Part shown: in pieces, positions 1-64,000 of the stretch
How the letters are laid out: every line of letters starts with the position of its first letter
Numbering within the stretch: the stretch's first letter is position 1
Assembly (NCBI RefSeq): GCF_016905445.1
Contig: NZ_JAFEXF010000001.1
Location: 124,001 to 188,000 of the forward strand
DNA: 64,000 nucleotides
Source of the DNA: Streptomyces sp. G44
GTDB taxonomy: Bacteria > Actinomycetota > Actinomycetes > Streptomycetales > Streptomycetaceae
Reading direction: 5' to 3'
Translations under genes and position numbers: made by a program
Notes under the pieces: model-generated
The model's database searches: none
Told to the model about the DNA's origin: nothing
Seen by the model: only the letters and a program-made list of their open reading frames with translations

Positions 1-1
1 T

Positions 2-1312
2 CCGGCCAACTCTGCCGGCCCGCAGAAGGAAGCGCTGGACCGCATGGGGGGCGGAGCCGTTGCCCTGCCGCAGCGCCTGGAGACCGGCGAGCGCACCCTC
101 GCCTTCTACCGCGGCCCGCTCACCGCCCAGCCCGCCCAGGACCTTCCCGGCCCGGCCGCCACCCGCCTGGGCTCCGCCGGTGAGGCGCTGATCTACCTGC
201 AGCAGTACGGCGTCTTCGACACCGCCTACGCCGCCGCGTTCACCACCGGCCGCACCCTGGCCCTCGCGGACGCCGAGTTCCGCACCGCGCTGCTGGAGTT
301 CCGCTCCGCCGCCCGCACCGCCGCTCGGCGCCTGGCTTCCCACCCACAGCTCGCCGCGAGCGCCGTGACCGCACTGACCGGGCGTGACCTCACCGCGCCG
401 CTCGCCTTCGAAGCCTTCGACCGCCTCCTCACAGGCGGCGACGCCCGCTCCGGCGGCGCCCGCCTCACCCAGGCCCTCGACCAGGCTGGCCCGCAGGTGC
501 GGGCCGGCCTGCGCCGCACCGCCGTCCGCGCCCGTCGCAGCCCCGGTGACGCGCGTGCCGTTCTCGCCCAGCCCGGCGTCGCCCACCTTCTCACCCAGGC
601 CGCCCCCGACGACTTCGCGAAGGTCACCGCCTGGCTGGACGCCCTGCGCCGTCTGGAGATGCTGAGTCTGTCCCACCTGGTCCCCGACCCGCGCGCGCTG
701 CCGGCCGAGAGCATCCGCTTCGCCTACCTCGATCCCGCCTGGGTACAGGCGGCTGTCGACGGTGCGCTCAGTGTCGGTGTCGGCCACGCCCTGGACGCCG
801 ACCTCAACGCCCTCGCCACCGGCGGCGGGCCCGTCCCGAAGTGCGCGGTGCTGATCAACTCCAGCCTGGTGCCGAACTGGCCCCACATCATCATCACCGC
901 CTATGTGGGCAACCGCGCCGTGGAGCCCGTGCGCGATGTCGTGTACGGCACCGAGATCCAGCTGCGGCTCTATCCGGAGGTCATCGACCGCTTCGAGCTG
1001 GCCGAGCCACCCCGCGGTCTGTGCTTCGGCCTCAGCGATATCGGCACCATCGAACTCCGCGAGATCAGCGGGAACCGGATCGGCCACCCCATGGGCGAGG
1101 AGTTCCCCCCGCCGCCGCCCGCCGACTGCCGCTTCAAGCGCTTTTTGCGCCCAGACGATATGGACGTCCTCAACGTCGACGGCCCCGGTGACGCGCTGCT
1201 GCCCGCCCTGTCCGCTGCCCACGGGCTCACTGGGGGCCAGCGGATCTCCTCGGCCCAGTTCGCTCTGCAGATGATCGACGCCCCGCAGGTACAGAACTTC
1301 TCCCGGCCCTGA
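2..1312 (+). CDS. Conserved protein of unknown function, N-terminus off the left edge
   Basis: The frame is already open at base 2. Fourteen codons precede the first ATG (base 44), and that ATG has no well-spaced ribosome binding site, so the gene very probably starts outside the window. About 436 residues are visible. Numbering from base 44, an alpha-helical, Ala/Arg-rich segment (residues 40-205) is followed by a more conserved-looking globular part containing ESIRFAYLDPAW (about residues 222-233) and a beta-rich C-terminus. No signal peptide, membrane segment or catalytic motif is seen. I recall similar ESIRF(F/A)YLDP proteins as hypothetical proteins in several bacteria, always without an assigned function. 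It ends 38 bases before the 1158-aa gene and is probably co-transcribed with it. The role is unknown; a structural or assembly role is only a guess from the fibre-like third gene. Confidence 0.75.
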   Translation, partial: PANSAGPQKEALDRMGGGAVALPQRLETGERTLAFYRGPLTAQPAQDLPGPAATRLGSAGEALIYLQQYGVFDTAYAAAFTTGRTLALADAEFRTALLEFRSAARTAARRLASHPQLAASAVTALTGRDLTAPLAFEAFDRLLTGGDARSGGARLTQALDQAGPQVRAGLRRTAVRARRSPGDARAVLAQPGVAHLLTQAAPDDFAKVTAWLDALRRLEMLSLSHLVPDPRALPAESIRFAYLDPAWVQAAVDGALSVGVGHALDADLNALATGGGPVPKCAVLINSSLVPNWPHIIITAYVGNRAVEPVRDVVYGTEIQLRLYPEVIDRFELAEPPRGLCFGLSDIGTIELREISGNRIGHPMGEEFPPPPPADCRFKRFLRPDDMDVLNVDGPGDALLPALSAAHGLTGGQRISSAQFALQMIDAPQVQNFSRP

Positions 1313-1350
1313 GCCCTGACCCCGCCGTACCGACGAAAGGATTCCGGGCC

Positions 1351-4300
1351 ATGTCCGTGGACACCACCCTCATTGTGCCGGTCGAGGTCGCGGCCCTCGC
1401 CGTCAACCGGCAGACCCGTGACACCGGCACCCCGCACGTGTTCCACCGGTGGATCGCCAACTTCAGCGACATCGCCAAAGGCGCCCCTTCGGAACCCGAC
1501 CCGTTCTCCAGCCCGGAGGACTGGACCGGCCGGGAGCACCGCCTCGGCGTCTATCTCCAGTGGGAACTGCCCGCGGCCCTCACCCGCGGCCGCCACGACG
1601 AGGAGGAGGGCGTCGGAAACTTCCCGCTGGTGCCCAACCGGTGGCTGATCGTGCGCAACGCCCGCGGTACCGGTGCACTCAGGGCGTGGATCGTCGAGAG
1701 CGACTACCTCGACCCGATGGACGGCAGCGTCTCCTTCCAGAACCCCGACTTCGACCCCTCCGACGGCGACAGCGACCAATCCCCCGCGACCCTGATCGGC
1801 AGATGCCACGAACTCACCGGCCCCTGGCACGAGCCCACCGGCCGCCGTGCACCATTCTTGACCGCGATCGGCCCCGGACTGCTGACCTTCTCGGTCTTTC
1901 AGCCCTACAACAGCAACGTCTTCTCTCTCCACGACACGCTGCTCGACGCGCCAGACGCCGAACTGCCCGAGCGGGAACAGCTGAGCTACTTCGTCGCTGG
2001 CTGGTACGCCCAGCCGGACGCCGACATCCTCGCCGGCACCGACGACCTTGCCGCACTGCTGAAGCGCCTGCAGTGGAGGCCGCCTGCCGGCTCAGGCAGC
2101 GGTATCCGCTCCTCCGTCTACTCCGGCACCGCCCTGCACGTGGACTGGGACCTGAACGGCCCCGTACCCGACTCACCCTGTCCACGGCCGGCCGATGTCA
2201 CCGCGATCGTGTCCAACAGCATCGCCGAAGCCGTCGCCGAACTCGGCGCCCAGGCAGACGGTCACGGCGCCCTGTCCGGCGAAGAGGGCGACCTGTTCCG
2301 GGCGTTCCTCCTCGGGGGTATCGACGCCCTGGAGGAACGTGACCGGCCCGAGGCCGACATCCTCACCGACCGCCGCGCCCATGACAGCGCCTTCGGGCCC
2401 GTGCCCGGCGGGTACCGCTGGTTCATCGGCGAGCGCGGCGAGGAGACCGGCCGCACCACCTCCCAAGCCGACCGGACGGCCGAGGCCGGCATTGTCGCCG
2501 ACCTCAACCGCCGTCAGGCCGCCCACGACGCCGTCGAAGCCGAACTCGACGCCGCCCGCGAACACCTCTACCACCTGTGGTGGCTCACCCACCTGCCGAA
2601 GAAGTCCGCCGACTTCGACGGCCGCATCGACGACGAACTCGACCCCCGCAACCCGGACGGCGCAGCCGGACGCGTCATCGCCCTCGCCAACCGTCTGGCC
2701 GACCAGCGTGCCGAACTGCCCTGGGGCAAGAGCGAGGCGGACCTAGCGGCCCGAATCGACGCCCTGTACCCGGCCTACGGCGCCCGGGCCGCCCGCCGCC
2801 TGATCCGCATTCCCGCCGACGAGTTCGAGTACAGCGCCGACCCGGTCCTCACCCTTCAGGGCGCCAACCTCCACGCCCCTCTCACCCGCGACAGCGCCCT
2901 GCCCTGCCGCACCCCCGAACGCACCGTCACCCGCGCCTCCGGCATCACCACCAGCGACGTCGCAGACCTCGCCACCCAGATCGACCTCACCGGCGAGCAA
3001 CCGCCCTGCCTGCCTGCGCTGCTCAGTGAGTTCCTCATCCTGGAGCGCGCCCTGCGCACCGGAGCGATCCAAGACGTCACCGGCCTCCTGCCCGAGTACG
3101 GCACCGAGACGTGGACGATGCCCTGGCAACCGCTGTTCCTGCTGTGGAAGGCGCAGTACTTCCCCCTGCCGCTGCGCGACGGTGACACGGCACACTGGGA
3201 GTTCATCGATGGCTCCCGTTACCAGTGGAAGGGCACCGGAGAGCCCGGTGAGCCGCTGGTCGTCTCCGGCCGCCAGCTCCTCGCCCCCTCCGCCGGCCAC
3301 ATCATCGACGGCACCCTGCAAAGCTACGCCCGCGTGCGCGACCACCTGCCGGCCGACACCCTGCGGCAGGTACGCTCCCAGGCCCGCGAGGCGAATTACC
3401 TCTCCCAGGCCCTCGACGGCTTCGGCGCCGCCATCGCCCAACGCCGCCCCTTGGCCGGCCTCCAGCCCACCGGCGACCTCGCCGCTCTCATCGGCAACGG
3501 CGACTACCCGCCGCCGGACCCCGGCCGCCTCAAACCCACCCCCTGGGCCCCCGACTTCCCCTCCACCTTCCAGGACCTGCGCGCCGGCCAGCTCGCCTTC
3601 CTCGACCTGGCCGTCGTCGACCGCTTCGGACGCGCCGTCAACCTCATCACCAACCCCGCCCACTTCCACCCCGAGATGCCCGACACCATGCGCCCGGCCC
3701 ACCCCGTCAGCGACTACGACCCCCACCGGCTCATCGAGCTCGGCCCCCGCCTGCTCCAGCCGGCCCGGCTGCGCTTCGACTTCCTCTGCGCAACCACCGA
3801 CGAGGACACCGACCTCACCCCCGGCGCCAACCCCGTAGCCGCCTGGCTGCTGCACAACCGCCTCGACCAGTCGATCGTCGTCCACGCCCCCGACGGCGCC
3901 GCGCTCGGCGAACTCCGGATCACCCTGAACACCGCCGAACAGCGGGAGGTCTCCTGGTCCGCCCTGCCCGGCTCCGACGTGGCCCGCTTCGAACAGCTGG
4001 AGGCGCTGGCCCCCCACCCCTACCGGCTGCTCCACGCGGTGAAGACCCGCGGACCCTCGACATTCGACGCGTTCCGCGCCACCCTCGACCGGGCACTGCA
4101 GACCATCGACCCGGACGGCCCGGCCGACCCCGGCCTCGGCTTCCTCCTCGGCCGACCCCTCGCCCTGGTCCGAACCCGCCTGGCCATGAACCTGCGCGGC
4201 CCCCTGCGCACCGACGTCAACTGGAAGAACCTCTTCCAGCCGTCCCCCTCCGAGCTGCCCACCTACCCCTGGGCGATCCGCCTCGGCGAGGCGCAGCAGA

Positions 4301-4827
4301 TCGACGACGGCCTGGTCGGCTGCGTCCTCGACGACGACTACGAGCACTTCGAGACCGTCGTCGACCCCACCGCCGGCGCCGGTGACTACCTGCGGCCCAT
4401 CGGCGACAAGCCCCGCCTGGAACTGGACTTCGGCGACCACAGCACCGCGGTCGCGACCGTGCTGCTGGACCCGCGCGCCGCCGTGCACGCCACCACCGAC
4501 ATCCTCGCCACCAAGAAGGTGTTCGTCCCGCAGGAATTCACCGACCAGGCGATCTCCCGTATGAGCGTGAACTTCCGCACCGGCCCGCTCCTGGCCGCCA
4601 CCACCGCGCTGCGCGGCCCCCAGGGCGAGAGCGAGGAGACCGTCCTCATGCCCACGCCCGCCGGCGTGGTCGGCACCTGGAGCTGGTCGGAGAACCGCGG
4701 CGGTGACTGGGCGAAACTACCGATCCTCGGCCAGGACCAGTACGACCTCCCCCTGGCCGAACCCGAGATCCGCTCCGGTTTCCTCACCCTCGACGACGCC
4801 GTACCCCACAGCCGCACCGGTCACTGA
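1351..4827 (+). CDS. Large conserved protein of unknown function (1158 aa)
   Basis: The ATG is preceded by AAAGGA at a good distance. The protein has 1158 residues, with no signal peptide and no transmembrane segment. Its N-terminal 120 residues carry a recognisable block (HRLGVYLQWELP, then FPLVPNRWLIVR and AWIVESDYLD) that I remember from uncharacterised bacterial proteins. The middle (about residues 350-480) is helical and charged; the rest alternates beta-rich and helical segments. No Walker, protease or glycosidase motif is visible. It lies between the truncated first gene and the fibre-like third gene, 38 and 62 bases away, in one probable operon. Size, solubility and company suggest a structural or scaffolding protein of a multi-protein particle or surface device, but that is inference; no function can be assigned. 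Confidence 0.8.
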   Translation: MSVDTTLIVPVEVAALAVNRQTRDTGTPHVFHRWIANFSDIAKGAPSEPDPFSSPEDWTGREHRLGVYLQWELPAALTRGRHDEEEGVGNFPLVPNRWLIVRNARGTGALRAWIVESDYLDPMDGSVSFQNPDFDPSDGDSDQSPATLIGRCHELTGPWHEPTGRRAPFLTAIGPGLLTFSVFQPYNSNVFSLHDTLLDAPDAELPEREQLSYFVAGWYAQPDADILAGTDDLAALLKRLQWRPPAGSGSGIRSSVYSGTALHVDWDLNGPVPDSPCPRPADVTAIVSNSIAEAVAELGAQADGHGALSGEEGDLFRAFLLGGIDALEERDRPEADILTDRRAHDSAFGPVPGGYRWFIGERGEETGRTTSQADRTAEAGIVADLNRRQAAHDAVEAELDAAREHLYHLWWLTHLPKKSADFDGRIDDELDPRNPDGAAGRVIALANRLADQRAELPWGKSEADLAARIDALYPAYGARAARRLIRIPADEFEYSADPVLTLQGANLHAPLTRDSALPCRTPERTVTRASGITTSDVADLATQIDLTGEQPPCLPALLSEFLILERALRTGAIQDVTGLLPEYGTETWTMPWQPLFLLWKAQYFPLPLRDGDTAHWEFIDGSRYQWKGTGEPGEPLVVSGRQLLAPSAGHIIDGTLQSYARVRDHLPADTLRQVRSQAREANYLSQALDGFGAAIAQRRPLAGLQPTGDLAALIGNGDYPPPDPGRLKPTPWAPDFPSTFQDLRAGQLAFLDLAVVDRFGRAVNLITNPAHFHPEMPDTMRPAHPVSDYDPHRLIELGPRLLQPARLRFDFLCATTDEDTDLTPGANPVAAWLLHNRLDQSIVVHAPDGAALGELRITLNTAEQREVSWSALPGSDVARFEQLEALAPHPYRLLHAVKTRGPSTFDAFRATLDRALQTIDPDGPADPGLGFLLGRPLALVRTRLAMNLRGPLRTDVNWKNLFQPSPSELPTYPWAIRLGEAQQIDDGLVGCVLDDDYEHFETVVDPTAGAGDYLRPIGDKPRLELDFGDHSTAVATVLLDPRAAVHATTDILATKKVFVPQEFTDQAISRMSVNFRTGPLLAATTALRGPQGESEETVLMPTPAGVVGTWSWSENRGGDWAKLPILGQDQYDLPLAEPEIRSGFLTLDDAVPHSRTGH

Positions 4828-4889
4828 CCGATCACCACCACCGCGCCGCGGACCCCCGGGCGGCGCGGGCCATCGAAGAGGAGCTAGCC

Positions 4890-6029
4890 ATGACCCTGGT
4901 CGTCCAGATGCAGGACACCGGCACCACCGCAGCCCATGATCCGCTGCTGTCATACACCATCACCACCACCCCCAGCCCGCTGAAGGCGTCACCGGAGAAC
5001 CCGGAGGTCCCCGAAGAGATCGGGGAGATCGTCATCGCCGTCGCCCGGCAGAGCGGAGACCCCGCTGACGTGAAGTCGCTCCGGCTTCAGGTGCCCGCCG
5101 GTTCCATGTCCCCGGACCTCGCCACCGACCTTGCGAGGATCACATCGAGGATCACCCTCGACGGCTGGAGTAGCCGTCTGGACGCCGACGCCCAGGAGTT
5201 CGTCTTCACACCCGCGGCCAGTCACACGCCCATCGGCCCGGAGACCGGCTTCACCATCCAGCTGTCCGACATCCCGATGAGCCGCAAGGTCGGCACATCC
5301 CCGCTCACCCTGACAGAGGAATCCCGCACCGGAACCTCCGCGTTCCAGGACCGGACCACCGTCTTCAACATCGGCAAATTCCCCGCCGACTTCTACCTCC
5401 GCAACTTCCTGTGCGAGCCCTCCATCATCGACAACGGCGGCGACGTCAAGCTCACCTGGGAACGTTCCGCCAACGCCACCTACCACCTGCTCTATCCCGG
5501 CTTCGAACGCGACGTCACCAACCGGATGAGCCTGGAACTGGAAGGCATCACGTCCGACACCACCTTCTACCTCCGCGCCACCACTGGTGACCCCTCCAAC
5601 CCCGTCACCCGGATCCTCGCCAGCCAGGTCACCGTCCTCAAACCCGACCTGGAAATCGGCAACCTCACCGTCAACGGCGACGTCACCATCGCGGGCGAGA
5701 TCACCGAAAAGGTCACCATCGCCGGCGATCTGGAAGTCACAGGGAAGGTCCAAGCCGGCCTGCTGGGCGACCGCGACAAGAGCCTCTGGGCCTTCCCCCT
5801 CCAGGCAGCAACGGGATGGTCCAGGCGTTTCGACACTGACGTGCTGTTCGTCGGTTTCGACGCCACCCAGATTCTGAACGTCAGCATCGGCGAAGGCGAC
5901 GACACCATCACCATGAAGAACCCGGCCAACGCCACCTTCACCGTTCCGGTTCCACGAGGGACTCAGCTCTACATCCGCCCGGACAGAGACACAATGCTGA
6001 CATGTGCCGTTATGCCACTCGGATCCTAG
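4890..6029 (+). CDS. Beta-rich fibre-like protein, third gene of unknown module
   Basis: The ATG follows GAAGAGGAG at optimal spacing; 379 residues. Three parts can be seen. The N-terminal ~165 residues are a beta-rich domain with no recognised motif. Residues ~165-250 (LRNFLCEPSIIDNGGDVKLTW onwards in part) have the alternating pattern of an Ig-like or fibronectin-type domain. A short repetitive stretch around residues 252-285 (LTVNGDVTIAGEI, VTIAGDLEVTGKV) resembles the beta-helical shaft of trimeric tail fibres and secreted adhesins. The C-terminal ~95 residues form a further beta-rich head. No signal peptide is present, so export would need another route. It ends the three-gene unit. The shaft motif argues for an elongated oligomeric structural protein; no phage head or tail genes are visible beside it. 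Confidence 0.75.
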   Translation: MTLVVQMQDTGTTAAHDPLLSYTITTTPSPLKASPENPEVPEEIGEIVIAVARQSGDPADVKSLRLQVPAGSMSPDLATDLARITSRITLDGWSSRLDADAQEFVFTPAASHTPIGPETGFTIQLSDIPMSRKVGTSPLTLTEESRTGTSAFQDRTTVFNIGKFPADFYLRNFLCEPSIIDNGGDVKLTWERSANATYHLLYPGFERDVTNRMSLELEGITSDTTFYLRATTGDPSNPVTRILASQVTVLKPDLEIGNLTVNGDVTIAGEITEKVTIAGDLEVTGKVQAGLLGDRDKSLWAFPLQAATGWSRRFDTDVLFVGFDATQILNVSIGEGDDTITMKNPANATFTVPVPRGTQLYIRPDRDTMLTCAVMPLGS

Positions 6030-6497
6030 CGACGACAGGGATCCCGAACCGCCCTCCAAGCGTCGTGACGTAGGAACCATGCGGTCTGCTGTGGGGTCCA
6101 GTGCAGCCGCGCAGACGCAGCGGGACGCTTCAATGCGGCGTTACCGACGGGATCGCGGGCCAGCAGGTCGACGCCGTGCTGGGCAAGGGCGAGGAGGAGG
6201 CAACCAGCCGCGGAAGTGGCGGGCACCGTGGAGCGGTCGATCCGCGACGCGGGTGTGGAAGGGGTACTCCGCGCCATCGTTGCTGCCGACCGGTGCTGAC
6301 GCGCTTCCGGTCCGTCGGCAGCGGAATCGGGTGCGGCTGTGGTGCGTGCACCGACGGCAGCCCCCTCTGCGCAGCCGGTTGCCGGGGCGCCGGCAACCGG
6401 CATTCCCGCCTCATAGTTGTGGGGCGCGCAGTCGTGCCACAGGGGCGGCTTCCCGGCAACCATGGGCCGGGCAGCCACCACCTGCATCCGAGCGTGC
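6030..6497. other. Gene-free stretch after the three-gene module
   Basis: About 470 bases with no frame that combines a start, ribosome binding site and plausible composition. Both strands carry overlapping open frames typical of G+C-rich non-coding DNA. No clear hairpin terminator follows the stop at 6029. It adjoins a mobile-element-type gene, so it may be degenerate insertion debris, but no terminal inverted repeats were seen. Confidence 0.4.
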
Positions 6498-6938
6498 TCA
6501 GCTGCACGATACGTACGGCGCGCTCGCTCCTGCACTATTCGGCAGAGCACGGACATTCGACGGCGCGGCCAAGACATCGCGAAGCCGCTCGATCTCCATC
6601 CTCTGGGCGGTGATCTGCGACAGAGCCCGCTCCCTGAAGTCAGTGAGCCCATCGATCTGCGCGTCACGCGCTGCGAGGCGTTCCTTCAGCCCGGCGACCT
6701 GTTCCTTGAGGCGCTCGATCTGTGCCGCCCGCGGATCCGGAATCACGCCCGTTTCCCGAAGCTCGGTCAACCGGCGCTCGAACTCCTCCGCCAGGTGCTG
6801 GTAGGGGCCAGGCCGCGGCGAGCCGTCTCGGTTCCTCTTGGGATAGAAACCGGTGCGGGCGACCCCGGCCTGGGCCGCGAGGGCCTTGATGTCGCACTTG
6901 CCGCCCGAGGGAACATCACCGGCAAGGAGCCGTTCCAT
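6498..6938 (-). CDS. HTH/coiled-coil protein of transposon-associated type, possibly 5'-truncated
   Basis: The 146-residue frame begins MERLLAGDVPSGGK and continues with a TetR-like helix-turn-helix (DIKALAAQAGVARTGFYPKR, about residues 16-35). A long coiled coil follows (about residues 50-125, rich in E/R/L heptads such as AQIERLKEQVAGLKERLAAR). Proteins of this plan sit beside tyrosine recombinases in actinobacterial transposons and integrated plasmids. The frame stays open upstream of the ATG with family-like sequence (NEAAIRHV) but offers no ATG or GTG start there, and no ribosome binding site precedes 6938. Either the gene has lost its start or it is translated poorly. No recombinase gene lies next to it, so it is probably a relic of a lost element. 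Confidence 0.5.
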   Translation of the reverse strand: MERLLAGDVPSGGKCDIKALAAQAGVARTGFYPKRNRDGSPRPGPYQHLAEEFERRLTELRETGVIPDPRAAQIERLKEQVAGLKERLAARDAQIDGLTDFRERALSQITAQRMEIERLRDVLAAPSNVRALPNSAGASAPYVSCS

Positions 6939-7158
6939 GACGTGCCGAATGGCCGCCTCGTTGTCCCGAGCGCTCGACGTCGCATGTAGAGTCCACGGAT
7001 CCTTGTTCGGCCCGGACGCCCACCGATCGACCGGTGGCCGACACGCCGATGTTGGGTACGCGTGTGGCGCTTGGGTTTTCGGGCCGCGCGCCCAGGGCTG
7101 CCGTGACGGACCGGCAGCGCCTTTCCTACGGGCTCAAGGAGCAGCGGAGACCGGCCAG

Positions 7159-7929
7159 TCATCGGACCGGCTGGGAGTGAAGGAGCATGCTGGCCCTCGC
7201 GAGGTCCTCCGGTGTGTCGACCGCGAGACCGTCGTCTATGACAGGGAGCATCCGTACCCCGTGGCCGTGTTCGACGAAGCGCAGCATCTCCACGCCCTCG
7301 GTACGCTCCAACGGCCCCTGCGGGAGGTGCTGGAACAAGCTGAGGGCTGTTCCGGTGAAGCCGTAGAGACCGAGCTGACGTAGGTATCTTGGCCGGTCCC
7401 CGCGCGGGTAGGGGATCGGCTGCCGGGAGAACATCAGGGCGTTGCGCTGAGTATCGACGACGACCTTGACGACGTTGTGGTCCAGGACGGCACCGACGTC
7501 CTGAAGCTCCGTGTACGCGTTCACTGCGAGCGTTCCGGGCACCAGCTGCTCTAGGGCTTCGGAGACAGCGTCGATCGCGGCGGGCGAGATGAACGGCTCG
7601 TCGCCCTGGACGTTGATGTACGCGTCGGCGGGCAGGCGCTCCGCGCACTCCGCGACCCGATCGGTGCCGGTGAGGTGACTTCCGGTGCGCACGCACCCGA
7701 TGCCCAGTTCGTGGCACGTCTCCTCGATGCGCTCGTCATCGGTGGCGACGACCACGCTGTCGAGGCGCTTCGCCTCCAGGCAGCGCTGGTGGACGTGCCA
7801 CAGCAGCGGTTTGCCCCCGAGCTGGGCAAGGGGCTTCCCCGGAAACCGGGATGCTCCCCAACGGCAGGGGATGACGGCGATGTGGTGGCGGTGCGTGGTG
7901 TTCGGTGGTGCGGCTGTGGTGGCGACCAC
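7159..7929 (-). CDS. kdsB: KdsB-family CMP-sugar synthetase (3-deoxy-manno-octulosonate cytidylyltransferase-like)
   Basis: This enzyme type transfers CMP from CTP to an ulosonic acid. Family motifs are clear: IPCRWGASRFPGKPL near the N-terminus (nucleotide-binding loop), VVATDDERI, INVQGDEPFI (metal-binding Asp) and FSRQPIPYPR. I choose GTG at 7929, preceded by GGGAG, over an ATG at 7992 that has no ribosome binding site and would overlap the NUDIX reading frame. About 256 residues, normal for the family. It is the last gene of the minus-strand array, 22 bases after the NUDIX remnant. Gram-positive bacteria do not make lipid A-linked KDO, so here the product is more likely a CMP-activated sugar acid for a secondary metabolite or surface glycan. 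No KDO-8-phosphate synthase is visible in the window. Confidence 0.85.
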   Translation of the reverse strand: MVATTAAPPNTTHRHHIAVIPCRWGASRFPGKPLAQLGGKPLLWHVHQRCLEAKRLDSVVVATDDERIEETCHELGIGCVRTGSHLTGTDRVAECAERLPADAYINVQGDEPFISPAAIDAVSEALEQLVPGTLAVNAYTELQDVGAVLDHNVVKVVVDTQRNALMFSRQPIPYPRGDRPRYLRQLGLYGFTGTALSLFQHLPQGPLERTEGVEMLRFVEHGHGVRMLPVIDDGLAVDTPEDLARASMLLHSQPVR

Positions 7930-7951
7930 GGCGGACTCCCGTCGGTGAGTG

Positions 7952-8068
7952 TCAGGAAAGAGTGAGGCGGGGGAGGAGGGCCAACTTGGCACGGACGGTG
8001 GGCGAGGCGGAGCCCTCGAACGACCGCCACTCGTAGCCGCTGACCTCTTCGGCCTGGAGCGTCACCGC
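7952..8068 (-). pseudogene. Detached 3' end of the NUDIX gene (frameshifted)
   Basis: Read in the frame two bases away from the main NUDIX frame, this stretch encodes VTLQAEEVSGYEWRSF followed by about 22 further residues and a TGA at 7952-7954. It ends only 22 bases before the GTG of the KdsB-like gene, the spacing expected if it is the original end of the NUDIX gene. It has no start of its own. Confidence 0.6.
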
Positions 8069-8517
8069 GTGTGGGACCGCAGAAGGAAGACCCAGCGGAA
8101 GTCCACGTGCTGGTGCGCCGGCTCGCCCTTCGCAGCGTTGGCGGCGATGCCGTGTACGTCGATGTCCAGGGGCACGGTCTCGAATCCCGGGAGGGGGATG
8201 ACGGCGTCGTGAGGGATGCCGGTCTCCTCGAACAGCTCGCGCAGCGCGGCACCGGGAAGGTCCTGGTCGCCCGGCTCGTTGTGACCGCCGGGCACGAGGG
8301 CCTTGCCCGTCGCGTTGTGCTGGATGTGCAACACCCGGCTGCCGCTGTCGATGACGATGGCGCTGCAGGTCACGTGCGTGGGAAACGTCTTGCGGCTCGT
8401 CGGGTCGTCCTCGCCGGTCAGCGCGTCGAAGAGCGCGGCCAGGCCCTCGCGCTCGGACGGGTGGCGGGTGAGGTACGCCTCGGCGGTGGCACGGATGTGG
8501 TCGGCGGACGGCGGCAT
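8062..8517 (-). CDS. NUDIX hydrolase, C-terminus altered by a frameshift
   Basis: Hydrolyses a nucleoside diphosphate linked to another moiety. The 151-residue frame contains the conserved part of the Nudix box, RELFEETGI, preceded by PGGHNEPGD. The frame stops at 8062, shortly after FRWVFLLRSHTR. The sequence that homologues normally carry next (VTLQAEEVSGYEWRSF) continues in another frame down to 7952, so the gene appears to have suffered a two-base insertion in the CACAC run near 8069-8073 (plus-strand GTGTG). The ATG lies 4 bases beyond the stop of the SAH-hydrolase-like gene, suggesting coupled translation. All catalytic residues precede the shift, so a shortened enzyme could be active. 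A sequencing error would also explain it. Confidence 0.75.
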   Translation of the reverse strand: MPPSADHIRATAEAYLTRHPSEREGLAALFDALTGEDDPTSRKTFPTHVTCSAIVIDSGSRVLHIQHNATGKALVPGGHNEPGDQDLPGAALRELFEETGIPHDAVIPLPGFETVPLDIDVHGIAANAAKGEPAHQHVDFRWVFLLRSHTR

Positions 8518-8521
8518 GGGA

Positions 8522-9643
8522 TCACCTGTCGAAGTAGTCGAACCAGATCCTGGCGATGGCCTGGCGGTCGGGGGCGGGCATGTCGTGGAGGCCGGGCTGG
8601 AAGCGGCTCTGACTGAGGGCGGCCGTGGCGGCGAGTATCTCGGCCTGGACGAGATGGATGTAGGTGCCGACGGCGGCGCCGTGCACGAAGTTGACGGCGC
8701 CGCCGTCGGCGAGGACGTAGAAGTAGTGGCCGGTGATCTCGTAACGCGTCAGGTGTTCGCCGACCGGGGTGCGCTGGTACAGCCCGTCGAGGCTGCCGAG
8801 TTCGAGTTCGTCCTCCGAGGACGTCACCGAGGCGACGTACGCCCCGTTGCGCAGGGCGGCGAAGTCGCCTTGGCGCAGGGCGAGGTTGCCGGTGGCGCAC
8901 AGGACGAGTTCCGCGTCTCCGAGCGCGTCCGCCGTCGATGCGCTCGTACGGAAGCCCTGTGCGTGCGCCTGCACTCTCTTGACCGGGTCGGTGTCGTGCA
9001 CGGTGACGCGCAGGTCCTGGGCACGTAGCGTCTGAGCGATGGCTCGGCCGACCTTGCCGAACCCGATGACGCAGGCGTTTCGGCTGGTCAGGATGTCGCC
9101 GCGGGCACGCACCAGCGCGTCGGTGGAGAAGACGATGGACCGGCCCACGAGATGGTCCTCGCAGTCCTTCAGCGGGGAGCGGGCCACCGACACGACGGGA
9201 CAGGGCAGGTGGTCGAGTGCCGCGTACCTCTGGTGTCCGTTCTCGGTGTCCTCGACGACGCCGAGGATGCGGCCGGAGAACTTCTCCACCAGGGTGTCGA
9301 GGCACGGCGCGAAGTAGCCGCCGATGTCCACCAGGATGACGTTCCGGCCGCCGGCCGTGTCCTCCAGATAGTCCAATGCCCTGGTTGAGTCCGCGAACAG
9401 CTCTCGGCTGAGGTCATGGACGGTGAAGGCACGACGGACGGCCTCCAGCGTCGGCTGGTCCACGGACCTGGGCTTGGGCAGGACAGCACCGACCGTGGAC
9501 GTCGCAGCCATCGCGCGGAGGAACGCCGGCCGCTCGGAAAGCAGGTGCGTGATGATCAGGGTGGTGACGCAGTCCCCAGCGGGGAAGCGTGTAGTGATCT
9601 GCCGGAAGAAGGCGTCCAGCCGCGCTTTCTCAGGACTCTCCAC
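8522..9643 (-). CDS. S-adenosylhomocysteine-hydrolase-like NAD-binding protein
   Basis: A GTG start with TAGGAG six bases before it; 373 residues. The centre carries a dinucleotide-binding fold with GFGKVGRAIA (about residues 192-201), matching the NAD-binding loop of SAH hydrolase, followed by a strand ending in an acidic residue (VTVHDTDPVKR). The C-terminal region (SVTSSEDELEL, VNFVHG) is also reminiscent of that family. The protein is 60-100 residues shorter than true SAH hydrolases, and the substrate domain is not convincingly canonical, so it may act on a modified adenosine or nucleoside, or use NAD for a transient oxidation of another substrate. It is the twelfth gene of the array, between the epimerase and the NUDIX hydrolase. 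Confidence 0.7.
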   Translation of the reverse strand: MESPEKARLDAFFRQITTRFPAGDCVTTLIITHLLSERPAFLRAMAATSTVGAVLPKPRSVDQPTLEAVRRAFTVHDLSRELFADSTRALDYLEDTAGGRNVILVDIGGYFAPCLDTLVEKFSGRILGVVEDTENGHQRYAALDHLPCPVVSVARSPLKDCEDHLVGRSIVFSTDALVRARGDILTSRNACVIGFGKVGRAIAQTLRAQDLRVTVHDTDPVKRVQAHAQGFRTSASTADALGDAELVLCATGNLALRQGDFAALRNGAYVASVTSSEDELELGSLDGLYQRTPVGEHLTRYEITGHYFYVLADGGAVNFVHGAAVGTYIHLVQAEILAATAALSQSRFQPGLHDMPAPDRQAIARIWFDYFDR

Positions 9644-9667
9644 TGCAACTCCTACTGGTCCTGCAGC

Positions 9668-10669
9668 TCATGCCGCGCGGCCGAACGCGGCGGACTCGGC
9701 GGTCAGCGCCTGCATCTGGGCCCGCATGCCGTTGTGGAGGTCGACCTGGGGTTGCCAGCCCAGGACCTCGTAGGCGCGGCTGGGGTTAGCGCGGGTGGTG
9801 AGGACGTCGCCGCTGCGCGGGTTCTCCTGGTGAACCTGGATCTCGCGCCCGGCGAGGCTGTTCGCGATGTTGATCACTTCGAGCAGGGAGGCGCTCGAAC
9901 CACCCCCTACGTTGATCACCCCGCTGGCCGTCGGAATGGTGGCCGCGGCGATGGTGGCGGCCACCGCGTCGTCGATGTACGTGAAGTCCCGGCGCTGGTG
10001 GCCGTCCCCGTACAAGCGCAGCGGCTGGCCAGTCAGGGCGGCCGTGAGGGCGCGGTGCGTGAACATGTCGGGGCGCTGCCGGGGGCCGTAGACGGTGAAG
10101 TACCGCAGGGCGACGACGCTGGTGGGGCAGTGGGCCTGGGCGGAGTGTGCGAGGCAGAGCTGCTCCTCGGCGAGTTTCGTTACCGCGTACGGAGAGGCCG
10201 GCTGGGGCCTGTCGGTCTCCACGCTCGCACCGCCGTCGGTGGAGCCGTAGACGCTGGAGGACGAGGCCACCACGAGCCTGGGAGCGCCCATACGGGCGAC
10301 GGCGTCCATGACGCGGTGGGTCGCGAGGACGTTGGAGGCGACGTACTCGCTGAACTTCGGTCCCCAGGAGGGGCGCACCCCAGGGATGCCCGCCAGATGG
10401 AAGACGGCGTTCGCATCGATGAGAAGCGGCTCGATCGCGCAGCTGAGGAGGTCGGCGGTGACGTGCATGTACCCCGGGAGCCCCCGCACGACGGCGAGGT
10501 TCGCCGCGGCCGTGGGGTCGGTGGCCGGGTCGCGTCGGTCGACGCCGACGACGACGGCGCCGGCCTGGACGAGGGCGTGCGCGAGATGGGAGCCGATGAA
10601 GCCGGCGGCGCCGGTCACCACAGCCCGGCGAGGGACGGCGGTGGTCAGGTGGGATGGGTGCTGTGACAC
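9668..10669 (-). CDS. NAD-dependent sugar epimerase/dehydratase (extended SDR)
   Basis: Extended SDR acting on a nucleotide-activated sugar. Visible are the N-terminal NAD loop TGAAGFIGSH (about residues 19-28), the catalytic SSSSVYGS, the YxxxK pair in SPYAVTKLAEE, and the substrate-side RYFTVYGPRQRPDM typical of UDP-glucose 4-epimerase and related enzymes. The start is GTG with GGAG six bases upstream; 333 residues, normal length. In the array it follows the APH-like kinase by 32 bases. It probably tailors a sugar nucleotide used by one of the two glycosyltransferases encoded upstream; the substrate cannot be read from sequence. Confidence 0.88.
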   Translation of the reverse strand: MSQHPSHLTTAVPRRAVVTGAAGFIGSHLAHALVQAGAVVVGVDRRDPATDPTAAANLAVVRGLPGYMHVTADLLSCAIEPLLIDANAVFHLAGIPGVRPSWGPKFSEYVASNVLATHRVMDAVARMGAPRLVVASSSSVYGSTDGGASVETDRPQPASPYAVTKLAEEQLCLAHSAQAHCPTSVVALRYFTVYGPRQRPDMFTHRALTAALTGQPLRLYGDGHQRRDFTYIDDAVAATIAAATIPTASGVINVGGGSSASLLEVINIANSLAGREIQVHQENPRSGDVLTTRANPSRAYEVLGWQPQVDLHNGMRAQMQALTAESAAFGRAA

Positions 10670-10701
10670 GGAGATCTCCAGGAATTCAGGGGAGGGGTGG
10701 T

Positions 10702-11538
10702 TTAGGCGAGGCGGGCCAGAACGGTCCGGCCGTGGGTGCTGAGGGCGAGGTCCTCCTGCTCGTGCCCTCGGACCAGCGCGGTGACGGCCTCGATCGCGCC
10801 GAAGGACTCCAACAGCCGCTGCTCGGTGTCGTTCAGGGGCTCCCCGTACCCGGCGAAGAACGCCGTCCGGAGGTTCGGGGCGGCCTGCCAGCGGCGGAAC
10901 TCGAGCCGGGCGAAGTCACGGATGCGGGCGTCGCGGCGCATGTGCTCGAAGTCGCACAGCCCGAAGTCGTCCCCGAGGAGCCAGTTCCTCGGCTGGTAGT
11001 CGAGGTGGCATACAGCGCTGTCCATAAGCGTGTTCGCCAGGACGTCCGCGTGGTGGCTCAGGCGCTCGCCTTCGATCGTGGACATGAGGCCGGCCCGGCC
11101 TGCGCGGGCGATCCAGTCGCGCAGCCGCTGGGCGAGTTCCGTGCCGACGGCGCCGGTACGCGATACCGAGGTGGCATGGTGCAGGTTGCCCAGCACGCGC
11201 CCGGCCTCGTAGTGCGCCTGCTCCTCCTCGGGCGACCCCGGTGCGACCGTATCCACCCGTACGCCGGGAACCGCGGTGAGCAGCAGGGTGCACGTCCTGT
11301 CCTGCCGGCCCACCACGCGGGGGACGTGGCCGATCAGGTGGGATCCCCAGGCGAGATAGGCGTGCAGCTCGCGGGTGTACCGGCCGCGTTCGCTGTGCTG
11401 CTTGGCGAAGAACTCGTTGCCGTCGGCACTGACCAGGCGCAGGACGCGGGGCGGGAGCATCGGATCGTGCACGACCCGGACCGCTCCGAGCGCGCCGCGA
11501 GCCAGGTTCAGGCGCGGGTCGTCGGACAGCGTGATCAC
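10702..11538 (-). CDS. APH/choline-kinase-fold phosphotransferase
   Basis: Small-molecule kinase of the aminoglycoside phosphotransferase fold. The catalytic loop is HLDYQPRNWLL (the HxDxxxxN pattern) and the metal-binding motif is LCDFEH. GTG at 11538 overlaps the TGA of the histidine phosphatase (GTGA) and has AGGAGG seven bases upstream, so I prefer it to the longer frame. About 278 residues. It probably phosphorylates a pathway intermediate or gives self-protection by phosphorylating the product. A second APH-like gene lies two genes upstream, with the histidine phosphatase between them. Aminoglycoside resistance is possible but less likely in this setting. Confidence 0.8.
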   Translation of the reverse strand: MITLSDDPRLNLARGALGAVRVVHDPMLPPRVLRLVSADGNEFFAKQHSERGRYTRELHAYLAWGSHLIGHVPRVVGRQDRTCTLLLTAVPGVRVDTVAPGSPEEEQAHYEAGRVLGNLHHATSVSRTGAVGTELAQRLRDWIARAGRAGLMSTIEGERLSHHADVLANTLMDSAVCHLDYQPRNWLLGDDFGLCDFEHMRRDARIRDFARLEFRRWQAAPNLRTAFFAGYGEPLNDTEQRLLESFGAIEAVTALVRGHEQEDLALSTHGRTVLARLA

Positions 11539-12191
11539 GACGCAGCCTCCTGACCTAAGGCGGCCAGGTGCTCGGTGTCGTTGTGGCGGTCGAGCATCCA
11601 CCGTCTCTGTCCGAGCCGGTTGAGGTGGTGCTGCCAACGGGTGATGGACCCGTGGGAGACCGTGAATCCGGAAGGGGAACCGAGCGGGATGCCCAGGAGC
11701 AGAGTGTGCGCGACGATCACGGTCTCACCGTGGGCGGCGAACAGGACGCGTTCGCCTTCGTGCTGGTCGATGAGTTCCCGCAAGAAGCGACTGGCTCGCT
11801 CCATGTAGCCGTTCCAGGTGTCGGATCCAGCAGCCCAGGGCTTGTCGGGGTGGGCGTGCGGCCCGCCATCGGCGGTCGTCTTCACCTCGGTCCAGGGCTG
11901 GCCGTCGGCGGCACCATGGACGGGACCATCGAGACGGTTGTCCGTGGATATGGGGAGCCGGAGGGCCTGGCTGATGATCTCGGCGGTCTGGCGCAGGCGG
12001 ATGCGGGGGCCGGTGTACAGGGCGTCGAACGGCTTGTCGCGGTGCTCGGCGGCGAGGCGGAGCGCGGCCCTCTCGACTTGCGCGTACCCGTGGTTGGTCA
12101 GCCCAGTGCAGGTGCGCGGGCCGCCAACCAGGCCGTCGACGTTGCACTGGGCCTCGCCGTGGCGGACGAAGACGAGTTCTGTGGTGATCAT
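11535..12191 (-). CDS. Histidine phosphatase (phosphoglycerate-mutase-like) with a TTA codon
   Basis: Removes a phosphoryl group through a phosphohistidine intermediate. The RHG motif is in LVFVRHGEAQCN (about residues 6-17) and the second catalytic His in FAAHGETV. ATG at 12191 overlaps the TGA of the upstream gene (ATGA) and has GAGG six bases before it; 218 residues. The array context of two kinases and this phosphatase suggests protection and release of a phosphorylated intermediate. A TTA leucine codon (plus-strand 11556-11558) lies seven codons before the stop. In Streptomyces TTA codons need the bldA tRNA, so expression of this gene and of the translationally coupled kinase may be delayed until development. 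Confidence 0.83.
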   Translation of the reverse strand: MITTELVFVRHGEAQCNVDGLVGGPRTCTGLTNHGYAQVERAALRLAAEHRDKPFDALYTGPRIRLRQTAEIISQALRLPISTDNRLDGPVHGAADGQPWTEVKTTADGGPHAHPDKPWAAGSDTWNGYMERASRFLRELIDQHEGERVLFAAHGETVIVAHTLLLGIPLGSPSGFTVSHGSITRWQHHLNRLGQRRWMLDRHNDTEHLAALGQEAAS

Positions 12192-12949
12192 GCGGAACCT
12201 CGCGGGCATGGTTGGGGCGCCCAGCTGTGGCGGTAGCCATTGCGCCCGGCGTACGGGGCGGTCAGGACGGCGTGCAGGGCGAGGAAGTCGTCGAGTCGCT
12301 CGCGATCTGTGGTGCCGAGCCGGGGGTCGTGGCGTTCGACGGCTTCGTTGTAGGCGCGCAGGGCGGAGTCGACGACTGGGGCCGGCAGAGGCCCGTACGT
12401 CAGGACCAGCGTCGCGATCAGCTTCGCCAGGTCGTACCCCATCGGGGCCAGCGTGAGGTCGTCGGTGTCGACCGTGTAGATGTCGCCGGCCTCGGTGATG
12501 ATGAAGTTCCGGGGGTTGCTGTCCTTGTAGAAGGCCGTAGGCCCCTCGGCGGTCTTCTCCAGCAGCCTCAGCATCGCGTGGAGGGCGACCCGGTCCGGCA
12601 GGTACCCCTGCTCCAGCCTTCTTCGGAGGGCGGTTTGCCGGGGACCGATGTAGTCGCCGAACGCGACGCCATCCCGGAAATGGTGCGGCGTGTTCAAAGA
12701 GGCCGGCCGGAGATCGGTGGTCCAGGCGGTTCCGTGGGCGTCGCCGAGCAGCCCGGCCAGGGTCAGCAGGTCCTCGGTCCGGGCCGGGCGGCCGTCGATC
12801 CACTCGTACGTCAGGCTCGTCGGCCCGACCACGGTCAGCGCCGGCAGCCGCAGCGCCCGTGCATGCTCGGCGAGCCAGGCGTGATGGCGGGCGGCCGCGG
12901 CCACCTGGCGGGGGGTCTCGTAGTGCTTGGTGAACTGGCGAACGCTCAC
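12188..12949 (-). CDS. Divergent APH-fold kinase-like protein
   Basis: About 253 residues, started from GTG at 12949, which overlaps the methyltransferase stop (GTGA) and follows a GGGGGAGGA ribosome binding site. The kinase core can be traced: LTYEWIDGRP in the N-lobe/linker, the catalytic loop FYKDSNPRNFIIT (Asp and Asn kept, the usual His replaced by Lys), and DTDD where DFE/DFD is expected. The substitutions leave activity uncertain; it may be a specialised kinase or a pseudokinase partner. It is translationally coupled on both sides, to the methyltransferase upstream and the histidine phosphatase downstream. Confidence 0.7.
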   Translation of the reverse strand: MSVRQFTKHYETPRQVAAAARHHAWLAEHARALRLPALTVVGPTSLTYEWIDGRPARTEDLLTLAGLLGDAHGTAWTTDLRPASLNTPHHFRDGVAFGDYIGPRQTALRRRLEQGYLPDRVALHAMLRLLEKTAEGPTAFYKDSNPRNFIITEAGDIYTVDTDDLTLAPMGYDLAKLIATLVLTYGPLPAPVVDSALRAYNEAVERHDPRLGTTDRERLDDFLALHAVLTAPYAGRNGYRHSWAPQPCPRGSA

Positions 12950-13791
12950 GACCGTCCTCCCCCTGACTGGGCCACGACGAAGGTGACGAGCGACTTGGTG
13001 GTGAGGGGCTGGTCCGGCAGGAACTCGTGCAGGGCCGCCGCGAGCGCGCCCGCATTGCCGTACAGGCCGGGGGCGAGGTCGTACTTCGGGTTGGTGGCCA
13101 GGTACTCGGCGACGTGTTCGTGGCCGTCGAAGGTGAAACTGTGCTCCTCGTGCTCCACGGCGAGTACGTCTAGCGACACGGCGGCCAAGTCGGCGAGGTT
13201 GCCGCTGTGCGCCGAGAAGTACAGGCTCTCGTGCTGCTCGGCTCGAGGGTCGAGGCCGGCGGCAGCGACCAGCTGGTCCATCTCGTGGTAGCTGTCGAGC
13301 CCCTTCGTGACAAGCACGGCCAGGCCGCCGGGAGCGAGCGCCCGGTCGACCTCTGCGACGACCGCCTGCGGGCGCGTTGAGTGGTAGAGGCAGAACGCGG
13401 CGACGACGACGTCGCATGCCCCGGCGGGCACCGGGAGATGGTGGAAGTCGCCCTGGAGGAAGCTCACGGGGAGGCCGGGCAACCACTGGGCACGCTTGCG
13501 GGCCTGTTCGATCAGGGCCGGCGCGGCGTCGAGGCCGACGACGCGCCGGGGACGGAGTTCCTGGGCGACGGTCAGGCTGCTCGTGCCGCGACCGCAGCCG
13601 AGGTCCAGGGCCAGGCCGAGACGGTCCGGTCGCTCGTGGTGGTTGCGCACCAGCTGGACGATCGTGTCCGGTACCGGGCGCCCGGAGGTCTTCGCACGCA
13701 TCAGGGCGTTGGACCGGCCGGCCAGCCGAGAGGCGTGCCCGTACAGCTCAGCCTGCCGCGCGGGGTCCAGGAAAGGGTTGGTGCCGCTCAT
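12946..13791 (-). CDS. SAM-dependent class I methyltransferase
   Basis: Class I Rossmann methyltransferase. Motif I is LALDLGCGRGTSSL (about residues 60-73), followed by VVGLDAAPALIEQAR and the post-II strand CDVVVAAFCLYH; 281 residues. ATG at 13791 has GGGGAGGG upstream. The substrate (O, N or C atom) cannot be deduced. It lies between the P-loop kinase (31 bases upstream) and the APH-like kinase (4-base overlap). A SAH-hydrolase-like protein in the same array could clear the product SAH, although that protein is itself divergent. Confidence 0.85.
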   Translation of the reverse strand: MSGTNPFLDPARQAELYGHASRLAGRSNALMRAKTSGRPVPDTIVQLVRNHHERPDRLGLALDLGCGRGTSSLTVAQELRPRRVVGLDAAPALIEQARKRAQWLPGLPVSFLQGDFHHLPVPAGACDVVVAAFCLYHSTRPQAVVAEVDRALAPGGLAVLVTKGLDSYHEMDQLVAAAGLDPRAEQHESLYFSAHSGNLADLAAVSLDVLAVEHEEHSFTFDGHEHVAEYLATNPKYDLAPGLYGNAGALAAALHEFLPDQPLTTKSLVTFVVAQSGGGRS

Positions 13792-13822
13792 GCCGCACCC
13801 TCCCCTCGGGGGCGCGGAGTGC

Positions 13823-14335
13823 TCAGATGTGCTCGGCGGCGACCTTCCGCAGCCAGCGGCGCGTCTGCCGCCGGTTGGACAGCGGCACTACGTCGGCACG
13901 GCCCGAGGCGAATTCCTCGATCTTCGTCATGACCCGCGGGCGCATCTTGCGGCGGTACGTCGCCACGTACTTGATCACGCCCCAGTGGATGCGGTTGTGC
14001 ACCCCGTTGCCCTTGTGCCCGGCCCCGTGCCGGATCTGCCGGGAGAAGATCCCGTACAGTGCGGCCACGGTCGAGACGTCCATCAGGACCACCGTGTCGC
14101 AGGCTTCGAGCCGGATCTGCAGTGTTGAGTTGTAGTTCCCGTCGATCACCCACTTCGGCTGCGCGACGAGGTCCTGCTGCAGGGCGGCGAACTTCTCCAT
14201 GGGCAGCGCGTTCCACTCGTCGTCGTAGAACGCGGTGTCCAGGTGCGTGACCGGGGCGCCGAGAATCCTGCCCAGCTCGCGGGCCAGGTACGACTTGCCG
14301 CTTCCTCCGCAGCCGACGATGGCGACCTTCTTCAT
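13823..14335 (-). CDS. P-loop kinase of the adenylate-kinase/topology-modulation type
   Basis: Begins MKKVAIVGCGGSGKSYLARE, with Walker A GCGGSGKS at about residues 8-15, and reaches 170 residues; the start has GGAG six bases upstream. THLDTAFYDDEW and WVIDGNY are typical of the small kinases annotated as topology modulation or adenylate-kinase-like proteins. Basic residues near the C-terminus fit a lid. It probably phosphorylates a nucleoside monophosphate or a related small molecule, which suits a nucleotide-based pathway. It sits 31 bases before the methyltransferase and 96 bases after the glycosyltransferase, the largest internal gap in this part of the array. Confidence 0.8.
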   Translation of the reverse strand: MKKVAIVGCGGSGKSYLARELGRILGAPVTHLDTAFYDDEWNALPMEKFAALQQDLVAQPKWVIDGNYNSTLQIRLEACDTVVLMDVSTVAALYGIFSRQIRHGAGHKGNGVHNRIHWGVIKYVATYRRKMRPRVMTKIEEFASGRADVVPLSNRRQTRRWLRKVAAEHI

Positions 14336-14431
14336 GGTGCTCCAGCGTAGAGGCGTTCGGGTGCCCGGTCGGACCGTCCGGTCGGACACGTTCGGATGAT
14401 CCAGACGCCATGGCCTGGGTGGTCAGCTCCA

Positions 14432-15484
14432 TCACGCCGCTCCCCGCTCCACAGCTACGGGGCTGGCGGCCGTGTCCAGGACGGCTTCCAGTACGTCGAT
14501 CTGCCGACTCAGGCGGAACAGGTCCAGGCGGTCCAGGCAGGCCGCGATCAGGTCCGCGTGCTGCTGGGTGCCGGCGATCCGCTGGAGGTGCGTCAGGCGC
14601 TCGATCACCTCGCTGCTGGAGCTGACGATCAGCTCTTTGGGCACGAAGCGGTCGGCGTGCAGGATGTCGGCAGGGGCGAGTGGGAGGCAGCCGGCGAGCA
14701 CGGCCTCGAAGATCCGCTGCGTCATCTGTCCGACGGCGGCGTACCGCTCCGGCAGCATCAGCACGGTTGCCAGGGACCTGTCGTACGCGGCGTGGACCGC
14801 CTCGAAGGGGAGCCTGCCGAGGAACCGGACGTGCGGCCAGCGGCTGGTCTTCGTCCACTTGCCCCCGACCAGGTGATCGAAGTGGGCTGCGGCTGGCGCG
14901 AAAAAGTGGTCGAAGTGTTCGTCGCGGTCGTACTGGTTGCCGACGTATCCGAGGACGAGGTCCCGGGGCTTCTTGGCGAGCGCGATCGGGTCGGCCTCGG
15001 CGAGCAGACGGTCGTCGACCGGGAAGAGCAGGCGGTGGGCGCCCGGATTCGGTTGGAGAGCGGCTTCGCAGATGGCGGTCTGGCGGACGCGCCGCCACAT
15101 GCTGTCAGGCCGGAGCTGGCGGTCCTTGTCCCAGATCACGGTCGGCGTCTTCCTCCGCACGGTGTACCGGGTGACCAGTTCGGCCTGGCGGTGCAGGTCG
15201 CAGGTGTGCCCCTCGGTGCCGCACGGGGTGGTGTTGCGTCCTTCGATCGCCCAGCGCCACTCCAGGAACAGGACGTCGATGTCCGGACTGCCGCTGTGGA
15301 AGGTGTAGGCGTTGCCCAGGTCGTCGCCGGCCTCGATCAGGTCCCGGTTGGCCTGCAGGAAGACAATCTCGTGTCCGCGGCCGAGTAGGGCGTCGATCAG
15401 GGGTCGGCGGTGGCTGCGGCCCCCGTCCGGGGTGTCGGTGATTCCGTTGCCGAGGAAGCCCCAGAAGCTGTATCCGATCTTCAC
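14432..15484 (-). CDS. Glycosyltransferase-like protein (CgeB/GT-B type)
   Basis: A 350-residue cytosolic protein with GT-B character: an N-terminal half with FWGFLGNGI and RGHEIVFLQANRDL (sugar-acceptor Rossmann domain), and a C-terminal half with VRFLGRLPFEAVHAAY, then QRIFEAVLAGCLPL and a conserved acidic residue, the donor-binding arrangement of spore-coat CgeB and related transferases. GTG at 15484 overlaps the carbamoyltransferase stop (GTGA); a GTG four codons earlier (15496) is the alternative. The acceptor and donor are unknown. It could attach the epimerase product to the nucleotide-derived core. Confidence 0.72.
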   Translation of the reverse strand: MKIGYSFWGFLGNGITDTPDGGRSHRRPLIDALLGRGHEIVFLQANRDLIEAGDDLGNAYTFHSGSPDIDVLFLEWRWAIEGRNTTPCGTEGHTCDLHRQAELVTRYTVRRKTPTVIWDKDRQLRPDSMWRRVRQTAICEAALQPNPGAHRLLFPVDDRLLAEADPIALAKKPRDLVLGYVGNQYDRDEHFDHFFAPAAAHFDHLVGGKWTKTSRWPHVRFLGRLPFEAVHAAYDRSLATVLMLPERYAAVGQMTQRIFEAVLAGCLPLAPADILHADRFVPKELIVSSSSEVIERLTHLQRIAGTQQHADLIAACLDRLDLFRLSRQIDVLEAVLDTAASPVAVERGAA

Positions 15485-17208
15485 TTGGTGATCCACCGGC
15501 CTTCCAGCAGCAGGGCGTCCAGTCCGGAGTTGGCCAGGCAGTCCAGAGCCATCTCCGGTGTCCCGCAGATCGGCTTGCCCTTGACGTTGAGCGAGGTGTT
15601 GATCAGGACCGGCACCCCGGTGCGGCGGGCGAAGGCGCTGAGCACGTCGTGCATGAACGGGTTCTGCGACCGGGTGACGGTCTGGAGGCGGGAGGTGCCG
15701 TTGGCGTGCACGATGGCCGGCACGCGTTCGCTTGCCTTATCGGTTACGCCGGACGCCATCGACATGTACGGCGCCTCTTGGCCGAGGGTGAAGAACTCTG
15801 CGGCGCGTTCGGCCAGGACCATGGGGGCGAAGGGGCGGAACGGCTCCCGGAACTTCACGGTGGCGTTCAGACGCTCGACGACCCCGGGCTCCAGCGGGGA
15901 GGCGAGGATCGAGCGGTGCCCCAGGGCGCGGGGGCCCGCCTCGACCCGGCCCTGGAAGAGCCCCACGATCATGCCGTGGGCGAGCTGGTCGGCGAGGAAC
16001 TCGGCGGTTTCGACGCCCAGCTTCTTCTGCTGGAGCCCCTGCCAGGGCGTGAGGTCCAGGGCCTGGTCCTGGTATGACGGGCCGAGGTAGCAGGCACGTG
16101 CGACGCCGGACACAGGCCGCTGGCTGCGGCTGCTGGTGTGCACGGCGATGGCGGCCCCGATCGCGGTGCCAGCGTCGCCAGGGGCGGGCGGGACGAAGAC
16201 CTCGTCGAAGACGCCGTCCTCGATGATCCGGCCGATGCTCACGCAGTTCGTGGCGACTCCACCGCCGACACACAGACGGCGGGATCCGGTGATCATCCGC
16301 GCCCGGCGGGCCAGATGCAGCATCACCTGCTCGGTGCGCTCCTGGAGCGCCGCGGCCAGATCTCGGTGGACGGCTTGGAGCGGCTCGCTCGGGTGACGCT
16401 CGGGGCACGTCTCGGCGATGAAATGACGGGAGGTCCGCGGGTAGCCCGAGGTCAGCACGCGTGGCGGGAAGTACGCGGGGTCGACCACGAACCCCGTGGG
16501 TGTGGTGCGCACAGCCCGGGCGAAGAGGTGCCGGAACCGCTGCGGGTCGCCGAGGGCGGCGAGCGCCATCACGGTGCCCTCCTCGTCACCTCGGCGCCAT
16601 CCGAGGTGCTCGGTGACCGCGCCGTACACGTAGCCCAGGGAGGCGGGGTCCTTGATCGCCTGGAGGGTGTGGGTGGAGGGGTGGAGCGCGTCGTGCCCGT
16701 GGGCGATGGTCGTGGTCTGCCGCTCGCCGAGGCTGTCGACGACGAGCACGGCGGACTCGTTCCACCCAGAGGCGGCGAAGGCAGTCAGCTGGTGGGCGCG
16801 GTGGTGCAGGACGGGGGAGACGCAGGCGGAGGGGAACCGCCGGCCCAGGGATCGGATGCGCAGTTGGGTTCGCAGCGCCACCCTGGCGAAGCCGCGAGCC
16901 CTCGGCAGCGCCCGATTACGCGTCGTCGGCGACAGCGCCAAGCGCAGGGCCGCCGGCGACTCGGCAAGGTAGTGGGCGGGCTGGAAGTTGTAGGCGACGG
17001 CGTCGACGTCGGCTGCGGTGAGCCCGGCCTCGTCCAGCAGCCACTCAACGGCGTGGCGGGGGTAGTCCTTGGTGTGCTTCTGCTGGGAGAGCCGTTCCTC
17101 CTCGACGAAGCCGATCATTTCGCCGTCCACCAGCAGGGCGGCGGAGGAGTCGTGCGTGTAGGAGCACAGACCGAGGATGACCGAGGGCGCGCGGCCCATG
17201 GCGGCCAT
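15481..17208 (-). CDS. O-carbamoyltransferase, NodU/CmcH family
   Basis: Transfers a carbamoyl group from carbamoyl phosphate to a hydroxyl through carbamoyladenylate. Signatures in order: YTHDSSAALL (N-terminal metal/phosphate loop), HHRAHQLTAF (catalytic histidines), VGGGVATNCV, and in the C-terminal domain RALGHRSILA and LINTSLNVKGKPI. About 575 residues, normal for antibiotic-type enzymes such as CmcH and NovN. ATG at 17208 overlaps the previous stop (TGATG) by one base. In streptomycetes this family mostly decorates secondary metabolites, which supports reading the array as a natural-product cluster. Confidence 0.92.
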   Translation of the reverse strand: MAAMGRAPSVILGLCSYTHDSSAALLVDGEMIGFVEEERLSQQKHTKDYPRHAVEWLLDEAGLTAADVDAVAYNFQPAHYLAESPAALRLALSPTTRNRALPRARGFARVALRTQLRIRSLGRRFPSACVSPVLHHRAHQLTAFAASGWNESAVLVVDSLGERQTTTIAHGHDALHPSTHTLQAIKDPASLGYVYGAVTEHLGWRRGDEEGTVMALAALGDPQRFRHLFARAVRTTPTGFVVDPAYFPPRVLTSGYPRTSRHFIAETCPERHPSEPLQAVHRDLAAALQERTEQVMLHLARRARMITGSRRLCVGGGVATNCVSIGRIIEDGVFDEVFVPPAPGDAGTAIGAAIAVHTSSRSQRPVSGVARACYLGPSYQDQALDLTPWQGLQQKKLGVETAEFLADQLAHGMIVGLFQGRVEAGPRALGHRSILASPLEPGVVERLNATVKFREPFRPFAPMVLAERAAEFFTLGQEAPYMSMASGVTDKASERVPAIVHANGTSRLQTVTRSQNPFMHDVLSAFARRTGVPVLINTSLNVKGKPICGTPEMALDCLANSGLDALLLEGRWITK

Positions 17209-18164
17209 CACCGCGTCCCTGCCGTCTCGCGCGCGGTGGAGGTGCGGGCACGGTGGTTCAGCTCGCCGTACCAGGCGATCAGCGCCTCGCCCAGCGGTCC
17301 GTCGATCTTGTCGGCGACCCGCCACGCCTGCTCAGGTAGGCCGTCCTTCCACAGGCGGTAGCTGCGCAGTGTCTCGGCCATCGTGTCCCAGCCCGAGTGG
17401 CCGGTGACGTCCCGGGCCTCGACCTGGTCGAGGAGGCCATCGAAGCCTCGCCACGGCGTGGTGAGGTCCGGCATGACCCTGCTCGCGGTGACCGAGCTGA
17501 GCTCTTCGGCCTGGTCGAGGTGCTTCTCGTAGATGTGCAGGGATCCGACGTGGTGGTGGAACTCGCCCAGCTCGGCGCCGAGCCAGCCCGCGACCAGCTC
17601 GTGCAGCACGGTGTAGAAGAACAGGTCGTACGGCATACCGATCCACACGTCCTGACCACGCATCGTGGTCGACATGTGCAGGCGGCCGGCGCGCAGGTAG
17701 AAGCGGAAGCCCAGCGTGCAGGGCACGTCCTTGTGCCCGGCGGCGTCCTGGGCCGGATCGTAGAGCTGGATCAGAGCCCGGCGAGAGTCGGGGTCTTCCT
17801 TGAGGATCTGGACGACGCGGCTCAGCTGGTCCACGTTCCCGGCCCACTTCCGCATCCTCGGGCCGTACGCGCCCCGCAGGACACCGTCGTCGGCGTACTG
17901 TCGCAGGCGCGCGTTGTAATCGAAAATCCACGGGGCGTCCGAGCCGGAGAGGTGCCATACGGTCTCCGCCACGGCGAACGCGGGATTGATGACGCGCGCC
18001 GGCGGCGCGTACAGCAGGCGGGCCCGCGGCTGGGTCAGCCGCATGTGGACGTCGAGAACCTCACGGGTCGCCATGCCGCGAGGGCTGACCCTCTCGCCGC
18101 TCTTGGCCAGGGCGACGGCGCCGACGAAGAGTTCGGCGACGCTGTCGGCGGTCAGGTGTGTCAT
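17208..18164 (-). CDS. Thymidylate-synthase-fold enzyme, predicted cytidylate-specific
   Basis: 318 residues of the thymidylate synthase fold, which alkylates C5 of a pyrimidine nucleotide using methylene-tetrahydrofolate. Present are the active-site Cys149 in DVPCTLGFRF, the active-site Glu67 in AETVWHLSGS, the phosphate-binding region RGQDVWIGMPYD and HIY (sugar contact). The usual PCH is PCT. The residue 31 positions after the Cys, Asn177 in E. coli ThyA, is Asp180 here. The same Asn-to-Asp change marks dCMP hydroxymethylase and makes such enzymes prefer cytosine. I infer C5 methylation or hydroxymethylation of a CMP-type substrate, as in MilA. ATG at 18164 overlaps the upstream stop (ATGA). 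Confidence 0.85.
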   Translation of the reverse strand: MTHLTADSVAELFVGAVALAKSGERVSPRGMATREVLDVHMRLTQPRARLLYAPPARVINPAFAVAETVWHLSGSDAPWIFDYNARLRQYADDGVLRGAYGPRMRKWAGNVDQLSRVVQILKEDPDSRRALIQLYDPAQDAAGHKDVPCTLGFRFYLRAGRLHMSTTMRGQDVWIGMPYDLFFYTVLHELVAGWLGAELGEFHHHVGSLHIYEKHLDQAEELSSVTASRVMPDLTTPWRGFDGLLDQVEARDVTGHSGWDTMAETLRSYRLWKDGLPEQAWRVADKIDGPLGEALIAWYGELNHRARTSTARETAGTR

Positions 18165-20014
18165 TGGGCAGGTACTCCTTCGCCCTGCGGCAGTCCGGAA
18201 CCGTTGCCGCGGGCATCGTGGTGGACGTGGCGGGAGTGCAGGTCATGGCCGTCGGCCCGGCGGGTGATGAGGTGTGCGACCTGGGAGGCGCTGTCGCCGC
18301 GCCACCGGCACACGGCGTCCGACGCCGCCCGGTCGACAGGCGGGTATGGACCGCGCAGTGCGATGAGGGCATCGGCGACGTCAGCGGCGGTGCTGCACCG
18401 CCGCGCGAGGCCGTGGTCGGACAGTCCGAGCGTGCGCTCGCCGGGCGAACCAAGTTCGAGCACCGGAACGCCCACCAGCGCGGCTTCGATGCCGCACGTC
18501 GAATAGACGCTCACCAGGGCGTCGGCACCGGCGAGGCAGCCGCGAGCGCCGACCCGGGGATCGGCCACGGCCACGAGCGGCCGACCGTCCCGTTCGAGCA
18601 GGGAAGCGAAGACGTCGACGCTCTGTGCCGGGTGCGGCGCGATGACGAGGCCCCAGCCGCCGCCGGCCTGCCACAGACCGTCCAGGAGGAGGTCGGCCTG
18701 GGCCTTGAGCCGGTCAGGTCCGAAGGGCTGGCAGGCCCACACCGCGATACGGGCAGGGCCTTGCCGTGGGCTGGGCGACAGCTGGTTCTCCAGGTAGCGC
18801 CGCTGGGCTTCGCGGCTGAGGCCGGCGAGCGCGTCGAAGCGGGGCTGGCCCAGGACGTGGACCTCGGCAGCAGGGTGGCGCACCCACGCCTTCGCGAGAG
18901 GGAGATCCCGTTCACCCATGACGACGATGTCGCGGCTGTGCAGCGCGGGCCATGCGACCGACTCCGCCGTCCAGGCGCCGTGCTGGACGTGCACCGTATT
19001 CGCGCCATGGCGCTCTGCCACATGGACGGCAAGTGCACCCAGCGGGCTGGTGTCGTTGCTGACCAGAACGGTATGCGGTCGAGCTGCGGCGAGGACGCCA
19101 TCCAGCCATGTCTCCGCCCGAACCACGGAGCGCCACGAGGGCTGAGTGCACCCGCCGCTTGTCTCCAGCAGTACGGACACGAGGCGGAGCAGCCGGTCCA
19201 GGTGAACCTCGTGCTTGTCGACCCGAACGACGCGGCCGTCGTCCGGCAGCCTCAGACCGTCCACGGCGCCGGAGAGGTCGAAGAGACCGGTCGGCGGCGA
19301 GCACAGGTTCACGCCCGCGACTCCTGAAGCCGGGCACCGCTCCGCCGGGTCGGTCGCCAGGTCAACCACGAGGCTCGGGTGTCCGTTCCTGGCCAGCTCC
19401 TCCAGTACCGGCAGCAGAGTGGCCGCGTGACGGGAGGACCACGAGAGCGCCACCACCTCACTCAGCGGCAGCTCCGAGGGTGCCGGGCCCGGCACCGCTG
19501 CGGCCGCCTGGAGAGGAGGGAGGGTGCGTAACTGCGCGGAGCGGAGGGGGTTATGAGGGGCCGCAGCACCGAGCAGATAGGCGATGCCCGACCAGGTGAC
19601 GGTGTACGCCCGGTACTCGCGGGAGCTGCTCGACCGCATCGCGACGAGTCCTTCGTACGGCGCGAGTCTCAGCGGACCTGGGGCCTTCGCGAACGGCTCC
19701 CAGGCGCTGAGCGCCGCCAGCTTGCGTACAACCTGCGCCACCAGGCGCCGCGCCGGCACGTGCTGGACGTACAACCACCCCGCGCCACCCGGCGTCCTCG
19801 CGAGGTCAGCGCCGTACGCTTCAAGGGCCTCCATCACCTGGTCGACCCGTGCTTGCGCTTCCCCCGGGTCGAATGGCAGGGCCTCCAATTCGGACGTGGC
19901 TACCCGGTCGGCTTTCATGGTCGCGAGCGCGCCCTCGCCGACCAGCGCCCAGAGGGGCTTGCCTTCGGACTCGGCGCGGGCGATGCCGAGGGCGCTGCGC
20001 CCCGTCGGCTTCAC
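18161..20014 (-). CDS. GT-B transferase with capsule-synthesis-type C-terminus
   Basis: 617 residues from GTG at 20014, which overlaps the HAD stop (GTGA). The N-terminal ~250 residues are unassigned. The C-terminal ~350 resemble capsule polysaccharide and CDP-glycerol/KDO-transferase-type GT-B proteins: a strand-loop TVLVSNDTSPLGAL, then VHVQHGAWTAES, VMGERDLPLAKAW, VHVLGQPRFDAL and a late donor-binding SVYSTCGIEAALVG. Such enzymes use CMP-, CDP- or UDP-sugars, so a CMP-sugar made by the KdsB-like enzyme of the same array is an attractive donor. That pairing is inference. No membrane segment is seen. Confidence 0.68.
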   Translation of the reverse strand: MKPTGRSALGIARAESEGKPLWALVGEGALATMKADRVATSELEALPFDPGEAQARVDQVMEALEAYGADLARTPGGAGWLYVQHVPARRLVAQVVRKLAALSAWEPFAKAPGPLRLAPYEGLVAMRSSSSREYRAYTVTWSGIAYLLGAAAPHNPLRSAQLRTLPPLQAAAAVPGPAPSELPLSEVVALSWSSRHAATLLPVLEELARNGHPSLVVDLATDPAERCPASGVAGVNLCSPPTGLFDLSGAVDGLRLPDDGRVVRVDKHEVHLDRLLRLVSVLLETSGGCTQPSWRSVVRAETWLDGVLAAARPHTVLVSNDTSPLGALAVHVAERHGANTVHVQHGAWTAESVAWPALHSRDIVVMGERDLPLAKAWVRHPAAEVHVLGQPRFDALAGLSREAQRRYLENQLSPSPRQGPARIAVWACQPFGPDRLKAQADLLLDGLWQAGGGWGLVIAPHPAQSVDVFASLLERDGRPLVAVADPRVGARGCLAGADALVSVYSTCGIEAALVGVPVLELGSPGERTLGLSDHGLARRCSTAADVADALIALRGPYPPVDRAASDAVCRWRGDSASQVAHLITRRADGHDLHSRHVHHDARGNGSGLPQGEGVPAQ

Positions 20015-20712
20015 ACCAGACTCCCTTCGAGGAACGGCCCGGGGTCCATGAGCCGCAGCAGGTCCTTCGGCGATTCGGCGACGATGGGGGCCGGAGGGCT
20101 CGGGGTGCCGTAGCCCCAGCCCGCGTGCACGTACGGGACGCCCGCACGGCGAGCCGCCTCCTGGTCGACCGCCATGTCCCCGACGTACAACGCCTCGGCC
20201 GGGTCGGCGCCGAGGTCGATCAGGGCGAGCAGGATCGGGTCCGGTGCGGGTTTGCCTCGTCCCAGCCCGTTCGGAGTGCGTACCGTGGCGAACGGAACAC
20301 CGAGCTGGGCCAGCAGAGGAGTGGCTCGGTCCAGCGGCTTGGACGTGACGATCCCCAGCCGCCACTGGGCAGCGGCGAAGGCGTGCAGGACTTCTGCGAC
20401 CCCGTCGAACTGTCGGGCGAGGGGAGAGGCGGCCGTTGACGCCTTCGAGTAGGTCTGGTGAATGGGCTCGGCATCAGCGAGCCCGAGCTGCTTCATGATG
20501 TCGCCGAAGGGCCGGCCAAGGTGACGCTCGTACTCCTCGAACGGCACGTCGAGGCCGTGGTCTTCACGGACCTGGCGCCACGCGCTTTCCATGACTGGGC
20601 GGGTGTCGACGAGCACGCCGTCCAGGTCGAGCAGCAGCACACGTACGGCTTCGGTGTCGAAGCCCAGCCTCGTTCCGCCGGAGGGCGGTGAGGGCGTAAG
20701 CCGGGATGGCAT
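20011..20712 (-). CDS. HAD-superfamily phosphatase
   Basis: First gene of the array. About 233 residues with the HAD motifs in order: LLLDLDGVLVDT (nucleophile and acid/base Asp, about residues 27-38), a cap domain, VTSKP (motif II), GKPAPDP (motif III Lys) and YVGDMAVDQEAA (motif IV acidic pair). ATG at 20712 lies seven bases after GGAG; a GTG one codon earlier is possible. It belongs to the phosphoglycolate-phosphatase-like branch. It could dephosphorylate a sugar-acid phosphate before CMP activation, the KdsC role, but its sequence does not fix the substrate. The only gene beyond it is the anti-sigma-type ATPase, 23 bases away on the same strand. Confidence 0.87.
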   Translation of the reverse strand: MPSRLTPSPPSGGTRLGFDTEAVRVLLLDLDGVLVDTRPVMESAWRQVREDHGLDVPFEEYERHLGRPFGDIMKQLGLADAEPIHQTYSKASTAASPLARQFDGVAEVLHAFAAAQWRLGIVTSKPLDRATPLLAQLGVPFATVRTPNGLGRGKPAPDPILLALIDLGADPAEALYVGDMAVDQEAARRAGVPYVHAGWGYGTPSPPAPIVAESPKDLLRLMDPGPFLEGSLV

Positions 20713-20735
20713 CACGGGTCTCCAAGGGGAGGTGG

Positions 20736-21227
20736 TCAGGAGGTGATGGGCGTCTCGGGGCGCCTCACGAGGGCGATCACCCTCTTGCCGCGTCCGTCTT
20801 CCTTGGGGCAGGCAGTCCAGGCGTCAGCCGTCGCCGACACGAGGTGCAGGCCCCGTCCACTGGTGGCGTAGAGCGAGGCGATCTGAGGCACCGGTGGCTC
20901 CGGGGAGTTGTCTTCGACCTCGATCCCTACAACGCCGGCCTGAAGGGCGAGCGTCAGTGTGATTTCATCGACGGGCTCGCCGTCCGTTCTGGGCAGAAGG
21001 ACCAGGTCGGCGGCGTCGGTAGTTCGGCCATGCCGCTCGGCGTTGGTGGTGAGCTCGCTGACGATCAGCACGGCCTGGTCCAGCAGGTCTTCCACCCCCC
21101 ACGCCGTCAGCGCCTCGCGGGTGAAGGACCGTGCTCTGCCCGGAGCCCTGTCATTGGCGGCGAGCGTCAGGCTCTTCTGGTGTTCAGGGGCGCTGATTAC
21201 GCTGTCCAGGCTCTCGATTCGGTCCAT
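20736..21227 (-). CDS. Anti-sigma-factor-type ATP-binding protein (HATPase_c_2)
   Basis: 163 residues with the compact GHKL fold of RsbW/SpoIIAB-type proteins found in large numbers in Streptomyces. Visible are the N-box VSELTTNAERHG, the G1-type EVEDNSPEPP and the late GRGLHLVSATADAW. ATG at 21227 has GAAGG six bases before it. Such proteins either bind sigma or anti-sigma antagonist factors or act as partners of XRE regulators. It lies immediately upstream of the biosynthetic array on the same strand and divergent from the XRE/TPR gene, so it may belong to the control layer of the cluster. Confidence 0.82.
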   Translation of the reverse strand: MDRIESLDSVISAPEHQKSLTLAANDRAPGRARSFTREALTAWGVEDLLDQAVLIVSELTTNAERHGRTTDAADLVLLPRTDGEPVDEITLTLALQAGVVGIEVEDNSPEPPVPQIASLYATSGRGLHLVSATADAWTACPKEDGRGKRVIALVRRPETPITS

Positions 21228-21467
21228 GCTCGCCTTCTCACACTGGTGCTTGAGTCCGCGGAGGACTCGATCGGCGGTTTTGTCGGAGTGGTCGAAGCGG
21301 CGGAGGTTGTGCACGAGCGCGGCCACCGGCGGGGGACGGTCGAAGTGCCGAACATCGGACGTCGGGGCGGGAGCGCGCCCGTCGCCCGCAGCGGTCCGGG
21401 CCTCGGCGCCAGTCGTGTGGCTGGTCTTCACCGGTTTCCTCCCGGACAAAGGCAGTTGGTGGTTTCG

Positions 21468-21496
21468 TTGACCACGAGCGAACCGTGGATTACATC
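21468..21496 (+). promoter_or_regulatory. Candidate promoter for the XRE/TPR regulator gene
   Basis: TTGACC (21468-21473) and TACATC (21491-21496) are separated by 17 bases, a near-consensus vegetative promoter, about 75 bases before the ATG at 21570. Identified by eye only. Confidence 0.35.
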
Positions 21497-21569
21497 GCGG
21501 CGGTATCTCCGGGCGGTTGCCGGGGCCGTCAAACCCGTCAAAGATCGTTTTGGTGAACCGAGGTAGACG

Positions 21570-22958
21570 ATGGCGCGCGAGCGGAACGTGAAGCTGGCCG
21601 ACGCGATCGCGGAAACAGGCTGGTCGCAACCGAAGGTGGCGGCTGCTTTCGTGAGGGTTGCGGCAGAGGTCGGAGCGCAAGAACTGCTGGGCACGAGCCG
21701 CTCGCACATCGCCATGTGGGTTGCGGGAACCCAGCCCTCGGGCAGAGCGCCCTCTATCTTGTGCGAGACGTTGTCGCGTCGACTTCAACGCCCCATCACG
21801 CCAGCCGAGATCGGGCTCTGGGCACCGGGCATGGGTGCGGTCGCGGCATCGGAGTGGAACGTCGATACGCTGACGGCGCTGGTAGACCTTGGGAGAAGCG
21901 ACGTGGACCTCGAACGCCGCCGATTGCTGGCCGGCGCTGCCTACTCGGTCGGCGGCCTGGTCCTGCCCAGACAGCAGTGGTGGGACGAGGCTCCTCAGCG
22001 TGCGAAGTCCCGCCAAGCCGCGACGAGCCGCAGGGTCGGGGCCGCAGAAGTCACCGCCGTCCGTGAGATGACGGAATTCTTCTCCCGGAGAGACCAGCGA
22101 CACGGCGGCATGGACGGCCGTACGGCTCTCTACCGGTACCTTGTCGACGACGTAGCCAGGTACATCGGCGGCGTGTTCACCAGCGACGACACTCGTCGCG
22201 CCCTCCTCGCCGCTGCCTCCGAGGCGGTCTACGTCGCCGGCTGGATGAGCTTCGACGCCTCCCACCACGAGCCCGCCCGGCGCTACTTCACGCTGGCCCT
22301 GAAGCTCGCGGCCGAAGCGGACGACGCTCCGCTCGCAGGCCACATCCTGCGAGCGATGGCGCACCAGGCAACGGACCTCGGCCACCCAGGATCCGCCGTC
22401 GACCTCGCCACGGCCTCCGTCGAGCGCAAGCGGTACACCCTGGCGACCCCCCGCGAGCGGGCACTGCTCGGAGTGGTGCAGGCACGCAGCCTGGCTGCCG
22501 ACGGGCAAAAGCGGGCCGCGATCGCAGCGCTTCTCCGGGCCGAGGACGACCTCGCTGCGGCGGACGTCGACGACGAGGATCCGAGTCGGGTGTGGTTCTT
22601 CCAGCGGGCGTCCCTGGCCCATGAGACCGCCCGCACCCTGTGGACGCTCGGCGATCTCGACGGAGCACTCCGAGAATTCAACAACAGCGTGCTGACCAGG
22701 AAGGCCGACACCTTCAGTCGGACCCACGCGGTGACCTTGGGCTACATGGGCACTGTGCAGGCCCGCAAGGGGAACGTGGAGGCCGCGTGCCACACGTGGG
22801 CACAGGCCCTGGACGCGATGGAAGGCGTGCAGTCGGGCAGAGCACGCGAGGCAGCGGTGAACATGCGCCGGGTGCTGTCCCCCTTCCGCAACCGGGGAAT
22901 CAGCGTGGCGGCGGAGATCGACGAGCGCGCCAAGGCCGTACTCGAACGAGTAGCCTGA
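21570..22958 (+). CDS. XRE-type regulator with TPR-like C-terminus (NsdA-like)
   Basis: 462 residues; ATG preceded by GAGGTAG. The N-terminal ~75 residues contain a helix-turn-helix-like segment (SRSHIAMWVAGTQPSG) and the block RRLQRPITPAEIGLW common in streptomycete regulators. The rest is made of helical hairpins of tetratricopeptide type, for example RRYFTLALKLAAEADD and HTWAQALDAMEG. Proteins of this design (NsdA and relatives) act as developmental or secondary-metabolism regulators. It is divergent from the ATPase gene and the array, so it is a natural candidate for their regulator. The target sites and any ligand are unknown. Confidence 0.8.
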   Translation: MARERNVKLADAIAETGWSQPKVAAAFVRVAAEVGAQELLGTSRSHIAMWVAGTQPSGRAPSILCETLSRRLQRPITPAEIGLWAPGMGAVAASEWNVDTLTALVDLGRSDVDLERRRLLAGAAYSVGGLVLPRQQWWDEAPQRAKSRQAATSRRVGAAEVTAVREMTEFFSRRDQRHGGMDGRTALYRYLVDDVARYIGGVFTSDDTRRALLAAASEAVYVAGWMSFDASHHEPARRYFTLALKLAAEADDAPLAGHILRAMAHQATDLGHPGSAVDLATASVERKRYTLATPRERALLGVVQARSLAADGQKRAAIAALLRAEDDLAAADVDDEDPSRVWFFQRASLAHETARTLWTLGDLDGALREFNNSVLTRKADTFSRTHAVTLGYMGTVQARKGNVEAACHTWAQALDAMEGVQSGRAREAAVNMRRVLSPFRNRGISVAAEIDERAKAVLERVA

Positions 22959-23033
22959 CGGCGCCAAGGTGGTGAAGTCGGCCACGCTGTGGTGGACCGC
23001 CTCGCCGTACCACTATCGGAGAAGGGGGAACCC

Positions 23034-23519
23034 GTGTCCACAAAGTCCATCGAGGTGCCAGTGATCGCCGACGTGGTCGGAGGCCACAAAGGGCGGCTCG
23101 ACGACTTCAAGGGCGGTGTGGAGTCGATCATCCGACTGCGCCCGGAGTACCCCGAGGAGACCCTGCAGGGCATCGAGGAGTTCTCCCACCTCCAGGTCAC
23201 CTGGTTCTTCAACTTCGGCTCCCCCGAAGACGTCGCTCTCCACGCGCGTAGCCCGCGGGACAACCCGGCGTGGCCAGCAACGGGAACCTTCGTGCACCAC
23301 AACCACCGCCGCCCGGCCCGCCTCGCGACCTCCTTCCCCAGGTTGCTCCGCGTCGACGGACGTGACCTGCACGTCACCGACCTTGACGCCGACGACGGCA
23401 CCCTGGTGGTGGACCTGGTGGCGGTCTTCGAAGAGTTCCTGCCGCGCGGCACCGTCACCCAGCCCGCATGGCCCAGCGAGATGCTGAAGGACTACTGGAG
23501 GGACGCCGCCGAACGCTGA
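23034..23519 (+). CDS. trmO: TrmO-family tRNA N6-methyltransferase (UPF0066)
   Basis: About 161 residues from GTG at 23034, which follows GAAGGGGGAA. Family features: an N-terminal beta strand with IADVVGGHKG, then PEETLQGIEEFSHLQVTWFF, NPAWPATGTFVHHNHRRP (in the place of the usual R-x-N-P-I-G region) and LDADDGTLVVDL. In E. coli, TrmO methylates N6 of t6A37 in tRNA-Thr using SAM through an unusual beta-barrel. The substitutions in the RPNPIG-type motif make the exact substrate uncertain, so a nucleoside-modifying role with the adjacent cluster is a possible alternative. Confidence 0.68.
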   Translation: MSTKSIEVPVIADVVGGHKGRLDDFKGGVESIIRLRPEYPEETLQGIEEFSHLQVTWFFNFGSPEDVALHARSPRDNPAWPATGTFVHHNHRRPARLATSFPRLLRVDGRDLHVTDLDADDGTLVVDLVAVFEEFLPRGTVTQPAWPSEMLKDYWRDAAER

Positions 23520-24076
23520 CTCGGGGCATCCTTCGGAACCGAGACTGGCGGCCCGGAGGGACATGGCCACGTGAGCGGGCGCCAAGGGGGGCTGTCGCGC
23601 AGGGTCGTACCGCCAGGCACTCATCACTCGGTGCCGCCGGCGGTGAGGGCGGCGGAGGCACCTGGTGGAGTCGGCTGCTCACCGCGGATCAGCAACAGAT
23701 GGGCGCCGGCTCGGTCAGCTGACTGCGCCGTTCGGCCGCTATGGCCTTGGGGCCTAGGTGCGACGAGGTGGGAAGGCGACCCCATAGGGCTGAGTGGCCA
23801 TGTGGGCATCGAGCATGCCCACGAACGGCGCATGGCTGGAGGAGCCACGCTCCATGTAGACGCCGGTCAGTGTCAGCTCGGCACGAGGCATGCCTCAGCC
23901 GATCCATTCCTGGCAGTCGTGGCTCCGCGGACCTGGTGTGGGCAGCCCACGTCGCTGGCCTGTTCCAGCGAGGGCTCGCCACCCACCTCGTCGGGACGAC
24001 CGCTATCGGTACGACGGGCTTGTCTTATTCACCAACTGCGATTGCTGACCAGCGGCCCGCCAAACAGGGGAATAGT
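23520..24076. other. Gene-free stretch between TrmO and the STAND NTPase gene
   Basis: About 560 bases with no frame supported by start, ribosome binding site and protein-like composition on either strand. Composition falls toward lower G+C near the right end (for example around 24020-24076), marking the transition into the accessory island. No direct repeat that could be an attachment site was recognised. Confidence 0.4.
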
Positions 24077-26716
24077 TTAGACCGTTTCTGCCCCTTCCCG
24101 ACGTCGAAAATCGAGAAGGCGCTGTGCGTAGATTTTACACAGCTCCGTCAGCCCCATGCCATCATAGAAATTCACCAGTTCTTCCGCCCCCGCGACAGGA
24201 AGAATCGGACCAGATTTAGCCATCCGCCTGGCCATGAGATCGAATGCTTCATCGCATTCCACTCTGTGTAGACGTGTAAGGGCAGTTAGTGCTGCATGTG
24301 ACACCACTGGATCAAATTCTTCGGCGATTCTCAGCGCTAGCTTTTTGAGCGCTTGGACGCACCCTTGCTCGTGTAGCAGCTCCATTAGTTCCAGCGGTGC
24401 GTACGATTTGCCAAGGTTCAGCGCGTCGATGGACTTGGAAGCGCGGGTGATCAACACGTGTCCGAGGTGCTCTTCGCCCGCGTTGAAGAGGTTCACAATC
24501 GCCGGATGTAGCGAGATGACGTCGGTAATATCAACTTCTCCCATCCTCGCGTTCAACTCGGTGCGCACTTCGTTTGTGAATCCGGTGTCGTCGTTAAGGT
24601 GGCTGTTCATCTGCGCGAGGAAAAAGGCGAGGTCAGTGACATCTATCTTATGCCGCTCGAAGTAAAAGCGCGCGAGGTCTCGACCGACGTCATTGGCCTC
24701 GGGAACTTCTGAGCGCAGGAGTGCTCCAGTGAGCGCTGTAAGCGACCAAAAGTCCGACATGTCAACCGATGTGAGGTGGGTTGTTATGGTTCGCGTGTAG
24801 ACGCGGATCGCTTCCCTTTGATTCGCTTCTTCAAGTTCTTCCAAGATTTGACCCATGTCGATAGGAGGGCCGATTCGCAACTCACTTGGGCTCTTGCTGA
24901 TCCGATCCACGAGACGCGCTTTTAGTGATGCGTATGGGTAGAACTCGCTCAGCATCCACCCAAGCTCCATGGTCTCACTCAGTGGAACGGTGTCGATGGC
25001 ATCATGTACTAGGGGAAGAACTTCTTCGGCGGCTATCCTAGGATTTTTTAGTAGCTCATGGAGTGCCATCGAGTCGCCCTCTAGGGCTAGTGGCATCCAG
25101 AGTCTGGCTGCTTCTTCGTGCATTCCCCTCTCGCCAGCGGCTTGAGCAAAGGTGGATGCAACCACGGGCTCTTTGGCGTTACGTATAACGGCATCCCAGA
25201 AGCTGCGAGGCATGGGATTCTCACCCCGCTCCTGTTGGGCGTATTGCACAAGGTAGTCGGCGAGACGGTAGTGCGCTTGGGTGTCGGGGTCTCCCCGAGG
25301 GCGAATCCTCGCAAGAGGCCGAGCTGCGCCGCGCAGGACGACCGACGTGCAGGCGAGTGCTCGTTCGAACCAGTCTTCGCCGATTTCGCCCCATTCCTCG
25401 TCGGACAGGTATCCGGGCGCGGCTTCGGCCAGGAACTGCGACGTTGCGAATTGGGGGTGCCCCGCTACATACCCGTCCATCGCAGCGCACAGCACTGCCC
25501 AGGCCCCAGGGTTCCGGTCTTTGCAGTCCCTGAAAAAATCGAGCAAGGCGGGACCGGCCGCGAGATACTGCGTAATCCTCGTAGGTGAAGCGGCTAGTGC
25601 CATTCTGAAGCGTAGATCCGATTGCGCGGCTGATAAGATGGAGTCGGCGGGAAATTCGCCATCAATGTCAATGCGTGTTGCCTGATTGGTGAGAAGTTCT
25701 CTACCGTCAGGGAAAGGTAGGCTCGGGTCTGCGATATCTTGCCAGTATCGGGGCCAGACGGTGGCCACAAACTTCACGTGGCTGTGAGTGGCTAGAGCCT
25801 TCCGTATGGCGGAGGCTGCTATCTCTCCTGCGTCGGTCATCAGGTATTCCTGTAGCTCGTTCAACCAGACAATGGTCCTAGGGGCGAGAGATTCTGACTG
25901 CAGCGCTTCTATCAGAGCTGCTGTCCTGCTGGGGAAGATAGGACGATGAAGTAGCCAGCCGCTCATTGCTCTGACAGCTTCATAAGCTGCGCGCGTTTTT
26001 CCCGTAGAAGACCCACCTACGAGCACGATCAGTGCGGAACCTGGCGAGTTCAATTCTTCGCGCAGGAGTACGTCATGTCTGCGTGCGATGTAGGCTGGGA
26101 GACCGGCTGGAGCGCCCGATACTGCAACAGGTCTATGCACTTCCAAGGCGTAAGGATCCGTAAAATCCTCGACCGGCATGCCGAGAGGAGTGGTGCGACT
26201 TCCTTGGCTTATGATTCCAGAGCCAGGATGCTGATGCTTCGCCTCCGAGTTGAGGTCTAGAACCTGGTCAATCTGCATCCTGGTGAGCTTGCAGATCTCA
26301 TTCGCGAGCGTCTTGAGTCCCCACACCTCTATGACTACGCTGGCGTGCATGGGACGAAGCTCGTTGTCGATGAACTGGTCGACCTCGCCGGGCATGGTGT
26401 CGTTGGTCAGGAAACGCCACACCTTTACGTCCCGGTGCTCCTTGAGGCAGCCCTCCAAGTCGCTGCGAATCTTGGCCTTCGTCCTGTCGATCCGTTCGCC
26501 TCGCGTTGCGTGCGCTGCAAAGAACACGCGAGCTTTCGGACAGTAGCCGTCGTTCTTAGTGTCACCCTTCGGACCAGCCGCTCTCACCGGTTGGTAGTCC
26601 CCAGGGAACAGCACCAGGCCGAGTCGATCCATGCAGTCCTGGAAGGCGTTGCCCTCAAGCCGTAGGAGCTGCCCTTCGGCAAGCTTCCGCAGAGAGTTCA
26701 GATCCACACCAGCCAT
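24077..26716 (-). CDS. STAND-type NTPase with nuclease-like N-terminus; candidate anti-phage protein
   Basis: 879 residues from ATG at 26716. The N-terminal ~150 residues carry EGNAFQDCM and GPKGDTKNDGY followed by a strand (RVFFAAHA), an arrangement I associate with PD-(D/E)xK-like domains of defence proteins. A P-loop follows (VGGSSTGKTRAAYE, Walker A about residues 234-241) with the Walker-B-like strand TIVWLNELQEY. The remaining ~500 residues are helical repeats of TPR/HEAT character. Effector, STAND NTPase and repeat sensor is the Avs-like plan. G+C is visibly lower (about 52% in a sampled 60-base line, against about 70% in neighbours), so the gene is probably acquired. The function is inferred from architecture, and the catalytic residues are not certain. 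Confidence 0.65.
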   Translation of the reverse strand: MAGVDLNSLRKLAEGQLLRLEGNAFQDCMDRLGLVLFPGDYQPVRAAGPKGDTKNDGYCPKARVFFAAHATRGERIDRTKAKIRSDLEGCLKEHRDVKVWRFLTNDTMPGEVDQFIDNELRPMHASVVIEVWGLKTLANEICKLTRMQIDQVLDLNSEAKHQHPGSGIISQGSRTTPLGMPVEDFTDPYALEVHRPVAVSGAPAGLPAYIARRHDVLLREELNSPGSALIVLVGGSSTGKTRAAYEAVRAMSGWLLHRPIFPSRTAALIEALQSESLAPRTIVWLNELQEYLMTDAGEIAASAIRKALATHSHVKFVATVWPRYWQDIADPSLPFPDGRELLTNQATRIDIDGEFPADSILSAAQSDLRFRMALAASPTRITQYLAAGPALLDFFRDCKDRNPGAWAVLCAAMDGYVAGHPQFATSQFLAEAAPGYLSDEEWGEIGEDWFERALACTSVVLRGAARPLARIRPRGDPDTQAHYRLADYLVQYAQQERGENPMPRSFWDAVIRNAKEPVVASTFAQAAGERGMHEEAARLWMPLALEGDSMALHELLKNPRIAAEEVLPLVHDAIDTVPLSETMELGWMLSEFYPYASLKARLVDRISKSPSELRIGPPIDMGQILEELEEANQREAIRVYTRTITTHLTSVDMSDFWSLTALTGALLRSEVPEANDVGRDLARFYFERHKIDVTDLAFFLAQMNSHLNDDTGFTNEVRTELNARMGEVDITDVISLHPAIVNLFNAGEEHLGHVLITRASKSIDALNLGKSYAPLELMELLHEQGCVQALKKLALRIAEEFDPVVSHAALTALTRLHRVECDEAFDLMARRMAKSGPILPVAGAEELVNFYDGMGLTELCKIYAQRLLDFRRREGAETV

Positions 26717-27151
26717 TACGGCATAGCTCAGGCGCCCTGCGCAGCCAAACTGCCGGGCACAGTCCTGCTGAAGGGGCGTGACTTGGGCCCTGCACGCCGC
26801 GGTTGAGAGGAGCTCGGGCACGAACGAGGGCGCGGTTGACGGTGGGCTGGGTGGGGACGGAACGCCACCGAGCCGGCGCTCGGCAGTCGCGCACGATCTT
26901 CCAGCCCTTCCGCAACACGACTCGTTGAACCCCGTGCTCGACCCGTTCCATGATCCGGCCTCCACTCGCCGCGCCGGATCTCCGGCCTCGCGGACACACC
27001 GTGGACAGGGGAAACCCTGAACCAGTTCGAGCACCGTTCGGCGGCGAACCAACACGTGAATCTCAGCTCCGAGCCGCACGGTGGTCCTCGCGCCCCCCGA
27101 TGTCAGTGCGGGGGGATACCGTCCTCATCACGCTGAGGTGAGGGGAGAACC
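26717..27151. other. Divergent intergenic region of the accessory island
   Basis: About 435 bases between the two divergently transcribed large genes; it should hold both promoters. No protein-like frame is supported. Short inverted repeats occur near 27090-27116 (CCCCCC ... GGGGGG) and 27127-27142 (CCTCA ... TGAGG), close to the start of the ATPase gene. A GAGGGGAG-type ribosome binding site directly precedes 27152. Confidence 0.4.
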
Positions 27152-30100
27152 ATGGCGAGGAACGCCCGGGCCGAGCAGCTGTGGGAGTACGGCCAGTCGG
27201 TGCTGGAGGGGGCCCGGTCGGAGCAAGTCCTGCGCATGGCACGGCAGGTGAAGGCCGTGTCGTACACGAGCGCGCGGGAGTACGCCGGCCGCTCGCTCTT
27301 CGAGTTGCTGCAGAACGGCTACGACGCGCATCAGAGGGACCGCGGCGACGGACGGGTCCACGTCCTGCTGGACGAGGCGGAGGGCGATTGGGGGACGTTG
27401 TACGTCGCCAACGGCGGCACACCCTTCACCTGGCACAACGTCAAGCAGATCTGCGAGCTCGCGCAGAGCTCGAAGGAGGTCGGCGAGGGCATCGGGAACA
27501 AGGGCGTCGGGTTCCGCAGCATCCTCCTGATCAGCGACGCGCCCGAGATCTACAGCGCGGACCCCGACAGGCCGCCCGGTGCGGAACTGGACGGGTACTG
27601 CTTCCGCTTCGCGCAGAGGACCGACGTCGAGGAGTTCCTCGCCGGCGAGGACAACGCCCACGAGGTGGCCGCCACGTATCCGCCGCTGCAGGCACCCCTG
27701 CCGCTGGACGACGTGCCCGCGACCTGTCGGCAGCTCGCTGCCCAGGGGTACGTCACCGTCGTCCGGCTGCCCTTGCTGAGCGAAGCCGCCCGGGCCGAGG
27801 TCCGGTTGCGGATGCGCGAGCTCGCGGGGGCGAAGGTACCCGTGATGCTGTTCCTCGACCGGCTCGCCGGCCTGACGCTGGAACGGCGGGCCGCCGGTGG
27901 CGAGACAGGCGAAGCGGAGGAGTCTCACGACCTCCGAGAGGCACACGAGCGGCACGAGCTGACCCGCTCCGAGGAGCGCTTCGCGGTGGCGCAGGACGGC
28001 GCCGGGCACGGGCTCCCCGTCTCCTGCGCGACCGTGAACCTAGGGCCGTCCGGCACCTTCCTCGTAGCCCGGAGCACCGTCGAGAAGGAACGGCTGAACA
28101 GCACGCTCGCCGAAGCCGTGGGTTCCGGGCTCCTCGACGACACGTGGCAGGAGTGGAAGCGGTCCGCCGTCGTCGAGGTCGCGCTCCCGCTGCCCGCCCC
28201 GCGCCGACCGCTGCACGGGCAGATCTACACCTTCCTGCCGATGGGCGAGGACCAGGCCGCGCCCTTCCCTGGGCACGCGAACGCCCCGTTCTTCACCAAG
28301 TTCGACCGCACCGGGATCCCCTCCGACAACCCCCTCAACGTGCTGCTGCTCGACGCGGTCGCCGAGACCTGTCTGGCGGCCGCCGCGGCATTGCGTTCCT
28401 CGCCCGAACCGTCCATGCGGCAGCTGGCGGTGGACCTGGTGAGCTGGGAGAACAAGAAGGACTCGGTGGGGCGGTTCCGCGCGGCGGCACTGCGCGTGCA
28501 TGGGAGCGAACTGGCCGACGTACCGCTCGTGCCCGTCCTTGCCGCGGACGGCGCCCCTCCGGAGGCGGGCTGGGCCCCGCCCCGGGGCGCGGCCCTGTGG
28601 CCGGACCTCGACCTGACGGTCCTCACGGCACACCGCGCGCACGAGGCCGGGATCGGGGTGGCGGACCCCGGGATCGGCGGCGACCGGCTGAAACGGCTGG
28701 CCACCCTGTGCCGCGCCCTCGCGTGCCCGTGGGAGCCGACCCCGGAGCTCCTCGCCGACCACGTGGAGCGGATCGTCGGGTCCCTTCCACCCCTCCGGTC
28801 CGGTGAGTCCCCCGAGCAGTGGAGCGCGCTGTACGAGGACCTGGCCGCCCTCTTCGAGGACGACGGACACGTCCTGCACGGCAGGCAGCTGCTGCTCGCG
28901 GAGGACTGCACACTGCGGCACACCAACCGTCCCCCCGACAGGGCGGGTAAGGCCACGCGTACACGTGCACAGGGCAAGCCGAGCGGTCAGGGTGCCCGTC
29001 GGGAGGCGTTCTTTCAGCCGGTGCGCACGGAGGCGAAACGGGCCGAGGGCCCGACCGTCCCCGCCCTGCTCGGCAGGCGGTTGTTCTGCCTGCACCCGGG
29101 GCTGGTCTGGCAGGACCGCGGCGAGCGTACGCGCGGGCGGTCCGCCCGTGTCTTCCTCGAAGAGGAAGGGCTCGTCCGGCCGTACGACACGAAGGGCCTG
29201 CTGGAGCACGCACGGCAGCAACTCAGCACAAGCACCGATCTCCGACTGCGGCTCCGGACCCTGCGGTTCGTCTTCCGATTGTGGCAGCCTCGGCGTTCGC
29301 TGGACGGGACGGAGGTCTCCTCGCTCGGACTGTACGTACCGTCGGCGGACGGGCGGATGATCAGGGCGAGCAGCGCCGTCTTCGGCCGGGGTTGGGGCCG
29401 CGGATCCGTCGGTGAGGACCTGGCGGCGGTGGTCGCCGCCGGGCAGGACGTGTCGAAGAGCCTCAAGGCGATCGCCGGACGCCTCCTCGCCGCGCCCGAG
29501 GAGTTCGCCAAGGGGGGCGCGACCACGGCTGAGGAGTGGCGGGCGTTCCTGAGGGAGGCCGGGGTGGCCGCCGGGCTGATCCCGGTCAGGTCCCCCGACG
29601 CCGTGAGCTGGGTGGGCCAGGGCCGGGAGCTCACCGCTCGGCACCTGGTCCGCATGGCGAAGGTGTCGGCCGAGGTGCAGGAGCAGTGGGAGCCGTACAT
29701 CCGCAACTGGTCCCGTGCCTACTACCCCCGGACGCCGTACCGGGGAACCCCCGCCTGGCGGCTCCCCGGCCAGGAAATCGTCGGACGCCTCGGCCAGGAG
29801 GCCCGGCTGGCGTACGCACGACTCCTCCTGCACGGCCTGGCCGACTGGAACGACACGAGGTTCACCAGCGTCTGGACCAGTGCCGGCAGCCAGAGTTCCC
29901 CGGACACGGAACGGGTCCCGACCCCGCTCGACGCCTTCGTCCGGGAGCAGCCGTGGCTCCCGGTGCGGGGCCGCGACCGAGCCGTCCGGTTCGTCCGGCC
30001 GGCCGACGCCTGGCACTGCCCGCCCGGGCTGGAGGAGGAGCCCTCGTACGCACCGACCGTCGACCATCGGCTGCGCCACCTCCTGGAACGCGGGAAGGCG

Positions 30101-32590
30101 GGCGACCGCCTGCGGGAGATGGGGCTGCCGACCTGGGACGACCCCCGGGACAGCGACCGCCTCATTGCCGCGCTGGGACGGCTTGCGGCGGAGGGCACGC
30201 TGGGGGCCGAGGACCGGCCCGCCGCGCAGCGCGCCAACGAACGCGCCTGGGGGCACCTCGTACGGCAGCCTCATCCCTCACTGCCCGAGGGCGCCAGTCT
30301 GCTCGCCGAGTCCGGGGACCGGCTGATCGGCGTACCGCTGTCCGACCTGGACGGCGGGGAGAGCGATGGCGATAGCGATGCCGGGACCGTGCTCTACGTC
30401 AGCGGTGAACGCGACGGTCTGACAGCCCTGCTGGTACGGGAGACGGGGCGCCCCCTGCTGACCCTTCCGGGTGTCTCGGCGGCGGCCGCCGAGCTGCTGG
30501 CGGACGACCACACCGCCACCGTCAGGCACACCGACGACCTGATGTTCACGGTGACCGTGGACGGCGCACGGGTGGTCCCCGCGGCCATGGGAGAGCCACT
30601 GGTCCAGCAGCTGCCCTGGCTCACGCTGGCCGTGGGCGTCCTCTCCGACCACCTGGCGCGCGGCCCCCGGGCGAGCGAGGCCGAGCTGAGCGAGCTGACG
30701 TCCCTGCTCCGGAGCGTACGCCTGCACCGCTACCACTCCTGGGGCATCGAGCTCGACGGCCGGCCCGTGACGTTGCCGGGCCGCCTCGCCGGAGTGCTGC
30801 CGATGCCCGATCCGAAGCATCCGCTCGTCCTCGCCCCGGCAGGCGAGCCGGGCTGGACCGAGACCACTCGCATCGTGGTGGCCGTCGCCGAGCTGCTGGG
30901 ACGGCGGGAGTTCGGCGGCCGACTGCGCCTCGCCGCCCACCAGCTCGCCTCCCGCCACGCCGACCTGCGCGACCCGGGCCAGGAAGAGCTCGCCGACGCC
31001 CTGGAAGTCACAGTCCAACAGGTCGAGGAGACGAGCCGCCGGATCGACGGGGCCATCGGCGCGGTCCTGGAGCGCTGCCGGCCCTTCCTCGTCCACTTGC
31101 TCGGCTCGGAGGCGGCGAACTCGCTGTTGCTGCCGCCGCCGGGCGACGCCCGGGAATTCCAGGCCCACCTCGAGGAGCACGCCGCCGAGCTCCCGGTCCC
31201 CGTGTCCGAGTTCATCGCCAGGGCCCGCGCGGCCCGCGGTACGGACGACCTGCGGCGCGACCTGGGCATCGGATTCGCCGAGCTGAACGACACCCTGCGC
31301 GCGATGGGCCCGCCCCTGGAACCGGTCAGCCACGCCGACGAGCACGAAGAGGCGCTCCGCACCTACCTGGACCTGCGCAAGAAGGACCTGTTGAACCGGC
31401 TGCGCTGGGCGGTGCTGGAGGACTTCGACGCGCGCCGCCCGATGCCCGACTGGCCCTCGGTCCGGACCCTGGACTGGATCACCGCACCGGAGGCGTGGGC
31501 GTACACCGTGGACACGGCCGACACGGGGAGCCTGGAGGGACACGTGGAGGAGCAGCTGGCGCTGCGCCTGGGCCGCCCGGGGCCGTTGCCCAGGTCGGGC
31601 GAACGCCTGCCCGCCCCCGACCAGGTACGCGGCGCGAACCTCCGTACGATCACCGGCCTGGCCGCCGACCTCGCGGTCCTGGTCAGTGCGGCCGGACGCC
31701 CGTTGCCCGCGGCCCTGACCGGAGCCGCGCCCGCCGAGGAGGTCACCGCGCGGCTGGAGGCCGTCGGCGTGCTGGACTTCCGACCCTTGTCGCCCACCGA
31801 TATCGTCGGCTGGCTGGCGGCCCTCGGCCAGTGGCCCGACGGGATGGCGGTGGCGACGGATCCCGGCCGGCACGGGCTGTCCGAGGCCGACCTGGACCGG
31901 GTGCGCAACGCGGCGGAACACGAGCGCCGCGAACGGGAGCGCAAACGGCGGTCGATCTCCGTCGGCGGCCGCGACTTCGACGTTTACTCCGGCGACTACA
32001 CCGCCCTCACCCGCGAACTCGCCCGGGTCTTGCAGAGCGGTTCGGCGCCGGGCATCACCGTGGCCGGGGCGCTCCGCTTCACGGACCCCCGTCCCCAGAC
32101 CGGATGCACCCAGGCCACCGGTCGCACGTCCGGGCGGCGGTACGGGGGCGGCACGGACAGCGGGCTGACCCCGGCCCAGCGAGAGGCCATCGGGTACGTG
32201 GGCGAGTGGTACGCGTACCAGTTCCTGTGTGCACGCTACCCGGACCGCATGGACGAGACCGGCTGGGTGTCGAGCAACCGCCGCAAAGCCTTCCCCACGT
32301 CCGGCGACGACGGCCTCGGCTTCGACTTCCGGGTCGGCTCCGGCAGCCGGCCCTACCTGTACGAGGTGAAGGCGACCGGGGGCGAAGGCGGCCGCTTCGA
32401 GCTGGGGGAGAGCGAGGTCCGCGCGGCCCGCCAGCACGCGGGCAACGACCGGTGGCGCCTCCTAGTGGTCACCAACGCTCTCACCCCGCACAAGGTGGCT
32501 ATCCACATGCTCCCCAACCCCTATGGAAAGCGCGGACGGGGCCGCTACCGCGAGGAGGGCGGGGCACTGCGCTTCTCGTACCTACTGTGA
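27152..32590 (+). CDS. Giant GHKL ATPase with C-terminal DUF3883-like domain
   Basis: 1812 residues. Near the N-terminus is a Bergerat-fold ATPase: FELLQNGYDAH (N-box, about residues 51-61), YVANGGTPF (G1) and GIGNKGVGFRSIL (G2), the Sacsin/Hsp90-like branch. The long middle has no recognised motif but includes helical stretches. The last ~130 residues match the DUF3883 pattern: IGYVGEWYAYQFL, then GLGFDFRV and LYEVKATGG, a spaced Asp and E-x-K like a PD-(D/E)xK core. Proteins joining these domains are found in prokaryotic conflict loci. ATG has GAGGGGAG upstream. It is divergent from the STAND gene and probably part of the same defence island. It could also be a DNA-repair or chaperone-like ATPase. 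Confidence 0.75.
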   Translation: MARNARAEQLWEYGQSVLEGARSEQVLRMARQVKAVSYTSAREYAGRSLFELLQNGYDAHQRDRGDGRVHVLLDEAEGDWGTLYVANGGTPFTWHNVKQICELAQSSKEVGEGIGNKGVGFRSILLISDAPEIYSADPDRPPGAELDGYCFRFAQRTDVEEFLAGEDNAHEVAATYPPLQAPLPLDDVPATCRQLAAQGYVTVVRLPLLSEAARAEVRLRMRELAGAKVPVMLFLDRLAGLTLERRAAGGETGEAEESHDLREAHERHELTRSEERFAVAQDGAGHGLPVSCATVNLGPSGTFLVARSTVEKERLNSTLAEAVGSGLLDDTWQEWKRSAVVEVALPLPAPRRPLHGQIYTFLPMGEDQAAPFPGHANAPFFTKFDRTGIPSDNPLNVLLLDAVAETCLAAAAALRSSPEPSMRQLAVDLVSWENKKDSVGRFRAAALRVHGSELADVPLVPVLAADGAPPEAGWAPPRGAALWPDLDLTVLTAHRAHEAGIGVADPGIGGDRLKRLATLCRALACPWEPTPELLADHVERIVGSLPPLRSGESPEQWSALYEDLAALFEDDGHVLHGRQLLLAEDCTLRHTNRPPDRAGKATRTRAQGKPSGQGARREAFFQPVRTEAKRAEGPTVPALLGRRLFCLHPGLVWQDRGERTRGRSARVFLEEEGLVRPYDTKGLLEHARQQLSTSTDLRLRLRTLRFVFRLWQPRRSLDGTEVSSLGLYVPSADGRMIRASSAVFGRGWGRGSVGEDLAAVVAAGQDVSKSLKAIAGRLLAAPEEFAKGGATTAEEWRAFLREAGVAAGLIPVRSPDAVSWVGQGRELTARHLVRMAKVSAEVQEQWEPYIRNWSRAYYPRTPYRGTPAWRLPGQEIVGRLGQEARLAYARLLLHGLADWNDTRFTSVWTSAGSQSSPDTERVPTPLDAFVREQPWLPVRGRDRAVRFVRPADAWHCPPGLEEEPSYAPTVDHRLRHLLERGKAGDRLREMGLPTWDDPRDSDRLIAALGRLAAEGTLGAEDRPAAQRANERAWGHLVRQPHPSLPEGASLLAESGDRLIGVPLSDLDGGESDGDSDAGTVLYVSGERDGLTALLVRETGRPLLTLPGVSAAAAELLADDHTATVRHTDDLMFTVTVDGARVVPAAMGEPLVQQLPWLTLAVGVLSDHLARGPRASEAELSELTSLLRSVRLHRYHSWGIELDGRPVTLPGRLAGVLPMPDPKHPLVLAPAGEPGWTETTRIVVAVAELLGRREFGGRLRLAAHQLASRHADLRDPGQEELADALEVTVQQVEETSRRIDGAIGAVLERCRPFLVHLLGSEAANSLLLPPPGDAREFQAHLEEHAAELPVPVSEFIARARAARGTDDLRRDLGIGFAELNDTLRAMGPPLEPVSHADEHEEALRTYLDLRKKDLLNRLRWAVLEDFDARRPMPDWPSVRTLDWITAPEAWAYTVDTADTGSLEGHVEEQLALRLGRPGPLPRSGERLPAPDQVRGANLRTITGLAADLAVLVSAAGRPLPAALTGAAPAEEVTARLEAVGVLDFRPLSPTDIVGWLAALGQWPDGMAVATDPGRHGLSEADLDRVRNAAEHERRERERKRRSISVGGRDFDVYSGDYTALTRELARVLQSGSAPGITVAGALRFTDPRPQTGCTQATGRTSGRRYGGGTDSGLTPAQREAIGYVGEWYAYQFLCARYPDRMDETGWVSSNRRKAFPTSGDDGLGFDFRVGSGSRPYLYEVKATGGEGGRFELGESEVRAARQHAGNDRWRLLVVTNALTPHKVAIHMLPNPYGKRGRGRYREEGGALRFSYLL

Positions 32591-32597
32591 CCTTGAC

Positions 32598-32620
32598 GTT
32601 TAACCCCAGCACGGGTTAAC
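32598..32620 (+). terminator. Small inverted repeat after the GHKL ATPase gene
   Basis: TTAACCC and GGGTTAA (32600-32606 and 32613-32619) flank a six-base loop eight bases after the stop. It could be a weak terminator or a protein-binding dyad; no U-tract follows. Confidence 0.35.
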
Positions 32621-32690
32621 CGCCACGTTAAGCTCCCGCGTCGCTCGCGATGGTGAACTGCAGGCTCTCAGGCGGGGGCCGGGCTCGCCT

Positions 32691-32990
32691 TTAGTGGATC
32701 TTCTGCTGCTCTAGCCATTTGAAGATCTCAGCCCTTTTGTACAGGACCTTGGCGTTCCTGCCCCGGCCGAGCTTGTAGCCCTTCAATCCCAATTTCGATG
32801 CCTCCTTATAGACCCAGCTCGTGGACATGTTGAGCATCGTGGCGACCTCGCAAGTGTCCATAAGGACGGGCTCGACGCTGCGGCGCCTGCCCGGCGAGTT
32901 GATATCGGTGCGGGTCTCGTCGGAGTGCGACTGCGGTTCCAGGGTGGGCAAGATGGCTCCTTGAGGCTGGTCTGAGCCTGATCGCGGCAT
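32691..32990 (-). CDS. AlpA/excisionase-like HTH DNA-binding protein
   Basis: Up to 99 residues. The C-terminal ~60 form a winged-helix HTH_17 domain of excisionase type: CEVATMLNMSTSWVYKEA (recognition helix region), then a Lys/Arg-rich wing GYKLGRGRNAKV and FKWLEQQK. The start is uncertain: ATG at 32990 has no clear ribosome binding site and an internal ATG (at VLMDTCEV) would leave the whole domain. Such proteins control excision of integrative elements. No integrase is visible, so this may be a survivor of the element that brought the neighbouring large genes. It could instead be a small regulator. Confidence 0.68.
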   Translation of the reverse strand: MPRSGSDQPQGAILPTLEPQSHSDETRTDINSPGRRRSVEPVLMDTCEVATMLNMSTSWVYKEASKLGLKGYKLGRGRNAKVLYKRAEIFKWLEQQKIH

Positions 32991-33528
32991 CGACTCGCGC
33001 TCTGCTCTGACCGAATTCCTAACGTCCTTGACGCCCGCCCTGTGCCACCGCCAGGAGTCACCGGACGAGCTGGAGCCATGGTCATGAGAATTGCCGGTTT
33101 GGCTAACCGGCGATCCCCGGCTATGTTGCGGCGCTGCTTCGGCCCATCGGATTCCTGTTGAACCATGAGGACCTCCCCCTGAACGGGATAGGGAGGGGCC
33201 TGGGCCGACTGGCCCCTGGCGGTGCGCACCCCGGATCCCTTGCGGCCGCCCTCACTCCTAGCCTCCCAGGCCGCCAGAGTGACGGTGATCACGGACACCG
33301 TTCGGAGGCTGCTGGCTAGGCTTGTGTAGTCGTCGCGGTGGGTCCAGGAGGGTTGGCGAAGTTCTCCTGCAGTCACCTGATGGTGCGTCAGGAAAGTCAG
33401 CAATTGGTCAGCATCAGTCCTCAAAAACCTGGTGAAAGCTGACCGAACATGCGACTCGTTGTAAGGTAGGGAAACCGCCCTTGACCTGCAAAAACGCAGG
33501 CAGGGAGCCTATGTCCAGGAGTACCTCG
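32991..33528. other. Intergenic stretch with one doubtful minus-strand frame
   Basis: About 540 bases upstream of panD. On the minus strand an ATG at 33166 has a strong GGGGGAGG ribosome binding site and starts a frame (MVQQESDGPKQRR) that runs to 32783, overlapping the HTH gene in another frame. The product is low-complexity and unrecognised, so it may be a frameshifted or short regulatory gene. The panD promoter must lie in the right part (about 33430-33500); no consensus was convincing. Confidence 0.35.
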
Positions 33529-33945
33529 ATGATGCGTACAATGTTCAAGTCCAAGATCCACCGCGCCACCGTGACCCAGGCCGACCTGCACTACGTCGGC
33601 TCCGTCACCATCGACGCGGACCTTCTCGACGCCGCCGATCTCCTGCCCGGCGAACTCGTCCACATCGTCGACGTCACCAATGGCGCCCGCCTGGAGACGT
33701 ACACCATCGAGGGGCAGCGGGGAAGCGGTGTCATCGGGATCAACGGCGCGGCCGCGCACTTGGTCCACCCCGGCGATAAAGTGATCATCATCAGCTATGC
33801 CCAGGTCGAGGACGCCGAGGCGCGGGCGCTGCGGCCGCGGGTCGTGCACGTCGACGAGGCCAATCGGGTGGTGGCCCTCGGTGACGATCCGGCCGAGGCT
33901 GTGCCGGGGGACCCGCAGACCTCGCGGAGTCCGCTGAGCGTCTGA
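33529..33945 (+). CDS. panD: Aspartate 1-decarboxylase
   Basis: Makes beta-alanine from L-aspartate for pantothenate and CoA. The sequence is characteristic: [18 protein letters not shown], then the self-cleavage site Gly-Ser in YVGSVTID, whose Ser becomes the pyruvoyl cofactor, and [16 protein letters not shown] in the core. About 138 residues; the C-terminal ~20 are a variable tail. The start MMRTMF at 33529 has GGAG seven bases upstream. An ATG at 33511 with GGGAG is an alternative that adds six residues. It is followed by a GNAT gene 50 bases downstream. Confidence 0.95.
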
Positions 33946-33995
33946 GCGAGCGCGCACCTCGCGTTCCCGGCCGGTGTCCCCTGCGAGGAGAGACG

Positions 33996-34373
33996 ATGAG
34001 CGTGGAGATCCGTGACGATCGGGCCCGGGGCGTGCTCGAAGCGGTCGACGGGGGTGAGGTCGTCGGGCACATCGCGTACTTCACGCTGGACGTGCCCGGC
34101 ACCGAGTCCGACGAGGTGCCCGGCGGCGCGGCGGAGACCGCGCTCGTGCCCGTGCACACGGAAGTGGCGTCCTCCCACGAGGGCCGGGGCGTCGCGGGAG
34201 AGCTCACCGCGGAGCTGTACGCCGTCGCCGGACGGGAGGGCGCCGCTGTGGCGCCCCTGTGCTCGTACGTCGTGCGGTGGGCCGAGCGGCACCCCGAGCA
34301 GGCCCCCGCGGCCTCCGACGCGTTGATGCGGGCCGCGCTGGACAAGGTGCGGACGGACCCGTCCGCGTGGTGA
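33996..34373 (+). CDS. Small GNAT N-acetyltransferase
   Basis: 125 residues, ATG with GAGGAG upstream. It matches the short YidJ/NATD1-type acetyltransferases: VEIRDDRARGVLEAV at the start, AYFTLDV, then HTEVASSHEGRGVAGEL, where the GRGVAG turn binds the acetyl-CoA pyrophosphate, and LCSYVVRWAERHPE near the end. The acceptor is unknown. Its stop overlaps the GTG of the racemase-like gene (GTGA), indicating coupled translation. Confidence 0.85.
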   Translation: MSVEIRDDRARGVLEAVDGGEVVGHIAYFTLDVPGTESDEVPGGAAETALVPVHTEVASSHEGRGVAGELTAELYAVAGREGAAVAPLCSYVVRWAERHPEQAPAASDALMRAALDKVRTDPSAW

Positions 34374-35059
34374 CCCTGGGGCTGCTGCATACATCGTCCG
34401 CGCATGTGCCGGTCTTCGACGGCCTGCGGGACGCCCACCATCCGGAGCTCGCCCTGCGGCACCACGTCGCGGCGTCCCTGCTGGAGCGGGCCGGGCGCCA
34501 GGGGCCGGAAGCGGTCGCTCCCGCGGTGCGGGACGCCCTGGTGAGGGCCGTGGGGGAGGGCGCGGAGGCCGTTCTGTGCACCTGCTCCACCATCGGAGCG
34601 GTCGCCGAGGCCCTCGGCGCGCGGGTGGGTGTCCCCGTCCTGCGGGTCGACCGGCCCATGGCGGCCGCGGCCGTCGCCGCCGGGTCGCGCGTCGTCGTAC
34701 TCGCCACCGTCGAGTCGACCCTGGAGCCGACCGTGGAGCTGGTCGAGGAGGAGGCGCGCGCGGCCGGGCGCGAGGTCGCGGTGCGGACCGTCATGGTCGA
34801 CGGGGCGTGGGCGCGGTTCCGGGCCGGGGACGCGCAGGGGTACGCGGAGGCGGTGGCGGCGGCGATCTCCGAGGTGCGGGACGCCGACGCGGTCGTCCTG
34901 GCGCAGGCCTCCATGGCGGGGGCGTCGGAGCTGGTCGCCGACGGTTCGGCGCCGGTCTTCGCCAGCCCCAGGGTGGGGCTCGCGGCGGCGGCCGCCGTTG
35001 CTGCGGACCGCGGCGGTGAGGCGGCGGCGGTGGCGGGGGTGAGCGGGGTGGTCCGGTGA
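34370..35059 (+). CDS. Asp/Glu/hydantoin racemase-superfamily protein
   Basis: About 229 residues from GTG at 34370 (overlapping the GNAT stop; GTG at 34367 is one codon earlier). The two-cysteine racemase fold is suggested by LCTCSTIGAVAEALG in the N-terminal half and by VVVLATVEST and DAVVLAQASMAGA in the second half; the second catalytic Cys is not obvious. Candidates include arylmalonate-decarboxylase-like or hydantoin-racemase-like activity. The substrate is not predictable. Coupling to a GNAT enzyme suggests both act on an amino acid derivative. Confidence 0.72.
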   Translation: MTLGLLHTSSAHVPVFDGLRDAHHPELALRHHVAASLLERAGRQGPEAVAPAVRDALVRAVGEGAEAVLCTCSTIGAVAEALGARVGVPVLRVDRPMAAAAVAAGSRVVVLATVESTLEPTVELVEEEARAAGREVAVRTVMVDGAWARFRAGDAQGYAEAVAAAISEVRDADAVVLAQASMAGASELVADGSAPVFASPRVGLAAAAAVAADRGGEAAAVAGVSGVVR

Positions 35060-35277
35060 CGGCGCCGATGGCGGTCCCATGACAGCGCCGATGCCGGTCC
35101 CGTGACCGTGCCGCATGTCCCCGAGGGCCCGGGTGAGGCCCCATCGGCCGCTCCCCCTGAGCCCTCCCACGCCCGCCACATCGGCCGGGCGGCCGGCGTG
35201 GAACGGTGGCAGGCTTGGGGCCGGGGGTGTCGGGTAGGCGGGGGAGAAGCCGACGAACCACTGGCTGGAGGATCGCA

Positions 35278-35466
35278 ATGACTCACCCGTTCCCTGATCC
35301 CGTACCGCCGGCGCCGACCCCGGGGCCGGACAGGCCCTTCCCGGACCCGGAGCCCGTGCCGCGGCCGGAGCCCCGGCCCGCACCGGAGCCGTCGCCGTCC
35401 CCGATCCCCACGCCGCCGGGACCCGAACCGGCACCGCCCGAGCCACAGCCGGGGCCCCTGTCCTGA
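35278..35466 (+). CDS. Small proline-rich protein (62 aa)
   Basis: ATG with a consensus GGAGG ribosome binding site seven bases upstream. The 62-residue product is almost wholly Pro, Glu, Asp, Ala and short Pro-x-Pro repeats (for example FPDPEPVPRPEP), without Cys, signal peptide or hydrophobic segment; it should be disordered. A strong palindromic terminator follows 23 bases after the stop. The isolated, well-equipped unit supports real expression. The function is unknown; acidic, proline-rich peptides of this kind could be linkers or interaction partners. Confidence 0.6.
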   Translation: MTHPFPDPVPPAPTPGPDRPFPDPEPVPRPEPRPAPEPSPSPIPTPPGPEPAPPEPQPGPLS

Positions 35467-35488
35467 CCCGACGCACACCCACGCCTTG

Positions 35489-35516
35489 AGGGGCGGGACC
35501 CGCGGGTCCCGCCCCT
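35489..35516 (+). terminator. Perfect palindrome, likely bidirectional terminator
   Basis: AGGGGCGGGACCCG and its exact complement CGGGTCCCGCCCCT abut at 35502/35503, giving a 14-bp perfect hairpin between the proline-rich gene and the esterase gene. Confidence 0.7.
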
Positions 35517-35599
35517 GTGGTATGCCGGTGGTCCTGGCGGGCGTGAGGCGACCGGCATAGCGTGCGGCTCCCGCGCCGCGTACGAAGAAGGAGCCGCCC

Positions 35600-39100
<3,501 letters not shown>

Positions 39101-39357
39101 GAGGTGCTCCTCGGCGTGCTGTGCGTCCGGTGGTCCCGGCGGGGCGAACGGTCGGCTTCCATGGTTACCACGATGCCGCGCGGATCGCCTCGCGTCGTCG
39201 TACCTGAGCAGGCAATCGGTCCTACTGCCGATGGAGTACGGACCCGCCCGCGTCCTCCGCTGGGCGTGCGCCCCCTACGGACAGCGGCGGAGACCCGGGG
39301 ACGAGCAGGGGCGACCCCGCAGCGCGCGGGCGGCGCGGGGCTTGCTGTACTGCTGTC

Positions 39358-40086
39358 GTGAACACCCCCATCGACCTGGCAGAACTCCGATCCGTCGGCG
39401 GCTTCTTCGCCCTGCGCCCGGCACCCGCGCCGAGCGGTGCCGTCCCCCTCGTGAAGGTGTACGCCCCACCGGCCGCCGCCGACCCGCTGGCCTTCCGGGT
39501 CGCGAAGGTGGCACGGCGGCTCGGCGCCCCCGAGGAGCGGATCGCGGTGTCCGTGGCACAACTGGGGCTCGCCGCCCGGCTCTGGTCCGTCGCGCTCGGC
39601 TCCGCGGCGCTGTACGGAGCGGTGCCCGACCTGGACCCCGCCCTGCTGTCCTGGGACGCCGACGGCACCTCGCCCGACGACCTGTGGCTCGACGGCACCC
39701 GCACCCTGCCCGGCGACGCCGGGACCGTACGGCAGGTCGTGCAGCACGGTCATCTCGCGCCGCTGGCCGACGCGTTGCGCACCCGGTACCGGATGTCGGC
39801 AGGTCTGCTGTGGGGCAACGCGGGCTCCGCGCTCGCCGGAGCCGCGCGGGAACTGCACGGCTGGGCGGCGCGGCAGGGGCGCGAGGACGTGGGGGAGCGG
39901 GCGCTCGCCCTGGCCTCGGAACTCTTCGACCACCCTGACCTGCGCGGCAGCGGCACCCTGGACGGCACCGCCTTCCGGCGCCGCAGCTGCTGCCTCTACT
40001 ACCGGTGCCCCGGCGGCGGCGTGTGCGGCGACTGCTGCTTCGAACGGCCGCCGCGCCGCTCTTCCCCCGGGGCCGCGTCTGGGTGA
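39358..40086 (+). CDS. (2Fe-2S)-binding protein, FhuF C-terminal type
   Basis: 242 residues, GTG start. The C-terminus carries the ferric-siderophore-reductase cluster motif: a Cys pair (RRSCCLYYRCPGGG) and later Cys residues (VCGDCCF) giving C-C-x10-C-x2-C-type ligands, about residues 207-228. The rest is an all-alpha domain with GLAARLWSVALGSAAL. In this family the protein reduces ferric siderophores or passes electrons. No siderophore genes are visible nearby. It precedes glgA by 47 bases, but that association seems accidental. Confidence 0.82.
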   Translation: MNTPIDLAELRSVGGFFALRPAPAPSGAVPLVKVYAPPAAADPLAFRVAKVARRLGAPEERIAVSVAQLGLAARLWSVALGSAALYGAVPDLDPALLSWDADGTSPDDLWLDGTRTLPGDAGTVRQVVQHGHLAPLADALRTRYRMSAGLLWGNAGSALAGAARELHGWAARQGREDVGERALALASELFDHPDLRGSGTLDGTAFRRRSCCLYYRCPGGGVCGDCCFERPPRRSSPGAASG

Positions 40087-40133
40087 CCATGAGGGGGCGC
40101 GGCCGGCATCGGGCGGACGACGGAGGGTTCTGC

Positions 40134-41303
40134 GTGCGAGTGGGACTGCTCACCCGGGAGTACCCGCCCGATGTGTACGGCGGGGCGGGCGTCCATGTCG
40201 AGTTCCTCGCCGGGGAGTTGCGTGCTCTCGTCGACCTCGACGTGCACTGCTGGGGCGAGGGCGCGTCCGACGGCCTGGTGCGTCACCGGGCCTGGCACGC
40301 GCTCGACGGCGCCAATGACGCGCTGCGCACGTTCTCCGTGGACCTGGCGATGGCCGCCGCGCTCGCCGGGCGTGAACTCGTCCACTCCCATACCTGGTAC
40401 ACGAACCTCGCGGGCCACCTCGGCAAGCTGCTGCACGGCATTCCGCACGTGATGACCGCGCACTCCCTGGAGCCCCTGCGGCCCTGGAAGGCCGAGCAAC
40501 TGGGCGGCGGCTACGCCCTGTCGAGCTGGGCCGAGCGCACGGCCGCCGAATCGGCCGACGCGCTGATCGCGGTGTCCGGCGCGATGCGCGAGGACATCCT
40601 CGCCTGCCATCCGGGCGTCGACCCGGCGAAGGTCCACGTCGTGCACAACGGCATCGACACCGGCCTGTACCGCCCCGACCCCGCCACGGACGCACTGGAG
40701 CGCCTCGGCGTCGACCCCGGGCGGCCGTACGTCCTGTTCGTCGGGCGCATCACCCGGCAGAAGGGCGTTCCCCACCTGCTGCGCGCCGCCCGGCAGTTGG
40801 ACCCGGGCGTCCAGCTGGTCCTGTGCGCGGGAGCCCCCGACACGCCGGAGACCGACGCCGAGTTCCGCGTGCTCTTCGAGGAGCTGCGCCGCGTCCGCGC
40901 GGGCGGCGTCCAATGGATCCCCGCAATGCTGCCGCGCCCCGACATCGTCCAACTCCTCACGCACGCCGCCCTGTTCGTCTGCCCTTCGGTGTACGAGCCG
41001 CTGGGCATCGTCAACCTGGAGGCGATGGCCTGCGGCACGGCGGTCGTCGCCTCGCGCGTCGGCGGCATCCCGGAGGTCGTCCAGGACGGCGTGACGGGGC
41101 TGCTCGTCCCGTACGAGCCGAAGGACCCCGACGGCTTCGAGCGCGACCTCGGCCGGGCCCTGAACGAACTGGCCACCGACCCCGGCCGGGCCGCCGCGAT
41201 GGGCGCGGCCGGACGGCGGCGCGCCGTCGGACGGTTCGGCTGGGACGCGGTCGCCCGGCGCACGGTCCAGGTGTACGAGGAGAGCCTGCACGCCGACAGA
41301 TAG
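40134..41303 (+). CDS. glgA: Glycogen synthase (GT4/GT5-type)
   Basis: Adds glucose (or builds maltose-1-phosphate) from ADP-glucose. GTG at 40134 has GGAGGG six bases before it; 389 residues. Motifs: LLTREYPPDVYGGAGVHVE at the N-terminus (acceptor domain, donor loop), HSHTWYTNLAG, LFVGRITRQKGVPHL at the domain junction and the C-terminal E-x7-E type YEPLGIVNLEAMACGT. The length and the REYPP motif fit the actinobacterial GlgA/GlgM type that makes maltose-1-phosphate for the GlgE pathway. glgC follows 33 bases later. Confidence 0.93.
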   Translation: MRVGLLTREYPPDVYGGAGVHVEFLAGELRALVDLDVHCWGEGASDGLVRHRAWHALDGANDALRTFSVDLAMAAALAGRELVHSHTWYTNLAGHLGKLLHGIPHVMTAHSLEPLRPWKAEQLGGGYALSSWAERTAAESADALIAVSGAMREDILACHPGVDPAKVHVVHNGIDTGLYRPDPATDALERLGVDPGRPYVLFVGRITRQKGVPHLLRAARQLDPGVQLVLCAGAPDTPETDAEFRVLFEELRRVRAGGVQWIPAMLPRPDIVQLLTHAALFVCPSVYEPLGIVNLEAMACGTAVVASRVGGIPEVVQDGVTGLLVPYEPKDPDGFERDLGRALNELATDPGRAAAMGAAGRRRAVGRFGWDAVARRTVQVYEESLHADR

Positions 41304-41336
41304 CCGGCCGGCATGGCCGGCAGGTAGGAGGCTGGG

Positions 41337-42554
41337 ATGCGCGGTGGACCTTCGGTGCTCGGAATCGTGCTGGCCGGCGGGGAAGGGAAGCGGCTGATGC
41401 CGCTCACCGCCGACCGGGCCAAACCAGCGGTCACGTTCGGCGGGACGTACCGCCTCGTGGACTTCGTCCTGTCCAACCTCGTCAACGGCGACATCCTGCG
41501 CGTCTGCGTCCTGACGCAGTACAAGTCCCATTCCCTGGACCGGCACGTGACGACGACCTGGCGGATGTCGAGCCTGCTCGGCAACTACGTCACGCCCGTG
41601 CCCGCGCAGCAGCGCCTCGGCCCGCGGTGGTTCTCGGGCAGCGCCGACGCGATCCTCCAGTCGCTCAACCTCGTCCACGACGAACAGCCCGACTACATCG
41701 CGGTGTTCGGCGCCGACCACGTCTACCGCATGGACCCGCGGCAGATGCTCCAGCAGCACATCGACAACGGCGCCGCCGTGACCGTCGCCGGGATCAGAGT
41801 GCCGCGCGCCGAGGCCTCGTCGTTCGGCGTCATCACACCCGCGCGGGACGGCACGCGGGTCGAGGGCTTCCTGGAGAAGCCCGCCGATCCGCCGGGTCTG
41901 CCGGGCGCCCCGGACCAGGTCTTCGCCTCGATGGGCAACTACCTCTTCACGACGAAAACACTCGTCGACGCCCTCCAGCAGGACGCCGAGGACGCGGAGT
42001 CGGCGCACGACATGGGCGGCTCGATCCTGCCCATGCTGACCGAGCGCGGGCTGGCCCAGGTGTACGACTTCGACGGCAACCACGTGCCCGGCGAGACCCC
42101 GCGCGACCACGGCTACTGGCGTGACGTCGGCACCCTGGACTCGTACTACGAGGCCCACATGGACCTGATCTCCGACCAGCCGGTCTTCAACCTGGACAAC
42201 CGGCGCTGGCCGATCTACACGCACTCCGGCGGACTGCCGCCCGCCAAGTTCTGCGCGGGCGGCATCGCGGGCGAGTCGATCGTGAGCCCCGGCTGCGTCA
42301 TCCGCGGCCAGGTCACCCGATCCGTCCTCTCACCCGGTGTGACCATCGAGGAGGGGGCGGTCGTCCAGGGCTCGGTGCTGCACGACAACGTACGGGTGGG
42401 AAGGGGCGCGGTGGTGCGCGGCGCCGTCCTCGACAAGAACGTCGACGTCCCGCCCGGCGCGACCGTCGGGGTGAACCCGGAGAGGGACGAGGAGCTGTAC
42501 ACGGTCTCGCAAGGCGGGGTGATCGCGCTGGGGAAGGGGCAGCGGGTCGAGTGA
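41337..42554 (+). CDS. glgC: Glucose-1-phosphate adenylyltransferase
   Basis: Makes ADP-glucose from ATP and glucose-1-phosphate. 405 residues, ATG after GTAGGAGG. Visible are the nucleotidyltransferase loop [20 protein letters not shown], the [10 protein letters not shown] substrate region, the [10 protein letters not shown] metal-binding Asp, and a C-terminal left-handed beta-helix with hexapeptide-like repeats ([19 protein letters not shown] in part). Forms an operon with glgA and supplies its donor. Confidence 0.95.
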
Positions 42555-42727
42555 GCACGTCATGACCGTGGACGGTCGCGCGGAACACGAGATCAAGGCC
42601 TCGGGGCGGTGTGGGCAAGGTCACGGGTTTGGTGACGGGGCCCGGAGCTACGTAAAGTTCGGCTTTTGAGAGCTTCCGCGGACGACCGGACGGGCCGCGG
42701 CACGAGTGACACGAGGACACAGCGGCG

Positions 42728-44206
42728 ATGACGGTGACAGACGAAAGCCATGAGGGGACCGTCGCATACGGCCCCGGCATCGACCCGGACCGTCTCGCCG
42801 TCTGCCTCAGCGTGCTCGACGAGCTGGACAAGCTGGACGTGGACCACCCCGACGCGATCGCGGTGCGCCGTGCCACGGCCGGGATCTACCGCACGGTGAA
42901 GCAGCGCCGCCGCCAGGAGCGCCGCGCCGCCAAGACCGCCCACGACCGCGCGGTCACCGAGGCCACCGCCACCGGCTCCGCCGACCGCATCGACGACGAG
43001 ACGGCGGGCGTGCTGCCCTCCTCCTCGGTGCAGGGCGAGATCGCGGGGATACTCCAGCGCCCGCGCTCGTGCTACACCTGCAAGACGCGGTACGTCGAGG
43101 TCGACGCGTTCTACCACCAGCTCTGCCCGGCCTGTGCCGCCGAGAACCGCGCCCGCCGCGACGCCCGCACCGACCTGACCGGCAAGCGCGCCCTGCTCAC
43201 CGGCGGCCGCGCCAAGATCGGCATGTACATCGCGCTGCGGCTGCTGCGTGACGGCGCGCACACCACGATCACCACGCGCTTCCCGAGCGACGCGATCCGC
43301 CGTTTCAAGGCCATGCCCGACAGCGACGAGTGGATCCACCGGCTGAAGATCGTCGGCATCGACCTGCGCGACCCGGCCCAGGTCGTCGCCCTCGCCGAGT
43401 CGGTCGCCGCCGAGGGCCCCCTCGACGTACTGATCAACAACGCCGCGCAGACCGTACGCCGCTCCCCGCAGGCCTACAGCGAGCTGGTCGCCGCCGAGTC
43501 CGCCCCGCTGCCCGCCGGTGAGCTGCCCGCCTCCGAGGTGATCGGCACGTTCGGTTCCGGCGCCGTGGCCGCGCTGCCGGTCGCCGGGGGCGGCGCGCTG
43601 ACCGCCGACGACGTGACCGGGCTCGCCCTGGTGACGGGGTCTGCCTCGCTGGAGCGCATCGCGGCCGGCACGGCGATCGACGCGGGCGGTCTGGTGCCCG
43701 ACCTGCACGACAGCAACAGCTGGGTCCAGACCGTCGAGGAGGTCGGCCCGATCGAGCTGCTCGAAGTCCAGCTGTGCAACTCGACGGCGCCGTTCATCCT
43801 CATCAGCCACCTGCGCTCCGCGATGGCGGCCGCCGCCGCGGCGCACGAGGACGGCCGCGCGTACGTCGTGAACGTCTCCGCCATGGAGGGCGTCTTCGGC
43901 CGCGGCTACAAGGGCGCGGGCCACCCGCACACCAACATGGCGAAGGCCGCCCTCAACATGCTGACCCGCACCAGCGCGCAGGAGATGTTCGAGAAGGACC
44001 GCATCCTGATGACCGCGGTCGACACGGGCTGGATCACCGACGAACGCCCCCACCCCGACAAGATGCGCCTGGCCGAGGAGGGCTTCCACGCCCCCCTGGA
44101 CCTCGTCGACGGCGCGGCGCGCGTCTACGACCCGATCGTGCGCGGCCAGGCCGGCGAGGATCTGTTCGGCGTCTTCCTGAAGGACTACGCGCCCGGCAAG
44201 TGGTAG
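42728..44206 (+). CDS. SDR-like oxidoreductase with embedded zinc ribbon and altered catalytic Tyr
   Basis: 492 residues. The N-terminal ~110 are helical and charged; then comes a CxxC...CxxC zinc ribbon (Cys115, 118, 133, 136 in SCYTCKT and QLCPACAAEN). A Rossmann fold starts at residue ~152 with TGGRAKIGMYIAL, and NNAAQTVRRSP is the usual NNAG-type motif. At the catalytic site the YxxxK pattern reads TNMAK, so Thr stands in for Tyr while the Lys is kept. A ~100-residue insertion lies between the NNA motif and that site. The function is unknown; a zinc-dependent nucleic-acid- or protein-binding role with altered dehydrogenase chemistry is possible. Confidence 0.78.
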   Translation: MTVTDESHEGTVAYGPGIDPDRLAVCLSVLDELDKLDVDHPDAIAVRRATAGIYRTVKQRRRQERRAAKTAHDRAVTEATATGSADRIDDETAGVLPSSSVQGEIAGILQRPRSCYTCKTRYVEVDAFYHQLCPACAAENRARRDARTDLTGKRALLTGGRAKIGMYIALRLLRDGAHTTITTRFPSDAIRRFKAMPDSDEWIHRLKIVGIDLRDPAQVVALAESVAAEGPLDVLINNAAQTVRRSPQAYSELVAAESAPLPAGELPASEVIGTFGSGAVAALPVAGGGALTADDVTGLALVTGSASLERIAAGTAIDAGGLVPDLHDSNSWVQTVEEVGPIELLEVQLCNSTAPFILISHLRSAMAAAAAAHEDGRAYVVNVSAMEGVFGRGYKGAGHPHTNMAKAALNMLTRTSAQEMFEKDRILMTAVDTGWITDERPHPDKMRLAEEGFHAPLDLVDGAARVYDPIVRGQAGEDLFGVFLKDYAPGKW

Positions 44207-44486
44207 GCGCGGCGGTCGCCACGGGGCTGCGGGCGGTCCGAGGGCGTCATCCCCTGCCCGTCCCGGTGTCCTCGTCCGGAATTTACCCAGTTTTGTTATT
44301 CCATCGAGCGCGGGCGCGCTCATTTGGTTAACCTGGGGTGAGCGGGTGGCCACGAGAGATCCACGAACGTCTCTCGGTCACCCCGGGGACAGGCCGGCGA
44401 CCACGGCCGCGGTCCCGCCAGATACCGGCGCCACCGCGACCGAACTGCCCCTGTCCTTCCGTTACGCGACACCGAAGGAGTGCGCG

Positions 44487-44660
44487 GTGACACCAGAATT
44501 GACGAAGCACGAGAAGCGACCGGCCGAGCGCGGCGGCGAGCGGGCCGGCAGGCCCCCCAAGCTCCGCAACCTGGAGGCGTGGGCCAAGGCGGCCCCCATC
44601 CGCCTGGCGGGCTACGAGGACGACCTCGCCGAGCCGCACATCCTCCCGGGCGTCGACTGA
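44487..44660 (+). CDS. Small protein of unknown function (57 aa)
   Basis: GTG at 44487 sits six bases after GAAGGAG. The N-terminal half is basic and disordered (KHEKRPAERGGERAGRPPK); the C-terminal half has a conserved look (LEAWAKAAPIRLAGYEDD, then HILPGVD). The frame is open further upstream (GTG at 44346) but that start lacks a ribosome binding site. A 17-bp hairpin terminator follows 23 bases after the stop, so it is a complete monocistronic unit. No modifying enzyme is next to it, so a RiPP precursor is only a remote possibility. Confidence 0.55.
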   Translation: MTPELTKHEKRPAERGGERAGRPPKLRNLEAWAKAAPIRLAGYEDDLAEPHILPGVD

Positions 44661-44683
44661 CAGGTACCGCCGGTCGCCCGCTT

Positions 44684-44725
44684 CGCACCTGTGCCCCCCG
44701 CCCCGCGACGGGGGGCACAGGTGCG
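44684..44725 (+). terminator. Strong hairpin terminator between convergent genes
   Basis: CGCACCTGTGCCCCCCG (44684-44700) pairs perfectly with 44709-44725 across an eight-base loop; a 17-bp stem serving the 57-aa gene and the convergent MerR gene. Confidence 0.85.
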
Positions 44726-44812
44726 TCCGCCGCGGCGCGGACGACCGTCCCCTCCACGGCCGTCCGCCCCCCCTCGCCATCTCACGCAAGTACCCCTGCG
44801 GGCACGGGTGAT

Positions 44813-45211
44813 TCACGCACAGGACACCTCGGCGCGAGACGAGCCGGATGCACGGGATGCACGGGATACGCGTGACGAGGCGTCGAGGAGGCCGCGGAGC
44901 GACGTGCGGGCCTGACACAGGTCGGCAATGCGGGTGTCCAGTTCGGACAGGTGTGTCCGGAGGTGTTCCAGGACGCAGGTGTCGAGCTCCGGTCCGTCGC
45001 CGCGGAAGCACGGCATGAGGTCGCGGATGATCCGGGTGGGGAGCCCCGCGGCCAGCAGCGTCCGGATCCGCGTGACCGTCGTCAACGCGCCCTCGTCGTA
45101 GTGCCGGTGGCCGCCGCCCGTCCGGGACGGGACGAGCAGACCCTGTTCCTCGTAGTAACGCAGCAGGCGCACGCTCACACCTGTCGCGCGGGCCAGTTCG
45201 CCGATCTTCAT
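44813..45211 (-). CDS. MerR-family transcriptional regulator
   Basis: 132 residues from ATG at 45211. The N-terminal winged helix is textbook MerR: MKIGELARATGVSVRLLRYY, EEQGLLVPSRTGGGHRHY. It is followed by a dimerisation coiled coil (ELDTRIADLCQARTSLRGLL). The C-terminal tail is short, with two Cys in total, so the ligand is unclear; it is probably an organic compound. It is divergent from the monooxygenase gene and a perfect dyad lies in the shared promoter, so it presumably regulates both. Confidence 0.9.
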   Translation of the reverse strand: MKIGELARATGVSVRLLRYYEEQGLLVPSRTGGGHRHYDEGALTTVTRIRTLLAAGLPTRIIRDLMPCFRGDGPELDTCVLEHLRTHLSELDTRIADLCQARTSLRGLLDASSRVSRASRASGSSRAEVSCA

Positions 45212-45236
45212 GTGGCACACCTCACGCGTCATCGAC

Positions 45237-45268
45237 TTGAACCTCACATGGATGTGAGATCGTAGCGT
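45237..45268 (+). promoter_or_regulatory. MerR-type operator/promoter of the monooxygenase gene
   Basis: TTGAAC (45237-45242) and TAGCGT (45263-45268) are 20 bases apart, the stretched spacing MerR activators correct. Between them lies a perfect dyad CTCACAT-GG-ATGTGAG (45243-45258). The ATG at 45276 follows the -10 box by only seven bases, so the transcript is probably leaderless. Confidence 0.7.
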
Positions 45269-45275
45269 CGCCCTC

Positions 45276-45683
45276 ATGACGACGACACAAGCACCCGTCT
45301 CCCTCTACGGCTTCCTGCGCCCCCGGCCCGAACGGGCCGACGAGGTCCGGCAGTTCCTCGCCTCCCTCGTGGAGCCCACCCGGCGGGAGGAGGGCAACCT
45401 GGAGTACCACCTGCACGCGCAGGACGACGGCCGGCTCTTCCTGTACGAGGTCTGGCGCTCCCAGGCAGACCTGGACCGGCACAACGCCACACCACCGCTG
45501 CGCCACTTCCTCGACCATCTGCTGGACTTCCTCGAAGAAGCCCCTGACGGCTACTTCGACACCATGATCAGCCCGTACCCGGGTGGGACGGGTGCGTCGG
45601 ACGAGCCGTTGGCCGACTCGGAGAAAACCGGTGGAACGGCGTCGCTGAACCCCAGTACCGTGCTGCCGGACCGAGTCGCCTGA
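45276..45683 (+). CDS. Antibiotic biosynthesis monooxygenase (ABM) domain protein
   Basis: 135 residues with one ABM ferredoxin-like domain: LYGFLRPRPERADEVRQFL, EGNLEYHLHAQDD, LFLYEVWRSQADLDRHN and HFLDHLLDFL. Such small cofactor-free oxygenases act on quinones or stress metabolites. The C-terminal ~30 residues are a disordered tail. No Shine-Dalgarno precedes the ATG, which agrees with the leaderless transcript predicted from the MerR-type promoter. Probably an effector of the MerR regulator encoded divergently. Confidence 0.87.
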   Translation: MTTTQAPVSLYGFLRPRPERADEVRQFLASLVEPTRREEGNLEYHLHAQDDGRLFLYEVWRSQADLDRHNATPPLRHFLDHLLDFLEEAPDGYFDTMISPYPGGTGASDEPLADSEKTGGTASLNPSTVLPDRVA

Positions 45684-45800
45684 CCAAGGACGTGCCGTTG
45701 TACACCCTGTGAGACACCCCGAGAGCTGATTCCAGCGCGTCGCGCCTCCGCGCCGCGCTGCCCTTTGCTGCGGACTTCTCACAGAAACCGGTGTACTTCT

Positions 45801-46349
45801 GTGCTCGAAAACTGGGTGGTCATGCCCACCTGCCTGCCTCTCGTTCTCCGCCGCTGCCACACGTGCGCGTCGGAACGCTTCCGGGCCGACGGCAAATTCC
45901 GCGTCAACGCCAACCACAAGCGGATCGACGCCTGGCTCCTCGTCCTCTGCACCGCTTGCGGGGCCACGGCGAAGCTCACGGTCCTGGAGCGGGTGAACGT
46001 GCGCTCCGTACGGCCCGAGCTGCTGGACCGGATGCACGACAACGACCCCGCTCTCGCGGCCGAGTTGCTCCAGGACCCGGTCGTGCGGCGCCGTAACCAC
46101 GTCGCTCTCGACTGGCACGACGCCTGGCGGCTCGACACCGGCGGAACGCCTCACCTCGACCACGAGGTGAGCGACATATCGGTCCGCTTCGCGGCGCCGA
46201 TCCCCGTCCGGCCGGTACGGCTGATCGCCGAGGGCCGCGGTCTGTCACGGGCCGGGGTCGAGAGGCTGATCGCGGAGGGGAAGCTCGTCTCGGCGGCCCG
46301 GCTGAGCGGCAAACTCTCCGGCGACTTCACCTTCCTGCTCAAACGCTGA
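45801..46349 (+). CDS. DUF1062 family protein
   Basis: 182 residues from GTG at 45801. A zinc-ribbon-like pair sits at RRCHTCASERFR and LCTACGATAKL (CxxC...CxxC, about residues 19-53), followed by a helical domain and a C-terminal S4-like segment (RLIAEGRGLSRAGVERLIAEG). This is the layout I know as DUF1062, whose function is unknown; the S4-like part suggests RNA contact. A hairpin terminator follows ten bases after the stop. Confidence 0.75.
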   Translation: MLENWVVMPTCLPLVLRRCHTCASERFRADGKFRVNANHKRIDAWLLVLCTACGATAKLTVLERVNVRSVRPELLDRMHDNDPALAAELLQDPVVRRRNHVALDWHDAWRLDTGGTPHLDHEVSDISVRFAAPIPVRPVRLIAEGRGLSRAGVERLIAEGKLVSAARLSGKLSGDFTFLLKR

Positions 46350-46358
46350 GCCCGGCCC

Positions 46359-46403
46359 GGCCCGGGGCCTGTCCGGCGCGATCCGCCGGGCAGGCCCCGG
46401 GCC
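46359..46403 (+). terminator. Hairpin terminator between convergent genes
   Basis: GGCCCGGGGCCTG (46359-46371) pairs with 46391-46403; the 19 bases between contain a second stem (CCGGCG/CGCCGG). Serves the DUF1062 and alpha/beta hydrolase genes. Confidence 0.85.
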
Positions 46404-46422
46404 GCGGGCGGTCACCTTCAGG

Positions 46423-47244
46423 TCATGCGGCGGCTGCTTGCTGCCGGTCCACGAACTCCGTGACGGCACGGGCGAACAGTTCGGGCTGCTCGAAGGGCAG
46501 CGCGTGGCCGCAGTCCAGCTCCAGGAACTGCGCGCCGCCGATGGCGGCTGCCAACTTCCTCTGGTGGTGCGGCGGGACGATCAGGTCCTGCGAGCCGGAC
46601 ACGACCAGGGTCGGGGCGGTGATCTTGCCCAGCGCCTCGGTGATGTCCACCTGGATGTTCAGCGCCGCCTGCCGGGCCATGCCGTCGGCGTCGAAGAGCG
46701 CGTTGCACGCGGCCACGTTCTCCTCGAAGTCCTCGGCCCGGCGCCCGGCCAGCGTCTTGGCGCCGAACGCCGTGACCTGGAGCGCCCGGGAGAAGAGGTC
46801 CTTGTCGACGCGCAGCAGCCGCTGCCACAGGTCGAACTGGAACGCCTGCCACGGGTCGGTCACCGCCCAGCCCGCGTGCAGGAAGAGGGAACGTATCCGC
46901 TCCGGACGGGCCCCCGCGACGGCGGCCGCGACCGTGGCGCCCAAGGAGTGCCCCGCCAGGTGGAAGGTGTCGAGCCCCGCGGCGTCCACCGCCCCCAGGA
47001 CCTGGGCGACCAGGTCGCCGACCGTCAGCGGGCCGCCGGCGTCGGTGGTGGAGCCCGAACCGGACAACGTGGGGGCCACGACGGTGTAGCGGTGCTTGAG
47101 GGCATCGATGACCGGGCCCCAGTTGCCCTCGGGGGTGGCACCGGTGCCGTGCACCAGCACCAGAGCCGGACCCGATCCGGTGACCAGGCAGTCGACTGCG
47201 CTGTCGCCACCGGAGATGGGGACGTGAACGGTCGTGTATGTCAT
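46423..47244 (-). CDS. Alpha/beta hydrolase
   Basis: 273 residues from ATG at 47244. LVLVHGTGATPEGNW holds the oxyanion-hole HG, LAGHSLGATVAAAVAG the nucleophile elbow (GHSLG), and the late strands VVSGSQDLIVPP and LDCGHALPFEQP the acid and the catalytic His. No signal peptide. A general esterase/epoxide-hydrolase-like fold; the substrate is not predictable. The ribosome binding site is poor (AAAGG 13 bases upstream). The frame is open further upstream to 47292 with another ATG. Confidence 0.87.
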   Translation of the reverse strand: MTYTTVHVPISGGDSAVDCLVTGSGPALVLVHGTGATPEGNWGPVIDALKHRYTVVAPTLSGSGSTTDAGGPLTVGDLVAQVLGAVDAAGLDTFHLAGHSLGATVAAAVAGARPERIRSLFLHAGWAVTDPWQAFQFDLWQRLLRVDKDLFSRALQVTAFGAKTLAGRRAEDFEENVAACNALFDADGMARQAALNIQVDITEALGKITAPTLVVSGSQDLIVPPHHQRKLAAAIGGAQFLELDCGHALPFEQPELFARAVTEFVDRQQAAAA

Positions 47245-47410
47245 GGAGGTCGCGACCTTTCGGGGGTGGGCGTATCGGATGTCGAAGGCCACGCCCGGGA
47301 ACGGGTGCGGCGCGCGTCAACTGTTGCACACGCCGCCTATCCGCGTACGCAAATGTGCTCGGTCCGACGGGATGCACCCGCACGCCGAAGGTGTGGGGCA
47401 CAGGGCCACG

Positions 47411-47439
47411 TTGACAGGCGGGGGAGCGGTGACTGTAAT
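47411..47439 (+). promoter_or_regulatory. Near-consensus sigma-70 promoter
   Basis: TTGACA (47411-47416) and TGTAAT (47434-47439) with exactly 17 bases between, on the plus strand, reading toward the gene at 47681. Confidence 0.65.
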
Positions 47440-47554
47440 GGTGCCCGTGCCGCGTGGCGCCGACCGAAGAGCAGTGGGCAGGTCGGCGATCGGGCGAGCA
47501 CCTTCACTCAAGGACGTCGCCGATGGACACGTCGTGAGTTCACCTGGTTCATAC

Positions 47555-47590
47555 GGTCAGGCCTTCGCCTGACCGCGCGCCTTCGCGCGC
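47555..47590 (+). promoter_or_regulatory. Two tandem CTTC-loop hairpins in a leader
   Basis: GGTCAGGC-CTTC-GCCTGACC (47555-47574) is followed at once by GCGCGC-CTTC-GCGCGC (47575-47590). Both lie between the promoter at 47411 and the ATG at 47681, so they could attenuate transcription or stabilise the mRNA. Confidence 0.5.
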
Positions 47591-47680
47591 CCCGGTCACG
47601 CCTCTCGCGCGTGGCTCTCCCGCACCCCTCACCGCGTACGACGCGGCAGCGAACATTCCGTACGGAGACCTGACACCGTC

Positions 47681-48595
47681 ATGCCCACACCCTTCAACCA
47701 GTCCGTCATCGAGGAGTTCCGCGCCAACGGCGGCAAGGTCGGCGGCCCCTTCGCGGGCGGCGATCTCCTCCTGCTCACCACCACCGGAGCGAAGTCCGGC
47801 AAGGCGCACACCACCCCGCTCGGCTTCGTCCGCGACGGCGGCCTGCTCCTGCTGGTCGGGTCGAACCTCGGCGGGCCGCGCCACCCCGACTGGTACCACA
47901 ACGTCCTCGCCCACCCCGCGGTCGACGTGGAACTCGGCACCGAGGAGTTCCAGGCGGTCGCCGTCCCCGCCGAGGGGGAGCGGCGCGACCGGCTCTTCGC
48001 GCGGATCGCGGCGGCCGAACCCGGCTACGGCGACTACCAGGCGCGGACCAGCCGGATCCTGCCGGTCGTCGTCCTGGAGCGGCCCCCGCACGAGGCCGCC
48101 ATCCCCGCGGCCGCCGGGAACTTCGCGGAGAAGATGCTCCAGGTCCACCTCTGGCTGCGCGGCCAGCTCCAGCACGTACGCGACGAGACCGACGCGTACT
48201 TCGCCGCGCTCGCCGCCCACCAGGGGCCGGGCACGCCCCCGGAGCCGGGGCTCGGACTGCGGATCCGGCAGCACTGCCTGGCGTTCTGCGACGCCCTGGA
48301 GTTCCACCACACCGGAGAGGACGCGCACCTCTTCCCGACGATGGCCGGTCACCACCCCGAGCTGCGCGAGACCTTCGCCCGGCTCGCGGAGGAGCACCGG
48401 ACGATCGCCCGCGTCCAGGGCGAACTGGCCGCGCTCCTCGCGGACGTCGCCGGTGCGGACCCGGAGCGTTTCCGCCGCGAACTGGCGCGCATGTCCGCCG
48501 AGTTGATCCGTCATCTCGAACACGAGGAGGAAGTGCTCCTGCCGATCCTGGCCGGGCTTCCCTGGCCGCCCGGCCCGCCGGCGGGGGTCAGGTAG
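47681..48595 (+). CDS. Deazaflavin-dependent reductase fused to a hemerythrin domain
   Basis: 304 residues. Residues 1-140 are a nitroreductase/Ddn-type split beta-barrel: LLTTTGAKSGKAHTTPLGF, LLLVGSNLGG and HPDWYHNVLAHPAV, the F420-binding pattern of actinobacterial Ddn proteins. Residues ~150-290 form a four-helix hemerythrin-like bundle with metal-ligand candidates in HTGEDAHLFP, EEHRTI and HLEHEEEVLLP. The fusion suggests redox chemistry coupled to O2, NO or iron sensing. It overlaps the end of the convergent YbdK-type gene by eight bases. Confidence 0.88.
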   Translation: MPTPFNQSVIEEFRANGGKVGGPFAGGDLLLLTTTGAKSGKAHTTPLGFVRDGGLLLLVGSNLGGPRHPDWYHNVLAHPAVDVELGTEEFQAVAVPAEGERRDRLFARIAAAEPGYGDYQARTSRILPVVVLERPPHEAAIPAAAGNFAEKMLQVHLWLRGQLQHVRDETDAYFAALAAHQGPGTPPEPGLGLRIRQHCLAFCDALEFHHTGEDAHLFPTMAGHHPELRETFARLAEEHRTIARVQGELAALLADVAGADPERFRRELARMSAELIRHLEHEEEVLLPILAGLPWPPGPPAGVR

Positions 48596-49745
48596 CCGCG
48601 GTCCGTTCGGTGCCGGGCAGCCGTGGTTCCCGCGCCGGCGTCCGGCTCGCGGCCGTGCGGGCGGCCAGGTCGTCGACGACGTCCCGCAGGCTGCCCGCGC
48701 GGGCGTGGACGGAGCGCTGGCGTTCGGCGCCGCCGCCGCGCGTGACGAGATGCCGCAGGACCGCGGCGACCTGCGGGAGTTCACCGTGCTCCGCCAGCAC
48801 GGGACGGGCGTGCGCCAGAAGGCGGCGGACCTGGAGGGCGGTCGGCACCAGGCGGTGGGTCCGCGGATCGAGGCTGTGGCCGGTCACACCGTCGCGGGCG
48901 CACCGCCAGTACGCCGCGCGCAGCAGCGCTTCGTCCATGGCGGGCCCGGGGTCACCCCGGCGCACCCGTTCCAGCGCCCGGACGACCAGCGCCCGCACGA
49001 GGACGGCGAAGACCGCCGCCTCCTCGACGGTCGCGGGGACGTCCATCGCCCGGATCTCCACGGTGGGCAGGTGCGCGCACGGACGCACGTCCCAGTACAG
49101 CGAGCGTTCACCACGGGTCGCGCCGGTCTCCTGGAGCGCGGCCGCCAGCGCGTCGTAGTGCGCGGCCGAGGAGAAGTACGGCGGCGGGCCCGCCACGGGC
49201 CAGCGTGTGGCCCCCAGCGTCCGCCACGTGCAGTAACCGCTGTCCCGCTCCTCCCAGAAGGGGGAGTTAGCCGCCAGTGCCACCAGGACGGGCAGCCACG
49301 GCCGCAGGTGGTTGCTGACCAGAACGGCGTGCTCCCGGTCCGGGACCTGGACGTGTACGTGCAGCCCGCAGAAGGCGAAGGTGTCGTACAGGGACCGGAA
49401 CATCTCGAACTGGGGCAGGTAGTGGGAGTCGCCGTTGAGCGGTACCGGCGTCCGCATGCCCAGCACCGGTGTCCCGGAGGCGAGGGGGCGCAGCCCCTCC
49501 TCCGCCGCGGCGGCGGCGACGGCGGAGCGCACCCGCCGCAGCTCGTGGCGGAGCTCGCCCAGGGTCCCGCAGGGCGGTGTCTTGCCCTCCACCTGGTACC
49601 GGGACGCCTCGCCCGTCACCAGGTCTGCGAGCACCGGCTTCGCGCGCGCCAGGACGCGGGGCGCCGCCGGCGCCACCGTGCGCTGGGCGGCGTCGACGAG
49701 GAAGTACTCCTCCTCGGCGCCGACGGTGGGGGAGTGGTCCGCCAT
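48588..49745 (-). CDS. Carboxylate-amine ligase, YbdK/GCS2 type
   Basis: 385 residues; forms a gamma-glutamyl- or other carboxyl-amine bond with ATP. Motifs: TVGAEEEYFLVD at the start (metal-binding Glu cluster), FCGLHVHVQVPD (HVHV), NSPFWEERDSGY and TVEIRAMDVPATVEEA. Length normal for YbdK-like glutamate-cysteine ligase homologues. ATG with GGAAGGA eight bases upstream. The substrate is uncertain; streptomycetes have several paralogues, some in mycothiol-unrelated pathways. Confidence 0.9.
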   Translation of the reverse strand: MADHSPTVGAEEEYFLVDAAQRTVAPAAPRVLARAKPVLADLVTGEASRYQVEGKTPPCGTLGELRHELRRVRSAVAAAAAEEGLRPLASGTPVLGMRTPVPLNGDSHYLPQFEMFRSLYDTFAFCGLHVHVQVPDREHAVLVSNHLRPWLPVLVALAANSPFWEERDSGYCTWRTLGATRWPVAGPPPYFSSAAHYDALAAALQETGATRGERSLYWDVRPCAHLPTVEIRAMDVPATVEEAAVFAVLVRALVVRALERVRRGDPGPAMDEALLRAAYWRCARDGVTGHSLDPRTHRLVPTALQVRRLLAHARPVLAEHGELPQVAAVLRHLVTRGGGAERQRSVHARAGSLRDVVDDLAARTAASRTPAREPRLPGTERTAAT

Positions 49746-49898
49746 GCGTGGTGTCCTTCCGCCGACGTGAGCGGGGCCGGGCAGGCCCGGCCCCCTGCCA
49801 CCTTCCTCGCCCGAGGGGCCGGCAGCGAGCCCGGTGCGCCCGGGAGCATGACCCGCCCCGGCCGAGGGGCACTCCAGGATGCCAGCGCCGGGCCGGGT

Positions 49899-50951
49899 TC
49901 ACACGCCCCGTACCGGCCCCGTGCTCTCCCGCTCGATGAGCCGCGGCAGCGGCACCTGGACCGTCGCCGCGGGACCGCCGTCGAGGAGGGCGAGCAGCTC
50001 CCGGGCGGCCGTGCGGCCGAACGCCACGGTGTCCCGGGACAGCGCCGTGAGCCACGGGTGGACCATGCGGCACAGCGCCGAGTCCTCCCAGGCCACGACC
50101 GACACGTCGTCCGGGACGACGAAGCCGAGGGAGGACGCGGCGGCGACCCCGGCCACGGCCATCACGTCGTTGTCGTACACCAGGGCCGTCGGCGGTTCGG
50201 CGGACCGCAGGACGCGCCGGGTCACGGCGGCGCCCTCGGCGTCGGAGTAGTCGGTCGTCACCGAACGCACGCCGGACAGGCCGCGGCTCGCCGCCTCGGC
50301 ACGCAGGGTGCGCATACGGCGTTCGGTGTGCGCGAGCCCTTCCATGCCCGCGATGTGCACGATGCGGCGGTGTCCCAGCGCGTGCAGACGGCCGACGACC
50401 GACGCCATCGCCCCCGCGTCGTCCGCCCACACCGTGGACAGGCCCGGCGGCCCCGCCCCGGGGCCGGGCACGCCGCCCGTCACCACGGCGGGCAGCCCCA
50501 GCTCGTCGAGGAGCGCGGGCCGGGGATCGTCCGTGCGCGGGTCCACGACCAGTACACCGTCCACCCGGTGCTCGGCCCACCAGCGGCGGTGGACCGCGCA
50601 CTCGGCGGCCACGTCCTCCACCACCTGGAAGAGCAGCCCCAAGTGCCGCTCGGCCAGCACCTCTTGGACGCCGGAGATGAGCTGGAGGAAGAACGAGTCG
50701 ACGCCCAGCGTCGCCGCGGGCCGCGCCAGGACCAGGCCGACCGTGGCCGAGCCCTCGCCCGACAGGGCGCGCGCCGCCGTACTGGGCCGCCAGCCGAGCT
50801 GCTCCGCGACCCTGCGCACCCGGTCGCGGGTGATCTCGGAGACGCCGGGCCGGTCGTTGAGCGCGAAGGAGACGGCGCTCTCGGAGACCCCGGCGCGGCG
50901 CGCGATGTCCTTCATGGTCGGCCGGCGCGCCGGTGACCGCTTGCCTTGCAC
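49899..50951 (-). CDS. LacI-family transcriptional regulator
   Basis: 350 residues. N-terminal LacI HTH: PTMKDIARRAGVSESAVSFAL and the hinge GWRPSTAARALSGEGS; then a periplasmic-binding-protein-like sensor domain (VGLVLARPAATLGVDSFFLQ to LPRLIERES). GTG start. It is divergent from the solute-binding protein gene of the mannoside locus, and two LacI-type operators lie between them, so it is almost certainly the local repressor. The inducer is probably a mannose-containing sugar. Confidence 0.93.
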   Translation of the reverse strand: MQGKRSPARRPTMKDIARRAGVSESAVSFALNDRPGVSEITRDRVRRVAEQLGWRPSTAARALSGEGSATVGLVLARPAATLGVDSFFLQLISGVQEVLAERHLGLLFQVVEDVAAECAVHRRWWAEHRVDGVLVVDPRTDDPRPALLDELGLPAVVTGGVPGPGAGPPGLSTVWADDAGAMASVVGRLHALGHRRIVHIAGMEGLAHTERRMRTLRAEAASRGLSGVRSVTTDYSDAEGAAVTRRVLRSAEPPTALVYDNDVMAVAGVAAASSLGFVVPDDVSVVAWEDSALCRMVHPWLTALSRDTVAFGRTAARELLALLDGGPAATVQVPLPRLIERESTGPVRGV

Positions 50952-51003
50952 CCGTAGCCCCTTTCCCGGGTCTCTTCCCTGAGCCCCTTTCGCGGCGCCG
51001 CAC

Positions 51004-51040
51004 CTAAAGCGCTTGAGCGGTCAGACCCTAAAGCGCATTA
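51004..51040 (+). promoter_or_regulatory. Twin LacI-type operators between lacI-like gene and transporter operon
   Basis: CTAAAGCGCTTGAG (51004-51017, containing the palindrome AAGCGCTT) and CTAAAGCGCATTAG (51027-51040, palindromic except for two positions) share CTAAAGCGC, with start-to-start spacing of about 24 bases. Both match the GCGC-centred LacI-family consensus. Confidence 0.75.
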
Positions 51041-51242
51041 GTCGTTCGCCGCAAGAGGCATAAGACGCCTGCCTGACCTGCGAGTTGCCGGACGGATCGC
51101 GAGTTTCTCGTGGTCGATCCCCCCAATCCATTGACTTCGCCCCACGGTTGGATGCAGGGTCTGCCTCGGCGTGGATTGCCCGGCTCGGACGGCCGCAGTC
51201 ACCGCCGTCTCACGCTGGGCCGAGCAAAGGAGCCGTTTCACC

Positions 51243-52541
51243 GTGCGTATCTCCCGTATTCCCCGCAGAGCGGTCGCCGCGGGCGCCGCCCTCGCCGTCC
51301 TGCTGCCGCTGAGCGCCTGTGGCGACGGAGGTGACGGAGGCGGTTCCACGGACGCGTCGGGCAAGATCGAAGGCAAGATCACCTTCCAGACCTGGAATCT
51401 GAAGGCGAACTTCAAGCCCTACTTCGAAGGCCTCGTCGCCGAGTTCGAGGACAAGTACCCCGGCACCGACGTGAAGTGGGTCGACCAGCCCGGCGAGGGC
51501 TACGCCGACAAGATCAGCGCGGATGCCGCCGCGGGCACCCTGCCCGACGTCGTGAACGTCTCGCCCGACCTCGTCGCCCCGCTCGCCGAGGCCGGCCTCG
51601 CGCTCGACCTCGACAAGGCCGCGGGCACGTACGAGAAGGAGTACCTCCCCGGGGCCTGGAAGAGCCACCAGATACCGGGCACGGAGGGGACGTACGCCTT
51701 CCCGTGGTACCTGAACACCGGACCGCTCTTCTACAACAAGCGGCTCTTCAAGGACGCGGGCCTCGACGAGAACAAGCCCCCGAAGACGTACGACCAGCTC
51801 TTCGACCAGGCGCTGCGGCTGGCCGAGAAGAGCGACGGGAAGATCGCCACGCTCGCCAACGTCCCCACCATCGAGGACTTCGGGCGCTACGGCGTGCCCC
51901 TGATGAACAAGGAAGGCACCGGCTTCACCTTCAACGACGCCAGGGGCGTCGAACTCCTCACCGAGTACAAGAAGTTGTACGACGCGAAGGCCCTGGACGG
52001 GCAGGCGCTGACCGCGACGCCGGAGTCGACCGGCAAGAAGTTCCTCACCGAGGCCGTCGCGATGAACCCCGGCAGCGCGCTGGACCTGGAGAAGTTCAAG
52101 AAGGACGCGCCGAAGCTCTACAAGAACATCGGCATCACCCCGCAGATCAGCAACACCGGCAAGGACAACATGTACGTGATGGGCGTGATGGTGAACGCCC
52201 GCACCAAGCAGACGCCGGCCGCCGTCGCCTTCGCACACTTCGTCACCGACGCCAAGCACCAGATGGAGTTCGCCAAGCAGGTGGCGATCTTCCCGAGCAC
52301 CCAGGGCTCCCTCGACGACCCGTACTTCACCAAGCAGGACGGCAAGGAGGAGACGCGGGTCCGCGTCGCCGCCGCGAAGTCCATCAAGACGGCGGTGAAC
52401 TACACGCCCGTCCTCTTCAGCGAGCAGATGAAGGTCGAGCTGCGCAACTCCGTCGCCAAGGCGCTCCAGGGCAAGGAGAGCCCGAAGGAAGCGCTTGACA
52501 ACGCTGTCAAGAACTGCGACCGGCTGCTGAAGCAGAGCTGA
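51243..52541 (+). CDS. ABC transporter solute-binding lipoprotein (sugar type)
   Basis: 432 residues from GTG at 51243 (AGGAG ten bases upstream). The N-terminus is a lipoprotein signal: Arg-rich, hydrophobic, lipobox LSAC at about residues 23-26. The mature part is a type I extracellular sugar-binding protein: ITFQTWNLKANFKPYF, GTLPDVVNVSPDL, YAFPWYLNTGPLFYNKRLF and GVMVNARTKQTP. It delivers a sugar, presumably a mannoside oligomer given the adjacent hydrolases, to the two permeases. No ATPase is encoded in the locus; a shared MsiK-type ATPase is likely. Confidence 0.92.
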   Translation: MRISRIPRRAVAAGAALAVLLPLSACGDGGDGGGSTDASGKIEGKITFQTWNLKANFKPYFEGLVAEFEDKYPGTDVKWVDQPGEGYADKISADAAAGTLPDVVNVSPDLVAPLAEAGLALDLDKAAGTYEKEYLPGAWKSHQIPGTEGTYAFPWYLNTGPLFYNKRLFKDAGLDENKPPKTYDQLFDQALRLAEKSDGKIATLANVPTIEDFGRYGVPLMNKEGTGFTFNDARGVELLTEYKKLYDAKALDGQALTATPESTGKKFLTEAVAMNPGSALDLEKFKKDAPKLYKNIGITPQISNTGKDNMYVMGVMVNARTKQTPAAVAFAHFVTDAKHQMEFAKQVAIFPSTQGSLDDPYFTKQDGKEETRVRVAAAKSIKTAVNYTPVLFSEQMKVELRNSVAKALQGKESPKEALDNAVKNCDRLLKQS

Positions 52542-52613
52542 GCGCCCGCGCCGTGCCGCCGAGCCGTGCCGTGCCGTGCCGAGCCGTGAAGCCATGACCA
52601 GGGAACGCCAGCC

Positions 52614-53572
52614 ATGAAGACCAGCATTGCCAGCAGGACCCCGGGCGCGGGCCGCACCGCCGCCTCCCGGGGCGACGGCCCGGCCGTCGCCCGGAAGCCC
52701 CCCGGGATCAGGCGCCAACTGCCCACCAGCCCCTGGCTGTTCGCAGCCCCGGGGCTCGTGATCGTCGCCGCCTTCAGCCTCTATCCGTTCCTCAGCACGC
52801 TGGGCAACGCCTTCACCGACAAGCGGACGTTGCTCCCCGGCGAGTACGTGGGGCTCGCCAACTTCCGCGAGCTGCTGCACGACGACATGTTCTGGATCGG
52901 CCTGCGCAACAGCACGCTGTACGTCCTCGTGGTCGTCCCCGCGCTCGTCCTGCTGCCGCTGCTGCTCGCGATGCTCGTCCAGAAGCACATCCCCGGCATC
53001 ACCTTCTTCCGGTCCGCCTTCTACACCCCGGTGGTCGCCTCCATCGTGGTGGTCGGCCTGATCTGGGTGTGGATGCTCGACGAACGGGGCCTGGTCAACG
53101 CGGTGCTGGAAGCGGTCGGTGCCGGCAAGGTCGGCTTCCTCGGCGACCAGTGGCTGCTGCTGTTCAGCGCCATGGCCGTCACGGTCTGGAAAGGCCTCGG
53201 CTACTACATGATCATTTATTTGGCGGCCCTCGCCAACGTGCCGCGCGAGCTCCACGAGGCGGCGGCCGTCGACGGCGCGGGGCCGGTGCGCCGCTTCTTC
53301 AGCGTCACCGTGCCCGCCGTGCGCTCCACCATGGTGCTCGTCGGCGCGCTCTCCTCGGTCGCCGCCTTCAAGGTGTTCTCCGAGGTCTACCTGATGGCGG
53401 GCCCCACCGGAGGCCCCGCGGGCGAGGACACCACGCTGGTGATGCTGGTGCAGCGCACGGGCACCGGCCTGACCGGACGCGTCGGGTACGCCTCGGCCAT
53501 CTCCGTCGTCATCTTCGTCGTCACCGTCGCGCTCATGCTGCTCGTGCTGCGGGCGGACCGGAAGGAGGACGC

Positions 53573-53576
<4 letters not shown>
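52614..53576 (+). CDS. ABC sugar transporter permease (MalF type)
   Basis: 320 residues, six predicted membrane helices starting LFAAPGLVIVAAFSLYPFL. The EAA loop (ELHEAAAVDGAGPVRRFFSVTVP) that contacts the ATPase is intact at about residues 214-236. The N-terminal ~40 residues are a hydrophilic extension. Its stop overlaps the next permease start (GTGA). Confidence 0.92.
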
Positions 53577-54463
<887 letters not shown>

Positions 54464-54526
54464 TGCCGCCCGGCGCCGCCGCTGCCGCGCGGCGCCGCCC
54501 CGAACCTCCGAGGACCAGGACCCGCA

Positions 54527-55804
54527 TTGCCTCTCGCATCGCCTTCCGCATCGCCCTGCCCGCCGCCTGTGGGCGTGCCGCGCTTCGGCGCCAACTACAC
54601 GCCCGCCCAGGGGTGGTTCCACCACTGGCTCGACTTCGACCTCGACGCCGTGCGCACCGACCTCGACGCGCTCGCCGCGCTCGGCCTCGACCACGTGCGG
54701 GTCTTCCCCGTCTGGCCGTACTTCCAGCCCAACCGCACCCTGATCCGCCCGCGCGCCGTCGAACAGCTGGTCCAGCTCGCCGACGCCGCCGCCGAGCGCG
54801 GCCTCGACGTCAACGTCGACGGGCTCCAGGGCCACCTCTCCAGCTTCGACTTCCTGCCCGCCTGGACACAGACCTGGCACCGGCGGAACCTCTTCACCGA
54901 CCCGGACGTCGTCGCCGGGCAGGCCGCCTACCTGCGGACGCTCGCCGCCGCGCTCGCCGACCGCCCGAACTTCATCGGCATGACCATCGGCAACGAGATC
55001 AACCAGTTCTCCGCCGGGCCGCACCCCGACCCCGACCGCATCACCGAGGAGCAAGCCGAGTCCTGGCTGCGCACGGTCCTGGCCGCCTGCGAGGAGGGCG
55101 CCCCCGGCAGGCTCCACCTCCACGCCGAGTACGACGCCGCCTGGTACCAGCCCGACCAGCCCTTCACCCCCGGGCAGGCCGCCCGGCTCGGCGCCGTGAC
55201 CGCCGTGCACTCCTGGGTCTTCAACGGCACCGCCCAGCGCCACGGCCGCACCGGCACCGCCACCCGCGCCCACGCCGCGTACCTCATCGAGCTGTCCAAG
55301 GCCTGGGCGCTCGACCCGCACCGGCCCGTGTGGCTCCAGGAGGTCGGCGCGCCCGCGCCGCTGATCCCCGCCGAGCACGCGGCCGCGTTCACTCAGGAGA
55401 CGATCGAGGCCGCGCTCGACTGCGAGGACGTGTGGGGCGTGACGTGGTGGTGTTCCCACGACGTCTCCCGCGACCTCGCGGACTTCCCCGAACTGGAGTA
55501 CACCCTCGGCCTGTTGACCAACGACGGGCGTGTCAAGCCCGCGGGCGCGGCCGTCGCCCGCATCGCCGGGGAGTGGCGCGGCCGTACGTACGCCCCGGCG
55601 CCCCGGACCACGGCGGTGGTCGTGGACGACGCCATGGAGCGGCGCGCGGAGTGCGCGCCCGGGGGAGCCGTCTTCGAGGCGTTCGCCCGCCTCACGCACG
55701 ACGGGGTCCGGCCGACGACCGTCCTGGCGAGCCGGACCGCGGACGCGGCGCATCTCGCCGCGCGGGGCATCACGGAAGTGGTGACGCCGCAGGAGGTGCA
55801 CTAG
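54527..55804 (+). CDS. GH5-type glycoside hydrolase (beta-mannanase/beta-glycosidase-like)
   Basis: 425 residues; cytosolic, with no signal peptide. A TIM-barrel hydrolase of clan GH-A: HVRVFPVWPYFQPN, then TIGNEINQF with the acid/base Glu (about residue 153) and WLQEVGAP with the nucleophile Glu (about residue 270), and late GVTWWCSHD. The start at 54527 is TTG with AGGA nearby; GTG at 54569 is an alternative that removes a low-complexity 14-residue leader. The context (transporter upstream, GH38 downstream) points to cleavage of imported mannosides. Confidence 0.85.
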   Translation: MPLASPSASPCPPPVGVPRFGANYTPAQGWFHHWLDFDLDAVRTDLDALAALGLDHVRVFPVWPYFQPNRTLIRPRAVEQLVQLADAAAERGLDVNVDGLQGHLSSFDFLPAWTQTWHRRNLFTDPDVVAGQAAYLRTLAAALADRPNFIGMTIGNEINQFSAGPHPDPDRITEEQAESWLRTVLAACEEGAPGRLHLHAEYDAAWYQPDQPFTPGQAARLGAVTAVHSWVFNGTAQRHGRTGTATRAHAAYLIELSKAWALDPHRPVWLQEVGAPAPLIPAEHAAAFTQETIEAALDCEDVWGVTWWCSHDVSRDLADFPELEYTLGLLTNDGRVKPAGAAVARIAGEWRGRTYAPAPRTTAVVVDDAMERRAECAPGGAVFEAFARLTHDGVRPTTVLASRTADAAHLAARGITEVVTPQEVH

Positions 55805-55889
55805 GCCGGCCGGACTTCCGTAGACCGCGCTGCGCGCTCGTCCGCAATCGCCGGACGGGCTCACATTTTTCCACCCCCGGGAGATTCTC

Positions 55890-58800
55890 ATGCATGACGA
55901 CCGCACCCTGGTCGAAGCCCGCCTCAAGCGTGTTCTGGACGAGCGCGTCAGGCCCGCCGTGTACCCGGCCTCCGTACCGCTCGACGTCGCGGTGTGGCAC
56001 GCGCCGGGCGAGCCCGTGCCGGTGGCCGAAGGGCTCGCCGCCGAGCCGTCGCCGACCGCCGTCGGCGAGCGGTGGGGCGCGCCCTGGGGGACCAGCTGGT
56101 TCCGGGTGACCGGGACGGTGCCGAAGGAGTGGGCGGGCAGGACCGTCGAGGCGATCCTCGACCTCGGCTTCGACGAGAACATGCCCGGCTTTCAGTGCGA
56201 GGGCCTGGTCTACCGCCCCGACGGCACCCCGGTGAAGGGCCTCAACCCCCGCAACCAGTGGGTGCGGGTCGCCGCGCCCGCCGAGGGCGGCGAAGAGGTG
56301 CGGCTGCACATCGAGGCCGCGTCCAACCCCGTGATCCTCGACTACCACCCCTTTCTGCCCACGCGGTTGGGCGACAAGGAGACGGCGGGCAGCGAGCCCC
56401 AGTACACGCTGGCGCGCATGGACCTCGCCGTCTTCGACGAGACGGTGTGGCAGCTCGTCATCGACCTGGAGGTCCTGGGCGAGCTGATGCGGGAGCTGCC
56501 CGAAGACAGCGGGCGGCGCTACGACATCGTGCGCGCCGTCGGCCGCGCCCTCGACGCCGTCGACCTCCAGGACGTCAACGGCTCGGCCGCCGCGGCACGC
56601 GCCCGGCTCGAAGGGGTCCTGTCGACGCCCGCCGAGCCCTCCGCGCACCGCATCAGCGCCGTCGGCCACGCCCACATCGACTCCGCCTGGCTGTGGCCGC
56701 TGCGCGAGACGGTGCGCAAGGTGGCGCGTACGACGTCGAACATGACGGCGCTCATCGAGGACGAGCCCGAGTTCGTCTTCGCCATGTCGCAGGCGCAGCA
56801 GTGGGCCTGGATCAAGGAGCACCGCCCCGAGGTGTGGGCGAAGGTCAAGAAGGCGGTCGCCGACGGGCGGTTCGTGCCCGCGGGCGGCATGTGGGTCGAG
56901 TCGGACACCAACATGCCGGGGTCGGAGGCGATGGCCCGCCAGTTCGTGCACGGCAAGCGGTTCTTCCTCGACGAGTTCGGCGTCGAGAACGACGAGGCGT
57001 GGCTGCCCGACACCTTCGGCTTCGCCGCCGGGCTGCCGCAGATCATCAAGGCGGCCGGCTCCAAGTGGCTGCTCACGCAGAAGATCTCGTGGTCGCAGAC
57101 CAACCGCTTCCCGCACCACACCTTCAACTGGGAGGGCATCGACGGCACACGCATCTTCACCCACTTCCCGCCCGTCGACACCTACAACTGCTCGATGAAG
57201 GGCAGCGAGATCGCCCACGCGGCGAAGAACTTCAAGGACAAGGGCGTCGCCCGGCACTCGCTCGCGCCCACCGGCTGGGGCGACGGAGGCGGCGGCACCA
57301 CCCGCGAGATGATCGCGAAGGCCGCGCGCCTGGGTGACCTGGAGGGTTCGGCGACCGTGCGGTGGGAGACGCCGCGGCAGTTCTTCGAGAAGGCCGAGGC
57401 GGAGTACCCGAACGCCCCCGTCTGGGTCGGCGAGCTCTACCTGGAGCTGCACCGCGCGACGCTCACCAGCCAGGCGGGCACCAAGCAGGGCAACCGCCGC
57501 AGCGAGCACCTGCTGCGGGAGGCCGAGCTGTGGGCGGCGACGGCGGCCGTCCGGTGCGCCGGATTCACCTACCCCTACGAGCAGTTGGACCGCATCTGGA
57601 AGACGGTGCTGCTCCACCAGTTCCACGACATCCTGCCCGGCTCGTCGATCGCCTGGGTCCACCGCGAGGCCCGCGCGACCTACGCGGCGCTCGCCGAGGA
57701 GCTGACCGGCGTCATCGAGGCGGCGCAGCGCGCGCTCGCCGGGGAGGGCGGTGCGGACCTGGTCTTCAACTCCACGCCGCACACGTGTCACGGCGTGCCT
57801 GCCGGCGGTGCTCGGCCCGCCGCGATCGACGGGCAGTCCGCGATCACCCCGCGCGCCGAGGGCGGCTTCGTCCTCGACAACGGCCTGCTGCGGGTCGAGA
57901 TCGACGCGCGGGGCCTGGCCGTGTCGGTGTACGACATCGCGGCCGACCGGGAGACCGTCGCGCCGGGCACGGCCGCCAACCTGCCGCAGATCCACGCCGA
58001 CTTCCCGAACATGTGGGACGCGTGGGACGTGGACGAGTTCTACCGCAACACCGTCACGGACCTCACGGAGGCCGACGAGGTCGCGGCGGCGGAGGGCGCG
58101 ACGGGGGAGGGCGCGGCCGTCCGGGTCGTCCGCACCTTCGGCGCCTCGCGCATGACGCAGGTCCTCTCGCTGGCGCCGGGCGCGCGGCGGCTCGACATCG
58201 ACACCGAGGTCGACTGGCACGAGACGGAGAAGTTCCTCAAGCTGGCCTTCCCGCTGGACATCCACGCGGAGCGGTACGCCTCGGAGACCCAGTTCGGCCA
58301 CTTCTACCGGCCCACGCACACCAACACCAGCTGGGAGGCCGCCAAGTTCGAGGCGTGCAACCACCGCTTCGTGCACCTGGAGGAGCCGGGCTGGGGCGTC
58401 GCGCTGGTCAACGACTCGACGTACGGCCATGACGTGACCCGCGCGGTCCGCGCCGAGGACGCGGGCACCACCACGACCGTCCGGGTCTCGCTGCTGCGCG
58501 CCCCACGCTTCCCCGACCCCGAGACGGACCAGGGCGTGCACCGCTTCCGGCACGCGCTGGTGCCGGGCGCGGCGATCGGCGACGCGGTGCGCGAGGGCTA
58601 CCGCGTCAACCTGCCCGAGCGGCGGGTGAGCGGCGGCTCGGAGGTGGCCCCGCTGATCACGGTGGACAACGACGCGGTCGTCGTCACGGCGGTCAAGCTC
58701 GCCGACGACGGCAGCGGCGACGTGGTCGTCCGCTTCCACGAGGCGCACGGCGGCCGGGCGCGGGCCACGCTGACGGCGGGCTTCGAGGTCGGCTCGGTCA

Positions 58801-58922
58801 CGGTCACCGACCTGCTGGAACGGCCGCTGGCCGACGCGCCCGCCCCGGAGCGGACCGGCGGTGCGATCGCGGTGACGCTGCGGCCGTTCGAGCTCGTGAC
58901 GCTGCGGTTGACGAGGGGCTGA
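55890..58922 (+). CDS. Alpha-mannosidase, GH38
   Basis: 1010 residues, ATG after GGGAG. Hydrolyses terminal alpha-mannosides with a Zn-bound active site: HAHIDSAWLWPLRETVRK holds the metal His/Asp pair, WVESDTNMPGSEAM and TFGFAAGLPQI the nucleophile region, and HQFHDILPGSSIAWVH the late metal-binding His. The N-terminal domain (~220 residues) and the beta-sandwich C-terminus (~400 residues) are of family size. Cytosolic; no export signal. Last gene of the LacI-controlled locus, releasing mannose from imported oligosaccharides. A hairpin terminator follows 28 bases after the stop. Confidence 0.95.
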   Translation: MHDDRTLVEARLKRVLDERVRPAVYPASVPLDVAVWHAPGEPVPVAEGLAAEPSPTAVGERWGAPWGTSWFRVTGTVPKEWAGRTVEAILDLGFDENMPGFQCEGLVYRPDGTPVKGLNPRNQWVRVAAPAEGGEEVRLHIEAASNPVILDYHPFLPTRLGDKETAGSEPQYTLARMDLAVFDETVWQLVIDLEVLGELMRELPEDSGRRYDIVRAVGRALDAVDLQDVNGSAAAARARLEGVLSTPAEPSAHRISAVGHAHIDSAWLWPLRETVRKVARTTSNMTALIEDEPEFVFAMSQAQQWAWIKEHRPEVWAKVKKAVADGRFVPAGGMWVESDTNMPGSEAMARQFVHGKRFFLDEFGVENDEAWLPDTFGFAAGLPQIIKAAGSKWLLTQKISWSQTNRFPHHTFNWEGIDGTRIFTHFPPVDTYNCSMKGSEIAHAAKNFKDKGVARHSLAPTGWGDGGGGTTREMIAKAARLGDLEGSATVRWETPRQFFEKAEAEYPNAPVWVGELYLELHRATLTSQAGTKQGNRRSEHLLREAELWAATAAVRCAGFTYPYEQLDRIWKTVLLHQFHDILPGSSIAWVHREARATYAALAEELTGVIEAAQRALAGEGGADLVFNSTPHTCHGVPAGGARPAAIDGQSAITPRAEGGFVLDNGLLRVEIDARGLAVSVYDIAADRETVAPGTAANLPQIHADFPNMWDAWDVDEFYRNTVTDLTEADEVAAAEGATGEGAAVRVVRTFGASRMTQVLSLAPGARRLDIDTEVDWHETEKFLKLAFPLDIHAERYASETQFGHFYRPTHTNTSWEAAKFEACNHRFVHLEEPGWGVALVNDSTYGHDVTRAVRAEDAGTTTTVRVSLLRAPRFPDPETDQGVHRFRHALVPGAAIGDAVREGYRVNLPERRVSGGSEVAPLITVDNDAVVVTAVKLADDGSGDVVVRFHEAHGGRARATLTAGFEVGSVTVTDLLERPLADAPAPERTGGAIAVTLRPFELVTLRLTRG

Positions 58923-58949
58923 GGCCCGGCCGCCTCTCGGCGGACGCTG

Positions 58950-58990
58950 CCGGGCGCCGCCGGCCTCCCTTGGAGGGCGGCGGCACCCGG
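58950..58990 (+). terminator. Hairpin terminator between convergent genes
   Basis: CCGGGCGCCGCCGGCCTCC and the downstream GGAGG...GGCGGC...CCCGG arms form an imperfect stem of about 18 pairs around CTT, serving the mannosidase and the FG-GAP protein gene. Confidence 0.75.
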
Positions 58991-58996
58991 CGGGGA

Positions 58997-59743
58997 TCAG
59001 GAGCAGGGCTTGTAGAAGTGCTTCCAGCCGTCGCCGGGCATGGTGGGCGGCTCGGCCGGCGTCCCGCTCTCCCCGTACTTCTGCTGGAGTCCGTAGTCGT
59101 ACTTCCCCGGGCCGCTGCCCGGCTTCGACAGGCGCACCTCCCGGGTCAGCACTCCGTCACCCTCGTTGTTGAGCACCGCCAGGTCCGGGTACGCGTCGCC
59201 GCCGTAGTCGGCGATCCGGAGCTCCCTGGCCTCGCCGCGGTCGCCGATGTCGGAGTGCCGGGCGGTGGCGGAGCCGAGGTTCGAGCGCTTGAGCGGGCCG
59301 GGGCGGTACTCCGCGACGCGGGCCGTCGCGGGGTCGTCCACGCCGGACGGCTTGACGACGTTGACGACGATGTCCAGCGTGCCGTTGTGCCGGAAGTCGG
59401 CCACCGCGGCGGACGTGATCTCGCCCGGCTTCGCGCGGAGAAGGCCGCTGACGGCGTACTTCTGGCCGAACGACCCGTCCGCGGCGCCCCACTGGATCGT
59501 CATCCCGGTGCCGGTGTGGCCGGGGTTGTCGATCTTGTCGGGGCGGCCGTCGCCGTCGAGGTCACCGACCAGCGCCGTGGCACCGGCCAGACACGGCCCC
59601 GTCGCCTCGGCGGCCCTGCCGGAGTGCCCCGCGCCGCCCGGGGACGACGGCCCGGCCGCGTTGGCCTGCTGGCCCGCGACGGTCAGGGTCAGGGCGACGG
59701 CCGTGACAGGCACCGCGATCAGGCGTGTGTGCTTGCGAAGCAT
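58997..59743 (-). CDS. Secreted FG-GAP/VCBS-repeat protein
   Basis: 248 residues from ATG at 59743 (GGGAG eight bases upstream), with a Sec signal peptide MLRKHTRLIAVPVTAVAL and probable cleavage after ANA. The mature part contains beta-propeller-type repeats with Asp-rich calcium loops: VGDLDGDGRPDKID, VADFRHNGTLDIVVN and IADYGGDAYPDLAVLN. Two Cys (one near the start of the mature protein, one at the C-terminal PCS) may form a disulphide. Function unknown; such small propeller fragments are common extracellular proteins. Confidence 0.85.
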   Translation of the reverse strand: MLRKHTRLIAVPVTAVALTLTVAGQQANAAGPSSPGGAGHSGRAAEATGPCLAGATALVGDLDGDGRPDKIDNPGHTGTGMTIQWGAADGSFGQKYAVSGLLRAKPGEITSAAVADFRHNGTLDIVVNVVKPSGVDDPATARVAEYRPGPLKRSNLGSATARHSDIGDRGEARELRIADYGGDAYPDLAVLNNEGDGVLTREVRLSKPGSGPGKYDYGLQQKYGESGTPAEPPTMPGDGWKHFYKPCS

Positions 59744-59969
59744 GGTGCGAACTCCCATGTCGTTGCTGCTGAGCCGTGTTCGGATCAGTGCGGCCGAGCC
59801 TGCGCGGCGATCCGTCCCACCCGCCACGGCTGCCCGGAAGTCAGGGATACCGGAACGCGGAAACAGCCGGTGACCAGGGAGAACGCGACCCACCTGGAAC
59901 GCGGGGGTGGGACGGGCGGGGCGCGTCGCCAGGGGCTCGGCACGCGAGCGCGAGGACGGGGTGCGGTGG

Positions 59970-61397
59970 CTACGGTCTCCGAGCGGGCGGGGCGAGCTTC
60001 GTCGGTGCCAGGAACTCACGGACGTACGTACGTTCCCAGCAGGCGCCCGTCTCGCGCAGCTCGCGCCAGGTGGTGTACCGGTAGCGGTACAGCCGGGCGC
60101 GGATGTGCGTGGGCGGGGAACCGGGCGGGAACGGCGAGTGGCGCAGCAGCCGCAGCGTGTCGCGGTCGTCGTCCAGGAGGCGTTCCACCAGCGGACCGAA
60201 CCACGTGCGGGCGTACGCGGGCGAGAGCGCGGCGAACCACATCAGCCAGTCGAGCCGAAGGTGATGAGGCGCGAACTGGCGCGGCCAGCGCCGCACATCG
60301 CCGGGCTTGCCCTTGAACTCGTAAGCGAGCCACGCGGAGTCCTCGCGCGGCCGCGGGTCCGCCGTGCCCTCGATGACGATCTCCTGGCGGACCCGGCTGA
60401 CGCTGCCGAACGCGCCGTACGCGTTGACGAGGTGCAGGGGGTCGAAGGAGCAGTTCATGACCTGCCGCCGGGACAGAAGGTTCCGTACGGGGCGGTAACT
60501 GAGCGCGAGGAGGCCCGCGGCGACGGCGATGACCAGCACCTCGTACCAGAGCGGGGCCGGCGCGTACCGCGTCGGAGTGTGCCAGGGGGAGAAGTCCACG
60601 GCGGACACCGCGAGCACGATGGTGATCCAGTTGAGCCAGGCGAAGTTGCCGGAGAGGACCAGCCACAGCTGGGTCACGATCATCAGGCAGGCCGCGCCCG
60701 TCGCCACCGGCTGCGGGGCGAACAGCAAGAATGGCACGATGAGTTGGGTGACGTGGTTGGCCGCGACCTCCACCCGGTGCAGGGGCTTCGGCAGGTGGTG
60801 GAAGAACCAGCTCAGCGGGCCGGGCATCGGCTGCGTCTCGTGGTGGAAGTAGAGGCAGGTGAGCTCGCGCCAGCACGCGTCGCCGCGCATCTTGATCAGC
60901 CCCGCGCCGAACTCCACGCGGAAGAGCACCCAGCGGAGCAGGAAGAGCACGAGGACGGGCGGCGCGACGTGGTCGTTGCCGAGGAAGACCGCGAGGAAGC
61001 CCACTTCCAGGAGCAGGGACTCCCAGCCGAAGCCGTACCAGGTCTGCCCCACGTTCACGATGGAGAGATACAGCGCCCACGGGACCAGCCACAGCACCAT
61101 CGCGCCCCACAGCGGGAGCAGGCTGTCGGCGCCCGCGAGCAGCGCCACCGCGACCGCGCAGCCCGCCCACGCGCAGCACGCGAAGAACCGGTCCGAGTAG
61201 TGGAGCTGGAAGAGGCTCGGCGCCCGCCGGAACGGCACCCGCTCCACGTACCTCGGCACGGGCAGCATGCCGCGCTCGCCGATGAGCGCACGGAACTGAA
61301 GGGCGGCGCCCAGGAAAGCCACGAGATAGAGCGCGGCCAGGCCCCGCTGGAAGACCAGCCGGCTCATGCCGTACGCGTCCGCGGTGAACCACTCCAC
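59970..61397 (-). CDS. Lipase maturation factor-family membrane protein
   Basis: 475 residues with about seven or eight hydrophobic segments (GLAALYLVAFLGAALQF, LLPLWGAMVLWLVPWALYL and VLVLFLLRWVLFRVEFGAGLIK among them). Family signatures: the N-terminal REYL-type helix, LIKMRGDACWRELTCLYFHHETQPMP in part, and the soluble C-terminal LMF domain with RPREDSAWLAYEFKGKPGD. Human LMF1 folds dimeric lipases in the ER; the bacterial function is not established. Transcribed alone, away from the FG-GAP gene by 226 bases. Confidence 0.88.
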   Translation of the reverse strand: MEWFTADAYGMSRLVFQRGLAALYLVAFLGAALQFRALIGERGMLPVPRYVERVPFRRAPSLFQLHYSDRFFACCAWAGCAVAVALLAGADSLLPLWGAMVLWLVPWALYLSIVNVGQTWYGFGWESLLLEVGFLAVFLGNDHVAPPVLVLFLLRWVLFRVEFGAGLIKMRGDACWRELTCLYFHHETQPMPGPLSWFFHHLPKPLHRVEVAANHVTQLIVPFLLFAPQPVATGAACLMIVTQLWLVLSGNFAWLNWITIVLAVSAVDFSPWHTPTRYAPAPLWYEVLVIAVAAGLLALSYRPVRNLLSRRQVMNCSFDPLHLVNAYGAFGSVSRVRQEIVIEGTADPRPREDSAWLAYEFKGKPGDVRRWPRQFAPHHLRLDWLMWFAALSPAYARTWFGPLVERLLDDDRDTLRLLRHSPFPPGSPPTHIRARLYRYRYTTWRELRETGACWERTYVREFLAPTKLAPPARRP

Positions 61398-61945
61398 GCC
61401 TCCATTGTGCCGCCGGGTGATCTTCTCGGCCTGCGAGGCGCCGCGCGCGCCCGCAGACGATGACCGAGCGCGCCCTCGGACAGCCCGACCCTCAGGATCC
61501 CGACCCCCAGGATCCCGACCCCCATACCTCGGCCCTCAGGACCTCGGCCCTCAGGACCCCGCGCGCCCGTGAACCAGTCAGCGGACGCCCGGGAGAGCCA
61601 CGCCGATCGGGCCAATCGTTCCCCGGCCCCCACGTCGCTGGTGTCCCAGCCGCCACGGCGGTCCGCCGCGCGGACGCGCGACCGCGTTCCGGAAAGCCGT
61701 TGAGTTCAGTCATCAGTCACATATTCGAGAGCTTTTTCGAGATTCGGAATGCGGGCATCCGAATGGTTGCGGCTTGGCGCATTAGCGACGGTAATAGGAT
61801 GCCATCGAGTCAAATAGTGCTGGTGGTTGATTTCTATATATGGCACAGTCGACACACGGGCGGCAGGTCAAGTCAGGGGAATTGATCCAGCCGGCCGTCC
61901 GGCCGGTCAAGGATCAGCCGTCAGGCACGGGGGAGACGTCGATTC
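61398..61945. other. Intergenic region with short tandem repeats and an AT-rich promoter part
   Basis: About 550 bases without a supported gene. 61490-61560 holds degenerate 15-base tandem repeats (caggatcccgacccc, then tcggccctcaggacc). From about 61700 the sequence becomes unusually AT-rich for this genome, including TTGATT and TATATA near 61828-61842, and probably carries the promoter and control sites of the LuxR-family gene at 61946. Confidence 0.45.
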
Positions 61946-64000
61946 ATGAACTTGGTGGAACGTGGTGAAGAATTCTCGATCATGGCAGGCATGCTCCGCT
62001 CATGTGCGGGCGGGCATGGCGGAGTCCTGCTGGTAAGCGGCCCGGTGGCCAGCGGCAAAACGGCGCTCCTGCGTGCCTTCGGTGAGCGTGCCGCCGCCGC
62101 GGGCGCCCTGTATTTGCAGGCCACGGCGGCGGAGGCGGAGAGTGACCTGCCCCTTGGCGTCATGGGGCAGCTGCTGCTCGGCGCGGGCCTCGTGGGTGCG
62201 GACGCGTGGCGCGCGCGCCGCCTGCCGGGCCTCGCCGCGGACGACGTACCACCGGAGCGGGCGCCGGGCGCACCGCCCGTCATGGCGATGAACGGGATTC
62301 CCGAGCTCTGCGGGATTCTGCTCGAAAGAGCAAGGGAAAGCACGGTGGTGCTCGGCATCGACGACGCGCACCACGCCGACAGTGCGTCCTTGGAATGCCT
62401 GCTCTACCTGGCCCGCCGACTCGACGCGAGCCGCATTCTGATCGTTCTCGGCGAGAACAGCGGTTTTCTGGCCGGTAATACGCGATTGCGCATTGATTTG
62501 CCGCGCCTGCCGGGCTGCCGCAATATCAGGCTCGGGCCCCTCCAGCGGCAGGGAGTGGCCGAAATGATCTCAGTGTTCGGCGAATCCGGGTGGCGCACGC
62601 GCAAGCTCGTCTCGCAGCTCCACCGGATGGGCGGCGGCAGCCCTCTGCTGACCCGCGCGCTGATCGAGGACCACCACTCGTCGGCCACCGCGAGAGGCGC
62701 CGACGCCGACCTGGTGCCGGGCGAGGCCTTCGTCCAGGCCGTCGCGACCGGCCTCTACCGCAGCGACGTCGCCACGCGGCGCACCGCCTGGGCGCTCGCC
62801 GTGGCAGGCCCCGACGTGTCGCTCGCCGAACTGGCGGAAGTCCTCGGCACCGCCCGGGAGTCGCTCCACCGCAGCCTGCGCGCGCTGAACGACGCGGGCC
62901 TGCTCGACGCCGGCTGGTTCCGCCACGAAGCGGCGCGCGCCGCGGTGCTCAGGAGCCTGGAACCCGCCGCCCGCACCCGCCTGGAGACCCGCTTCGCCCA
63001 GGTCCTGCACGAGCACGGCGCCGCCGCGACCGTCGTCGTCCGGCATCTGCTGGCGGCCGGGACCGTGGACGCCCCCTGGGCCGTGCGCACCCTGATCGAA
63101 GCCGCCGACCGGGCCCTCGCCGACGACGAGGTCGATCTCGCCCTCGGCTGTCTGCGGGTCGCCCGCGAGTCCCGCACCGACCGGCAGCAGACGCTGGAGA
63201 TCCGGGCGGCGCTCACCCGGGCCGCCTGGCGCGTCAACCCCTCCAGCGTCGCCCAGCACCTGCCCGAGCTGACCGCCGCCGCGCTGGACGGGCGGCTCGG
63301 CACCCGCCGCGCCGACGAACTCGTCGGCCACCTGCTCTGGTTCGGCCACGTGGACCGCGCCCTCGACGTGCTCCGCGCCGCCGAGCACCGCGACGGCGAA
63401 CCCCTCGGCCGGCACGTGCAGCAGGGGCGGCACGGCCCCGGCGCGCCCCATCGGCACGACTGCCCGCGCCGCTGGATGGCGTACGCCTATCCGGGCCTGC
63501 CCGCCTCCGCCCGCACCTGCCCCGGCGAGGGTCCGGAACCCGGGACGCCCGAGCACGCCGGACATGCGCACGCCGGACATGAGCACACCGGCCCCGAGCA
63601 CACCGGCCTCGAACACACCGGCCCCGAACACGCCCCGTCCCGCGCGCGCAGCCCCCACCAGCGTGCGGCCACCCTCATGAAGGCCCTCATCGCCGGGGCG
63701 GGCGAGGTGGACGCGGAAGTCGTCGGCCTGGCCGAGCAGATCTTGCAGAGCACCCGCCTCGACGACAGCACCCTGACCGCGCTCCTGGTGGCGCTCAACT
63801 CCCTGGTCCTCGCCGACCGTCTCGACACCGCCGCCTTCTGGTGCGAGACGCTCCGCGAGGAAGCCGCCGAGCGGCACGCCCCCATGTGGCAGGCGCTGCT
63901 CACCTCGGCCAGGGCCCGCATCGAACTGCGCACGGGCGCGCTCGCCGCCGCCGAGGAGTCGGCGCGCTCGGCGCTCACGCTCGTCCCCGCCGCCGGCTGG
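61946..64000 (+). CDS. LuxR-family large ATPase regulator (LAL type), C-terminus off the right edge
   Basis: 685 residues are visible from ATG at 61946 (GGGGAG ten bases upstream); the frame is still open at the end. It begins MNLVERGEEFSIMAGMLRSC, typical of LAL proteins. Walker A is VSGPVASGKTALLRAF (about residues 32-47) and Walker B VVLGIDDAHHAD (about 133-144), followed by the winged-helix and TPR-like middle of STAND ATPases (LVAVAGPDVSLAELAEVL region). About residues 535-565 carry a His-rich tandem repeat (EHTG and HAG units), unusual for the family. The LuxR HTH expected at the C-terminus would lie beyond the window. LAL regulators often activate polyketide clusters, so one may begin to the right. 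Confidence 0.85.
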   Translation, partial: MNLVERGEEFSIMAGMLRSCAGGHGGVLLVSGPVASGKTALLRAFGERAAAAGALYLQATAAEAESDLPLGVMGQLLLGAGLVGADAWRARRLPGLAADDVPPERAPGAPPVMAMNGIPELCGILLERARESTVVLGIDDAHHADSASLECLLYLARRLDASRILIVLGENSGFLAGNTRLRIDLPRLPGCRNIRLGPLQRQGVAEMISVFGESGWRTRKLVSQLHRMGGGSPLLTRALIEDHHSSATARGADADLVPGEAFVQAVATGLYRSDVATRRTAWALAVAGPDVSLAELAEVLGTARESLHRSLRALNDAGLLDAGWFRHEAARAAVLRSLEPAARTRLETRFAQVLHEHGAAATVVVRHLLAAGTVDAPWAVRTLIEAADRALADDEVDLALGCLRVARESRTDRQQTLEIRAALTRAAWRVNPSSVAQHLPELTAAALDGRLGTRRADELVGHLLWFGHVDRALDVLRAAEHRDGEPLGRHVQQGRHGPGAPHRHDCPRRWMAYAYPGLPASARTCPGEGPEPGTPEHAGHAHAGHEHTGPEHTGLEHTGPEHAPSRARSPHQRAATLMKALIAGAGEVDAEVVGLAEQILQSTRLDDSTLTALLVALNSLVLADRLDTAAFWCETLREEAAERHAPMWQALLTSARARIELRTGALAAAEESARSALTLVPAAGW

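Follow-up and report, generated by a model that had tools for sequence, protein, structure and literature searches.

A recurrent actinobacterial operon that may build a small molecule on a 5-hydroxymethylcytosine nucleotide

The window, by which we mean the whole 64,000-nucleotide stretch of Streptomyces sp. G44 DNA analysed here, carries an array of 14 minus-strand genes running from 20715 to 7159, at the place given by a preliminary description of this DNA. Neighbouring genes are spaced by -22 to +42 bases, with the sole exception of the NUDIX and KdsB genes, which lie 69 bases apart when the GTG at 7992 is taken as the KdsB start. The GC3 of the 14 genes is 0.83-0.93. Pfam and NCBIfam families agree with the gene labels of the preliminary description, the three kinases it listed being a FlaR-like P-loop kinase and two APH-fold kinases of family PF01636, and the array contains no PKS, NRPS or RiPP core, as it had stated. 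Its two glycosyltransferases are upheld for GT2 (PF13524, 4e-8) and less firmly for GT1, which has no Pfam match and a low-confidence GT-B-like model. In the list below, which includes the two genes upstream of the operon, counts refer to a comparison set of 80 loci that were fetched with the TS gene and scored for presence per gene family.

20011..20715, minus strand: HAD phosphatase, operon gene 1 (PF13419 3.6e-28; 47/80 loci)
18161..20014, minus strand: GT1, probable GT-B glycosyltransferase, 617 aa, one TTA codon (48/80 loci)
17208..18164, minus strand: TS-fold enzyme, predicted (deoxy)cytidylate 5-hydroxymethylase (TS; PF00303 3.1e-31; MilA 5b6d 1.8e-39)
15481..17208, minus strand: O-carbamoyltransferase of the NodU/TobZ/NovN family (CARB; PF16861 2.4e-63; 79/80 loci)
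14432..15496, minus strand: GT2, core GT-B glycosyltransferase (PF13524 4e-8; 79/80 loci)
13823..14389, minus strand: FlaR-like P-loop kinase (DTM; NF005994 2.8e-45, under the model cut-off; 75/80 loci)
12946..13791, minus strand: SAM-dependent methyltransferase (MT; PF13649 1.6e-21; 76/80 loci)
12188..12949, minus strand: APH-fold kinase 1 (APH1; PF01636 5.3e-6; 74/80 loci)
11535..12209, minus strand: histidine phosphatase, one TTA codon (PF00300 3.6e-29; 61/80 loci)
10702..11538, minus strand: APH-fold kinase 2 (APH2; PF01636 3.1e-13; 60/80 loci)
9668..10669, minus strand: UDP-glucuronate 4-epimerase-like SDR enzyme (EPI; PF01370 7.9e-49; MoeE5 profile match; 76/80 loci)
8522..9643, minus strand: SAHH-like NAD-dependent enzyme (PF00670 1e-16; SAHH structures up to 5.7e-19; 36/80 loci)
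8062..8517, minus strand: NUDIX hydrolase (PF00293 2.6e-11; 31/80 loci)
7159..7992, minus strand: KdsB-like CMP-ulosonate synthetase, start codon uncertain (PF02348 9.1e-46; 1gq9 1.2e-48; 40/80 loci)
20736..21227, minus strand: HATPase_c_2 protein, between operon and regulator (PF13581 3.5e-8)
21570..22958, plus strand: divergent NsdA-family TPR regulator (NF053720 3.6e-119, over the cut-off)

Seven genes (TS, CARB, GT2, MT, EPI, DTM and APH1) form a core found in 80, 79, 79, 76, 76, 75 and 74 of the 80 loci, the first of these numbers being complete by construction, and most Streptomyces clusters carry HAD, GT1, KdsB, SAHH-like and NUDIX genes on top of it. The cluster is present in Streptomyces, Nonomuraea, Micromonospora, Nocardia and other actinobacteria, with the gene order preserved in other species. 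Among 295 Streptomyces genomes a TS orthologue has a patchy distribution (23 genomes), and it is present in 22 of the 22 genomes with a clear GT2 match, a count that leaves out two fragment GT2 matches (G054 and G241). As the gene order is kept across species and every one of these GT2 genomes has TS, we take the array to be more than a chance assembly. The neighbourhood search found the genes linked in other species, and since this linkage is kept, the "scattered and unlinked" arrangement that the preliminary description had named as the outcome against its reading did not occur.

The identity of TS correlates at 0.92-0.98 with that of the other core genes, and HAD and KdsB track it poorly (r 0.53 and 0.66), in both cases as raw correlations in which species descent is included; the MT, EPI, APH and HAD matches were taken at 1e-6 and may include paralogues. 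KdsB occurs in 40 of the 48 loci with GT1 and in none of the 32 without it (Fisher 7e-15), so that all 40 KdsB-bearing loci also carry GT1, but several GT1-less loci end early (e.g. L124, L126, L127 and L138), which makes 0/32 an upper bound on the contrast. Seven loci with distant TS genes (L053-L059, 34-42% identity) were set aside: family profiles at 1e-5 gave only two weak further matches there (MT in L054, APH2 in L056), and we therefore regard them as other clusters.

The closest solved relative of TS is MilA (5b6d, 1.8e-39), ordinary thymidylate synthase-type entries in the PDB reaching at best 5.5e-24. MilA is the CMP 5-hydroxymethylase of mildiomycin, and Lys133 and Ala176 are given as the ribose pair of MilA and BcmA (PMC5175136). 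The TS of the window keeps C149, D180, H210 and Y212, and has R128 and G170. D180, which occupies the cytosine position (MilA Asp186), is found in all 92 readable members of a set of 93 TS sequences in which some genomes are counted twice. At the position of MilA Lys133 all 93 have Arg and none Lys; that of Ala176 (residue 170) holds Gly in 59, Ser in 33 and a gap in 1, and differs between clades. Instead of the ribose pair, the TS of the window thus has Arg with Gly and 33 relatives have Arg with Ser, which makes 2'-deoxycytidine as likely as cytidine, and dCMP, to judge from these residues, as likely a substrate as CMP. Of the cytidylate originally predicted as the substrate of the TS-fold enzyme, the cytosine nucleotide is supported by the MilA match and the Asp, whereas the ribose implied by "cytidine" is not established, Lys133 and Ala176 both being replaced.

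The idea of a sugar-decorated product is also supported. The only glycosyltransferase matched by the GT2 family profile is T4 beta-glucosyltransferase (BGT), weakly (E 0.022) and in the C-terminal domain alone; this enzyme puts glucose on the 5-hydroxymethylcytosine of DNA. With the GT2 model (pLDDT 87), BGT ranks 3-5 in Foldseek, and its Z of 22.6 is tied with the 22.8 of BshA, other GT-B enzymes fitting equally well. GT1 has a single NCBIfam match, TIGR04396 (surface carbohydrate biosynthesis), at 4.5e-6 and far under the cut-off, and the matches of its low-confidence model (pLDDT 69) are generic GT-B enzymes. The best PDB match of KdsB is of KdsB/KpsU type (1gq9, 1.2e-48). The EPI family profile matches MoeE5 (6kv9, 1.4e-114) and the B. 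cereus-type enzyme (6zl6, 6.3e-101) far better than the next unrelated subgroup (1.9e-68). The window protein has the signatures SSSVYG and FTVYGPRQR, and among 64 called EPI proteins SSSVYG is seen in 61 and GP[RG]QR in 57, the rest being cut or unmatched. Aligned by hand to the portions of two structural studies at our disposal (PMC7984243, PMC12338863), in which decarboxylases have Glu at the Ser128 position and Arg185 grips the UDP-GalA carboxylate, EPI has Ser at the first position and Arg at the second. EPI thus groups, by sequence, with the UDP-glucuronate 4-epimerases such as MoeE5. We recognised no uronate-handling or ulosonate-forming enzyme in the operon besides the epimerase and KdsB.

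CARB is nearest to NovN, GdmN and TobZ, with the novobiocin carbamoyltransferase as its best PDB match (9s2t, 2e-85). Its motif in the window is GPRALGHRS, and the TobZ-like form GPRALG[N/H/A]RS is present in 100 of 104 CARB proteins, no motif being found in the other 4. For the characterised phage 5-hydroxymethylcytosine carbamoyltransferase, PMC8670742 prints GPRALCNTT and gives 421 and 423 as the positions that differ, in a direction that we infer; CARB is without this active-site motif. That work had at first suggested to us a carbamoyl group on the 5-hydroxymethyl group itself, an idea that we lowered after the motif count. For the "carbamoylated cytidine" of the preliminary description, a sugar hydroxyl is the better reading of the carbamoylated group, because the motif is of the TobZ type.

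From the gene content and its linkage, the cytosine-type site of TS, the glucuronate-epimerase signature and the TobZ-type motif we infer a scheme in which the substrates, order of steps, acceptors, regulation, role and product are all proposals. Our preferred reading, to which we give a little less than an even chance, is a small-molecule product derived from a 5-hydroxymethylcytosine nucleotide, which is joined to a hexuronate and then carbamoylated, methylated and phosphorylated. TS would hydroxymethylate C5 of dCMP or CMP, the epimerase would convert UDP-glucuronate to UDP-galacturonate, and GT2 would attach the uronic acid at the 5-CH2OH thus formed, as the T4 enzyme attaches glucose on DNA. 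The carbamoyltransferase and the methyltransferase may then modify the sugar, and the P-loop kinase, APH kinases, histidine phosphatase and HAD could set the phosphorylation state. In Streptomyces, KdsB might make a CMP derivative of a 2-keto-3-deoxy-type acid and GT1 might then add it as a further sugar, tailoring by the SAHH-like and NUDIX enzymes being optional. The NsdA-family regulator would control the operon.

At 67 of the 80 loci such a regulator is encoded in the 7 kb upstream, against none in 60 random 7-kb pieces, the regulator profile having been built from the same loci and the control pieces being from Streptomyces only. An NsdA-family protein is also found at 3 of the 7 loci with unrelated TS genes (L053-L059), which makes it less certain that the regulator is peculiar to the cluster. 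The HATPase gene between operon and regulator is kept in the closest relatives (synteny in L031-L034), and in only 20 of the 80 loci overall.

What the product does is a separate question. It could be a nucleoside antibiotic that is dephosphorylated, exported and toxic, the kinase/phosphatase pairs serving self-protection; we consider this a possible but on balance unlikely reading. In its favor are the origin of MilA in an antibiotic pathway, the kinship of CARB with NovN, GdmN and TobZ, the patchy occurrence of TS in Streptomyces, and the frequency of TTA codons, which occur in the GT1 gene at 25 of 43 Streptomyces-titled loci against 13 of 287 control genes. It is weakened by a lack of any recognised base-releasing MilB-type hydrolase gene in the operon and by a crude hydropathy count, which placed no polytopic membrane protein inside the core at any of the 80 loci and found only 7 membrane proteins among 305 flanking genes against 26 among 287 control genes. 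As membrane transporters are rare in the flanks, the product may just as well act in signalling or in the cytoplasm as be an antibiotic. A more speculative version, which we consider improbable, is a chromosomal T4-like pathway acting on free deoxycytidine nucleotides, where dCMP would receive a hydroxymethyl group and be linked to a carbamoylated galacturonate, giving an internal signal that is read or controlled by the NsdA-family neighbour and times development.

Equally improbable is that a CMP-acidic sugar, the epimerase and the two glycosyltransferases decorate a cell-surface polymer, TS making a special nucleotide donor. KdsB, the weak TIGR04396 match of GT1 and the NCBIfam match of CARB to NodU-type enzymes, which act on glycans, would fit, but no lipid-carrier, flippase or export gene was recognised in the operon, the flanks are poor in membrane proteins, and KdsB and GT1 are missing in the wider family, while the cytosine-type TS is in all loci (as fetched by TS). 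Least credible of all is that a hypermodified (deoxy)cytidine triphosphate is made to modify DNA or RNA or for chemical defence, as in T4 or the phage 5-carbamoyloxymethylcytosine systems: the dCMP-type Arg and Ser in 33 relatives, the P-loop kinase in the core and the phage TS and carbamoyltransferase pairs acting on 5hmdCTP and 5hmCTP (PMC8670742, in part) are set against the differing CARB motif, phage relatives that are remote for TS and CARB and absent for GT2, and a PADLOC match for MT alone. That match (mad2, 4.1e-21), the only one for 10 of the 14 proteins, those from GT1 to EPI in gene order, lies in a generic methyltransferase domain, and a defence system was rejected. With the same 10 proteins PHROGs gave strong matches for TS (8.4e-58), CARB (3e-103) and EPI (2.1e-63). 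A phage origin was also rejected, the phage relatives of TS and CARB found by tblastn being below 60% identity in all records, and GT2 having no phage relative at 1e-2 and no plasmid relative at 1e-3.

The view that the array matches no known cluster agrees with the literature: text searches found, among the matches listed, no published cluster that combines these genes, and the part of PMC13118837 available contains nothing on it. The operon resembles the mildiomycin cluster in its MilA-like TS-fold enzyme with the cytosine-type Asp, and differs in having no recognised MilB-like hydrolase and no Lys133/Ala176 pair. To our knowledge, the carbamoyl, uronate and KdsB genes are additions relative to that cluster. 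As in T4 hydroxymethylcytosine glucosylation, by dCMP hydroxymethylase and BGT, a cytosine-type TS stands beside a small GT-B enzyme that by sequence matches BGT best, but the match is weak, the neighbours suggest a uronic acid donor, and the operon is chromosomal. With the uronate unit of moenomycin A it shares an epimerase closest to MoeE5, and a carbamoyltransferase, which the moenomycin pathway has too, and a methyltransferase are also in the operon; it lacks the prenyl-phosphoglycerate lipid genes and has a nucleotide-modifying enzyme instead. In the excerpt of the MetaGPA study (PMC8670742), the phage system likewise places a TS with an Asp177-type residue beside a carbamoyltransferase, but the motif of the characterised phage enzyme differs and the operon core has glycosyltransferases and an epimerase. 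Bacimethrin BcmA, compared on its own and from the available part of PMC5175136, is a TS-fold enzyme making 5-hydroxymethylated cytidylate that has the Lys/Ala pair which our TS lacks. Through the pathway-linked NsdA-family regulator (67/80 loci), a small molecule would be connected with a family of regulators of differentiation, and the seven-gene core is a defined set to express, with CMP or dCMP as a testable question. If our preferred reading is true, one cluster joins a phage-type kit that hydroxymethylates and glycosylates cytosine with moenomycin's uronate-carbamoyl kit, two sets of enzymes known apart.

We regard the 14-gene array described here as a nucleotide-based biosynthetic cluster whose combination of genes is unreported in the literature matches listed. 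It is laid out as follows:

20715-7159, minus strand: 14-gene operon, in the order HAD (phosphatase), GT1 (probable glycosyltransferase), TS (thymidylate-synthase-like), CARB (carbamoyltransferase), GT2 (second glycosyltransferase), DTM (FlaR-like P-loop kinase), MT (methyltransferase), APH1 (APH-fold kinase), HP (histidine phosphatase), APH2 (second APH-fold kinase), EPI (UDP-glucuronate 4-epimerase-like), SAHH-like, NUDIX and KdsB (CMP-ulosonate synthetase-like)

Distances between the genes range from -22 to +42 bases except at KdsB, which is preceded by a 69-base gap provided that its start is at 7992. The gene families that the preliminary description had assigned across the array agree with our family searches. 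Upstream, the operon is flanked by a HATPase_c_2 gene and a divergently oriented gene for an NsdA-family regulator.

An orthologue of TS (at least 63% identity) is found in 23 of 295 Streptomyces genomes, the strain's own included. The GT2 profile has matches in 24 of these genomes, of which two (G054 and G241) show fragments only; with these set aside, all 22 remaining GT2-positive genomes carry the TS orthologue. In the phylum at large GT2 is a rare gene, with matches in 2 of 396 genomes, the window's own among them. A scan of species genomes gave 104 TS relatives, and the loci of the best 80 of these 104 were kept, genes being counted as matches at 1e-6 on the TS strand only. Besides TS itself (80, by construction), these 80 loci hold CARB in 79, GT2 in 79, MT in 76, EPI in 76, DTM in 75 and APH1 in 74, followed by HP in 61, APH2 in 60, GT1 in 48, HAD in 47, KdsB in 40, SAHH in 36 and NUDIX in 31. 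These counts point to a core of seven genes, a frequent HP-APH2 pair and additions found mainly in Streptomyces. EPI precedes TS in most distant clades and follows APH2 in Streptomyces. With species descent uncontrolled, pairwise identity in the other core genes correlates closely with that in TS (r 0.92 to 0.98), and in HAD and KdsB it does so poorly (r 0.53 and 0.66). SAHH and NUDIX are dispensable, since both are absent from several loci (e.g. L034, L065, L070, L077 and L099). KdsB occurs in 40 of the 48 loci with GT1 and in none of the 32 without it, several of which end early, and this confinement suggests that KdsB feeds GT1. Streptomyces tanashiensis JCM 4086 has two differing copies of the cluster (L065 and L077), whose TS proteins are 90% and 82% identical to that of the window. 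Three further loci (L060, L095 and L105) hold apparently broken clusters, which end after CARB/GT2 or TS and continue into unrelated genes.

Among solved structures TS matches MilA best (1.8e-39), with thymidylate synthases behind it (5.5e-24 at best). Residues were counted in 93 sequences taken from 103 loci, some genomes being represented twice. The Asp that selects cytosine is present in 92 of 92 readable sequences, and the ribose-selecting pair of MilA/BcmA (Lys133 and Ala176) is missing from the family, being replaced by Arg in 93 of 93 and by Gly (59) or Ser (33). The available text of PMC5175136 describes Arg with Ser as the deoxyribose type, and reports that the MilA double mutant A176S/K133R lost its activity on CMP; by that text, the 33 relatives with Ser look like dCMP enzymes. 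For the TS of the window, which has Arg and Gly, the substrate may be CMP or dCMP.

The EPI family profile matches MoeE5 (1.4e-114) and 6zl6 (6.3e-101) far above the next group (1.9e-68). For UDP-glucuronate 4-epimerases, the available parts of PMC7984243 and PMC12338863 describe a Ser (Ser128) and an Arg (Arg185), and in a hand alignment EPI keeps both residues at the corresponding positions. GT2 is confidently modelled as a GT-B fold (pLDDT 87.2). T4 beta-glucosyltransferase is the sole glycosyltransferase that its profile matches among solved structures, weakly (E 0.022), and is among the top matches in the fold comparison, tied with BshA and others; we see here a hint, not proof, that GT2 acts on 5-hydroxymethylcytosine. 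In some non-typical clusters (L118, L125 and L138) a radical SAM gene (f86; PF04055, 3.3e-17) is inserted between GT2 and DTM. Its NCBIfam matches include the cytosylglucuronate decarboxylase BlsE (3.4e-11), with other radical SAM families scoring higher.

In 67 of the 80 loci, the 7 kb upstream of the first core gene encode an NsdA-family protein, which in 56 cases is on the opposite strand; of 60 random 7-kb pieces of Streptomyces, 0 encode one. Against a unique link, however, such a protein is also found within 20 kb in three of seven loci with unrelated TS genes. In L103, L111, L112, L117 and L118 the NsdA-family gene has a 2H phosphoesterase/2'-5' RNA ligase-like gene (f33) beside it. TTA codons occur in the window's GT1 and HP; among Streptomyces-titled loci, 25 of 43 have such a codon in GT1, versus 13 of 287 control genes. 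In the 80 loci the span of the core contains no polytopic membrane protein, and by crude hydropathy such proteins are rarer in the flanks (7 of 305 genes) than in controls (26 of 287), so that a dedicated exporter does not belong to the conserved part of the cluster. Three Streptomyces clusters (L093, L096 and L098) have, immediately upstream of HAD, a gene (f36) whose 863-aa product contains a TauD-type dioxygenase domain.

A probable defence gene (27152-32590, plus strand) lies some 6 kb away from the operon. Its 1812-aa product has sacsin-type and NOV_C domains and a full-length match to the PADLOC model TmtA (E 0, 1736 bits). This gene adjoins a 1000-aa frame (24077-27079, minus strand) that lies where the composition dips towards AT (56% GC at 24001-26000) and for which Pfam and PADLOC gave no match. 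Farther along the window are:

48588-49745, minus strand: glutamate-cysteine ligase family 2 protein
55890-58922, plus strand: GH38 alpha-mannosidase

We propose a pathway in which dCMP or CMP would first be hydroxymethylated, a uronic acid would be attached to the 5-hydroxymethyl group by glycosylation, and carbamoylation and methylation would follow, with the phosphate state controlled; in Streptomyces, a second acidic sugar, activated with CMP, would be added. The sequences support the enzyme classes, from which we infer all substrates and the order of the steps. The product may be an antibiotic or may serve as a signal inside the cell. The titles and abstracts of the matches listed include no paper on a cluster of this kind, and the product may already be known, as the comparison was with literature text.

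CARB most resembles the carbamoyltransferases of novobiocin, geldanamycin and tobramycin. Its family motif, GPRALG[N/H/A]RS, is found in 100 of 104 proteins, the other four being without a match. The phage 5-hydroxymethylcytosine carbamoyltransferase instead has GPRALCNTT as printed in PMC8670742, the available text of which ranks these positions as the most informative. This difference in motif makes a sugar hydroxyl the likelier acceptor of the carbamoyl group in the cluster described here.
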